Assembly (NCBI RefSeq): GCF_026151205.1
Contig: NC_087084.1
Coordinates: 8,738,894 to 8,802,893 of the forward strand
Reading direction: 5' to 3'
Length of the DNA stretch: 64,000 nt
Source: Bolinopsis microptera
Taxonomy: Eukaryota; Ctenophora; Tentaculata; Lobata; Bolinopsidae
Below the pieces are notes generated by a model. The model saw only the letters and a list, made by a program, of their open reading frames with translations. It did not search any database and was not told the origin of the DNA. The number at the start of each line of letters is the position of its first letter. The stretch's first letter is position 1. Shown here piece after piece: positions 1 through 64,000 of the stretch. The translations under genes were made by a program, and so were the position numbers.

Positions 1-1500
1 TTGATTACATTAATGAACTTTTAAAATTACCTTGATTACATTAATGAACTTATATAGATCCTGTTTCGAATATGTTACTAAAAAACCAGGGCCATGTTTT
101 TTAGCAGGTACTTAGAAATTAACGAATGTCATATTCTTAACTTAGTATAATATCTTATTATGTAATGTAAAGTAAAAAGGTACGAGAATATTTGTTGGAA
201 AACATGACGTGCTTATCTATAAAAACCCATTTTGATTTTTAAAATTTAAAATGCCGTACTGCATATTATAAGTAAATTTATAAAAAACAAAGTCACATCA
301 GACACACCAGTCACGGAAGAGCGATTATCAGATAACCAATCAGGTGCAGAACGTATTAAAGTTAACATGAGTCACAGTGACTGCACCAGCAGATGGTCTC
401 CCACTCATGATTAGTGTAAGATGGTACACATTCATTATACAGTTCGTTGTGATAACCGAGAACTTCTGATTTAAACAGGACCTGTCGGCTTTCTCTCGAC
501 ATTATTATAGAACTCGCTTTCAAAGTTTGTAATTTTCTCACTGACATCATCCCGAAAGCCAAAACTTAAGCCCTCAAGATCGTTTATGATCACCCAAGTG
601 CAACATGAAGCAACCTTATACACATAATGTGACCATTGGTGACCAAATGGTGCCAGTCAGACACAGTTTGACGTCATGATTTCAAGCTATTTCCGATTGA
701 GAACTCGAATCTCGAAAGTGGCAGTTGAAACTTGATCAGATCGTTACAGAAGGTTACAGCGTAATAAATTATTTATAAAGGCGTGTGGTTACCATGTTTT
801 GGGGATGAAGATTATGAGAAATATTTCGACAAAATGAATTCAATACTTGAGTAGAGAATTCATCTAATCACACTATTTTTCCATTATTTGGATTATAAGT
901 TACATTTATTAGATACTCTGTATGTTATTTATTTTACTTAAAGGAAAAGATAAGCTTATCTGAATTTAGGAATACTTTCACGCTGCCAATTTTTTACTCA
1001 ATCGGCGGCGGCGTGACCAAATTTCGTGGCGACATTAAACGGTGGCATCCAACAGCTATAGTTCTCATGGAAGATATTTTATATTATTATTGCTACAGGA
1101 CTAGTCAATTTGAGTCACAAAGCCCAAAGGTAGTCACTTTTCTGACCTAAATTGTACACATCTTCCACTTAAACTGCATAGGACTGTAGTTTGTATAAAA
1201 GTAGAAGTTTTAAGAACTGAACTAAACAACCATTTCCTGATCTACAGTGGTTCCACGAATTAAAACAATAGAAAATGTGTAAGAACTTAGTGTCTGTTAC
1301 TTAACTCCCATATTGTAATCTTTATCTAACGGTACAGAAAGAACAACAAGTGAGTTTTAGGCATGTTAACAACTGTACAAAGATAAAAAGAGGAGGTAGT
1401 ATTACACTAATTGCATTTCAGTATTACACTAATTGCATACGTTGCTCTTTTCTTACTCTCTTATCTTAGTGCTTATCTCTGTTGATTGTAACGTGCAGCT
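1..1500. other. AT-rich non-coding DNA, no gene seen
   Basis: I found no exon-like stretch on either strand. The short open frames have no splice signals or recognisable motifs. A palindromic TGACGTCA lies at 669-676. The last 100 bases may be the 5' leader of the retroelement ORF that follows. Confidence 0.5.
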
Positions 1501-1533
1501 ACAGTGGTTTGTGTATCACCGTGTTACACGACC

Positions 1534-2415
1534 ATGACCATCCCGCCCAGCGAGTATGGTGAAAAGGAGATCAACATGTTAAGGGGTGACTCAGTTGAAC
1601 TTCTCAGCAAGGCTATGTACGAGATGGAGATCACAGCAATGAAGCAACTATCCCCTTCGTGCGTGAAGAAGATGACCAAGAACACTGCGTGTGACTTGTT
1701 GCACGATGCATTAAGATATTTAGAGGAGTTCACTGGTGTCGTATCCACGGACTACAAGATGGCCTCAAACTCAGTTAAACATCTTATGTTCGAGACACAG
1801 GAGACCATCATTAAGCTGCAGTCAGAACTACTAGCCTGCAAAAATGAACAGTTGGAATCGTTGCAGACGTCAGTTAAATCGTCAGTCGGAGAGTCTGTCA
1901 AGGCTGAATTCAAATCCTTCAGCTCGGTATTACAGGCGAATTGTCCAGAATCTCAGAAGCCTGTCAGTTCTGAAATGATCAAGAAAGCTGTGAAAACTGT
2001 GGTACAGGAGGAAGACCGAAACAAAAATCTGATGATTTTTGGTTTATCGGAGCAGGACAATGAGGAGCTCAGCACCGTGGTCAGTGAAGTGTTCTCAGCA
2101 ATCGGAGAGAAACCTAGAATCGAAGCTAGTAGACTCGGAAAGCTCAAACCTGGCAAGGCTGTGAGACCAGTTAAAGTGACTGCGGCAAGTGCAACAATTG
2201 TTAATCAGATTCTCGCTAAATCGAGAAACCTGCGAGCAACGGAAAAGTTTAAAACTGTTTTTATCAGCCCAGATCGATCTCCAGAACAGAGAGCCAAGCA
2301 AAGAGAACTCGTCAGGGACATGAAAAAACTGGTAACTGAGCAGCCTGATAAGCTACACTTTATCAGAAACGGTGCTATAAAGAGTACTGATAAGACTAAT
2401 AAGACTGCAGAATGA
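1534..2415 (+). CDS. LINE-type retrotransposon ORF1 protein, intact
   Basis: An uninterrupted frame of 293 codons opens at the ATG at 1534. A GTG-initiated frame 30 bases upstream is not expected in an animal gene. The N-terminal half is helical and acidic, consistent with a coiled coil. The C-terminal half carries the block seen in ORF1 proteins of many invertebrate non-LTR elements: a 'DRNKNLMIFGL' strand, an 'ASRLGKLKPGKAVRPVKV' segment and an 'FISPDRSPEQRAKQREL' motif. These proteins bind the element RNA and form the RNP with ORF2. No endonuclease or reverse transcriptase frame follows, so this copy is ORF1-only. It could be a non-autonomous element or a retained host gene. Recognition is from remembered family patterns. 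Confidence 0.75.
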   Translation: MTIPPSEYGEKEINMLRGDSVELLSKAMYEMEITAMKQLSPSCVKKMTKNTACDLLHDALRYLEEFTGVVSTDYKMASNSVKHLMFETQETIIKLQSELLACKNEQLESLQTSVKSSVGESVKAEFKSFSSVLQANCPESQKPVSSEMIKKAVKTVVQEEDRNKNLMIFGLSEQDNEELSTVVSEVFSAIGEKPRIEASRLGKLKPGKAVRPVKVTAASATIVNQILAKSRNLRATEKFKTVFISPDRSPEQRAKQRELVRDMKKLVTEQPDKLHFIRNGAIKSTDKTNKTAE

Positions 2416-2945
2416 GCTTGTGTGTTTTTAATAATTGATTATTATTAGTGTATTCAAGTTTTTGTTGTGTGGAGGATGTTTTAACTCACTCTTGTGTGCC
2501 CAGTCTTGCACTGTCAGTATTTCTCGACACTTTGAGCACACAAAACTGTCAGTTTTCGCGACAATTGTCAGATTTCGTTTTCAGTTCTGTCAATTTCAAG
2601 CGCTACTAGCTCTACTACTAGTAGTCTACTTCAGCTCACATTAAAGGGAGTTTTCGTCGTGCGTGTAGCGCCCTTCAAGTTTAACTTGGACGGATAGGAT
2701 TTATAAAACTTCTGATTATAATATTTATACTATATTGTATTTTGTATCTATGTATTTTAGTAAATGGTCATTAGAACCACCGGCACCGTCCGGGCCCAAA
2801 CAAACAGGTCCGTGTGTTACGATTCTAGTAAAAAATAACACAAAACAACTCCCAGCTATTATTACCACGCCCCTGCATGCTAATGCTCCATTGCAAGCAC
2901 ACCCTCCAACAAAAGAGATCACACACGCAAAATACTAGACCTCAC
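2416..2945 (+). other. Probable 3' part of the ORF1-only retroelement
   Basis: This segment follows the ORF1 stop directly and has no endonuclease or RT coding. It contains an AT-rich stretch resembling a non-LTR 3' tail around 2700-2770. The short open frames here look like chance. The 3' end of the element is not defined. Confidence 0.35.
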
Positions 2946-2948
2946 AGC

Positions 2949-2970
2949 TCTCTCTCTCTCTCTCTCTCTC
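2949..2970. repeat. (CT)n microsatellite
   Basis: A perfect dinucleotide run of eleven CT units. Confidence 0.9.
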
Positions 2971-3237
2971 GCTCCTTTACCCCTGTTATTGACTTATTCT
3001 AAACTCCAACTCTCCCTAGACCCTCTTTCGTCAAACCTCTCACCTTGCACTGGATTATGTAACTACATAAAATAATACATACAACTTGACCACCTGTATT
3101 TATACTAGAAACTGAGAGTTGGATCATTCCCCAATCTTTCGAGATTTGGGACAGATATCAAACACAAAAGAACGTAGCCAGAGCCTTTTAACACTAAACT
3201 CTTTGTTACTGTGCGCTATATAGTGCGCTATAATCCA

Positions 3238-3468
3238 GGTATAGCGCCCCTGTAAGGCCTGTATTTCAAGAGCATAGCAGACTAATACCAGAATAAATTA
3301 AAGAAACTGACACACACAAGATGAAAAGAGACAAGCTGATACAGTGGATATAAAGCTAATATACTCCAGGTTACGACGCGCCCCTGTATTTCAAGAGCCG
3401 ATTACTACCAGAGTAAATTAACGAAACTGACACACACAAGATGAAAAGAGGCACAGCTGATGATACAC
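3238..3468. repeat. Diverged direct repeat of about 100 bp
   Basis: Two copies, about 3238-3345 and 3372-3468, share a CGCCCCTGTA block, a 'tatttcaagagc' block, 'taaattaa' and the segment 'gaaactgacacacacaagat'. The second copy has an internal deletion. No coding potential is seen. The origin is unknown. Confidence 0.75.
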
Positions 3469-3583
3469 TGATATTAAAGCTAGCGATCTAACTCTGGTTA
3501 TATATATCATACATAATACATAACTACCAGCAGTACAGACGATCACTTATGATGACTAGTACTACTTACCAATATCGTTTACA

Positions 3584-4103
3584 ATATTTTACCAAAACCC
3601 ATAATCATGGGTAGAGTGGACCGCTGTCAGTGTCTCTCTTTCCCAAACAAAAGGAAATGATATTAATTTGATTGACCGTTCTCAAATGCAAAATGATACC
3701 GAGAATGAAATCGGTCGCTCGCTTTTCCCATTCATTCACGGCTTACGAATTGTATAATTAAGTTTCGATTGATTACATCAATCAGATGCTGTAAAAATCT
3801 CTTTGGGTTGCGTTCGGGTCGATACCTAGTATTTCGGGGTAAGGGACAAGGGTGGTAGTTATTACTTATTGAACAAGCTGAAGTTTATTGAATCTTCATT
3901 GCCGAGTACAGCTGCCTTTGGATAGTTCTTCTTAATCTATTACAATTGTAAATGAATGGGAAAAGCGAGCGACCGATTTCATTCTCGGTATCATTTTGCA
4001 TTTGAGAACGGTCAATCAAATTAATATCATTTCCTTTTGTTTGGGAAAGAGAGACACTGACAGCGGTCCACTCTACCCATGATTATGGGTTTTGGTAAAA
4101 TAT
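3584..4103. mobile_element. Foldback/MITE-like element with 153-bp inverted arms
   Basis: Bases 3584-3736 are the reverse complement of 3951-4103, with no mismatch found by eye. The outer ends read ATATTTTACCAAAA and its complement. The 214-bp centre has no open frame that resembles a transposase. The near-perfect arms suggest a recent insertion or gene conversion between arms. I could not define a convincing target-site duplication. Confidence 0.85.
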
Positions 4104-5350
4104 CATCTCTTTTTGATTATAATGTCAGGGTACTTTATAAAGTCGAAATATAAACTGATATCTTCATTAATAAGGAGGAAGTTTCAACGATTTCGAAATT
4201 TTTCCTTTAAAAACATTTCCTTGTGTTTAGGGAAGCATATCGGTCGATCACTGACTGAATATGCCACTTAATACTCATTCAAGTTGGCATTAAATTCATA
4301 TATAATGACATTAAACTGTCGTGGCAAAGCAGAATTTGTTGGAAATCACGAATGAGCAAAATTCTCACCTTTCGCACGTGCAAACTTTGAGCGGACGTTG
4401 CGTGCGCATCCAATATTGAATCGCCGTAAATTTTTGCATGTAATTGTTTTATATATAGCTTGATAAGCATGCAAAGTTTCAAAGTATTTCAAGAAGAACT
4501 GTAATCACAACGGCACTCTAAAGTTGATAGAAAATGACGAAAACAGCAATTTTCAGTGATTTTAGCGATTTTGTATCAATTTGGACGTGTCCCCACGTGT
4601 GCAACTTTTCGATTTTCAACTTTAAAACTAGCCTAATGCACAATTTATACCTATAGGAAGCAGAACTGAGCTCCACAACCCAAGGCATGGCCCAACACCA
4701 GAGAATACTAAATCGCAAAATTGACGTTTTTATAAGATAATTTTTCAAAAAAGCACAAACTTCAATGACGAATATCTTTATGAAGGAGCAAGCTAGAAAA
4801 ACTTTCCGGTAGATTTTCAGAATGCTTGAACAATTATCTAAGGTAAAAATTTCCTCAGATTTTGAATAAAATTACTCCTTAATGGTTTAAAATTAATTTT
4901 AAAAGTTAATACTTTGTCAAAAATCAAGTTTTAAAAACGGTTAACTTGATGACGTCATCAAGGGGTGTTTATGACGTCAAATAATTTTTTTACACAATGT
5001 AAACTAAAGTATAAACAATTATTTGCAAGACCTGTGGTCGGAAATGGCTGTATCTTTTATACTTTTGAATCTATGGACACTTAAATACAGGCTACAATTG
5101 ACTGGCAAAGCGTCTATCCCTGAATATATATATATATGTATATGTATGTATATATCACGACAATCTATCGTAAAACAGGGGTTCTAGAAAACCCATTTCC
5201 CGATGCTCCTGAAACCTGAAACTTTTTTTGCAGTCGATTTGGTCAACGTCTAGACGCCCTGAAAAATTTCAGATCTCTAACTCAATTTTAACATGGTTTT
5301 TAAGGCACCTGAATATGGCGATTTTGGGTTTTTTACCGAATTTCGTATAA
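4104..5350. other. Non-coding AT-rich stretch
   Basis: I saw no gene. It holds two palindromic TGACGTCA sites (4950-4957, 4972-4979) and a short TA/TATG simple repeat near 5122-5150. Confidence 0.5.
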
Positions 5351-5691
5351 CAGTGCTGGCGCAGTATTTTATGCAAATTTCTTAAAAATCTCAACATAAC
5401 TATTTTTTATTCCTGTCATCTTTGACATCAAATTAGAATGTTTTGAACTAAAAATAAATCTGCTGAACGACTTCCGATGAGTCTTAATGCCTGAAAAACT
5501 CCTGCCGGAGGCGGCGGCCTTCGGCCGCCGCCTCCGGCCGGAGTGCACGCTTCGCGTGCACGAAAGAGGCTTCCGACGAGTACCAAAGGGGTTATAATAG
5601 TAAAGGGGGTATAATAGTAAAGGGGGTACAATAGTAAAGGGGGTACATAGTATACCCCCAATAAAGACACCGCTCGTGCTTGCCAGCACTG
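5351..5691. mobile_element. hAT-like MITE, TIR CAGTGCTGGC
   Basis: The ends are inverted: CAGTGCTGGC at 5351-5360 and GCCAGCACTG at 5682-5691. Inside are a 16-bp GC-rich perfect hairpin at 5504-5538 (loop TTC), a second hairpin at 5543-5561 (loop TTC), and four imperfect 17-bp tandem units with AAAGGGGGT at about 5585-5665. The CAGTG terminus suggests the hAT superfamily. No matching 8-bp target duplication is visible, so the class is tentative. Confidence 0.6.
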
Positions 5692-5992
5692 TGATCATTA
5701 GACCATTTCTGTGGAGTTGTTATCTCGTTTTACTTTTGTTAGTCGGAGTCCTGACTCTGATTTCTTGAGTTTTGGACTCCGTTTCCCCCCAAAATAATCA
5801 ACAATTTCAATGTTGGTCACGTGACACGTAAATGGTTTAGAGGTAAGACGGATAATAAGGATCTGGATTCTGGGGATAGCTCTCCTTCGTAATATATAAC
5901 AGGTGTTTTTAATATGTTTCTTACTGATTACTTTTTTGTTGTTCTAAATATATAAAAAGTCGGAAGATGTCAAGATGTATGTTGATGGCAGC

Positions 5993-6072
5993 ATTGGTAA
6001 CCATTACATTGGTAATTGGTAACCATTGAAACCATTGGTAACCATTGGTAACCATTGCATTGGTAACCATTC
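5993..6072. repeat. GGTAACCATTG short tandem repeat
   Basis: Irregular copies of 'ggtaaccattg' with spacers such as 'aaacc' and 'cattg'. No coding role is evident. Confidence 0.8.
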
Positions 6073-6151
6073 TTAACGAACTCCGAAATCAATAAACTTC
6101 AGAAACTGGTAACCAAGTCCCCTTCACAGATTCAATACTCCAACCTATCAG

Positions 6152-6545
6152 TGGTTCAACAATCAACACCTGTACCAGTGGTTCAACAGTCAACACCTGT
6201 ACCAGTGGTTCAACAGTCAACAGTGGTTCAACAGTGGTTCAACAGTCAACACCTGTACCAGTGGTTCAACAGTGGTTCAACAGTCAACACCTGTACCAGT
6301 GGTTTAACTGTCGACACCTGTACCAGTGGTTTAACAGTCAACATCTGTACCAGTGGTTCAACAGTCAACACCTGTACCAGTGGTTCAACAGTCAACAGTG
6401 GTTCAACAGTGGTTCAACAGTCAACACCTGTACCGGTGGTTCAACAGTGGTTCAACAGTCAACACCTGTACCAGTGGTTCAGCAGTCAACATCTGTACCA
6501 GTGGTTCAACAGTGGTTCAACAGTGGTTCAACACTAGCAACTTGC
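6152..6545. repeat. Composite 27-bp / 11-bp minisatellite
   Basis: The 27-bp unit contains 'caacacctgtaccagtgg' followed by 'ttcaacagt', and 11-bp 'gtggttcaaca' insertions are interspersed. The 27-bp unit keeps phase and the 11-bp unit shifts it, so all three plus frames stay open across the array. The open frames are a by-product of the repeat and I do not call a gene. Confidence 0.9.
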
Positions 6546-6599
6546 AACAGTCAACACCTGTACAACAAGCTCTCAAACGTTTCAGAAAAGAGTATTTTC

Positions 6600-8490
6600 T
6601 GTCGTAATCGTTGACGCAAAGGAACCCTCTCAAATCAAAGCATTGCTGGTCTCTTTTTCTTGGAACAAAGGGCACCAAATCGACGCAATTCTCTAGAAAA
6701 TAAGCACCATCTTGAAAATGTTCTCAGTAAAATGACTCTATAGCTAGAATATATCAACCTCTCGTCTTCGGTTGGCCCACAGTCGATTAAAAATGAGTCA
6801 TGTGGGAAACTCGCGTCGAAACTTAAATTTCACGTCTATTGCAAAACATACAAGTACAAGCTGTGCATACAGGGGATACAGGGATAGGCGTCATAACGAC
6901 CTGTTTCCTCAAACAGATAATCACTTAATTACAGGTAATTACTGCCAAGTCTTCAGTGTTTTTCACGTGCGACGTGTGCGGTTACCATGGTAACGATCAT
7001 ATCCATACACCGAAAACTGGTGATTTGTCAGTTAATGCTGGTTGTGGGGGAGGATTTAAATTTGGGTGATTTTATTTTTGATTTTGCGGAAATTGTGGTA
7101 GTCTGTTATTCTGATTTCTGGTGGTAACGTTATCTCTTTAAGCACTGAGAGACACAATCACGTACGCGTTAAATAATCGAAGTAGTAAGTTAAAGCAAGA
7201 TAACAGTAAGCAAGATAACAGTAAGCAAGATAACAAGACACACAAATCCTACACCAAACCACAACACAATGCCAATACCATGGTTTTGAATATTAATCAG
7301 ATATGTAAATCTGTGTACAGATACCTGTGTAGTATGTAGTATGTAGTATGTGACCTTAACACTAACAGGCTGTAGAGGTCCATTGAGATAAGCATGTCGT
7401 TATTAGGAGGTAGGCGTCGGAACCCTAAAAATTACACACTATTCTCAGTTTTATGCAGTTTGATTGCAGCAAGGGTAATCTGTGATCTAAGACAACATCT
7501 TCCTTTGTCGGCTTTGTGAATTACAAGCTGCTTCGTTGGTATTTAAAGTGTTGGGTTTTGAGAGTCTAGTTTACTTGTCCTCATTTATTACCTTATTCTA
7601 CATGTTTGTTGAAGGAAATCGTTTTCATCTGCTCACTGTTATTAAGAATAAAGATATCTTATTATCGGCTTGAAGTCGGCGGTAAGGCAGAAGCACGTGT
7701 TTTCGAAAACAAAAGTTGTTTTAATTGGTAACATATTTAAAAACAATGACAAAAATGTCGAGAAAATCTAAGAACAAAACGTTTCTCGGCTGTCCATGTG
7801 TCCACTCAACTAGAAATTAAGATTCCATTGTTTGAAAATTAAGAGCTTTTAATATTATGAAACTTTGACAAAGACCACGCAGCTGGATCTATCGGGGAAG
7901 TACAATGTGAAATGTAAAATGTACATGACATCACTCTCCAGATAAGAAGTTATCCCAGCCAATCTAAAAGTACTAAACAAAGTTAAGTAATTCAAAGACT
8001 AAGAAACTCTAAAATGGTTCATTTAACTTGATATTTGAGATAATGAAAAGGGTGTACTACAAGTTGCAAAAAGATAACATCCTTTAAAAGCTGAGCAGTA
8101 CAATGTAAGCACTCAACAGCACATTGACATCGCTCTTAGCAGACAAATGAAGTAATCTGCCCAATTCGGTATAATACATGAAGTTTAACCACAGCTCAGC
8201 CTGATATCACAGATTATCATTAAACCTTAACACTAATGGATCTGATCCTGATCTCGTAATGGCAGAGCACTTATCCTGAAATGATGGCAGTGTTACTGCT
8301 GAGTGCTAAGGATGGAGAGATTGCTTGTGCTAATGTTGTGTTTTTCACACCCTTCTTGAACACAGACATATTATGTTCTGTGTTATCTTACTAAATGTGC
8401 TGCATACTTTCGGAGATCATTCCATCTTTGATTTCACAGATCACAGATCTTTACATGAAATAAGTTCTGCTTGAAAAATAACTAAAGACT
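6600..8490. other. Non-coding stretch
   Basis: I saw no convincing exon. A short tandem repeat of 'gcaagataacagtaa' (three units) sits at about 7194-7236. Confidence 0.45.
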
Positions 8491-8491
8491 G

Positions 8492-8599
8492 ATGTTCACT
8501 AGTCTAGATGCACTATTTTCATCATATTCAGATAAGTTGATGGTTGACGATGAAACTAAAGCTCTAAAGGCACTTCTAACGGCTTTAAGAAACCAGCAG
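8492..8599 (+). CDS. Candidate first exon of an unrecognised plus-strand gene
   Basis: An ATG at 8492 opens 36 codons rich in acidic, basic and leucine residues, including 'VDDETKALKALLTAL'. It ends in phase 0 at a GTGCAC donor after CAG. A second plus-strand candidate exon in phase 0 lies at 9813-9908. The composition looks coding, but there is no family match. A weaker open frame also exists on the opposite strand, so this is only a candidate. Confidence 0.3.
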
Positions 8600-9528
8600 G
8601 TGCACACGTTACACGTATAATTGCATATATCAGAACTAAATGTCTTTTAATTCTCTTTAAGATATTCAAATGTAATTCACTGCTCAGAACAGCTGCCAAC
8701 TTCAGTACTGAGAGTATATTTGATAATTCAACCTAACTGGTATGTGCTTTGAAGTGAACCATTTACATAAAAAGTTGCCAGATTTGTTTGGGTGCACTCA
8801 GTTTCCTCACAGCACGACGAACCAAGTAAATTTAATTAACGGCTGTGGAATGTGGTTGTTTGCGTCATTTAGCTTGACCGCACGATGTATCTTATACATT
8901 CTGCAATGTACACTGTATCTAATGGTTCTGGAACAGTGCAACTTTGTGGTATATTACACGCCTAATTAGTTCACCTTGACTTCCGTAGTTTTAAATTTGA
9001 TTGTATCTACTGCCACGGTGCCTTACTGTGTATATATCTCGGTAGCACTAGTAGCAGTGGAAGCAGTGGTAGTCACTACTAACCAACTATGGAAATGATC
9101 GGAAAGTGAATAAATCAAGAAAATTATATTTTGAGACAAAACCTTGACCCTTTTGGTTGTGTCGTGGTATAATCTAGAAAGGTTAATAATTAATGTAAAA
9201 TCACCATGTAATGGTTTAAGTAGATACACTTCGTGCATGCAACATGTATTATTGTGTTATTGGGTTTAATATAAGCTTAAATTGAAGAATTAATTAAGGC
9301 ATGCTGATAACAAAGTAGATGGGAAATATGTAAGAGATAAATCAGAGATTGAAAGGGTGGCATGCTGTTACATCAGGTTAATAGATAATGTAAGCGGTTA
9401 AGAACCCTTAAAAACAGCATGAAGATTAGAAGATAAGAGATTAGAAGATCATAGAATTGAAGATAAGAACATTCAATCAGACGAGATAAGATTGTGTTGG
9501 CGAGCGAGTGAACATTTCGCTGATATAC

Positions 9529-12232
9529 CTTTGAGTACTCCATCATTTCTTGAGCACTCATAACCACCGTCACAACAGGAAACATAGAGCTGAATCTAGA
9601 TTTAGGGGGTGAAGAGTCGTGGTTCTCAGTCGTGTTCTCGTCTATTACTGGCAGAAAAACACTGTTTCTATCTTCTCTTCTTTCACTTTCTTCTTTTGAT
9701 TCACTTTCACTTTCTTCTTTTGATTCACTTTCACTTTCTTCTTTTAGTTCAGTTGGGTTGAGCTAAACATTGGTTATTTATTCGTGATTCATACGGGTTT
9801 AAACTCTTACAGAGAATGTATAAGTCACGAATCAAGCGGAAGTACGAAGAACCTGGCAGCAGATCAATAAACCAATTATATAATTACATAATGGGACGTA
9901 TAATAATGGTAACCAACAATATAAAGCCCCCTAATTGGTTCTTTAAATACAAATGTACAGCTTTTCACCAGCTTGATATAATGACTTACGACAACCACAA
10001 AAGCATTTGAAATCAGCACTGATCCAACTCAAGAACCATTATAGTTCACATCATATAGCTACATATAGCTAATATAGCTATACATCAACTAATATAGCTC
10101 TAACAGGCAAAGCACAGCAGTGGATCAAGCATGCAGCTTAAAATTACCATTTCTAAACCAGCCGCCCCCATTTCCTCCTCTTCAGTAAGTATCCTGGGAT
10201 CCCGTTCTGTGGTGTCCTCAGTGAAGCGGACACTAGGCTGGACCGGGGTGTCACCGGTAATGGGTGATACTGGGATTTCACCTTCGATCTGTTTGTTGTG
10301 CGGGTGGGATTTACAGGCGGGTTGGGGGTAACGTAAGAGCATGATGTGTTATAGAAATTCTGACTCTAGAATTGTATGAAGATAGCTAGATAAGTTTCAC
10401 GTGTCCGATGTTACCCAAAAAACAATATTAAGGATATTTCTCAATTTAAATGAGTAATTAGTCTTATATAAGTCAATTTACCGTGGATAGTCTGATGTCA
10501 CCTCTGTCTGGATCCTGCTGAGAGCGAATCACTGCATTCGGGGAGGCTCGTCATCTGACTCATCGCCTGAGATAAAATCAGTATTTTACTTTTTGCCGAG
10601 TGTTACACGAGCTGGGAGGCGATGAATCTAAAATTCACACTTGGGCTTTTGAGTTTTTTCGCGATTTTGCAGCCATACATAGATGACTGATTTAAGGTCG
10701 GATGATATATCACAGGCACGGTCGTTACGGTATAAAAACAACACTTTACGATATTCACGGATATTATTGAACAAATTAAAACGCTTGTTTCTTTGGGTAT
10801 TCGATTTAGAGGAACACAAGATGGAATACAACCTAGGTTCCCACGACTAGTTTAGCTGATAACACCTAAAAGCAGACTGAAACTCACAGTTAATCTAGGA
10901 CAACAGCACAACTCACAAAACTACACGAAACAAGGCCCACATTAAATCTGTCAAACTTGTCACGTGATAGGTGTGCTGCAAAGGACTGTGTCTAGTAGAC
11001 GAAGAAGGACTGTGTCTAGCATCAAGATACGCTGGAGCATGGAGTGAAGTTGATGGTGGGGGTGGTGCAGGACTTCGCGGTGGAAGAGGAGAGGGACCTC
11101 GCGGTGGAAGAGGAGAGGTAGTTCGAGGTGGGGGTGCAGGAGGTGGAGGAGTGTTTACAGTAGGAGGTGGAGGATCCGGAGATAAGGTTGCTGAACAGAA
11201 ATTCAGAATCGATAGAGAATTTGGATACACTTTTGAGTTTCACAGTCGATATTGAGATATCATGATTGATGTACTTGCACTGAAGAACTTTATTTGCGGA
11301 ACACATACTAAAAGCAGCAACTACATACCTGGGAAGTATCTAGTTGGTGCGTAGCATACCATGATGATGAATGAACTCCTCGATTCTTATAAGACCTCTT
11401 TCTCCCAATTTAAAGTATCACTACATTGAATGAACAACTGATGTAACACGAAAAAAAGAAACAGAAAGTGAGCGTCTCTCTTGACAAGGTATAAAAATGA
11501 CTGCTTGTAAATAAGATACGGTTTGTCTAGCCCAAGGTAAACATGGCATGGTATGTGGCAAACAATAGCAACTAAACAAACTTCCTACATTAGATATGTG
11601 TTGCAGTTGGCATAAAAACAACCAAAAACATACATACTAGTATATAATATAATGCTATTTCATTTATCTGCACTACTGAAGTATATATACATAATTATAT
11701 AATTGATGACACGGTAGTCCTAGATCAGTGTTCTTAACAACTTAGAACCATTTCCTGTTAATGAAGCTTTGGAACAGCACATAACATGACATCCAACCTT
11801 ACAGTACAAGTTGAACAGTTCCTAAAAACGATAACATTCCGTTATGAAAAGTGCTTACTGTCTGAAGCTATCAACTGAACGTTGACCTCGTCCTCCTCTT
11901 CTTCCTTGGATCCACTTCCTTTACCTGAATGTTTATAGATTTCTACATTAATAGAATTAAACATTAAAAGCTAGTATCAGTCATAGTAAATTTATATCTC
12001 CAGACTACGCAATTAGGTGTGATTCAATGAGAAGCGTTCTTCCAAACTATCTCAAAAATGTCTGAAACTTGATAAAACTTAAAGATTTAAAACATTCACA
12101 GTACTACACAACGATAATCTGCCTACCCATCAGATACATATCTTTATAATGAATGTTCTTTGGACATGATCAGAAATATAAAACAAGTAATTACTTACGT
12201 GTAGTGCCTTCACCTTTGTTTCCATCTGCCAT
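9529..12232 (-). CDS. Acidic, proline-rich protein gene (5' part), unrecognised
   Basis: Five minus-strand exons join in phase: 12232-12199 (ATG, 'MADGNKGEGTT'), 11924-11859 (acidic, 'GSKEEEEDEVNVQL'), 11190-10964 (proline-rich, with 'PPPPAPPPRTTSPLPPRG'), 10288-10148 ('SVRFTEDTTERDP', then EEEE) and 9762-9529. The last begins with SES/KEE acidic-serine repeats, then 'RFSSMFPVVTVVMSAQEMM', and ends at an AAG|GTATAT donor. Later exons to the left were not identified. The PPPP and SPLPPR tracts suggest SH3 or WW ligands. The donor of the third exon is uncertain: a stronger GTGAGT lies near 10918, and an extra exon near 10580-10495 is possible. Not recognised as a known family. Confidence 0.5.
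9813..9908 (+). CDS. Candidate internal exon, unrecognised plus-strand gene
   Basis: It is bounded by an acceptor (CTCTTACAG) and a donor (ATG|GTAACC) and encodes 32 codons in phase 0/0, basic and tyrosine-rich with 'YKSRIKRKYEEPGSRS'. It could join the 8492-8599 exon. It overlaps the intron region of the minus-strand proline-rich gene, so the two would be interleaved on opposite strands. No homology is recognised. Confidence 0.28.
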
Positions 12233-12239
12233 CTAAAAC

Positions 12240-13045
12240 TGATATGACATTAATTTTAAAAGACAGCATGAATGTTTTTAGGATCCATAACCTTGGATAT
12301 ATTAACAACATAATTTGTTGTAAATTTCATGTCTGGTCTCGAATGATCTTGCTTATCTCTCTCCTCTATACAAGCTATATTCTTGCATTCAACAAGGAGT
12401 ATAACTACTAGAGACTGTTATGACTTCCTTAATGTTCTCGGATCCACAAACACTCTAGTCTGGAATTGTGATGGAGCACACACCGGATTGTGGGGAAACG
12501 AAAAAGGAATGAGTTGGCCAAGTTTGGCACAATCAGCAAATCCACTTTGAAGTGCCCTGTTCCACAATTTTATATTAAACACCTGATTGACAACAAAGTC
12601 GTGTTAGACTGAAACAGGAAGACTGGTCAACTGATGGACCCAGAGAAACTAATATTATGCGGTTCTAAGCTCTGCTCACAATTGAATTGAGCCTAAATGA
12701 AAGGTTTTTCAGTGATCAAACTTTTGTCAATCTTTTGCAGCTGTTAGCTCTGCTGACAAATTTTGTGGCAGCAAGAAACATAGAATTATACATGGCACGA
12801 GCCGATAAGGCTTAAGGCTGTCCAGCTCAGTACAGCAAAACAGGTGCATGTAAAGAAGTAAGACTGACTACCAACCTGTGTACCATAATTGCTTGTTATG
12901 ACCCCACCTTTAAGATTCAAATTAGCTCAACATTGAATTGCGAATGTAATCATTTAGGCTAGTTTTGCACAAAAAAAATGTAATTTAACATAACCTGTTT
13001 CGTATTTGATGGGTATTTGAGTTCTAATTACATCACTATACGAAA
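12240..13045. other. Non-coding stretch
   Basis: Upstream of the proline-rich gene on its strand. No exon was recognised. It probably includes that gene's promoter and 5' leader. Confidence 0.4.
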
Positions 13046-13046
13046 C

Positions 13047-13305
13047 TGCCAGCTGTTCTGACATTTATAGACTTTAAGAGAAAACAACAATTTCAAGAGA
13101 ATTTCAAAAAGGCTTTCGACAGTGTACATCGTGGGAAAATGTTCAAGATTCTAGAAGCTTACGGCATTCCAGTTAAAATTGTAGAGCTTATACGGCTTAT
13201 GTACGCAGTACTAGAAGACAATGGCCAAAGTCCGAACTCCAGACGGAGAAACGGAATTTTTAGAGATACTAGCAGGTGTGTTACAGGGTGATACCTTAGT
13301 TGTTA
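13047..13305 (+). pseudogene. LINE reverse transcriptase fragment, disrupted
   Basis: The plus frame encodes the RT motif A region: 'LTFIDFK', then ten extra in-frame residues, then 'KAFDSVHRGKMFKILEAYG' and 'IPVKIVELIRLMY'. After a frameshift near 13218 the next block follows, 'AKVRTPDGETEF' and 'AGVLQGDTL'. In active non-LTR elements these form one continuous segment. The insertion splits the aspartate-bearing motif, and both neighbouring blocks are truncated. This is a dead 5'- and 3'-truncated copy. Confidence 0.8.
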
Positions 13306-13319
13306 GTTTCTTACCTCAA

Positions 13320-14700
13320 AATATCAGACTTAGTTCCGACATAGTAGTAGTAGTAGTAGTGGTTATTGTAGTAGGAAAACAAATTTTAGGAAAACAAATT
13401 TAAATTTTGGTATTTATTAATAACAATCAAAACATATCATATCATAAAAATAAAGCCGCACGTTGGTTGACTGCCTCAGTAAGGTAAATAATTTAAGCTT
13501 GAAGGTGCCCTGCGCATTTACAGAACCTTATGCGGCGATCACATATTCATGACGAACTGTGAGCGCCAAATTTAATTTAAAGTTTCTAGAAATCATACAT
13601 CACTACGAGTTACTCATGCTTTTGGATTATAAGGGTGCGGATTGTCAGGTATTTCATTCATTCATACTTAATCGGTTTAAAGCTGTATATTTAGAACTCA
13701 CTATTGTTTAAACTACGAAAGCAGAACGTAAATAATGGACAATATTGATCATGCCAGTACTGTCATAAACTGTAACCAACTATTTAAAAATTAGATATCT
13801 TTTGCTTAATTTTAAATTTTAAGTCATAGAGCAATCTTCTCAATTTTAAAATTTTTAAGAATTATATTTTACCCTAACTATGATGATATGTGGTGGCATT
13901 TCATACTTAACTAAATTTCAACTTTGAAAGTAAATAGATTATTAGTGACAACAAAATTATAGTTTAAGACATCCATTCTGCATTGTGTTTCCAATATTAG
14001 AATTTATGATATGTATTGATTGAATAATTGGTAATAAATTTAACTTTTGTTTTATTAAAACTTTTGTTTTATTAAATATACCGACGACAATACCAAGGAC
14101 CCGAGTGCCGCATTGACTTTTCCGGATCCGTTTTTACCGAAGGCTTATCCACCAGTTACTTATGCTGCATGTATAGTCTGATAATATTTTGTCTTATCTC
14201 TAGCAAGCATTCTGTAAATTGAAGTGTCGTATTTATTATAGAAGAGCCGGCCAACCTCCGCATTATAATCTTTTGTGTGCCAAGTTCGTTTATAAAATCT
14301 AATCATATAATAAGATTGATCCAATAATCTAAGATGAACGGTATATCATAGCTCATCGTTATTAAAATCCGAATGGATGAATTAATCAAGTAATGTTCCC
14401 TTTCAACACAACTAAACAACAAACAAATGCTAATTGCTCACCAGTGGTGACGCAATCGTAGGGGCATGCAGTTGGTTCAAATAACTCTCACCCAGACGAT
14501 GGCGTCGAGAAATTCTCAAATTATGCATTTGCGCCATACTGGACACATTTTATATTTAATATTTTGTGGTTTGTAGAAATTAGTGTTATCTAGTTAAGTA
14601 GTAGTATATAATTTAATACAATGTAATATGTGCAAACAACACGACGTTAATTTTATTTAGTTAATGAAATAAATGAGACCTTTGACAGGTTTAAAGTTAA
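13320..14700. other. Non-coding AT-rich stretch
   Basis: No exon was recognised. It contains a short GTA repeat near 13340-13360. Confidence 0.45.
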
Positions 14701-14806
14701 CAAGTGACATTTGTTTCAAATATTTTCAACTCAGCGTGCGTCCTGGTTGTATCACGTGGTGACCCCCACGGTCGCTTCACTATAGTGTATCGTCGCTTCA
14801 CTATAG

Positions 14807-14854
14807 TGTATCGTCTTCGACGATACAGGGGGAGCCGCGCACTTCGTGCGCGGC
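14807..14854. repeat. Two adjacent hairpins with CTTCG apex
   Basis: TGTATCGTC and its complement flank TTC at 14807-14827. GCCGCGCAC and its complement flank TTC at 14834-14854. Both are perfect palindromes. They are GC-rich against an AT-rich background and sit just after a 22-bp direct duplication ('cgcttcactatagtgtatcg') at about 14770-14815. Confidence 0.8.
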
Positions 14855-15132
14855 GGGTCATACAACGTATGACAACGTCCTGGTAGGTTATAAACCTACA
14901 AGTTTAAGGTTATCAATGAGGTACAAACATATTATACATAATATTGCAATGCACCAATTATTACTAAAGTGTGTTAATTAATTTTGTTCAAAGATATAAT
15001 GCGCGGCGCACTTTTGGTTAAATGCTGTGTTGCGCCTTTTACAATTATTTTTACAACGTACCGAAAGCGAGCGTAAAAATTGATTGACGATGTTAACCCT
15101 TTCAGATCGTTGCTCTGCAACCATCTTCGCCG

Positions 15133-15291
15133 TTTGCGCGGCGCGTCGAAGCGGCGAAGTCCTCCAAACGCGAATGTAGCTTTATTTGAAAGCTTGATTA
15201 CGTAATTTGTGTCATGTAAGCACTTAATGCGTATTCCACAAATTGAATGCAACGCGTTGGAGGACTTCGCCGCTTCGACGCGCCGCGCAAA
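15133..15291. repeat. 35-bp GC-rich perfect inverted repeat
   Basis: Bases 15133-15167 and 15257-15291 are exact reverse complements, separated by 89 bases. They contain GCGCGGCGCG and GAAGCGGCGAAG. This is likely part of a MITE-like element, but outer boundaries could not be set. Confidence 0.8.
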
Positions 15292-16100
15292 CTAGCATTC
15301 TTGCTTCGCATCGAAGGGAGGGAATAATTACTTTTTCTACAACCAAATTTTGGTTGTAAATTCAATATGGACGATTTGCTGCGCCGCGCGCCGATTTACT
15401 TGACATATTACTGTTGCATCGTTTTAAATTAGATAAATGACATCCAATTTATTATAATTAGTATGTAAAATGTAATTAAATGCTAGTATTAAATATTCAA
15501 ATAAATTTAAAGGAAAATTTTTGGGTTTGATTTGTTAAACTTTAGCTAAGAATGAGTTTAAACATGCGCATCTGTAACTTAATTTTACAACCGTGGTGGA
15601 TATCGTCGATATTTTTTCGCGTTGGATATTACAAAATTGTCTTAGTACGGCTAGGGTAGCAACAAATTTAAATCCCTATTTATACATGTTTTATGCAAGT
15701 TGGTACATATTTGTTGACTGAAGTAGTTTTCAAATATTTATTTTAATATAATAAAGTAGTAAAAATAGTTATTAAGACCATTTTAATGAAAATCCTTTTA
15801 AAAAGGAATTGAAAATTGCTATATTAGGCCTACTAGCGGAATTAATTTACTAGGTTGTGGGTCCTTGATCGGATAGGACAGAAATAGTTCCATATTTATG
15901 TTTTCTTCATATCATGCTTGCTCTAGATATCTATGCTTGTTTTCTTAGCTCAGTTTTTCGTTCTTACTGTATTTATGCCAGAAGTTTGTAATCGCAAAGC
16001 GTGATTTTACTTTTTCTAGCTGGATAGCTGTCGGTCAGTCGAATGTAAAGACTAGTAATATTTACAACTTTCTTTCTAGTTTATGTATGTTTACTTTCAA

Positions 16101-16446
16101 TTAAGATAATTTCACATTCTCAACTGTACAGGGAAAACATTCTGCAGAAGGACTGTTTGCCATTTTTAACAGACTAATCACAATTCTAACGGCCCTGTTC
16201 TGTACATTTTTTTTTCCGTTATTCTGTAGATTTTGACTCTGTACAGCAGCAGTTGGCAAAAAGGTGAGAACCGATTTGATTCGAATACATGGTTTGATAC
16301 AATAATTGATCAAGAATTTGCTAAAACTTAGTAACCTGCAATTTTTTCTTGTTATTATCCTGCTGAAATCTTCTCCAGATTTTATTGACTTTGTCCATGA
16401 TCTTCTTCTCCGTCAGTATTTCCACTGGCTCCGCTTTGATAAGGTT
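16101..16446 (-). CDS. 3' end of an unrecognised minus-strand gene
   Basis: Two exons join in phase 0: 16446-16336 (acceptor TTTAG, donor CAG|GTTACT) and 16238-16101 (acceptor TGTACAG, stop TAA). The first is basic and helical ('ILTEKKIMDKVNKIWRRF'). The second contains 'NRAVRIVISLLKMAN' and a short cysteine pair before the C-terminus. Upstream exons would lie to the right, but I could not define them. No family is recognised. Confidence 0.45.
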
Positions 16447-17176
16447 CTAAACAGAAATTGTAAATCCTCAGCACAATCAACTGTGTAACTTTGACTTAAA
16501 TAATGTATACATTAATATCATTCTGACTCTGCAACGAAATTGTTTATTCAAATTAGTTAAAGGACGTATAACTGTGTCTGTATGCTCCAAACTCGTCGAT
16601 CGTTATGAGCCTGTTTTTGTCTCCACTTTTGTCTTACCTTACATTATGTTTATGAATATTCAACCTTCGACTGTTAATTTTCAACAGATTACCGTTCAAC
16701 AGTTTTAATTCTACTTACTTATCGAAGTTGTGATCATCGAACTCTCATAGTTATGTGCAATGTTAATGCTGTTTTCGTTGGTTTAACAATTAACTTACGA
16801 TACTTGAGTGCTCTGATATCAATTCTCCTTTACAATTATAATGATTCGCATGATAACGTGCTGACTGCTGGTCTTCAGTCAATCTGCTCTATTGAATGTA
16901 TTCAAACATAACCAGGAAGACATGATAATGAAGACGTTTAAAAATACGTATTTGAAAACTGTTGCTCTTTTATTTTCCAAAGCAACAGACCCATTACTGT
17001 GTTTTAGTAATTCCCTACAATTTACAAGCCATAATATCTTACTGTTTGCATATCTGCAATTTAACCTTGAAATGCTGCTGCACATGTAGTTACCGTGTTT
17101 AGAGCAGTGTCTATTTTTCTCAAATTTTGGTCAAATTTATCATGGTAACGATTGATTTGGTTGCTTATTGAGAAAC

Positions 17177-17592
17177 TACCTTAGTTCCCAAAAATTTGTG
17201 TGCCATTATATTGAGCACAATTTATTTGAGCCCGAAAAATTTGGGCAGAAAATTTGAACTCATTTGGGCGACCAAAAATTTGGGCACAAATTCTTCGAAA
17301 AATGAACGATTTTCCACTAAAAATCGTTCATTTTTAGTGAAATCTGTCATTTCACTTGGTTAAGCCATGAATGACAGATTAGAAAACTAAAATTTCAAAT
17401 ATTATTTCACTTGGATATGAAGAAAAGGCCATCTTTCTATAGATCTCAGGGCCACAGGCTAAATGCCAAAAGTTTGGTTAGCAAAAAATTTAGCAGACGG
17501 AAAAGATTTATGCAATTTATTTGGTCTGCAAAAAATTTGGGCGAGAGGCCCGCTCAAATTTTTTGTCGCCCAAATTTTTGGGAATTAAGGTA
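17177..17592. mobile_element. MITE, TIR TACCTTARTTCCCAAAAATTTG
   Basis: The left end TACCTTAGTTCCCAAAAATT matches the reverse complement of the right end, which finishes with AATTAAGGTA. The outermost TA on each side may be a TA target duplication, as for Tc1/mariner elements. Inside are repeated 'aaaatttgggc' motifs and an inner palindrome around 17300-17385. The open frame inside is chance. Confidence 0.7.
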
Positions 17593-17599
17593 TACTGGA

Positions 17600-19820
17600 T
17601 TTACGGGGAATAGGACAGAGAAAATTCTGGACTCCTGTCAGCAATATAAACATTATATTTGTCGTTGCCCGCCCTGATTTGCTTCCTTAAATATGATATA
17701 GGTTTGCTATCGCACGGTCGAGAGTATTACTCTAGTAGCTGAGTGTAGTCAAGTGTAATCGTTGATTATTAGGTCATTCCAAACCAAAATCATCCAGATA
17801 CCCAATAATTAGTATCGCTATGGCCAGTCGTAGAGGGCGAAATTTCTAAATTGCCCTCAGGTGCAAATTTGGGATATTTGTATAAAGGATTTAGAAACAA
17901 TTGACCAAGTACATTCATACTTTATCTATCCTCAATTCTATCTATTTCATATATATATTCACGAAAATCCACACTGTTAGCCCTCCTTCCCCAAAGTATC
18001 GGCCCTCACAGCACTAATAGTGCTCGCTTACCTAGATGAATTTGGTTTCAAATGACCTAATATAATGCAATTTTGGACATGAAGTGCACACTTGACTACA
18101 CTCTGCTACTCTAGTAATATAGTAATAAATATTATATACGTAGGAGATTTACAACTTATTTATTATAACAGTTGTAATACTTATAATTTTGACATTTCAT
18201 AAAACAAAATATCTTATTTAACTTTCCAATTTAAATATTGAATAGTCATTAAAAGTGGTTTAATTTCACCCAAATTAATTTTTTAACGAAGGAGGAAGCT
18301 GGTATTAGAGGAATATTAAAATGTAATAATTAAATGTAGTGGGATTTGTGTGGTATTGATGAGTGGGTCACTGGAGTACGCAGTAGCCTATAACTCTATA
18401 ACTGGCGACTGCGGGATAACAAATAATTTTATAACAGATAATTTTACAGTTAAGTTATGCTGTCACTGGATCGCCGGGGTGGAGCAAAGAGCTCGGTTTT
18501 AAGAATAATACCTTATAATTAAAGGTATTACGACTTTTATTTCTCTGCGTTAATTAATTGAGGGGTTTTGTAGTATAGCTTGTTGTTCAATACACTGAAG
18601 TGTGTACTCGACTTCTTAATATTATACTTAGGTTTCCTAAATATAGCACGGATCATTTTGATTTCGAGTCATAACAATATTTTAAAATATATAATATTTT
18701 AAAATAATATTTGGATGTGGTCATGGACTTCCGAGCTTCTTATATTCTTTGCAAATGCTGATACCCACGTGACAATTCCGTAATTTAAATGTGCCCAGTA
18801 AAAGCATTTCAAATTTAAGTTAAGTTTATAATGTATATGTTAAATATGTCTCTACATGCCATGTATTACATCTCCCTTACATCTCGGTGTACACTGTTCA
18901 TGCCATCTTCAGTACATTTTACATTTTTACCGAAACTGGTCGATAATAGAATCACCTAGAAATATTCTTTGAGAAATCACGTGGGCGGCGCGCCGATATC
19001 AAGTGACATATAAATCATAAATTTGTAATCAGGGGACCGTACAAAGTAGCGCTCCTTATAAGGTTTAAATATCCCGTTACACGGTTCATACTTGATTTAT
19101 AGGCTACACTAGAATGTATCGTGCTAAAAAGTCTTCTTGATATCGATAAACGAGGCGCTAACATTTAATTGTCTTACATTAAAATCAGGCGGTATAAGAT
19201 CAATACGAAAGTTGAAACACAGCTTCAAAATAGTTTATCGAATAATCTTTATTGTTTTTAATGTGTACTGCTAACTGCTCATTTTCTAACATATTTCCTG
19301 ATCATTATTGTATCTACTAACCAAGTTATCATATTTGGAACAAGAATATGAAATGAATACCTATTTAATGTTGATTCACATATTTCTCTAATTTAATTTC
19401 CAAAATTCTGATATCTGATATAATGGTAATCTGTCGCACTTAGATACAATAGGTTTATGTCTTATCAATAAATGATATTTTCTTATAGGATGGTTACTAA
19501 GACACTACTCTACTGTCTACAGGAGAAAAACAAGTCGACTTGCCTTATGCTTTGTTTTGCGTGTTTCAGCTGATGACTATAACTCTCAAGTGCGAAATGT
19601 TTGTCAAATACAACTATAAAAGGTTTTTATTTAAATGTCGATAAATTGGGAATGTTTGAAACAGAGTTTTACAGTGGAACATTTTAATAAACTAACTTAT
19701 GATAGCTGCTAAGCTGAAATTATCATGATTCATTTTTCAGCAATATGCAATGATTAGTGGAATATGAGTTAGGATCTGTTTGGTCCGTTTCATGGCGAAA
19801 ACATTTAATGAATATTTTTT
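17600..19820. other. Non-coding AT-rich stretch
   Basis: No confident exon was found. An AT palindrome lies near 18670-18715. Confidence 0.4.
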
Positions 19821-19826
19821 CAGGGA

Positions 19827-20048
19827 CGAATGGATATCAACCGTTTGTGTCATGGAGGATATTTTCTGGTCAATTTTCCTGTAAGCATGACTTATTGAGA
19901 TTAATGATTGTTTAAAAATATGTATGTTATAGTTGCAAATTTGAAATGTGTTACGTCTTGCAAAGATCTGACGATCACAGTCAAATCAGTAAAATATCGA
20001 ATGGTTGTTCAGTATCACGTGGAGCCGCACAGCTACGGCTTGGTGGGG
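19827..20048 (+). CDS. Fragment of an unrecognised plus-strand gene
   Basis: Two candidate exons. The first runs about 19827-19880, with acceptor TTTTTTCAG and donor CCT|GTAAGC, reading 'GYQPFVSWRIFSGQF' in one frame. The second runs 19931-20048, with acceptor TTATAG and donor GG|GTAATT, reading 'LKCVTSCKDLTITVKSVKY' and then 'HVEPHSYGLVG'. They join in phase 1. The second looks like beta-strand coding sequence. The gene is incomplete on both sides and no family is recognised. Confidence 0.32.
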
Positions 20049-20466
20049 TAATTCGTCGCAAACGCTCATCAAATAAGGAAGCGTTCACATATTACGTGAG
20101 CAACGTTTTGATAATTTTTACCCAAGCTCTAGCTCCCCTTCTCTGTCAGTAACTGTTAGCATTTGGCGACTCTCCCCCCTCTCCTCGGCTCCCCAATATA
20201 CGTCCTCATTTGCTAGACCTCTCCCCGACCCCTGGACCAAATTTAAAATGGGGCTCAGTCGACTGATTTTATACAGTTGTTCTACAATTAAGTTTATTTC
20301 ACTGAAATATTAATATCAAGCTGGAATCAAATTCATTGGAATTAGATCAATTTTGGCCAACATTTAGGTATGTTTGCGGACATTCAGCAAGGCCGAGACC
20401 CCTCCCCTCCCCTCCATCTCTCGGCTGCTGACGTAATATATAAACGCTCTATAAAATTCGGACTTT

Positions 20467-20472
20467 TTTATT
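20467..20472 (-). terminator. Candidate polyadenylation signal AATAAA
   Basis: It reads AATAAA on the minus strand, 127 bases past the stop codon of the DUF6589 gene. Confidence 0.5.
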
Positions 20473-20598
20473 ATGTTCTATTTGTCTAACTTGATAAGCG
20501 GGCATATTCTGTCCCAACCCAGGATGCACGACATGAAGAATTCGTTATAACTTTGTATGAAAAGCATTAATATCATTATCACTGTAAATGGTGCAGTT

Positions 20599-23500
20599 TT
20601 AACTACGTTCTATTCTTTCGTCTACAAAGTTAACGAATTGGACAAGAAACTCTTCCTGTAAGAGATCATCTTCGTTATCCGAAACGTCTTCATCTTCTTC
20701 TTCTGTCTTCTCTTCCTCATCATTCTTATCTTCCTCATCATTCTTATCCTCATCATCTTCATTTGTTTCAATCATTCCGATTTCCGCATGAGTATTATTC
20801 TTGTAGTACGTGTTCTGATATCTTATCAAACCTAAGGATATGATAATAAGCACCATACAAAATATTCTGTGTTAATTTAGTTCTCTGAACGCATGTTGCC
20901 GTATTTACTTTTTATTAATCAAACCCCGCTAGATTTTCAGATTTAAAATAGATACTTAAACCAACAATCTAGTCCAAATTTATTGCAAGCTTGACTTGCA
21001 GCCAATTAACCAATCTTTAAGCTTTATTTATATTACAATTACACTGCGAATCATGTACTACTTATCAGCAGCTAGATTAGTTATTTACTTGTCAACATCC
21101 AGGTTGTCATCGTTATTTTGCCCCTGTTGTCAAAGTGAATGTTCTTCTTTATCGAGAGGCCGGCAGGTGACTTTCTGCTCGGAGTAAATTTAAATAACTC
21201 TCCGTTTTTGACATTATAGAGCAATTTCTCATAAATACCTCCGACTTCCTTCCTTTTGTTCTTCTTTCTTTTTATCCCTGTTTAGGTCATATCAAATTAT
21301 TTTTGCAGCAAAGCGAATTATTGGCTTTGATACTCTCGAATTGAGTCAATGAAATTTAGTTTCGTTTCGGAGTTGAGTTATCATGGTAGCTAACCTCTAA
21401 TCTCCTCCTCCACTACCTTCTTGATCGTGTGCAGGTACCCCAGAGCGTTTGCTGTCGTCATCAATGTTTCAAGGGTGAAAGTTTTGCCGATCATTCTAGA
21501 CAGGATATTATTGAGCAGCTCCATGTAGTAGTCTACCGACTTTCTCCTGCCTGGGCCTACTCCAAGCCCTGAAAGTTTGTAATTATTATATTATACTACA
21601 ATGTTATCCAGTGAATCACTATAAAATTACCAAATGCATGTATTATAGTGTTTGATGCTACTCTACTCTATACTTGAATGATGGAAACGTTTATCATATC
21701 CGAAGCATATTCGATATCCCTTATTGAAACAAAGACAAGTGTCCAGTTATATGTTGGCATACATCCCAAAATGATAATGTAAACTGTACAATATTCCTTT
21801 TTGTAATGTTAGGAATTTGTGACATCAGTTCAGAACTATTGTGTATGACTAGTGTAGCGATCAATAATGAAAAATGTTTACCAATTGTTGTATTATGGCG
21901 ATACTCATAGGCATCAGCTTCGGAGAGCACGCTTTTGATCATTACAACCCGTCTCAACATTGACTGAGCATATTCTGCCCATTCTTCGAAAGATGGGTAT
22001 GGTCAATTTCAAGCACCGGGTCTCGCGATCACCATCTCCGTAAGAAATGGCCTTCTCTAAGTTGCTTAAAAGCAAGCCTAAATATACGACTAATCTTCCA
22101 TAATTGAACCTGAAACATCGGTTTAGATAGAACATTATATATTTTACTTAATTATTATCCGTCTGGTTCAATTTTTCAAGTAAAAAATGTATATTTCTTC
22201 CACTCACAATAATGTAACAATTAATTATCAGCAGTGACGTGTAAACTTAGAAGAACGTTGGCGCCGTACACCGATATAGACTCCTAACGCATCAAAAGTG
22301 AGTGACCAATTATTTTATTTGCGAGAACACCCCCAATTGACGTGTACAACATACATTTCACAAAACATCTGTATAAAATGTTGTGTATATACACATATAT
22401 GCTATATATAGCATCGGATGCTGTACAGAAGCTATACAGAAGCTATACATAGCATATATATAGCATCGGACCACCAGAAAAATGGTAAAATTGGTGTTTA
22501 GTTTAAACTCACAGTTCATCGATTTCGAAAAGGTGGCTAAAGTCCGCTTCGATGATGGCCGCTGCAGACTCATCCTTCAATTGATGTTTATCCCTTAAAT
22601 GTAGTTGCAGTAATCCTCTATTATTGTACTCTTGCTGCGAATTTAGTATGATTAAAATACTGGTTTGGTTAAAAGGTATTGATAAATGAATTTTAATTGC
22701 GATACAGCGAACATTTTCTTATGACAAGTGATGTTGAAGTACGAAAGTTTGAATAGTCGATATTGTGCAAGTTTATTGTTTTCTCCCATTGTATTGCCAA
22801 TAAGTCGTATTGCCAAGAGTCTAATCCTTGTTTTAATTATCCACGCATATAGCATGTATAATGTGTATTCTATATTTTAATCTAGCATAGAATCATAGTG
22901 CTGTACAGTCGAATAGCTGCAAGACCGAATAATGATACCGATGTTCTTCAAAAGAAAAGGAATCAGTATATAATTTTGTATGTTAAATGTTCAATGTTGT
23001 TATGCTGCCTCAATAAAGTTCATTTGACAAGAGCGACTAAGTACCTGACAATGTCTGCAAGATAGTAATGGTCTATTTCTGACCCATTGGGATTTGTTGA
23101 ACTGAAGGATACGTTTTAACAGTAACTTCACATTAAACCTGAAATGGAAACTCATTTGATGGTAACTGTTGGGGTAATGGCAACTCCCGGATACGAGTAT
23201 ATTCCTTCTGATAAGTTAGTGCAGATCCACTGAACTAATTTGTTACCTCACTTCTTGAAGCTGTGCGATTTAGGTGATTTTCTTGCCACATATCAAACTT
23301 GATACTTCATTGGAACTTTACAGCCCATAAGGAGTCTGAATAAGGGCCTAGGGGCTTTAAATATTTTACCCCACGCCCACATACTAAAAAAGAGTATAAA
23401 AGTTTACAACTTTTTCTGTTTCTAAAAGTTTCTAACCTTAATTTTGTAAGAAAAGCTTCCTTCCCTTCTTTTTTAGCAGACTCCAATTCTTCCTTCATCA

Positions 23501-26500
23501 CGGGATAATCATTAAGCATTTCCAACCAAGCTGAATGTAGTACGGCTTGATAATATATAATGAAAGCGTTACGAGTTTTGCTGTAATTCGCCTTGACCTT
23601 CGTAGTTGCTGCTTTTGAGTTACCCAAAGAATAACAGGCTCCCGTAAATGACGCCCTGTCAAGCTTGCTCTCCTCTGAATGAATCATTTTCATGATACAC
23701 TGAAAAAGAAATAAAATCAAATCAAAACTACTCACTTTTTTTCAAGATAAAAAATTTACCGGTAGTGCGAGTGTGTCTACGCTACGATACATAACATTTA
23801 TGAGGAGATTTGGTGAAATACATGCATAATACTATCCGTTCCTATGCCTCTACTTTAAAAAGAGTAAAAACACCGAAGAGGACGGAGGAATTGTTGTCGG
23901 ATAATCGGATTCGTGGAATAGGTACATTTTTGTGTTTACCGTTAGCAACGTTATGAGTGTATGGAAGTTTCCATCTGCTTCCACGGTCTTGTGCAGATGT
24001 AAATCGGGCACACTAGAGAGGCTTATCTTAGCTCCTTGTAACCTCTCCCGTGTAAGATAGTCACCATAAAAATATGTCAGCTAAAATAATATGTGTTATC
24101 AGTTATGTTACCGTGTAGTGAATATGATTAAATTCTTTGCTTATATCATTCAGAGTTTCCAGGACATGTTTGCCACACATATCGTGAACTATAATTGTAA
24201 AGCTAGAGGATTAGATATCGAAATCTACGTGACTCGCTAAATAATTACATTTGACTTGTTCATATACTGCTCACACTCCATTAGAATCTTCACATTGGCA
24301 GCAGTACTTGTCTGATTCTCCGGTATAATCCCGAGAGGTACAGTCACGGTCGCTTGGTCCATCACTTCCCTTAGTGGATGATGCAGATGAGTATCTATCC
24401 ATTCTTTACAGTCTGATAGATCGTCATCTCTGTTTACTAATACTATCATGAAAAGATATTCTGAATCCAGAGAAAACTGATTTAAATCAGTAGTCGATGG
24501 GCAGAGATGACTTACTGAGGAAGATAATAACTGTAAGTTGGTAACAGGTCCGGTGGGGGATGGAGCGTGGGTCACAAAGTTTTAGTAAATTAAAGTAAGT
24601 CCAGATCTGGCTGGCTTCAAACAAGCTTTACTTTTTAAATATTTCATAATATTACAGTTAAAACTCTTGCTGTGTTCGCTCACCTTCCAATTTCTCGAGT
24701 GGAATTTCGGGCTTAGTCCATGAAAGGGTTGGTAGCGCTCTTACTTGTCTCAGTATTCCAGCAATGTGAAACACATCAATTGGCACTGATTTTCCCCATC
24801 TTTCATTTCCTATGTTTCGATTGAAGTTATCCCCTACAATATCCACAGCAGGTGACAAAGGGTTGTCCACATTAGCTAACAACTCAGCGTCACACTCATA
24901 TGCTATACTTACTCCTCCCGTCGCTGAGATATTAATAATTAGCTGTTTGAGTCACCCTAATTCACGTATAGTATTATTTTTATTATTAAGACGATAAGCA
25001 GTAATATTTGTTTAAAATTGAAACTGCGTATAATATGCTGATTTATTGGCAGTTACCATGATATTGAAGAAATCGTTATAGCCAAAATCATGGCAAAATT
25101 TTTGAAAACCTTGATCAGAATAGTATAACTAAAGGCTTAAAATATTTATCGCTGACCGTTATAAATTATCTGGTGACTCATTTTGCTCCTCCCAATAAAC
25201 AAATATGGCTCTTTTGCCAATTTTTCCAGAAATTTTATAATTTCTTCGGTATTATGTTTTGTTCCGCTAAATTCTACCGCTTTTAATATCAGAGACTTTG
25301 AATCCTTCGCTGCATCTTTAATAATTTCTCTACCAGTTTGACTACCGCATGTGATTCCCATTGTGCCAACGATGTCTAATGCACTGTTTGGCAGACCTGT
25401 AGAGAAAATGTTTACTAAAACCTTATAATATGTAACTTTAGGATCATTGATAGGTCAAGGATCAATACAATCAAATAAACATTGTATATTTTATATGGAC
25501 TATGATTTGTTGTTTGCTAAACTAACAAAAATTTAAATACAGTTACCAGCAGCGATCATCATAACTCCTAATTTATCTGCGTAGATGTTCAGTTGTTGGT
25601 TAGTGAGATTCATAATTACTGAAACAGCGATACCAATCCTGTGGTTGACACCGTCTTCAGTGTCGTCGGGTTTATCCATGAGGTTCCTCAAAAACGTGTA
25701 TATGATGTCACAGTTCTTCGTCTGCACGTCTTTGGTTATATCCAACGGAGATGTTGCTAGAATTCTCCGATGATTATACGTGGACCCGGGGAATATATCT
25801 CCTGTGAAGCGAGAGACTTAATAAATGGGGGCAAACGAACGAGTACCATATTTATTCATAATAGTAGTTAGTGCACGTAAAATGTGTAATTTTAACAGCT
25901 GACGACGGTCCTCCACTGTCCCTTTACTCCTCGGCCTGAATGAGTGGCTTCCCTTCTCCTAACTGTCTGGTCACTGGTGAACGGTGCAGGTGCTTTATAG
26001 GAAGTTCAACTGGAGTACAATATTCCGTTTCGATACGTTATTAAGTTTGAGTGTGTTTCTCTCCATCGATACACGTACTCAAGTTCGACACGTTAGCTAG
26101 ACCAGAACCGAGTGGTAAACAGGAGAATTAAAGCTATAACTCCTCTGCTATCTTAAATTTTAAATGCGACCGCAGTTTTTATCTCACCAGACTTTGCTCC
26201 TCTTAAAATTGACGGCTGTAGCTTAGAAACCATACTCTTCCTCTCCAATTTTAGCAATCTACTGATCGTTAGGAGCAAATCTTCTTGCTGAAGAGGCTGT
26301 GGCTGGGCCGACTGATCTTCTGTCATAGTGGAGGTGCTCTGAAATGGTTAAAAATTGTTTAATTTAATCGAATAGTCGCAGTAATTTTAAATATCGACCT
26401 AACGAAGTTGAATTATTTCACGCTTAGTTATGGACTGATGGAATCGGGAACTAGTTATTACTATCTACTTTATGTACATACTCGAAGGGTATGAGGTCTG

Positions 26501-28206
26501 ATATCGTAATTTCCTGTGTCCTCTCGTTTTCGCTTGAGTGGACTGCAACTAAGATCTCCCAATTTCTCGCGCATCTCTTCTACCTGTCAAGTTAGGTGTC
26601 TTACAAATTTATACCTAGAGGGGGATGATTTAAAAATTGATACGAAATGTTTTTTTTTTTCAGGAGTTTTCAAAATACATATCGTCTTTAGCTTACTAAT
26701 TTATAGTTTATCAGCCGGTTATATTATGGCGATGATAACCCTTTCAACCCACTCGTTCAAGTTCATATACAAATTTTACTGACCTTTGAGTATTGAGCAC
26801 GAAGTTGATTAATTGACCTAAAATCTTTTCTGCACAAAGTCATCATTTCGCCTGGGAAGTAACCTTTGAGGAGGTAAAGTATGTTCTCAAAAGTTGTTTT
26901 AGCAGTTTCTGATTTGTTCTTTGCGGAATCGCTGTACACCATAACATAGTTACTATCAAAATTCCCGCACAAAGTGCATTCCCTGTTCTTATCAGAAGAA
27001 TTGCGCTTCGATTTAGCTCTTCCCTTGCCTTTATTAACTGTTTCTGTAGGATGTTGGGCTGTGTTATCTCAAGCAAAATAGATTGAAAGATTGAACACTT
27101 CCAATTGGTTTGAAACTTTTCCTTATCAGCTGGAGGTCACCCTGTACAAGTCATATAACTTATACATTTTTATTCCAACGCATTTACAACTAGAGTAACA
27201 CCTGTAATTGTAGAATTCTCGTCAGCATTCAATAGATTTTGCGTGTCAGGTAATGCAGCGTTTTCAATGTTAGCGCCAGTTTGTACTGAGGTAACTGTAA
27301 GATCGTCCTGAAATGATGTTTCGTATATATTTGAGCCTACTGGGACGCTATCTATGTTACAAGAAAAATGTTGACAGTACAGCGCATTGCACACTGTCTC
27401 GACCTCTAAAAGTTAAATTCAATTCGCTGACCTTTGCGGGTGAATAAAGTAGCAGATGGAAATTAGTAGTGCTTGATTGGATGTATATCTAGATAAATGT
27501 ACAATGTACATTGTTCATGTACTATATTTATATATATACGATATGATTTACGGGTATTCTTAGTTTCCAATTTTTCCAAGCATACCATTTCAGATGTACC
27601 AGGCTCTTCTCCGTCAGAAACAACAGGTTGAGGAGATTTGACTCTTAAAACTGGGCTCCCAGATACTGTTACTTCAAAACCCTGGAATTTAGTGCACGTT
27701 TATTTGTTGGTTACAGTACTATCTCAAAAAATGGAGAAAATTTAATCTTGTGATTTTTCTGTACATGATATTGTAGGGATTATCTTCTTCAAGCACTCAA
27801 ATTATTTGTACTAAAAGAATTGTTACTTTAATGCACTATATATCGTAACCCTAATATATCGTTAACCGTAAAACTTACACCCTCTAAATTTTCGCCTGCA
27901 GGGACACTCTCGTATAAACTCTTCAAGTAGCGTCTTAAATATCTAACTTGGAGCTCTGCTATGATACAATAGTACGTCCCTGAAATATTTTAGATATTTA
28001 TGCGCCCGTTGTAACATTCGTATATAGCAATAGCATAGTCTTCCTTTTATTATCCATCTGTAGTCCACCGAATGTTATTTATCATTAGAGAATCTCTAAG
28101 TATACTTACCTCCTATTATAGCAAATAACAGTCCAACAAACAGGAATATCAATATTGCTACATGATGAGCCTCAAAATACTTTATTATAAAATCAGGCAA
28201 GGACAT
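20599..28206 (-). CDS. DUF6589-domain protein with N-terminal membrane segment, 17 exons
   Basis: Exons (5' to 3'): 28206-28110, 27979-27879, 27681-27586, 27403-27202, 27067-26784, 26338-26188, 25801-25547, 25396-25157, 24923-24684, 24514-24275, 24188-24112, 23699-23437, 23138-23045, 22634-22513, 22109-21882, 21568-21395, 20831-20599. All junctions have GT/AG ends and matching phase; the total is 1031 codons plus stop once one extra base in exon 15 is discounted. Order: a hydrophobic helix (residues about 14-35), a low-complexity linker, a CxxCG...LC knuckle (about 196-244), then the DUF6589 region. That region shows 'GLPNSALDIVGTMGI' (about 396), 'DIVGDNFN' (about 504), 'VTVPLGIIPENQT', a C2H2 finger (about 776-800), 'YGDGDRETRC' and 'YYMELLNNILSRMI'. 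The C-terminus is acidic. DUF6589 proteins are expanded in several invertebrates and may be transposase-related; their function is unknown. Family recognition is from memory. Confidence 0.75.
21882..22109 (-). other. Exon 15 of the DUF6589 gene, with an apparent 1-base frameshift
   Basis: The exon enters in one frame ('YGRLVVYLGLLLSNLEKAIS', then a conserved YGDGDR block) and leaves in another ('EEWAEYAQSM', 'SEADAYEYRH'). Both parts match the expected DUF6589 order. The frame changes near 21985-21992, where one extra base separates them. The exon is 228 bp; 227 bp would fit both flanking phases. A 49-bp intron (GTGATC to CGAAG) would also restore phase but would remove conserved residues. 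Confidence 0.6.
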
Positions 28207-28255
28207 GTCAAGATTTTACGAAACAACGGACAAATGAAATTTTACTACATGTACC

Positions 28256-29219
28256 TTATCTGTGATTATTTATGAGGGTATTCATTATGGCATATCGTAT
28301 TTCGTCTGGTGTTGACAACATCAGTACGTCAGTTAGCATTAAATCGAGTGGAATGGAGAAACCTGTCACGTCGTACAACACATGTGTTGGGGGTTGTTCA
28401 AAACATATAAGTGATACAAAATTTTTATTTAGCAGTCGCTTTAAAAATAAATGTGTAAATCGTCTTCAGCGTCTTCTGATGTTTGTGATGCAGATTGCAG
28501 GCCATTCCAACGACTTGGAGGAGACAGATTTATGTAGCATGTATGAATTATAACGTCTGAGATATGAGTATTGATCAGATAAGAATTTTGTTAATTAATT
28601 TTATGCATTAAATAGTGATCTTTATATTGAATTAAAATTGCAGTCGTCCCTGTAATTTTAATCTTCGATTGCAATTCAAAGGATTATTAACTTTACTTTT
28701 TTCAGTTGAAATTTTAGGGGACTGCTGATGCCTGACATTGTCCTCATTCCTGCATGCGTAACTTCGGGGAACTGTGCAGAAAAAAGTAGTACAGTGGAGG
28801 TTTTATCAGCAAGTGGAGTTGGAACAACGTCTCCGGAATCATGGAGGGTGGCAATGAAAATAATTTTCTTACAGTCACTTATACCTGCTGACCAAGGATT
28901 TTCGCTAAATATGCAAAATATTGCATCAGGATTTGATCGAGGAACGATGGCATTCTGCTTAACATGCAGCTTTGTTTAACTGTTTAACTACGTAATAATG
29001 GGGGAGATATTAGATGAGGATGTGATATATTATGGTAATATCGTCTATTATATGTAAATTATTAATACTACTGAAAAGAAATATCCAGCTTATCAGGATT
29101 TAACCTAACTCTAGTGAAATGAGCATTAAGATATTCAAATTTGTATAATGTTTGAGTATTTCCTTGACTAACTATAACTTCAGTCAGATTTGCAGTCAGC
29201 AATGTAGGCTTGGAGTACA
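28256..29219 (-). CDS. Unrecognised minus-strand coding segment upstream of the DUF6589 gene
   Basis: Three stretches look coding. 29219-29072 contains 'LLTANLTEVIVSQGN' and 'FTRVRLNPDKLDI'. 28954-28697 contains 'SNPDAIFCIFSENPW' and 'ATLHDSGDVVPTPLADK'. 28438-28256 contains 'CFEQPPTHVLYDVTGF' and ends in TAA. The second and third join in phase 0 (AAA|GTAAAG to TTTTAAAG). The first ends in phase 2 and does not fit the second, so an exon is missing, a donor is misjudged, or the copy is damaged. No 5' end was found. The stop lies 49 bases before the ATG of the next gene. No family is recognised; the composition suggests a beta-rich domain. Confidence 0.45.
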
Positions 29220-29350
29220 CTGTTGTATTAATATAAGAGTTTTAAAATATTTAACCTCAATCAACAATCAATACTATGTCCTAAATTTTATTTGCTTGTA
29301 AAATTGAATACGGTATTTCAATTATATAATACAAATTTCCTGCGTAATAT

Positions 29351-29492
29351 TACTGGGCGGCACTCAGCTTGGCATTCCGCCGAATCTCTATGTTTATGAA
29401 TACATTATAGCCATAATAGCCTGGGGTCCCCCGTCCCCATAATCACATTATGAGATAAGGCGGAATGACAGGCTAGGCGCCCCCCAGTAGTA
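29351..29492. mobile_element. MITE with imperfect TIRs (TACTGGG...GGCATTCCGCC)
   Basis: The left end TACTGGGCGGCACTCAGC...GGCATTCCGCC and the right end GGCGGAATGACAGGC...CCCAGTAGTA are imperfect inverted repeats enclosing about 70 bases. A related piece with 'cagcggaatgatgcacaggc' occurs near 52190-52225. Non-coding. Confidence 0.6.
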
Positions 29493-29705
29493 AGGGACCT
29501 CAGGCTGTAATGTAATGTTGATGAATCATGAATAATACATTCGGCGGAATGACAGTCAGTTTTGCAGCTGCCTGCCAGCAATACGGGAGCAGTGCGCGGC
29601 TCTCAGCTCCACACGTGCTAGATTACCGTATTGGTTACCAAAGTGCACATTGTCATCAATTTCATTTGGCGCGGCTCACAATGCGCGTGATGAAAGTAAT
29701 TATCT

Positions 29706-29759
29706 CAATCCGTCGACGATCGTTGCTCTGCTTCGCAGAGCAACGATCTCGACGGATTG
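29706..29759. repeat. 25-bp hairpin with CTTCG apex
   Basis: CAATCCGTCGA plus GATCGTTGCTCTGC is followed by TTC and then its complement. One bulged C interrupts the left arm. It lies inside a GC-richer patch (29540-29860) that is probably another mobile element, whose plus frame is open by chance. Confidence 0.8.
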
Positions 29760-30279
29760 ACGTCGTCAATCAATGCAACGCGATGTCGTCAATTGCTAAG
29801 GGACAAAGTGTTTTAAATTTAATATTGAAAGTTTGTGATGCGATGCACTACTAGGCCACGCCGCGCATTAAAAATGCTTAATAATGTTTAGCTTCTTCGT
29901 GAGATTTTACCTTTGATAAATAGCTAATCTCTTAATGTGTTGGATATCAATTGAATTATGGATGAGGATTAGAAAGCAATTGTCTTTGCCTCACAATTGA
30001 AGGCTGTCACATATCAGTTGTTGTATGTCATGACAACTAGATGCAAGATACTCATTGGAAACTGGATCCTAGTGGTATTGCTAAATAATCCGAACTGTTC
30101 GGTTATATTTCAAATGCAGCTGAATTCAATCAAGTATTCGCCATATCATTTTCACATAATGCTTTTGATCAATAACTTCCCAGTTCCTAGCCAAATGATC
30201 AGGAAATTCATTGGTTTCCTACTCATTCTTTTATGCTAGCTTCTAAGCTTGGGCAATTAGGGAGCTATTGATTCTTAAG

Positions 30280-30480
30280 ATTGTGACTCGGTTTGCTGGG
30301 CAAATCGATTCAAAGTAAATGAATCGTGAATGCACTATGAGCAGAAGGTTCGGGTTTCAATTCCAGTGTCACCTAATGTAGGGAATTAGCTAATGATTCA
30401 TCTGGATCTATGCGAAATCTACTTGGTTGATAGAGTTAAACGAGGAGGGGTCTTGCCAAAAGACAATATCTTATGGTACC
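30280..30480 (+). repeat. Possible decayed SINE
   Basis: 'GGTTCGGGTTTCAATTCC' at about 30347 resembles a tRNA-derived B box, followed by a unique-looking body. No convincing A box is present. This is a weak call. Confidence 0.2.
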
Positions 30481-30960
30481 CCTTCAGTGCATATACATTG
30501 TAGTTGTAATACTTTCAACACTACTATATAACAAATAATTTGAGCATGAATACGAAGTTGTTACTTTGAAACGTCGTTTATCTTAACACTAACAGTGCAG
30601 TATCATTTGTCATAAAAAATCAGAATAATCAGAAATTATTTGGAACTGACAAAAACTGTCTATACATTTTAGTGTACTGTAAAATAGTACCATGCTATAT
30701 ATAGCATAGTTTCTGCATTTTTACAGAATGCAACATTAATTATTAACATTACAGTTGTTGGTTACAATTTTACAATTTAAGATTCTCTTGTTCTCCCCAC
30801 ATATCATTGAGCATTTAATTATTTTTGATATTTTTGTTTCCAAGAAAAATTTGTTTCTCTATAAATCTTCTATTTCACTAGTAGAATAGGCTGAGAATTG
30901 AAACAACTTACATTCGAGTCCACCTAAATTTTTTAGATTAACCACAGTTCCTTTATAAGC

Positions 30961-32642
30961 ATGAACAAAGACGAATCTGACAACGAATATAAAAGCAACA
31001 ATGATGAATTGTCAAAGAGTAGCGCATTGGCTGAAGCTAACAGTTCCTTAGATGAAATCTTCCGACGCAAATGCCAAGCTTTTTTGGCTTTGGTTACTGT
31101 TGTCTTCTTTTTAGCTTGGGCAGAGGTAAAAATATAATTGCATTTTTGTTCGATTCTTGAATTTAAAATCCTATTTCAATTCAAGTTCATGTATATGCTT
31201 CTATATGCTTCAGAAATATCAGAGTTATTATAGAAGTTATTTAGCCAATGGAATTACTTTCTAGTTGATATCACATGTTATAACCTCTCCACTCTCCAGG
31301 TGTTGTCAGTTCCAAGGAAACTCCTCCATTTACATCAGATAATAACGAATCAGAAGAAACCAAGAAAAGGTATATCAAAGCCCTTGATTGTAAATGGTCC
31401 TAGAGTAGATACCAACTTCCACGATTTATAGAAGACAGAAGTGAATAATGATGAAGTTTATCCAATGAAGTAGATATTTGTTGATAAAGGGTATTTAAAC
31501 AATTGTCTCACAGGTTCTGTTCTGCTGTTATTGGGATGGTTTTTGCCATTACCGAGATTTCTTTACTGGCTTGGTTATCTAGTTCCGTTCCTCATTCTGT
31601 CCCCTGATGATGAGGATGAAGAAATCAGGGATTATCTCGCCAAAAGAAAGCGACTAAAGAAAGGTGAGATCATCTTTTAAAACACCTTTAACATTTCTTA
31701 TATTAAATCTAGGGACATTTTCTTATCGTTTTGTATGTAACGTATAATGTTATCAGCTTCCTCCCAAAGTGTCTTCACCGTGTAATCGTCATGAATAATT
31801 GAATCTGGGTGAGCTTAACTCCTTATTAGATTATCTTTATCTCATTATATCACTCTCCTCCACTTAACGTTCCTATTTCTATTCCACCTCAACATTTATT
31901 TCCAGATGTACATATGTATTATGCCATTTTCAGAGTTGAGGTTGTTCTCCATTCCAGCTGCTAGACAGCAATACTTGAAGCACTTTGGACAGTTCTACGT
32001 CTACGATCTTATCCCTTTTAGCGCTAAGTTTTGTCTCATTGACACTAACCTTACAGTGAGTTACTCTGTAAAATCGTTTTGTTTTCAAACACAAAAGTTT
32101 TAACCTGCTGTCACCATTATCTTTCATATCATTTAGTACAGTAACTATTGTGGTAGCCACAGTAGTTACTGTAAATGGGGTTTTTGCAATTTCATTACAA
32201 TTTAAAAGTAGCAAATATAAACTTATTTAATTGCATCACTTACCAATCCTTATCAGGTAAAAGATACAGCCACTATATTCAAAGACTTAGGTAAGTAATT
32301 TTAATCACAATAACATGTGCTTTATTTGACTTTCAAACTTCTTGCAAGTTACTAAACAATGTGGCTTCTGTCTTGCTGCCCAATATTAATCCATCATCAA
32401 CATCAAACATCGTGCATCTCACATTTAATGGCTTCATTTTCTTTGCCAAATTGTTCTATCATCACTAATCATTAAACACAGACCCACAATATCCCCGTTA
32501 CATTACTCCCCGTTACCATGGTTACACTACAGGTATTGAAGAGGCTCCCTTGTTTGACAGCACCACCAGAACAATTGTCGGAGTTTGCAAGTCAAAGTCT
32601 TTTGTCAAGGCACTTCTTAGATGTACTGGCAGCTTTGTTGCA
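30961..32642 (+). CDS. AMPK gamma-like gene, exons 1-6 (N-terminal extension and CBS1)
   Basis: Exon 1 encodes an acidic, asparagine/serine-rich head and the first hydrophobic helix. Exon 2 is basic. Exon 3 holds the second, longer hydrophobic stretch, possibly a hairpin because of internal prolines. Exons 4-6 encode CBS1. The exon 4 acceptor is the inner CATTTTCAG; the earlier TTTCCAG would bring an in-frame stop after 18 further codons. Exon 6 ends in phase 0 at GCA|GTAAGT, matching the phase-0 exon at 47653. Confidence 0.75.
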
Positions 32643-35600
32643 GTAAGTAATCTATTAGAGATGAATAATGTTGGTATTAGTACGTGAGATAATATACATG
32701 TAACCACTGGCCACCACAGAGAATGTGGCTCACTCTCTCTGAATCAGTATGTAAGTATAGTTAGTAGATAGTTTGTCGCACCAAAAGCTGCCCCAAAAAC
32801 TGCTCAATGTTCATTTTTAAAGCCTGAAATTCGCGAGAATAAGGCATGTTGGTCTTTTCCCGCTTTAATCTTCGTTTTTTACTCGTATTAGGAATTCATG
32901 AGAACGTCTATCTAGATTCACTCAGAACATATTCTATAGAACAGATTCTAGTTGGCGGGAAATCCATTGAAAAGTACTGTAAATGAATCTCACATATTTC
33001 TTCAAGGCCGGATAATTTACCCCCCTTAACCTAATCATCAGCTAATTTCAGTGTTCATTATCTATTTGTGTCGGTATCGCATTACACATCATGACATTAT
33101 CACTTTAGCGATTTTAGTCACTGTGGATAGCCCCGAATTGAGGGGGAGGGAGAGGGAGGGGTCTGGCGAAATAATATTTCCGGGCTGGTTGTTTTCAACA
33201 GATTGGATATCCTGTTATTTACTACATCAAAGAACTTTATGCTAGTAAAAGACTTTCATCATTCATTTTTTCCCACTAATCGCTCATTCTAAATTGTCAT
33301 GATTTTTAAAAGTTCATTAGCTTTATCGAAACATGAGATCATAGAAAAAGAAACTGATAACTCCCTCTGGGCTCTGAGATCATAACTTTTGGAAGTTAAC
33401 CAACAAAAGAAAAGAAACAATTTCCTTTACATGAGAATAATTAGATTTGACACTAGATACTTCAAACTTGAACTGTGATATTTCAGTGGAATTTGCACCA
33501 GTCAACAACCTATTCCTCGTGTTGTTATTTCAATAAACTTCTTGTGACAGCCCGAGTCTAGATATGGATATTACGTCATCATAACCTTTCCTGAAGATAA
33601 GCAGAGTGCATTTTTTGTTATCTTTCAAACATTAAGTCATGTGCATTCATACCGGTATATCCTGTTCAAAAAGATAAAAAGGGGGGAAGAAATCTCGTGA
33701 CATATTGATAACAAAAAATGCTCTATTTCAGTACATACCTCACGTTAAAAATACTTTATTAAAATCCACAAATCACGTTTTTGAAACAATTAAGTTCGAA
33801 TTTTATCAAATACCTCAGGATCATTAATTGCGAAAACTCACACAAGAGATACTGATGCAGGAATTTGAACAATGCCCACGTTTTAAACTGATAATTAATG
33901 TCATTCCTGTCTCTGTATTATAATAACCAAGATAATACAGTAAATATTGGACCTATTCCAACATTCAAATATTAAATGGTCATGGTAGCAGTGTTTGTTG
34001 GTTGGAGCCGACTTGTAGACGCCTCAAGATAAGGGCGCGGTCCTTGATAACATGTAACTCATTCTTTTGGCACGTTTTTACTGGACTTCTGCTGACGTCA
34101 ATTGGATGGTACTCCAATGTCCTCTATATTTATATGTGACCTTATTAAGCGTAAATAAGCGTGACGACAAAATGGCGGTTTACCGGATCGTTTATTCTGG
34201 CTTCAGTCCAGATATTATATAATTATAGACTTGGCCGCTGTCTCAATATGATGAAATCGTAAAACTGTTGCGTCAGATCCCTAAATCATTTAGATGCTGT
34301 GACCGTGTCACGTGACCGTGTCAAATCCCTAAAATTGTCTTGCATTTCCAGGTTTATGAACGGTCTTTAGATGATTATAGTAATCCAATAAAGATATTTG
34401 CAGTGAAACACCCAAATCTAAGGCAAGAAAATTTAGGGAGAAATTTATATCCGAACCAATTCTGGAATAATCTCCAGAAAACGTTAAATTCGTATGAATA
34501 GAAAAACAAAACAGGTTTAGTTTGGATATCAGAGTTTCACAATAAAATAAGTTGTTACAGATAACTAAACACCTACGAGAACAATCTATCAGGAATCTGA
34601 ATCAAGAATAAAAATATAAGTTTGTATTCTTTAAACATGGTAGATATAGTTATATCGCGTCGGATGTAACAGTACCACCGCCGCCGCTACTCAATCTCTC
34701 TCTCTCGGTTACGGTCAACGGACGCTGGCCTCCTGCGGTAAGCGGGAAGCCTTCTCGCCGTGCCCACAGAGTGCAACTCCTGCTAGCTACACGCCAGGCC
34801 TCCGCTCTTATTATACTCATAGCAGACAAAGAATACGTGGCTGCATCATGTACTGTCATGCCTTGAATAGCTCAGACGGGAAGTTGAACTACCACTTCGC
34901 ACATGTCCTTGTTTGACTAACACATAATATGACAAATATGCAGCCGTAATTGCCAGGTGGCAGGTGGGCGCTACTTGCTAGTGATAATGTTCTAGAATAG
35001 TCTGGGAGAGTTAGAGTTTTGCTCGATTCTGTGATATATTGGGTTTTGGGATAGTTCTCAGATCCTGTCAGATACGTTTTTGGAGACAAGTTACCGGATT
35101 ATCTTAATATATCTTACTTTACATACTTTTAAAGAGATTTATTTACAAGATCGTATCCTATTTTTACTTTTGACTTTTGAGATTCTTCTGCCAACTTATC
35201 ATTAGCTTCTAAGATCATCAGTGTAAATGACTTTATAATATGGTATGCTGATATAATAGGCTTACACCAATTAAATTCCTTTTGACAATAGCAGGTTTAA
35301 ATTAATACATTCTCCTTACAAAAGAGTAAAGCAGACACTAGACAGTATACTGTAAATGTAATTACAGATGATAATGCCAAATGCTATTTTAAATCTTTCA
35401 TCGGAACTGAGAGAAACTTAAAACTTAAAAGGTATAATAAGATCTAAGAGTCCTATAAGAGCACACTAAAAGTAATTCACTAAACGATAATTTAGTTTTA
35501 ATTGATTTAATTACATAATCGGGTATAGTGCTGGTATGATGATTGGTAGGTAGCTATGTCTTAGCAGCTGAGCAATATTGTACGCGGTGAGAGAGGTATG

Positions 35601-38600
35601 AAATTATCACGTGACTTAAATTCCTTCGTCGGATATAATATGTGCAGATAAATTCCATGTTACTGACCTCCTTTGCCGTGGGATACAGATATTAGTGCCA
35701 TGATCTGCGATTCCACAGAATTTAGAGGCAGATAATTTTCATGATTTGAAATTCTATAGAATTTATAGGCTGACAACTTGTGATTCAGTATAATTTAAAG
35801 GCAGACAAGTTTTTAAATCTGTGAATTAGTTTTATAAAAGTGTGGATAAGTGCCATAGTCTGTGAATGTGTGTGGGATATTATAGGTGGAGATAATTGCC
35901 ATGTAAGTTGTATGTTGGAATTGGGTGTGATAACAAGTTTTGAACTCTGTGGTTGTAGAATGTTCGTTACTGCAACTTATATACTTCGGTAAGGAGGAAA
36001 TAAGCTAGTTTTAACCAAAAGTGTAACCACAGCTCCACAGATATTACATCATCAGATCTGTACGAGAACAATAACTGTATTCCTCCCTCATCAAAGTTAA
36101 CAGTTATTTTCCATGTACCTTGTATGGATCTATTAAATGTTTACAATCGTTACCACTTACCAATACAGTGAATATTATACACAACACGTAAAAACTCCAT
36201 TCAATTTATTATCTTGAACAACAATTCAGAGTCTAGATAACATAGTCTAGATAACATAGTGTAGATAACATAGTCTAGATAACATAGTCTAGATAACATA
36301 GTGTAGATAACATAGTCTAGATAACATAGTCTAGATAACATAGTGTAGATAACATAGTGTAGATAACATAGTCTAGATAACATAGTCTAGATAACATAGT
36401 GTAGATAACATAGTGTAGATAACATAGTGTAGATAACATAGTGTAGATAACATAGTGTAGATAACATAGTGTAGATAACATAGTGTAGATAACATAGTGT
36501 AGATAACATAGTCTAGATAACATAGTCTAGATAACAGGTTACATTCCCAGTCCTCAGTCCTCTACCTACGTCATGGAGGAAATAACAGCACCGCATCATT
36601 AACTCCTCCTATGTATGTAATGTAATGAGTACAGTTTATTATAGTAGCATTATTATAGTAGTATTCTAGTATATCATACGCTATACACTATACAAGGGAG
36701 GGGATAGTGAGAAGTGATCTCATTTCCGCCTTAACACAGCTCGTAATTATGTTACCTTCGATTCGTCCAAATAAAGCTATATATTACAGCTTTTTATCTA
36801 GAAGTGAAACAAATTCTTCATAGTAAGTGTATTGATAGAGTCGTTCACGGGTTTTGCCAGAGTCGAGGGATGAAGTCATGGTTACAAAGACTTCCGTGTT
36901 GTTGTTATTCTTCATACATAGTAATACTTGGCATGAAGTCAAAATTTGTGATCCACAATCCAATAAATACATTGCCTAGATACTAACCCACTTCTCTGGG
37001 TTAAAATTATTGGTGACCATGATACCAACATATACTAAAAGTACCATACTTTATATAAAATCTTGAGTAAGTCTGTATTAAGAGTACGTGTTTTTCTGAT
37101 TTCAATATAAACATGATCTAAGAGCTAAGAATTCTAAGAAGAATTACGTGATTCATTAAAGGGTTGCGTGTGGGCAGTTACTTCTGCGCCACCCTGTACT
37201 TTATAAAATCTTTAGTAAGTCTGTATATTAAGAGTACGTGATTTTCTGACTTCAATAATCAATATAAACATGATCTAAGGGGTCAATGTCATTGGAGACA
37301 GTATTATTAACTTATGCTGTGTAAAGAGTATGTGCTTTGCTGACTTCAATATGTCTGAATATTAATCAGAAAGATAGAACAGTAGATATACGAGCACAGC
37401 TTACGTTTAACACCTTGACTGTGCACAGCATACTGTTTTAGAAGCAATCTCGCTCTTTAGGCACGAGGGTTTAATGAGAGCACACAATCAAGAAACTAAA
37501 TGACTACACGGTCAGTTTAATATGGTGCTTTAGAGAGTAACCAATCAAACTCCAGCACCAGTATCACGTGACCAGCACCAGTGTCACGTGTTATATCGTC
37601 ACAGTGTCACGTGCAGTACTGTCTGGATCAGCGCGCGGCTCTGATCCAGACAGTATTCCCTGCTCTTTATCAGTAAAGTTGTAAAGTGCTTTATTGATAA
37701 TTTGACAAATGTGGTTGCACAAATCAAGCATGATGTCGCCTGTAATAATGTATTAACAAAGTCAGAATGCTGGAGATAGTTTGGACTATTGTTACATTCC
37801 ATTTAGTCAGCCACATTGCAGGCATGCCACAATGTGTTGTATGGTCGAATCTATATTTGCAGTATAATTGTACAGCAACTTATAATTCTAAATTAATTTT
37901 TCTGCGCTATCACATTAAACTGCAACTTTTCTCTCTCATATCCAGAAGAAATTCTGATTCCAACAAAAGGCAGCACACAAAAAGCATTTATTAGGAGAGT
38001 TGAATTTCTTTGGGGATGATATAGCCAACTAGATTGGAAACCAATAAAGTTATACAGTCTCATATGATATCATTTAGCTATCAGCCTTGGATCCCAACTT
38101 TGGTATATTAAATTAAGACTCTATAGTACAGAGTCTGTACTACAGAGTCTGTACACATCTTATGGAAATAATACCACCTTAAAGAGGGAGGATCCTAATT
38201 CCTAGCATTTTTATACGTTCATTAACCTGTTTAAAACAGATTCATAGTTTTTTAATATCCGTCCGATTAATCTTATGTCACTGATAAATCTGGTTATAAT
38301 CGTATAACCTGCATTTAGTTTGCTACTTCCAGTGGAATGTTCAACAGTGGAATGTTCAACATGTGCTATCAGCTATATGTCTGTTAGTATGATAATTAAT
38401 AAGTTGCAGGCTACTTGAGTATTTTAAATTAGATTTATAAGATTCATAATGCTGTTTACCCATACTAAGTCACGCTTCGATGGCTTGAATATATTTTGAA
38501 TATATATATAATATATATTTCTTCTGCATATTTTTATAAAAGTGCGATGAATATGTTAAAAATCTTCCCGGATTCATTGATTTATAGATCGTTGGTTGAG

Positions 38601-41600
38601 TATGAATAAATCCTTGCCGTGATATTTCCCTCTTCTCCTAGCAATATTGTCACAAACTTGCACGGAACGCAGAAGTTGAATTTAATAGGTGTTTATAACG
38701 TATGAATTTAACTTATAAAGGAATAATTAATAAAGGAAAAAAATTCAAATTTCTCTTAAAAAGTTCAACTTCTTAATGTTCAGACAGTAAAACAACCACT
38801 TCAGCAACATTCTTCTCTATTTTTGTAACTACATAATACAACTGCATTATATCTAAACTTGACAATAGTTATCCTAGAATGTGGAAAGTTCTGGAGTGTC
38901 ATAAAAATCAGGCATTTCAGAGTTCAGACAAGAAGTAGAACTACCACTTCTGTAAAATATGCCTTCCTGTGTTTTACATTCGCATAATATGTAAGCGATA
39001 GTGACTAGCTATCCTTTAATTTGATAAATGAGGGAGTGTCTCCGTAAATTCAGCATTTTAAATTGTTCGCCACGTACTTGACTCACATCCCAGCTTCAAG
39101 TGAACCATGAAGTGAAAATATGTGCGTAACATTTCGCATTTTATGTACAGACTACAGTTGTAACGCCTTTCATATTGTGTAAGTTGACTTTGCCAAGTCA
39201 ATTTGCGTCACAATGAATTCAATTCAATTTTAGTTTAAACAATCAATTATAACAATTAAGTTATCTGGCAGTTTCTTGGCCTCATGACAAGCAATTCTAC
39301 AGTCTACACGTTACATAACAAACGCATTATTATTTAATAAATATGCTTGTGAAGCAAATTTTTTCCAGAAAATTCGCTGCTGAAATAGAATGTGTCTGCA
39401 GAAGATAACGAGCTTTTTTGCTGCATATTTTAATCTGTAACGGAAGTTTTACTTTCGGTTCAAGTTATATTTGTTACAATACTAAAGTTGTGATTTAAGT
39501 GTACTGCAGTCTAGACTTACTAAGCAAATACTTGGAAGAGTTACAACTAGTAGTTGACTAAGTTAAAACTAGTTTTATTCATAAGCTTATTTACGAAATG
39601 AGACGCAGTGGCAGACTTTAAAAAGGCTAAATCTTATGAAACTGTAGTTGGATAATCCCTGATTACATTTATAATATACTAATATGTAGTGATGGTTAAA
39701 GTATTGAGGAAACTTCTCCCCGAATATCACAATAACGGGCGTGCTTCGTTAAAGACAAATGCAACTTTTTAGAGATCACAACGTTGGCGAGCAGAAACAA
39801 TCAGCCCTTATTTGCCTCAACTTTCATGGCTGTGTGTGTTTCTTCCCAATTGTTATTAAGAACTTATATGGGCGTGTTCAAAGTGGTACGCACAGTAGAA
39901 TCGTGGTTGTAGTGCCCTCGCAGGTCATCTAGCCAGACATGAAAAACTTCTGAGTCATCAACTTCTCTTCTGGGAACCCCTTCAAGGACATCGTCGAAGG
40001 GGAAGACCACACCTCACATATATTGACATCCTTCGGAAGGACACGGGGCTTGACGACAGCAAGGAGATTAACAAACTCATGCTGGATAGACAGATTTGGA
40101 AAAAAACTATCTCTGTTCGGACGTTGAAGCCGCCCTAAGTCGAGAGTAAGTCGAGAGTGTAGTGCCCTTTGAATGAAGAAATATTCACTAAAAACTAAAC
40201 ATTCCAACAAATCTCTGTTTGTTCGTGTCTGTAAGGAGAGTTCCAGGCCGGGGATCAAGGTATTAAATCAGGTAGTGACCTTAAAATACTCACCCATAAT
40301 CCAACTAAACGTTTTTTCTAAATGTGCGAAGTTTCAACATCAGGTTTCCAATATGTTTTAGAGCGATAAGGTAATTGGAATTATGATAAAATTTACACAG
40401 AATGTTACACAATGAGTTGTTTAAACACAGCTGCAAACCTTGGTAATTGGCAGCAAACCACGTACATAGCACCTGTTGTAAAACTTGAGTGTTGGAAAAC
40501 TCTCTGTTGAGAATCTTCCAGAAACTTCAGCTAATATAGAGTTTACAGAGGTATATTACCTTTCTTAATAAGATCTTAACTCCTAGAAATTTCGAATGTT
40601 CCGGCAGTAAAATACATGTTGGAAAACCAAATTAATATCCCGCACCTAATAGTTAAGAGATATATATTTCCAATTTAACATATTGCAAGAACTCTCCAAT
40701 ACCACCCTCTACTGCACGTGTCTGAAATGAGGTACGTGATCTAAATTAGCGCCATTTCAGCAGCATAATCAACTACAGCTCAGTTCCTAGGCAGTTTATG
40801 AGATAAGTGGCTTCTTTTTAAATATGCGCGGTCCTGTAAAAGTACAGTATTTGCACACTTTATACCCGGCTTTGTGTAGCCCGCCTATCATAGGTACATG
40901 TTAGAGGAACAGATAAGGTTATTTAAATAATTAGTTTAATTAAAAAAGGTTATCCAAATAATTTGTCTTTCAAATGATAAATTAATAGGTAATGATACCA
41001 GTAACCAGTATACTATTGTCAATTTGTGAAGGTGTAAGCATCCTTTATATATTTTTTAGGTGATTATTATACTAGACTCTAACCAAAGAGATATGATCAA
41101 TATTATATATTTATAGTTATTAGTAATGTGTGCACAAACGTGATCGATAATACTACGACCTACTTTTAAAATTTATTCAAATGTTGTTCAATGTGCGAAT
41201 CGGTATATTATTGGAACTCAAATTGTTTATATTCTATTAGTTTTTTGAGCTTTCAGTGAAGTCAGATCAAACTCAGAGGCAAAAAAACCTACTTTTGTAA
41301 TCAAATTGTGAATTAGAATATAATGAATATACTTTGAATGTTTAATGTAATGACCAATCTTCTTTTGGAAAATGTACTTCGGCCAACATAAAACAATCGG
41401 CAAAAGATAATTATCAACAGAACTTTTGACTCGCTCTTAATGGTTATTTAATTCATCGATTGGTTGGATATCTTTTCTTTTTTTTCCCTTTTTTTGTTGT
41501 CGCGACACCCACTGACCACCGTCATATAGATTATAGAGGTGGCGACCCTCCACTTGGGGAGCGTCCTACTGGAGTCCATCCAGCTGCATTAAGCCCCTTC

Positions 41601-44600
41601 CTGAGGGCCACTGGATGATAATACCAGCCACTGGATGATAATATCAGCCGAATCGGGGTTGCACCTCCGGAGATTTACTAACTTGGGTCCTAGGGAAGTT
41701 CTGGGTGGTTACCCTGGCCGCTCAACACCATGAATGGATAACGCCCGTGCTGAGTAATGCTGGCTCTTGAGACTTGGTGAGGCGTAGGTTGCTAATGGCG
41801 GTTGCGGGTGTGCTAACGTTTGGATAATGTGTTAGGTGGCGGGGAACTGTATTGATACTATCTGCCTTGTGGTGGCTGAGCTAAAATCAGTGGATATGGT
41901 CAGCTACGACACTATGTGTTACTCAACTACAACACTATATGTTACTCAACTACAACACTATGTGATACTCAACTAAAACACTATATGTTACTCAACAACA
42001 ACACTATGTGTTACTCAACTACAACACTATTTGTTACTCAACTACAACACTATTTGTTACTCAACTACAACACTATGTGTTACTCAACTACAACACTATT
42101 TGTTACTCAACTACAACACTATTTGTTACTCAACTAAAACACTATATATGTTACTCAACAACAACACTATATGTTACTCAACTACAACACTATGTGTTAC
42201 TGGGCGTGAGCTGCTCCTCACCCCGCTGATCATCACCCTGTTTTCTCTTTAGCCCTTTGCTTTCTGACATTTCCTGGAAGGTCGGATGGTTAGCGTACGA
42301 GAGCTAATGGTATCAGAGTAGCAAAGAGAAAAGATAAACTTGAATAACGGATACACCAGATCGAAGAAAGATGTTGGCTTGGAAAGAACACGTGCGTTGG
42401 ATGGCGGGCATTTAATACACATATAACTAAAGTACTAGCAGAATTTCCGTTTTGCGCTAAAGATGTTCATTTGATAGATTTCCACCTAGATTTTGGCCAT
42501 TCACCAGAGTTCGGTGACTAAACAGCTATTTAATGCAACTTGTGTTCTTCTCCGAGGGGGCGGCAACTTTGCAAACAGGGGGGCAGCAAAACCCAGCGGG
42601 CTAATTAATGTAGAGACGCGGCGTGAGGTTAGTGTCACGTGGGGGTCAGGTGAGTGGGGGGGGGGGGCAAGTGGATATTTGTAGATATTTGGATAATGTC
42701 ATCCACTTTTTTCGTGAATTATCCATTACAATAATCTACAAATATCTACATTTATCTACAAAAAATGTATACCTCAAATATGTACCCAGAAATTCTACTG
42801 AATTTTTGGAGATAAATGTATAAATTTGTAGAATTTGTAGAATTTTCGTGAATTATCCATTGACAATAATCTACAAATATCTACATTTATCTACAAAAAA
42901 TGTAATCTCAAATATGTGCCCAGAAATTCTACTGAATTTTTGGAGATAAATGTATAAATTTGTAGAATGTCATCCACTTTTTTCGTGGATTATCCATACT
43001 ACATTAATCTACAAATATCTACAAATATCCACTTGGCCCCCCCCCCCTGAGTGATATTGGTGCTAGCGGGAAGCAGTTCTGTGCGCGCACCCGCTGTTTA
43101 TGACTGCGCGTCAATATTTGCTTATATCTGGCATAGGTGCAGATTTCGTTTTGAGGTGAACTTTTAAGTTCCCGAGAAATTTTCATAAGTTTGCTTTTTT
43201 TTCCTCCTCGGGCACATTCGTAACCTACGGGCCAGGTAAACCTAAACTACATATTATATTGACCGTTATGTACGTCGGTATCTGTTGAGGAGCCAAATCA
43301 TCTGAAAAGCCCTATATTTTGCTCAGGCACGTAGCCAGGATTTTTCTTTGGGGGGGGGGGGGGGGCTGTCGGCGAGCGAAGCTGCAAGCTGTGGCAGGGG
43401 TCTGGGGGCGCGGCCCCCAGCGGGGTCCAGGTAAGGGGCGGACCCCATTGGCGGGGGCTAGGGGGGCGCAGCCCCCCGGAGAAATTTTGCGAAATAGGGT
43501 GTTTTAGGCTAAATTGAAAGTTTAATGAATTTACAAAAATGTATGGTTTGGCATAATCATTGCCTACAATCCTGACCTGAGTAATTTACCCCTTTGAGAC
43601 TTTATTTTGGGTTGAAAATTGAGTTTATCGAGAGGAAGTGAAAAATCTCTGGTTCAAATTTGGATTTGAAGCCATGTTTAATTTTTTCTGTTGAGGTCAA
43701 TTTTTTGCGCAGAAAGCGTTCGATTTTAGGGGAAAAAATTTATGTTTGCTTTTAATTTTTATGGTGCCGACGGCACCTGAAATCGACGAAATCTGCAGGG
43801 GTGATATCTGGGGCGTTAGTCGATCGCTGCCGGTAGAGTCCTGGTACATAAGGGGGCCTACTAGCCCACCATGGCATTGCGAGTCCCCTCGCTAGGCACA
43901 AGATTCTTTTATAGACACTAATGCTGACTCACCGTAGCTATGCTATGGGGTACAGACATGAGCCCTGGAAGAACCAGTAAAACCTGACAAGGATTCTCAC
44001 CCTGTTGGATATCTTTGTTAAGGAAGTAGCCTGTGCCACTATTTATAGTTGTAGTATTGGTTGTTGCCGAGCCTTGATCAAACCTAACCATGCTCATTGC
44101 TCAAGTGCTCTAATGACTGACAAATTGGATATCTGAAATCTTAACACAGATACCAATCTCACAGTCTCATGTTCCCCATGTCATCCAACAATCCACCTGT
44201 GAGTGATATCTGACAAACGCGATTATATTTGCGCGGTGTTTTAAGTTTTAAACATACTTATGATTTGACAGAGTGGGCTCTCATCCGCAAGAAGCAGCCC
44301 TCCATACAGACATTTCACTTGGATTCCTCCTCTGTTGATGAACCCACTTTTGCAGTGTACTGTCATGAGAGTGTCGTGCTTTACAGGAAATGCTGGCTCG
44401 GTTGAACTTGATGACAGGTGTTCCCATTTCTTGCCCAGTTCTGTGCAGTCTGGAATTGTGCGGTTTATAGTTGTTTCATAGTTTTATGACACCCTTTTCT
44501 CTAAACAAAGTATACGTTTTATGTTGGTGAAGTTATCACAGCCTAGTGATGTTTGGTCTTCATCTAATTTAACACAAGAAAAATTTAAATATCATTGATT

Positions 44601-47600
44601 CTTTTTTAATGGTAGGGAAATTTTGGGATTTTTCACAGAATTGTTCATTCAGCTTCTTACCCAGATTTGGTTTCGGAACAATCACTATTTCATTCACGTC
44701 CACCATATGTCGGCTTATCATAAGGGTATCTCCAATCTTACAGTCGGCAAAGACATCAGAACCGAGATCTTTGCCATCCTCAGGGAACACTGAGAGGGAA
44801 TACCCATCACAATGTGTTCCCTCGCATGTGAACGTTTCTTCAGAGAAGGTGTAGGTATTCACATCATCAAATGTAGGTGTTGCGTAATGGAACACGTGCT
44901 CGATACAGTACTCCCCATCTAAGGACGCCTTAAACCACGCATTGCCATCCCTATTATCACCATATGTTACTGCTTGAGTTTCCATATCCATGTCTATAGC
45001 ATTCCCTACCACATTATCTATACTTGTTTCAGACTGAGACACAAACACAGGCTTTATTTCACCTTCCACTTTCGGTCTTATCTTTCCACCTGATTAGTGA
45101 TTGAGAGTTACTGGGGATAAAATTTCTGTATATATTTCTGCCATATAAGTATTAAACTATGTAAATTATTGTTGAAAAAAAATAATGACTATTAAGGTGA
45201 TAATTTAACTGATGTGATGGTCTCAATTACCTTGGAGGGGTGCCCAGGAGAAAGTCGTGAAGATGATTATCGTTATCTTCATGACCGGATGATCGCTACA
45301 TAAAAATAGGTTGTAATTAAACAATTCGACTGGGCTTCAGCAAATACGAATAGCAATTTTTTGTTTGTGAAGCGTAGATTTTGAAGCGCAGGACCATCCT
45401 ATCTGCTATCAGTATCTTACGTAATTTAAAGAGCACTACTACTATTTACCATGCTATCTATTGTTTTTACAATTATTGTCATCATCGCAATTAGACGCTT
45501 GGCTCTGATAAGCAATCATAATTTGGAAATGTTACTTGTATTTATAATAAATATTATAATAACCATACTAAACTATGTAGTAATTGATAAAGATGCGATT
45601 AATATTGTGTTTAGGAACCGACCGGTCTGGGGTTTTGGTTGTCGGACCGGAAACAACCGGATATCAATCTATTTTCCGGTTTGCCGGATTTTTCCGGACC
45701 GGAACTGGGTAATAAGAAGAGGGAACTCTCGGAAAATTGAAATTAATCCTTGATTGTGGGTTTTATTCAATTACGATATTAAAAGCCACACATAAAAACA
45801 ATGCTTACAGTCCGACTAACTGTGTTCATGCCCTATCTCAAATTTCAACCAATTTTCTGCTCTGCGAGCAGCAAGTCACTGGTTGATATATTGTGCGAGA
45901 AGTGCAGAGGTCACTGATATGAGCAGAGCTACAAACGAGTTGGAATAAAATCAAAACGCACATCTCAAGAATTCACTGCGTTTTGAGTAGCACAAATGTA
46001 GAAATTCTAGAAGTAAAGCCCAAAATCCAGCTTTCACAAATATAACTGAGGATAATGCCCGCAGTTTGTAATGGCATAATGTCCTTTGTTTTAATCCTTG
46101 GTATAAGGCGAGTTAGCAACGGGTTTGCTTGCCACAATAGAGCAGGAACCCTGGCCCTCTGCTTGCAAGGCTCATGAATAAAGCATTGTTTTGTCATCGT
46201 ACTGAACAAGAAACAGAGAGAAGAGACCAAGCTCAAGGAGAAAGAGAGACCAAGGATTCCTCTTCTACCTGTTCGTCTATTGTCCAGGTGTTCACCAAGC
46301 CTTTTGTTTTTCGAGTCATTATGTGATTAAAAGGATTCCTGGAGACTGCACCGCGTACTAGAATGTGTTATTATAAATCAAGAGGCTTGCATATAATGAA
46401 CATATTGACACAGGTGCAGAGTTGAGTCTGTACGGAACCTAGTAGTTTCAGATTCTTGTTTAACTTGCCGTACAGCAAGGTCATCCACTACTTTAGCCCG
46501 GCGAGGCACATAACTCCCTCTACAACTCCATGACAAATGTTTCATATATACTAGCCGAGTTCACAAGTTATATCCTTGTGTTTGAGAAGAGCTCGTTAGA
46601 ACTGCTTCCTTTCCCTTCAGTATCTGCTTCCTTTCCCTTCAGTATGTTAATTACAGAACTGTCTATTCTTGGTTCTACTGAGGTGCACATAGGGACCCGA
46701 TTCATTACGTAATATGTGGACAGGGCGGGAACTCGAAATCATATTTAATCTAGAGTTGGCAATAATCGAACTATTGTTTACTTAACATTTTCAATAATTA
46801 CTCGATTTAAAACAAGTTGGTAAATATGTTTTAAATATTCAGAGGAAACAGTGTAAAGTAAAGCTCGGTTTAATTGATTTTGATGATAGACATGCTTTCA
46901 AACTGGTATTTCTCGAGAGGAGTCCTGCTGTTTGTACTATAGATACAAGATACAAGGGCAGGTCTCTCTCGAACGTTGGGATGGCCTGAGGTGCTTATCT
47001 CCTTTTCAGTAACCCTAAGCCACTCTGTGCCGAGGCACTATACTAGCTGTTGGGGGTTAGTCCTACGAGCCAGAGAGTGTGTATCACCAGCCGGGGCTGT
47101 ACCAAATCACAACTTGGTAACTGGCCGACTTGCATCCGACCGGATTTGAACCCGAGTCTTCTGCTTGGGAGGCGATCGTGTTACCACTACACCACCCGGC
47201 CGTAGAGTACTATACTGTATATTTAATCTCGTGCGAGTTATGAATATTTACTTGGTAAAGTTGTTACTAAGATAGTAACACACATAATAAAGATTATAAT
47301 ATACTAAATATACATACTGAGTAGTTAGTACATGTTTGTTAATGTGACGGATATGTCAATATTTAATCTTTTAATTGATAATTTTAACCACACGATAGGT
47401 AAGATGGTACATTTTGCAAATTTTTACGAAGCCTGATAGACCAATGAACTTATACACCGCTACCACCCACTGCCTGAAATAATGGTGTATAATCTGTATA
47501 TAAGTTAAAACCTAAAACAACACTGCGGTACTCATATTAACTTGACACACACCCGCATTCCACCAACCAATAATTATTTCGGATAGTTCAAACGGCTGCA

Positions 47601-49759
47601 AATATTTCCCTCGAAACATTCCCCATTTGATTTAACACCACTTCTCCCACAGTACGACGCCAGAAAGCTAGAACGCCTAACATGGAAGAAGCTCTACGCA
47701 CGTGACGGCTACATAACACCCGCCGAACTAAAACCATCAGATGACTGGAACACAACCGCCCTCACCATCAAATCCGCGCACCGCGCCGTCATCTACCAAG
47801 AATCCAACTCCCACCAAAACAATCCTCTGATGCTACTCGGCCATCAGAAACTATTTCAGTACATTTACTACAAACTGAGGACTTACAAGCTTATCAACAT
47901 GTTGAACATGAGGATTGATAGTTTGGATATTGGCACGTTTAATGATCTGTTGAGCGTGACCCTTCAGACTTCTTTTAATGAGGTCATAGCGACGTTTAGT
48001 GAGGCTGCTATTACCACTCTTCCTGTTACTAATAGTTATGGTTAGTTAATTAGTTAATTAGTTAATTAGTTAATTAGTTAATTACGGTTAGAAGTAAAGC
48101 TGGGCGTTCCTTCTGCTTTTGGCTTTCTGAAATTTTGTGTTTCTTTACTATTAAACTGTTTTTATTTATGAAGCTGTGGCTAAATTCTGATTTATTTATA
48201 ATCGGCTGAAAAGTCGTTACATCTTCGAATATCTAAAATATCGAAAGTGAAAGTAAAAACAGAACAGCCTGACGAGCTTAGTTAACTCACAAGAAATGTT
48301 TCATCTTAATAATAATATAGACCTGCTTAGTTTGCAATTAATATGCGGATGTTTGTAATTAACTCCAATTATGTATTCCAGGAAGATTCACATATCTGCT
48401 AGACACTAAGATGCTTTTCGTAAGTTCAATACTGTCGATTTCTATTTTTGTTAGAATAGGGCGTGGTCTCTCTGTGACGAAATTTATGATGCCACTCTGA
48501 CGTTAAACCCCATTTCTTAAACACCATTCCTTAAACTAACCCCATTCCTTAAACCCCATTCCTTAAACCTCATTCCTTAAACTTACCCCATTCCTTAAAC
48601 CCCATTCCTTAAACTAACCCCATTCCTTTAAGTTTTAACTCCATTCCTTAAACCTCATTCCTTAAACTAACCCCATTCCTTAAACCCCATTCCTTAAACT
48701 AACCCCATTCCTTTTACCTTTAACTCCATTTCTTAAACTAACCCCATTCCTTAAACCCAGTTTTGACTTTCGCATTTCAGGACGTGGTATTAAAATGCCC
48801 AACGAAGGTCAGATTGACTGTGGCTGACGTAGTCAGATATCACGGGGTAAGTTATATAATTATAAAAGTAGATTGGATATAGGCCTAGGTAGGACATCAT
48901 ATATAATATTCTCAAAATGGCTCAGAGAATGTTCTAGACTTCATGGACTGTTTGTTACCATTAGTGACGCAGGCAGCGAAAATCTCGACGTTCTGTAAAA
49001 CGCGAAGCAAATATTTATGAACGTCATGGCGCGCATGCATCGTTCTAGTCTTTTAAAATTTTGTCGCGCGCGCGTTAGAAACATTTGGTTCAAACAAAGC
49101 GAGTGTCAAATCAAAACAAACACGTTGATGTTACTAAAACTCACTTCGTGTGTGGGCATTACTACATTTTACACGACTTCCGGTCCCTAATGAGGGTTAT
49201 ATTTCATGTAAGTTGCTCTTAAAGGATAAAGCCGCAATATTTCAATTTCAAAGCTTGTTTAGTGTCCCGCTTAAGGAAGTCAAACAATTGCCTGGACAGT
49301 GGCCAAGAGGACATACTCGAGCATTTAGCTCTAATCTTGATAAACGACCTGAATTGAACAGCAGTCGTGAAGGGTTTAGTTGCTGCTCACTGCAGCAATA
49401 TTCAGTAGAGATGGCATTCTGCAGAACTCTACAAATTGATATGAATAAACGATTTAGGCGGAGGTGCTTTGCTCAGATATTATCATTATTTGCAATCACC
49501 AAAACTACTCCATTTTTAATCAAGACAATCTTTCCAGTTGGTTCCAGAATCTCAACTATGTCGGGTTGTCTACGAATCAGACACGCTCAAAGACGTCCTC
49601 ACAAAACTCAACGACGCCAACGCCAATAACGTCGTAGTTTTGGATTCAGAACAAGTCGTCAAAGGAATTATTACAACCACAGACATGTTACTTTTCCTTG
49701 GACTTAGTGTCGGAGCTTTCAAAAAGACTTTGCAATGGGCCCATATTAAGTGTGATTAG
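30961..49759 (+). CDS. Divergent AMPK gamma-like (four CBS motifs) protein with hydrophobic N-terminal extension
   Basis: Exons: 30961-31125, 31300-31369, 31514-31663, 31934-32055, 32257-32290, 32533-32642, 47653-48040, 48382-48419, 48781-48846, 49538-49759. All ten join in phase and give 454 aa. AMPK gamma subunits sense AMP/ADP/ATP through two tandem CBS (Bateman) pairs in a cytosolic kinase complex. CBS1 begins at 'YDLIP' (residue 152) and runs through 'VKDTATIFKDLGIEEAPLFD'; the 'YDARKLERLTWKKLY' link matches the gamma CBS1-CBS2 linker; CBS2 has 'SAHRAV' (H260, R261); CBS3 has 'AAITTLPVTN'; CBS4 has 'VVVLDSEQVVKGIITTTD'. Residues 1-127 are unlike known gamma N-termini: hydrophobic helices at about 40-54 and 80-107 around a basic loop, then acidic 'DDEDEE'. 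An in-frame TAG precedes the ATG. Several ligand positions differ from mammalian gamma-1. Confidence 0.78.
36231..36534. repeat. 14-bp minisatellite, about 22 units
   Basis: Two unit variants, CTAGATAACATAGT and GTAGATAACATAGT, are interspersed in blocks. The minus frames are open only because of the repeat. Confidence 0.95.
37046..37350. repeat. Diverged direct repeat of about 80 bp, two copies plus a partial third
   Basis: 'ctttataaaatctt', 'agtaagtctgta', 'ttaagagtacgtg' and 'aatataaacatgatctaag' recur in the same order at about 37046-37125 and 37197-37280. A shorter third piece lies near 37320. Confidence 0.75.
37564..37612. promoter_or_regulatory. Three CACGTG E-boxes
   Basis: CACGTG occurs three times in 49 bases within a short degenerate repeat ('accagtgtcacgtg'). 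It is directly followed by a 15-bp hairpin (37617-37655). The role is unknown. Confidence 0.35.
37617..37655. repeat. 15-bp hairpin, 9-base loop
   Basis: TACTGTCTGGATCAG and its exact complement flank CGCGCGGCT. Confidence 0.85.
39899..40135 (+). pseudogene. 3' end of LINE ORF2 (5'-truncated copy)
   Basis: The plus frame encodes 'AGHLARHEKLLSHQLLFWEP' and then 'GRPHLTYIDILRKDTGL', and ends with 'MLDRQIWKKTISV' before TAA. This is the conserved C-terminal tail of many invertebrate non-LTR ORF2 proteins. The upstream RT is absent, as expected for 5' truncation. The opposite-strand open frame of 109 codons is its shadow. Confidence 0.8.
41470..41905. mobile_element. GC-richer repeat-like segment, possibly a retroelement leader
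   Basis: The base composition is sharply different from its flanks and no frame is open. It reads like an untranslated leader of a non-LTR element ('gtggcgaccctccacttggg' and 'gctgagtaatgctggctctt'). The assignment is by impression only. Confidence 0.25.
41907..42200. repeat. 23-bp minisatellite, about 13 units
   Basis: The unit is 'tgttactcaactacaacact' plus 'att', with 'aaaa' and 'acaa' variants. Confidence 0.95.
42657..43047. mobile_element. Foldback element with poly-G/poly-C ends
   Basis: The left end GGGGGGGGGGGCAAGTGGAT mirrors the right end ATCCACTTGGCCCCCCCCCC, and 'atttgtagatatttggataa' near the left is complemented near the right. The centre is a tandem pair of about 125-bp units (about 42714-42840 and 42845-42968), each containing 'cagaaattctactgaatttt'. 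No coding sequence. Confidence 0.8.
43318..43500. mobile_element. GC-rich repeat starting CACGTAGCCAGGATTTTT with a G tract
   Basis: 'cacgtagccaggatttttct', an 18-G run, and inverted GGGGGCGCGGCCCCCAG and GGGGGGCGCAGCCCCCC motifs. This layout recalls MITE ends seen in many invertebrate genomes. The matching opposite terminus was not found in the window. Confidence 0.5.
44159..45282 (-). CDS. Secreted discoidin-like plus sushi (CCP) protein, nested antisense gene
   Basis: Four exons: 45282-45231, 45089-44661, 44449-44258, 44196-44159. All junctions are phase 1 with GT/AG ends, giving 236 aa. Exon 1 encodes a signal peptide ('MKITIIIFTTFSWAPLQ'). Exon 2 encodes a galactose-binding-like (F5/8C, fucolectin-type) domain with 'NAIDMDMETQAVTYGDN', 'WFKASLDGEYCIEHVFHY' and an internal Cys pair. 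Exon 3 encodes one CCP/sushi-like module with four cysteines ('DCTEL', 'VHCKSGF', 'KCLYG', 'LCQ'). The short exon 4 supplies the C-terminus and TGA. Phase-1 symmetric exons are typical of shuffled extracellular modules. It probably binds glycans outside the cell, an inference from family. It lies inside the AMPK gamma-like intron on the opposite strand. Confidence 0.72.
45300..46960. other. Intronic non-coding stretch
   Basis: Upstream of the nested antisense gene on its strand, so it should include that gene's promoter. A CCGG/CCGGA-rich patch lies at 45618-45705. No exon was recognised. Confidence 0.4.
46975..47203 (-). mobile_element. tRNA-derived SINE (Gly-like head)
   Basis: The minus strand begins GCCGGGTGGTGTAGTGGTAA (A box TGGTGTAGTGG) and contains GGTTCAAATCC (B box) with a CTCCCAA anticodon-loop region, like tRNA-Gly(CCC). 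The acceptor and T stems no longer pair, so it is not a functional tRNA. About 150 bases of unrelated body follow. Confidence 0.7.
47653..49759 (+). CDS. AMPK gamma-like gene, exons 7-10 (CBS2-CBS4 and C-terminus)
   Basis: Exon 7 (388 bp) encodes the linker helix, CBS2 and most of CBS3. Exons 8 (38 bp) and 9 (66 bp) are very short and finish CBS3. Exon 10 encodes CBS4 and the stop. The exon 10 acceptor is TTTCCAG at 49536, with the frame starting 'LVPESQLCRVVYESDTL'. Minisatellites fill introns 7 and 8. An AATAAA lies 28 bases past the stop. Confidence 0.78.
48041..48087. repeat. TTAGTTAA-type simple repeat
   Basis: It begins at the splice donor of exon 7 (G|GTTAGT), so the donor is the first repeat unit. 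Confidence 0.8.
48507..48762. repeat. CCATTCCTTAAAC minisatellite in intron 8
   Basis: Units of 13-19 bp ('cattccttaaac' with optional 'taacc') repeat up to 18 bases before the exon 9 acceptor. Confidence 0.9.
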
Positions 49760-49787
49760 GATTTTTATTAATTAACTTTTAAATGGA

Positions 49788-49793
49788 AATAAA
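49788..49793 (+). terminator. Candidate polyadenylation signal AATAAA
   Basis: It follows the stop of the AMPK gamma-like gene by 28 bases. Confidence 0.55.
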
Positions 49794-49799
49794 AGACGT

Positions 49800-52700
49800 T
49801 CTCCCCTGGAAACGCGACTGTAAACCCAGTTTTTCATATAATTTTTAGTATTTAACCCGAGATTTTATGTTGTTATTGATATTAGGTTGTGTCGTGCCTG
49901 CTCGCATGACTTGCTTGTTTTTTCTTGCACGTTACCTGCTGTTAGTTTGTCCGCCACAAAGGCTAACTGAACTCGGACTGTAATTAGGGAAGTTAAACTA
50001 TTTGGCTGGAACAAATTTGACCCTCTCTGCTGTGTCAGCTGTAATTGATGGAAAGCACGCAAAATATTTGTTGAATGATTTTTTTTAATAAGACAGAAGT
50101 TGTAGCCAGATAGTTTCAGAAAGATGACTGGTTGATAAATAGCTTTGTTGCCTGAGACGGTGGACGATGCATGTATCAGTATCCATTAATACGGGACATT
50201 TGGTGTTATATTTGACGTTATATATTATAGGCTGTTCTTAGGTTTAATATGTGCCATTAGGTATTTGAAATTCTAATGTCTTATTACAAATCTGAAACAG
50301 CTCTGAAACGACGACAGACAAAAAGAGGAAAGTGACTCGATATTTTTGAAATCAAAAAATTTCTTCTCTTTTCTGTCGTAGTTTATAGGAATATATTAAA
50401 TTTTTGGGGGCTTGCTCACGCATTACCACTAAGTATCGGCTTATCATAACATCTCACTGCATGACAACATCGTTGGTGTTAGTCTAACTTCATAGTACAT
50501 ATTGTACCATTATCGGGATTCTGAAGTGGTAAATGGTGGGTTTGTTCTCCTTATTTACATCGATCGGAGACTATTTAACAGTAAAACCTCTATTAAATTT
50601 AACCGGGGGAAGTTGTTTGCTCGGTAAGTAAATGAGAGTAGATGTGCATGGTAGATACGTTTATTATATCGTGTAGATGATTGAGTAGAAGATTAGGGAT
50701 CATGGTAAGTAGAGGTTTTACTGTAAATTTTCGATTGTAAATGTTGTAAATATTATTTCAATATCGTTACTTGCTTTCAGGCTAGCTTGAAAGTTTTAAA
50801 CGCCTAAGAATTAGGCAAAATTTGATGTTATGGGCTGTCAATCGGAACGTTTGATAGTTAGGTTCTGATTTTGATACGCAGCGATTTTCATCTTTATCTA
50901 AACATACCTTGAAACGTTTATCATTGAATTAAAACAGTGATTTTAAATCATTAAAAGATTTTAAATAATTTGAGACCCTCTTGTAAGAAGCTACAAATAC
51001 ATAGATAGTTTTGATTTTCATCTTATCACCAAAGTTGGTTTTTAAGTTGTTGACGAAACTTTTAGTGTCCACACTCCACACAAACTATTTTTCAACGGAT
51101 CACACCTAAACTTTTGTAATTTACTATTTTAGTACCAACTAGCAATTTTACATCATAGTCCATCAACCACTCCCTTTCAGTACTGTTTTTGTTTTACCGA
51201 TGAGGTTGAATTAATTGATTAAATTAACTGATTTAATTAATTAATTAGTTAATTAAAGCGACAGACAAATAGTTGATTGTCATACACCGATTTGTACAAA
51301 GCGTTTTATGTTTTTATCACCAGTATAGTATTCGAAACTAGTTTATCAGTTAGCGTTAAACCAGTTAAATAAATTGTGTATTACTTTTCAACTTTTTTCG
51401 TGAATAAACTAAACGTTACAAAGACTATCAAAATAGTTGTGGTAAGTAAAAGGAGGAGACGATACAATCTAAAATAACTTGCATGACCATGGTACTGTAA
51501 GACCGCGCCAGCCTGTCACTTAACCATATATCTTCAATCGGTGTTTTTTAAACATGTAATCCTGCATGGGGTCCCCAGCTGTAACTGCTGAAGATTGTAT
51601 TTATATTATATATAGCCATTATTTTAAAGATTAGTACCTTTATTGCTCATCAGCTGTTGGAATAAGATACAAGAGCGATGTGTGCAATTCCGGTGCTAGT
51701 TCATACAGAGAACAAATGTAAATTGAAATTATAATTATGATCTGTTTTCTCCCATATATATAACTCCTGATCGATTAATTATCCTATCACATGTAATACT
51801 AATGATGTACAATGATGTGATGCTCATGATTTGGAATTGTCGTCAAAAATTCATTTTTAAACGAGATTTTTAAAGTTTGTGTCGGGAGAGCAATTTTGTA
51901 ATAAACAAATTGCATGCATGTAATTTTATTCAAAGTATATCACTATATGATCATCGTTTCGCATAACATAAATTTTGGAATTCTTACTAAAATTGTCGAA
52001 AAATAGCGAGTCAACAAACTTTAATAATAATAGCAAAGTGCAAACACAATTATAATTATGTATGATTTCAATTTGAGGAGTATGCACTATGCAGTAAATC
52101 AATATGTGAATTGGGAAATTGGATACCTTTACGGCTTACATGACACCTCAAGCTATAATGTTTATAAACACATCCGCTGAATCTTTGTTCAGCGGAATGA
52201 TGCACAGGCTAACTAAGCGCAGCTCAGTAAAAAAAACCATGTTCATTTATAATAAAAACCTTTTCCAACCATGAGTCCGGAGTCGTGCTGTGTATTTCAT
52301 GACATTTAATTAAGTGAACAAATCAAAGAAAAATGGTGTTTTTATTTTTTTATTGTTTTGTTGAAGCTTAAACTGCATGCGTAATAAAGCGGAAAAATTG
52401 ATTTTGTCAGCAATGCATAAAAGAAAACTATTTTCATTAATAAAAAATCAATAAATTAATCATTGAATAATTTTAAAATAATTCATTTTTTCATCTCAGT
52501 TCTCAAATTAATACACAAAGATACTGTTATGTGCCAAAGATAGCAAAAACAAAACTTAGCGCGGCGTAAAAATCTTGATGACGAATTGCAAAGCCGCGCA
52601 CTATACCACAGTATAATAACTTTGCAAAATATTATGTCATCGAACGTCAGAGGGCATCTTCCAATGGTAAAGCTCGGGCGTTATTTGTCATTGCTACGTA

Positions 52701-52900
52701 GAAAGTTCGTTCACTGGTATTACATTGTGATGTTTACTATCAGCTGATACTGAAAATCCTTATTATCTGGTATGTAAGAGCCTCTTATTTGAGCAATTAG
52801 GGCTTTAACCTGGATCTCCAGTCTCACCTTGGCGTCCAATATTCGGATTGACTAACTACCCTGACACGTGACTAACCACGTGACATGATCAGGGGGCCGC
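49800..52900. other. Intergenic stretch between the AMPK gamma-like and CREB genes
   Basis: No exon was recognised. It holds a pogo-like MITE (50579-50723), a TTAA repeat (51208-51256) and a MITE fragment near 52190. The final few hundred bases probably contain the CREB promoter and 5' leader. Confidence 0.4.
50579..50723. mobile_element. pogo/Tigger-like MITE (ACAGTAAAACCTCTA ends)
   Basis: ACAGTAAAACCTCTA at the left end and TAGAGGTTTTACTGT at the right end are inverted. The CAGTAAAACC terminus is typical of pogo-type elements. It is 145 bp long and non-coding. Confidence 0.65.
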
Positions 52901-52962
52901 CAGGCTCCCGGGGCATCAACCAGGAAATGACGAAACATATTTCTCTCAGGCCGAAAGTCTAG

Positions 52963-55900
52963 ATGGACAACAACTCGTCGAGCAACCTCCTCCAAAACAG
53001 CTTCGAATCGCAGGTAGGTTTGAACCGCTATTACTCCTTCTCCACCGTGTCGGCTTCATCTTGTGATGAACCGGTTTATTAATGCCGCTGTTGGTCAGTT
53101 TTGTGTTTGTACTTGCTGTAGTGTGTCTCCGGTGATAAACGTGTCGAATGGTATCTTTTACAAAGGTAATTGTATTAAACTGTCTTGGCACTTTGTTCTC
53201 TCCGGGGAAACTAATTAGTGATTCTGTGATCCATAATTTTGCGAGCTCATGATTTTTGACGGTGCTGCTGGGAGTTGTAACGATGTGATTAACTGGTTAA
53301 CCAGGTGTTGGGTCGCGGAGATCTAATTGATATTTACTGGGATCTCCTTGTATTGTGCTTATCAGGGCTTATTTAGCAGCACGTTACCGTTTTACCATGT
53401 GTAGATTTTAATAGAGTTATTTTAAGAAAAGTTTAAATTTTGCGTTTTCGTTCGTTCTTGCGGATCAATGTGGATGACATTAGGTTCAAAATATCGTTTA
53501 GTGTTGAGGTTCCTTGGTTTGAGTATTTCCATCTCCATTTTTTCTACAGAACCTGTTTAGGCAATAATATTGTTGCGCCTTCCAAGCTTTGAATTCCTTT
53601 AACTTACAACATTCTACACCATGTCAGTAATTTACTATGCTCCAATGTTCTACGCAGCTTTCATCAACATGAGTGTTGCATTTTCTATGTTTAAGAACTC
53701 TTCTGCCGAATCCAGCTATTGCAGCGAAAAGATTTGGAGACGAGAATAATGATAAATTATCATGACCTGCTAGGCCATTCGTTAGTTTAAGTAATTTATT
53801 TGGAATCTGGTGTGATGACCGATGTTCCTTTTTCTGCTCGGTCATGTCAGTATGCTATCCCACTTTTTCCCAAACTTCTAATTGGAGTTTAATTTTCAAT
53901 TTTTTCGGCTCCCTGTCTTCGGAAATTCCGCATCTCGAAATTCTTGACCCATCTGTACTTCCTGGCATACATTGCCAATTTTGTCACGTGTTTTTTCAAA
54001 CATAACCAAATGTGTACTGAAGTAGGATATGAAATTTGAGAATCAAACCTTTTATTTAGTATGAAGGACGAAGGTGGATCATTTTACACACATGTGGGCC
54101 TAATCACATAACTTCATAATTGCTAAGTGGAATTTCTCATAAAGTGTACATTTCAAATTATACACCGTTTCTAAATTTTCAACAAATTTAAAAACGTATT
54201 TTTCACATGCATTTTGTATATAGGCGTAACCATAGGCGTAACCATAACTAAAGGCGTAAAGTGTCATATGCTCAAAAAAAACGACCATAAGCCGTGACCC
54301 GACTGTTTGTACTTTGTAAGTTGCTATTAGGCACGAACAATTAACATTAGCTGAGTTCATTGAACATGGGTATAAGGTAGCGCAAGGAACTATTTAATTA
54401 CATTTTGCTGTCCTGAGGATTATTTCATCTATCGTAACATAACCTATAAAATGGATTCCTAGGCCGAATATGGCAAAAATATCACGAAGAAGTTGCCTCG
54501 AGCATGCACCAAACACGTCTCCATCAATTCTCAGAACTACCATCATGTCATTTATAAATAGCAATTTCAAATTGATAGTTATCCCATCCAAAAGCTCGCC
54601 ATACTCCCGTTATACCGTTGCTCAGATTCAGAATATCCAATAACGCTATTAGCGACGTAACGGTTACGTAACCGGGATCGCTGGTAATTAACCATCCAGA
54701 CCATACCGGGGGCCCGCACCATGTTATATTTGGATCCCATTGTAACGAACAAAAATAGATCGCGTTCTAAGAGAGACTGAAGTAGATATCTACACCCAAA
54801 ATAGCTGGAGTGATATTTGACGTTTCGCTCACGTAATCTGTATCTTGATTCATGACACGGGTAGGTGCCACAAATAGAATGGTCCATTTCTATGTAATCT
54901 GGTTGTTTGAAAAGCAATTCATTTGAAATTGAAAGGCATGATGTGTTCTGGCAAGCTAGGATTTTTCTTGATCCTAATTTAGTAATCAGTTTCCTCCGGT
55001 AACTGCACTGTACACTATACATATTACATATCAATATTCTTCTGACTGACCAAAAGCGTAATTATGTATATAATATCCTTTATTGTGCGGCTAGTCCACA
55101 GATAAAATACACATAATCAAACCAAACAATTCCAAAAGTTACACGCTAGTTACCTTACAAGACATTTTTATAACGTACGAAATGCGACGGTTTTCCCTAA
55201 ATTTCGCCATATTTTCGGACCGCCAAAATTTCGGTCGTCGTAATAGAATCCGTCGCATTATTTTTAGCTTATTCCAATAATTGTGGCTTCATCGATTCAT
55301 TTTGTTCTTGAAAAGTTAGTGATATGATGGTGGGACAAATAAACACAATATGAATATTCCATGATGAATTTAATGTCAAGTTATACGTTTTAAATTTACA
55401 ATAAATTACATTTATGTGCTAACATAAACGTCTTATAGACTAAGTCAAGATAAACAATTTAATACCAAACTCAATAAGTGAAACTGAAAGATTCGAGCCG
55501 GACCCCTTAGAGGAAGATGAAGAAATCGATTTATAAGTTTCATTTTGTTTCGACATGATTTTACCGATTTTTAGAAAATTTTTGAATTTGTGTCAGAAAA
55601 CAAAATGATGAAAAATACCCTTATTTTCTGTGACGTCCGAAATGTGACGGTTTTTGTTCAATTTCGCCATATTTTCGGACCGCCAAAATTTCGGTCGTCG
55701 CACATTGGTCCGCCACAAAAATGTCTCGTAAGGTACATTCTTTTTACACACAATTACATCGTTAAATTACACACAATTACACCGTTCAATTACACACAAT
55801 TGTTAAATTACACACAATTACACCGTTAAATTACACACAATTGTTAAATTACACACAATTACACCGTTAAATTACACACAATTGTTAAATTACACACAAT

Positions 55901-58900
55901 TACACCGTTAAATTACACACAATTGTTAAATTACACACCGCACAACTAGTTACATGTAATGTTACATCCAGCAACTAGTAGACAGCGGTTATTGTTCCAG
56001 GAAGATGCTGACAATGAAAAAAGAGCCGCCCTGCAAAGAGAACAGCTGTCAAGGAGACCTTCCTACAGGTAAGCAGTGTTATGTAATTTGTTATGTAATT
56101 TGTTATGTAATTTGTTATGTAATTTGTTATGTAATTTGTTGTGTAATTTGTTGTGTAATTTGTTGTGTAATTTGTTGTGTAATTTGTTGTGTAATTTGTT
56201 ATGTAGTTTGTTGTGTAATTTGTTGTTTAATTTGTAATTTGCTGGTCTAGATTCTAGAAGACCAGGTAAAAACAAGGATTTGTTGCGTTATTTGTAGAAT
56301 CTAGAGGTAAAACTTATACGTAATTTGTTATGTAATTTGCTGGTCTAGGAGACCTTGGCCTTCCTTCAGGTATAGTAAAACATAGGAGTGTGAAATGTAT
56401 TGTTAGTAGGTAAAGGTATAACTAGAATCCCACCGTGGGTAACCGAAAAGTAGGGTCAGCCGCTACACAGTAGACATGAATATTAATGGTACAGGGCTAT
56501 GTCTAGATTTCTACTGAGGGACGTGCAATGTTTACCTGCGTATCATGCGTATCACGCAGTGAAATATGTGGTAATATGTGGAATGTGGTTAACTGGCGGG
56601 TTACTGGCGGAGGCAGCTACATATCTAGTAACTCGACCGGTCAGATATTTGGAATTCCGGAATTTATTATTCTTGGGGCCGGGATAGAGCTGGTGTAAGT
56701 TTTGGATCTGGATTTTTTTTTGAATTGCGGATAGCTTCAGGAAAAAATCCTTTTGATCGACAAGTAATAAGTTATCTAAATTTGATAGTACCTTCTAAAA
56801 TTTGATGGCATATGACTGAAACAAAAAAACTAAGTTATTTTAAGAATTTGGCTCTCTAACCTTACAACAGATACCAACTAGTCACTATGAAGGAAGTCAC
56901 CACACTCTACATGTGGTTGTTGTTCTAATGAACACCATTCTCCCAGAACACGCACAACTTGAACCCACACCCTGTCTCCTCCGCACCTGTGTTATCATTA
57001 ATCACGTGTCACCATGGTCACGTGTTACCATGGTCACGTGTCACCATGGTCACGTGTCATCATTCACAGACATGCTATTACTGTATCGATGAGTCACGTC
57101 AAGTAGTTTGTTATCGGCACAGGAAAAAATGCAGGAAATGTTGCGCCGCTACGCATGGGTTATATCGTTAAACATCACCCACAGATATTACTAGGGAGCG
57201 TAATCGGTGGCAGTTAAGCACTTAAACTCATAGTCATTTATAAGTCATTGTATTATTATAAAATTGACCGGAATATGACACATGGTTTTGTTGATTGATT
57301 TCCTTGAAACTACCAAGTTATTAAATGTTGACAAATGACAGAGTCGCTAAAATGGCAGTGTTGTGCAATGATAGCTTTATTCCCAGGGTTAAGATTTAAT
57401 ATGCGCCAGAAGCTTGTGTCATAGTTTGAATGACTATTATATAGTTTGATAATGACACTTAAAACTTGTTAACTTCTATGGAAAAATTCAGCAGTCTTTT
57501 GTCAAAAGTAAAATAGACAGTGTTATCCATTTTTTGTGTAACGTGACAACTTATTATATGAAATCGCTATAAATAACACAGGTGGTTTTGATCACATAAG
57601 CCAGTCACCAGCCGAGAATCATAACCATTAAAGAATCTTCTAAAAGTTGGTTCTTGTAGCTTTTAGTTTCAGACATCATGACGCAAAACTGAAAATGTTT
57701 TCATGATGCTCGCAAAATCTGGAAAGTTCGAGATTTGTGATTTGTGTACATTTTCCTTGGAAAGATTTATCCCTTCAACTAAAAGCAAAACCCGGTCTGG
57801 CTGATCCACATTAAATTTAATTTAAAAACTGTAGGGTGATATGCAGGCAACTTTAATTTCGTGCGGCCTCATCTAGTCATCTAATCGTAGCATTACGTCA
57901 CTTGGAGTGAAATCATCAACCATTATTAAACTCTAGCAGAGGAGAGCTTTGATCTTGTGCAGCTAAATGGTGAAACGAATTGGTAATTATAAAATCATTG
58001 GTGGAACCAGTAATTAGTTCGGTATTATAAGTCAAGCTGAAATACACTTAGTCTTAGTGAATAGTCTGGGAAATATAACTGTAGGTTGGCTGCACTCAGA
58101 TTGGTCGCTGAGAAGACGTTGATTGTTCTAATAGTTAAGCAGTAGAGTTTGTGGCTGCAGAGTTTATTGAGTCTGCATGTTCTGCGACTGTGCTGCAGAG
58201 TTTATTGAGTCTGCATGTTCTGCGACTGTGCTGCAGATAAGAGAGATAATGTGGTTACAGACGTTCAGGCTGGAATTAACTGAGTCTGCTGATAAATTCA
58301 CTCGACTGTAGTGGATAAATCCCGAAAGATGGTCGTTTAATGTCTATAGGAAATGTAAACAGTCTTTATTCAAGGTTTTAAAGGCGAAACCATTAGGTAA
58401 TTTCAAAGATTTAAATAAAGATTGCCTTAGAGAGTGTTCTAGATTTTTCTAATAATCTCTTCTGTGCCGGCAGCCGGGTTCTCAGTTCTCAACTTTTTCT
58501 AGCCACACTATTACACACTCAGGCGGACAGCCCAACACACAGCTCTATCCAGCGACACCGGCCTGTATTACATCACAACACAGCTATGTGTAGTGTCGTG
58601 TGAGCACGTGACATCGTCACGTGACGCTTGGTGATGTCACGTGACCACAGTTAGCAACGCACGTGACGTCGCGTGACCTGGCGTGACGTCACAAAGCGGC
58701 TCTGTAATGCATCACGTGGGCTACTGTCGTGTCACGTGACTCACATCCGACCAATGACAGGACTCTGCTGACCAACGTCATAGAGCGGACTTTGTCCTTA
58801 GAGCCACTGGATTTTGATATAGTAATAGATCATGTGTGTTTGGAATTGCTCGGGCATTCCCTCCATGTCAATTATCGGGGGAACACCAGAATTTTTATTT

Positions 58901-61900
58901 AATTGACGGAGTTTCCCGAAAAAACCCAACGCAGGTTATTATTACTATTGTATGACCACACAAAGCCTTGAGCTGCCAAATTAATGGCCAATAATTATAG
59001 AACACGACTCTCAGAGTGTGTGTGACCTAAAATACCATGTACATTGGCATGGAAGTGGGTTGTATTAATATTGGTCGTGTCAGGAGGTAAATGCGGTCTA
59101 GGTGACGTGTCCTAGGTGACCGGGTGACGTGTCCTAGGTGACCGGGTGACGTGTCCTAGGTGACCGGGTGACGTGTCCTAGGTGACCGGGTGACGTGTTC
59201 TAGGTGACCGGGTGACGTGTCCTAGGTTACCGGGTGACGTTGCCTGGGCCTGGAATACTCGGGCTCCTGGTTGCGTTCTGAATCATGTAGTGTTGTGGTG
59301 GAGGGACCCTTTGTAAACAAATTAACATTTTGCACTTAGGTACTGTAAATCATGCACAATACTATCATAGACCATGGCTACATAGTATAGAGTCACATGT
59401 TCTGTTGTGAATAACCTAGTGACATTGGATGAAATAGTCGAAGGTATGTGTTTCTAGACTGCAACTGTTGAAAAATTGTAAAAGTGTTAGGACTAAAAAT
59501 ACTTTAAACCTTGTGACCTCAATATCCACAATCCACTTTACACAAACACAAAACTTGTTTTTAGCAATGATTCGTTATTATTGTTTTTTAAAACTGAGCA
59601 TCGTTATTAACGAGGTAGACCCTTAGATATTATTCGCTTAGAAGCGAGCGTAAACTTAAGTCAATGATATCTCTGAATTCTAATTCACAGCCGCCCATAG
59701 AATTTAAACTTCGTTATTCGCCTGCAGACGTGAGGTTTATAAATTATAATGTCTACATTTAAAAAATGTATTCTTAAATTCTTCACAAAAACTCGAGATC
59801 ATTTGACATAACCCAGATCTCATAAATCATTTAAAACATCTCTTATCAAATCTCAATCCTTCTATTCTGACATATTGGTTTAAATGACACGATCCTTCCA
59901 AAACATTACCTTTGGAAATATAATATGACTGATTACATTGCATCGGTTGCTTGAAAATATAATCGCATACGTCAGCTGCTATTTCAAAATAAAGTAGCAG
60001 TACCACGAACCATATCAACAAATCACGTGACACAAATCACGTGTTACCATGACCACGTGTTACAAACCACGTGTTACCATGACCACGTGTTACGATATTA
60101 TATGTCAATACATACCCCTAGCATCCGTGGTACTACTTAGTTACAACACTCGGTTCCGGGGTTAGTTCCATCCAAGTTTCGAATTACAGCGGAGTGTAAT
60201 CAGCTGTGGTGGTTCGGTAATACCACTGGCATATGTTTTGGGTGGTGACGTCATGGTTGCGTTTATGGAGTTATATCGCCAAGATATCTTGGAATATTGT
60301 TATAAACTTAACCAATTATGAAATTTAAGGACTAAGGAGTCTAGTCTCTACTGTGGAGACTGGAGTACACCACTGTAGAGTTGGCATTAAGGCACACATT
60401 TTTTAACTCAAATTGTTTTCTTAAAATTATTAAAGATAAAATGTTAGGAAATTCTGTTCGAATTAGAGACTTATTTGTCTGGTGTGATAACAACAATCTA
60501 TGACGATTACAGAAAACAAAGAGGCGCAGGCATGGCCTTGATGTGTGCTCGTTAATTGGATATATATGTTAACAGTTATCGCATTGTAATTGCATAAACG
60601 ATTTGTCAATTTCGTGTTATTGAAACGGATTCTTCAACGTCATATGATATATAGACTGTTAAAAAATACGTGACCACTATTACTTGCGGATACGTTGAGA
60701 AAACGATTAACACCACCACCAAATTCTAGAAAATATGTACATTCTTGTCAGGAATTTATACAATTTACGTGTAAAAAGTAGGAGTTTTGTCCAAATTAAT
60801 AGGGTACTAGAAGAAGAGCTGTTCTAGGAGTTTACTGCAGATTGTTTTCAAATTGTACATTTACAAACTTATGGCTATGCACCGCAATTCATACCAGCTA
60901 CTTAGAACAGGGCCTCCTTAATTCCTCACTCCGTCTTGCAATAATATAAAATCAAAATCATCACCAAATCGCCTCAAATTTGAACCAACTTATTCCCGGC
61001 TGAGTAACAAATAGTTTCTCTGTCTTTTCCAAACTCAGGCGCTTATCATCGAATGTATTGAACAATCATCAAACAAGTCTCTGAACACACAGTTTTATAT
61101 TTCTAGAACTTTCCCTTGTAGCGACTAATAGGTTCAGGTATTCGCACCTTTCCTCAATAGACTTCATCAGCCTTCAAGTGTATAACTCTGTATCAAGGTA
61201 GTGAAGACAAGGAGTTGCTAATAATATCAAACAGAAACTGTCATGACTAAAAGGGACGATATACGCTAGAATATTCCAGGTGCAAACAGTTCATTCCCAA
61301 TAATAACACCCTACATCTGGAATCTGGATTCATATCTAATATCTTACCACGTAACCCACTGTTAGAATTGCGCAGGAAACAAGATTACCAGGTTACCAGG
61401 TTACCAGGTTATCAGGTTACCAAGGCAACAAGGTTACCAGGTTTTGTCTACCCATGTATCATACAATGTAGTCCGGTGTTTCAACCGTCCACCCTCTCCA
61501 GGAAGATACTTGACGAGTTGGCGAGTGAAAGTGGGACAGGCAGTGACAATAAACAGGACAGCAAGCTGAACCTGGCCGTCAGCCTAAACGAGAGTCACAA
61601 TGCGCAGGTATCTCAACCCGCGGTCATCACCATCAACAACAGTAACCTGGCCCCTCCACACCAACAGCAGATATTAGCTGGTGAGTTAGCACTTAGCACC
61701 CTATAAGGTTACCAGGTTACCAGGTTACCAGGTTACCAGGTTACCAAGGTCACCATCAACAACAGTAACCTGGCCCCTCCACACCAGCAGCAGATATTAG
61801 CTGGTGAGTTAGGTGGGCAGTGGACAGGCCTGGGCATGTTAGAGCATGCATGAAATGGGAGATTTAAAGGGCTGGGAATAGGAGTAGAAATCAAGGTTGG

Positions 61901-63156
61901 GAATTGAGGGGGGGGGGGGGGGGGGCTTCCAGCCGGTAAGAAGAATGGAGAACTCTGAATTTGGTTTAAAATACAATTTTAGCAGCCTTTTTTTCACTAT
62001 ATTGGCTGTTTAAAGGGTGTATTTTTATTTTGTAAGAAATTGATAGCATTTAACAAAATGGTATTATTGTATTAAGATCTTGATTATGGACCCTCTTTAT
62101 TTTGAAGTATAACAACTCACACACGATTTTGCAAGCATTTATATTGCCCTCAGAATAAAGCATCTGTATATTTCATTCGGGTAGCTTAAGTTCCTCCTTT
62201 TAATAGGTTCTTAGCTGCAATCTCATTGGTCGGATGTAAAATGCTCATTATAAAAGGAGTTCCATGCCAATGATTTAAACTAGCTTAAAACTAGTGATTT
62301 TAAGTAATTTGATTTCAGTAAATTTAATTTAACAATTTTTTGCTTTTAAATTCCCGCCGGCTCTGGTATGACGTCAATGACTAGGCGGGGTCTCGTCAAT
62401 AAGTCTCATTATAGATATGGTTCAAAGAGTGCAACATAACCGCTCACGTACCTCTTAATTTTAATGAGGCTTAATATTTTATTACGCAAGAAACCTAGAT
62501 CATAAGCTGCATTATGTCGACAGTTGATCACAGGTCAGCCTAAACCCTGGCAGATTAACGATGCGGGCGTTGCACTATCAATTTTTCGACTACGTAAAAG
62601 CCATCATTTAATTTTTGAGAGCCATGACGTCACAGAGTTTATTGAGGTGGGTGAACGAACACTGCACTGGTTAGTGGTTACCATGGTTACGCCTGCGCGC
62701 CATGGTTATCCCGTGCCAGACACACCCACCCCTACCCTAACCTGATATAGTATTAATATAGCTCTCTAAATCGACTCCTAACGTTGGTATTAACTGTTAA
62801 ACTTAATCAATGTTACAACTGAAGATTGGCGAAATTAATGACAAGTTACTTGATATCATGACTCAATAACTGAACATTCAAGTGGTTAATCCCTTTAATA
62901 GACCAGTTGTAGTTATTCCCCCTGATTAACGAGTTAATTAAATTAATTAGTTAATTATTCTAATTAATTAGTTAATTATTCTAATTAATTAGCAAATTAT
63001 TCTAATTTCTCTCTCTTAGGACCTCAGACGAGTAACATGGGCGGTTTATTCCACACTCCGGTCATAGTAACGTCAGATGTAATGTCAGTGTTAGCGTCAA
63101 CCCTCACAAACTCCAGCAACTCTGGCGGTCAGCCAACGGTAGTCGCCCTCCCTCAG
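52963..63156 (+). CDS. CREB: CREB transcription factor gene, 5' part (bZIP beyond window)
   Basis: Exons: 52963-53013 (candidate start, ATG, phase 0), 56001-56068, 61502-61680 and 63020-63156. All have GT/AG ends and matching phase. Exon 56001 ends in 'EQLSRRPSYR', the PKA site of the CREB kinase-inducible domain (KID), and exon 61502 continues 'KILDELASES', the KID helix that binds the CBP/p300 KIX domain. The next parts are Ser/Asn/Gln-rich ('NLAPPHQQQILAG', 'VIVTSDVMSVLAS'), consistent with the glutamine-rich activation domain. CREB-family factors bind cAMP response elements as bZIP dimers in the nucleus. The DNA-binding exons are not in the window. The first exon is less certain than the KID exons, and exons between 53013 and 56001 may be missed. 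Confidence 0.85.
53020..55150. other. CREB intron 1, no further exon seen
   Basis: Open frames occur on the minus strand (54579-55034 is the longest, 151 codons) but lack family motifs or clear splice partners. I treat them as chance. Confidence 0.35.
55151..55735. mobile_element. MITE with TACCTTACRAGACATTTTT ends
   Basis: The left end TACCTTACAAGACATTTTTA and the right end AAAATGTCTCGTAAGGTA are inverted; the outer TA may be the target duplication. A 40-bp block ('cgccatattttcggaccgcc' and 'aaaatttcggtcgtcg') is directly repeated at about 55205 and 55662. Confidence 0.75.
55752..55938. repeat. ATTACACACAATT-based tandem repeat
   Basis: Alternating 'aattacaccgtta' and 'attgttaaattacacaca' units, ending about 60 bases before the CREB exon at 56001. 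Confidence 0.9.
56075..56236. repeat. 12-bp minisatellite starting just after a CREB splice donor
   Basis: The unit GTAATTTGTTAT changes to GTAATTTGTTGT partway; about 13 copies. The units contain GTAATTT, which resembles a donor. It begins within ten bases of the exon end at 56068. Confidence 0.9.
57004..57057. promoter_or_regulatory. E-box tandem repeat (TCACGTG, four copies)
   Basis: An 18-bp unit 'ccatggtcacgtgttacc' with C/T variants presents four CACGTG sites. The CCATGG core sits between E-boxes. Confidence 0.4.
58155..58234. repeat. Tandem duplication of 38 bp
   Basis: 'ctgcagagtttattgagtct' and 'gcatgttctgcgactgtg' are repeated exactly, head to tail. Confidence 0.9.
58603..58740. 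promoter_or_regulatory. Cluster of six CACGTG E-boxes and a palindromic CRE
   Basis: CACGTG occurs six times in about 140 bases, several as TCACGTGAC. A full CRE, TGACGTCA, lies at 58684-58691, next to GTGACGTCGCG. It sits in the CREB intron between the two KID exons. It could be an internal promoter or enhancer bound by bHLH-Zip factors and by CREB itself. This is inference from motifs. Confidence 0.5.
59102..59240. repeat. 22-bp minisatellite, about six units
   Basis: The unit is GTGACGTGTCCTAGGTGACC plus GG. Each unit carries a TGACGTG, close to a half CRE. Confidence 0.9.
60022..60092. promoter_or_regulatory. E-box repeat (CACGTG, five copies)
   Basis: Alternating 'aatcacgtg', 'ttaccatgaccacgtg' and 'ttacaaaccacgtg'. 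It is similar to the 57004 array but diverged. Confidence 0.4.
60246..60253. promoter_or_regulatory. Palindromic CRE TGACGTCA
   Basis: Exact consensus CRE in the CREB intron, context GGTGGTGACGTCATGG. Confidence 0.4.
60260..61380. other. CREB intron, no feature
   Basis: AT-rich, with no exon or repeat of note. Confidence 0.4.
61387..61440. repeat. GGTTACCA tandem repeat
   Basis: 'ccaggtta' units before the CREB exon at 61502. The same motif recurs at 61707-61748 between the exon and its duplicated end. Confidence 0.85.
61749..61803 (+). pseudogene. Duplicated 3' end of the CREB exon with its splice donor
   Basis: Bases 61751-61803 repeat 61628-61680 with one synonymous change (CAA to CAG), and the GTGAGTTAG donor follows in both. 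The offset is 123 bases, a multiple of three. The TTACCAAG just before could serve as an acceptor. Reading straight through from the original exon meets a stop at 61704-61706, so only splicing could use it. Confidence 0.75.
61912..61926. repeat. Poly-G tract
   Basis: A run of about 15 G in the CREB intron; the length in the assembly may be unreliable. Confidence 0.8.
62369..62376. promoter_or_regulatory. Palindromic CRE TGACGTCA
   Basis: Exact consensus CRE in the CREB intron, in a locally GC-richer patch (62350-62400). Confidence 0.4.
62625..62632. promoter_or_regulatory. Palindromic CRE TGACGTCA
   Basis: Exact consensus CRE, 256 bases after the previous one and about 390 bases before the exon at 63020. 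Confidence 0.4.
62928..63003. repeat. TAATTAGTTAAT simple repeat
   Basis: AT-only repeat ('attattctaattaattagtt') ending about 15 bases before the CREB exon acceptor. Confidence 0.85.
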
Positions 63157-63159
63157 GTT

Positions 63160-64000
63160 AGTAATTAACGATAATTAGGGTAATTAGGATAATTAGTTAA
63201 TTAATTTGCAGTTAAATAGTTCTGGGAAACTTACTCTGTTGGGAACTATTGGAATTCAATAATTTTGAACTTTGTAGAAATTTCTACGCTGTAGAGAAAG
63301 GTTGTCTGATGACCTCAGCTATCTTTATGATTATATTAACATAGGTGTGATTCTTATTACTATGTACTAGCAATGAAATAACATTAAATTATATGGTTTT
63401 GACATATGTTGGTCTGGTCACAGCGGCTTTAAGACTCCATCGACAAATTATCTACTAGATGATATCGAATTTAAATTATTACGTCAGAAAGTTCTCGAAA
63501 AGAAAAAAGTTCTCGAAAAGAAAAAATGTTTTCGTAAAGGGTGCCAATTACTTCACGTAATTTATTTCTGCTGCAATATTCCGGTTTCGGTAACCCGTCG
63601 CCATGGTGTGGGTAAATGCAGCAAACCCCCTTATCCCCATTGTAATTGTATAGGCCTAAAAATTGTACTACATCCACATGTAGAGTATATCTATATAGCC
63701 TAAAAAGTCCCCCCAAAATTTATAATATTTTGAGAACCACTTTTTTCTGAAACATTACCCTGCAACTAACATAAGGTTTGTTTTCACTGCCCCGGTATCT
63801 TGGACGATTTGAATTAGAAGAGTTGTATTTCGCAATAATAATAATATTAAGAAACTATTGGTTTAGTAATATTAGCACGGAGATGACACGGTCTGACAGT
63901 GAACCTGCATTGGATTGCACGACTTTTCAAGATATTCTTTGCTGGCTCACCTATAAATCTATTAATAGCTCGTATATCTGTACATAATGATTTGGTAACA
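63160..64000. other. CREB intron up to the window end
   Basis: No further exon is recognised. A short direct repeat 'agttctcgaaaagaaaaaa' lies at about 63489-63526. Confidence 0.4.

Follow-up and report, generated by a model that had tools for sequence, protein, structure and literature searches.

A predicted second AMPK gamma paralogue in the ctenophore Bolinopsis microptera, with altered nucleotide-site residues and a putative hydrophobic extension

A 64,000-nucleotide stretch of the genome of the ctenophore Bolinopsis microptera (contig NC_087084.1, positions 8,738,894 to 8,802,893; here called the window) carries a ten-exon gene that, judged by its sequence, is almost certainly a second, divergent and fast-evolving paralogue of the gamma subunit of AMPK. 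The best explanation of our observations, to which we give a probability of about 0.6, is a divergent gamma with altered sensing that is placed by an N-terminal extension of its own. Such a paralogue, lacking most of the phosphate- and ribose-binding residues of gamma-1 as well as the relay residue K170, would not read AMP and ATP as gamma-1 does; its role would be structural or under different regulation, with docking to beta and alpha kept, and its extension may place the AMPK complex, possibly through hydrophobic segments in a membrane. That the gene is truly a second gamma, and one whose nucleotide sites have decayed, is firm to probable, and gammas bearing such an extension are not yet a new class.

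Gene structure and kinship with AMPK gamma

Spliced in silico from the window DNA, the ten exons, all on the plus strand, join in phase to encode 454 residues, stop-free until the last codon, and all nine introns run from GT to AG, bearing out the original prediction of ten exons joined in phase. The CBS body begins in exon 4 (31934-32055), which opens the first repeat (CBS1) with the motif YDLIP, and CBS1 continues in exon 5 (32257-32290) and exon 6 (32533-32642, joined in phase); exons 4 and 6 are homologous to gamma-1. Beyond an intron of 15 kb lie exon 7 (47653-48040), with CBS2 and CBS3, exon 8 (48382-48419), also in CBS3, exon 9 (48781-48846; 22 codons, joined in phase) and exon 10 (49538-49759), which holds CBS4 and ends in a TAG stop.

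Among PDB sequences, residues 145-441 of the spliced protein match AMPK gamma-1 (4cfe chain E; E 1.4e-24, 90 bits), and SNF4 (E 3.6e-10) and ‘Protein C1556.08c’ (E 1.2e-9), which we take to be the fission-yeast gamma, were also matched. Pfam recognises CBS alone, in two stretches (best at 391-434; exon 10 by itself gives E 3.7e-6), exon 7 by itself, spanning CBS2 and CBS3, is without a Pfam CBS match, and none of nine NCBIfam families came near its cut-off. The reading of four CBS motifs is thus carried by the gamma-1 alignment, which is collinear, whereas Pfam sees the domain in two stretches only. Since the same alignment spans the junction of exons 6 and 7 and continues through it, the 15-kb intron is no misjoin.

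Searching the same genome with the core of rat gamma-1 gave six matches in total. Three are exons on another contig, C5, with 46-57% identity; two more fall on exons in the window itself (E 8.4e-4 and 0.19), and a single one lies on C4 (E 0.11). From the C5 matches we rebuilt an ordinary gamma of ten exons (C5:8610847-8622357), the first exon being placed by phase and splice sites alone. Of the residues aligned with rat gamma-1, the C5 protein has 138 of 294 identical and the window protein 75 of 285, and the two ctenophore proteins agree with each other at 80 of 332. Exons of an AMPK beta subunit are found on a further contig, C8.

The window gene and the C5 gamma have several introns in common. 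At 34 nt, exon 5 has the same length and phases (0 in, 1 out) as the corresponding C5 exon; exon 8, at 38 nt, likewise equals its C5 counterpart in length and phases (1 in, 0 out); and in both genes a phase-1 intron lies upstream of the YDLIP exon. By manual count this intron stands 22 residues from the Y of YDLIP in the window gene and 16 on C5, the former figure falling to 14 if the acceptor at 31958 is used instead. A phase-0 intron precedes both the last exon of the window gene and the C5 exon entering CBS4, with differing residue counts. Intron 6 (phase 0) occurs in the window gene only, and three introns, after NKGLISI, ENVKQ and YSAQ, occur on C5 only. The common introns argue for common descent, and they confirm junctions 4/5, 5/6, 7/8 and 8/9 independently of the original prediction. 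The comparison demonstrates, at the level of sequence, a sound CBS body that shares its descent with the genome's ordinary gamma; the earlier description of the gene as AMPK gamma-like thus holds, on both the four-repeat homology and the introns.

Several other features were seen in the window. The large intron contains two tandem arrays, one at 36230-36536 (14-base unit, 21.9 copies) and one at 41900-42201 (23-base unit, 13 copies), and intron 8 contains an array of TTAAACCCCATTCC-like units (48503-48758) that ends shortly before the exon 9 acceptor. On the minus strand within the 15-kb intron, two open frames, 80 and 174 aa long and containing several cysteines (44241-45093), for which Pfam returned nothing, are possibly a nested gene; nested intronic genes are described as common in Hormiphora in an excerpt of PMC8527503. 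A plus-strand open frame of 307 aa at 1492-2415 resembles, by eye, the first ORF of a LINE and had no Pfam match above cut-off.

Residues of the adenine-nucleotide sites

We mapped onto a three-way alignment 20 gamma-1 positions, which we take to be the adenine-nucleotide contacts of sites 1, 3 and 4; a literature search for a list of gamma-1 site residues found no paper. The C5 gamma keeps 17 of the 20, the changes being V130I, A205K and S242A. The window protein keeps five (H151, R152, T200, L277 and D317), or six in the gapped alignment, where D245 is also kept. Because exon 8 has the same length as its C5 counterpart, an ungapped alignment of this exon is suggested, and D245 then reads M. 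The replacements are R70E, M85V, T87K, D90S, V130A, K170Q, A205L, S226T, A227T, S242M, R269H, H298N, R299N and S314T, position 242 reading D rather than M without the exon 8 gap.

Excerpts of PMC6274893 give sites 1, 3 and 4 as the functional nucleotide sites of AMPK gamma, with the ribose-binding Asp replaced in the empty site 2, and name K170, R171 and F179 as required for the AMP signal to alpha and the AMP-driven release of autoinhibition. Besides K170Q, the alignment reads K, Q, Y and K in the window protein at R171, K174, F175 and F179. K174, F175 and F179 are no test, since the C5 gamma has changed there too (to N, H and Y).

Judged by the contacts of sites 1, 3 and 4, the window protein departs from the gammas; its membership is by descent, and we have lowered the claim that it senses AMP in the gamma manner. 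With these losses, the AMP relay in its known form is probably absent, ordinary AMP sensing is unlikely and nucleotide sensing has probably been altered. The site residues therefore make the original idea of an energy-sensing module less likely. The alternative offered with it, a sensor for another ligand, gains only from the replacement of most of these AMP/ATP contacts, but no other ligand is indicated.

The N-terminal exons and the 5′ end of the gene

The proposed extension is encoded by exon 1 (30961-31125; ATG, 55 codons), exon 2 (31300-31369 as originally drawn, beginning VLSVPRKLLHL) and exon 3 (31514-31663), in which a hydrophobic stretch is followed by SPDDEDEEIRDYLAKRKRLKK. Hydrophobic stretches had been placed at about 40-54 and 80-107; we find one peak spanning the 19 residues 41-59, where the Kyte-Doolittle mean is 2.32, and another at about 80-109 (best 1.51). 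For comparison we used two reference stretches of the window, 33,001-47,500 and 49,901-64,000, inside which unknown genes are possible. Counting both strands, these stretches have 115 ORFs with 55 or more codons, and 2 of them hold a peak as strong as that of exon 1, which is therefore unusual; of their 154 ORFs with 49 or more codons, 25 hold one as strong as that of exon 3, which alone is not unusual.

Exons 1 and 3 score as coding. On a coding score whose training set was 8,030 codons from 24 kinase loci, exon 1 reaches 0.068 per codon in its own frame (-0.364 and -0.829 in the others) and exon 3 reaches 0.086 (-0.196 and -0.440), as against a range of -0.034 to 0.143 for exons 4-10, each of which is best in its own frame. 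The exon 1 score is reached by 7.1% of 1,018 stop-free reference windows and the exon 3 score by 5.7% of 1,429, these windows being overlapping and non-independent. Exon 2 scores -0.111 in the frame originally drawn, a value matched by a fraction of 0.50 of 6,335 stop-free non-coding windows, and +0.144 when read two bases on; short exons carry little information here, the confirmed 22-codon exon 9 itself having a fraction of 0.27.

Splice sites were scored with matrices built from 14 donors and 15 acceptors of exons 4-10 and the C5 gamma, which are coarse and favour the sites they were trained on (donors 5.1-8.4, acceptors 4.3-11.9). The exon 2 acceptor, at 9.73, tops all 834 background AGs. 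Donors 1 (GAG/gtaaaa, 2.18) and 2 (2.45) are weak, and the exon 3 donor (3.93) and acceptor (3.95) fall just under all the training sites, so that all three donors lie below the training range. In an outside check on chaperonin introns, six donors scored 0.9-5.9 and six acceptors 4.9-8.4. Of the seven junctions in that check, four had multiple candidates, of which the better-scoring was taken, biasing the scores upward, and one was set aside, its sole candidate scoring -2.8 at the acceptor and -0.1 at the donor. An acceptor-like site scoring 4.19 lies 24 nt upstream of the exon 1 ATG; among 10 reference ATG frames with 50 or more codons, 1 is preceded by an equally good acceptor.

Other versions of exons 1 and 2 score better. 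A shorter exon 1 (30961-31092, plus strand; donor TTG/gttact, 4.1), which keeps the same phase, totals 11.47 as against 9.69 for the exon ending at 31125, and its donor at 31092 removes most of the first hydrophobic stretch. An alternative exon 2 (VVSSKETPPFTSDNNESEETKKRYIKALD; 31300-31389, plus strand), read two bases on and in phase with exon 3, scores 16.87 as against 8.19 for the original version and has a donor of 4.15, while the highest-scoring exon 1 in the phase it requires depends on a donor of -1.1 and lacks the first hydrophobic stretch. Acceptors lying inside exon 3, whose use would shorten the hydrophobic part, reach only 0.28 and 0.42. The acceptor at 31958 (6.08), usable in the same phase, is stronger than exon 4's own (4.79). 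Chaining of exons upstream yielded implausible tiny exons, the cost of an intron having been set too low; that output was rejected and single-piece scores alone were used.

Thus the proposal of a membrane-spanning N-terminus keeps its two hydropathy peaks, while its 5′ exons are unproven and soluble alternatives exist. That the hydrophobic extension is expressed and anchors the protein in a membrane we hold only tentatively, a little short of even odds; we lowered this estimate slightly because the shorter exon 1 scores better. Doubtful, in our estimation, is the bolder reading that the paralogue gave up adenine-nucleotide sensing, gained a membrane anchor and reports a non-AMP signal from a membrane-fixed AMPK-like complex or CBS body. 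If real, the hydrophobic extension would, as far as the genome was searched, belong to this paralogue alone, since on C5 the YDLIP exon is preceded by a hydrophilic one (PQSPLYKRQATKQAKIFEDINE). A search of the genome with the N-terminal 120 residues found, besides the gene itself, a best match at C3:944859-945044 with E 5.3, though such a search can miss matches; in Pfam the N-terminus had nothing above cut-off (DUF3671 only, E 0.048, 13.5 bits vs 34), and among PDB sequences it had no match at E 10; exon 3 likewise had no relative in Pfam or the PDB. Within the papers listed by a literature search for a membrane-bound AMPK gamma or a ctenophore PRKAG, nothing was found.

The strongest competitor, credible even though the odds are against it, is a soluble divergent gamma of ordinary size, entered by transcription or by a trans-spliced leader at the acceptor before an ATG at 31906, with exons 1-3 non-coding, belonging to a different small gene or making up a minor variant. 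The alternative start (31906-31933, plus strand; MYICIMPFS) consists of an acceptor followed by an ATG in frame with exon 4. Its acceptor (CAG/ATG) scores 5.0, as good as exon 4's own, and from it the protein would begin MYICIMPFSELRLF... and run, by count, to a soluble gamma of 335 aa, near the 331 residues of the 4cfe gamma-1 chain. Ctenophores commonly trans-splice leaders onto their transcripts, and in Hormiphora 56% of Iso-Seq reads bear one, a figure stated as a lower bound (excerpts of PMC8527503), making entry at the 31906 acceptor a real option. A ctenophore leader motif adapted from the same paper has 14 matches in the genome at up to 2 mismatches (0 for the reversed control), and an extended version with GTA at its end has 10 at up to 3 mismatches (control 0), of which 7 end in GTA, so that leader copies followed by GTA are present. 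Human gamma-2 and gamma-3 likewise have short forms from other start sites (excerpts of PMC4700476). Against a soluble protein, the C5 gamma also has a phase-1 intron before its YDLIP exon, and exons 1 and 3 score as coding.

In the window the ungapped leader pattern has no match, and a one-base-shorter copy of the spliced leader (CAACACTACTATATAACAAATAATTTGAG) lies at 30510-30544, ending 417 bases upstream of the exon 1 ATG. It is followed by CATGAATACG, not by GT as in 7 of 10 genome copies, and might resemble a retroposed leader-bearing mRNA. Elsewhere on the window's own contig, six leader copies fall within 60 kb (G000:C13:12796628-12856167) and may belong to a cluster of leader RNA genes.

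We think it improbable that exons 1-3 make up a gene of their own, coding for a small membrane protein, that adjoins the gamma gene and ends just past exon 3. The frame of exon 3 does close five residues beyond the donor, after GEIIF, and an ATTAAA was seen by eye at 31702-31707, but that hexamer has little weight in AT-rich DNA (window G+C 0.369), and the exon 3 donor is fair and in the phase needed by exon 4. The original statement that the extension is not an obvious neighbour gene is therefore strengthened by the phase-1 intron before YDLIP in the ordinary gamma and weakened by this possibility. Least probable of all is a decaying duplicate, a pseudogene in progress, as the low identity and lost site residues might suggest: exons 4-10 have uninterrupted frames and GT-AG splice sites, each is best in its own frame, and an AATAAA, seen by eye at 49788-49793, lies 3′ of the exon 10 stop.

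Comparison with known systems

AMPK, an energy sensor of ancient origin, is usually described as soluble, with its beta subunit bringing it to membranes. That subunit is myristoylated (excerpt of PMC6274893). A ctenophore gamma that has lost most nucleotide contacts beside an intact gamma would mean that scaffold and sensor have come apart in nature and, should the extension of our divergent paralogue be real, a gamma would be doing its own membrane placement. Both can be tested, because the published Bolinopsis annotation, according to an excerpt of PMC10232365, drew on RNA-seq and Iso-Seq reads.

In AMPK gamma-2 and gamma-3, as in the proposed protein, an extension of unclear function precedes the CBS body and is unrelated between isoforms; those extensions are about 250 and 180 residues long, and the excerpted text makes no mention of a membrane segment (PMC4700476). 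Gamma-1 (rat/human PRKAG1; 4cfe, 2v8q) is matched by the body of the window protein from YDLIP to the last CBS repeat, whereas overall identity is low, most of the nucleotide contacts are replaced and 128 extra N-terminal residues are proposed. CNNM/CorC and CLC chloride channels also join a CBS module to a membrane part, which in the window protein is putative; they carry one CBS pair following large transporter domains, unlike the window protein, which has no Pfam membrane domain above cut-off. With the ordinary gamma on C5 the window protein has in common the gamma body and several intron positions and phases, while the C5 protein differs in retaining 17 of the 20 site positions and in the hydrophilic exon that precedes YDLIP.
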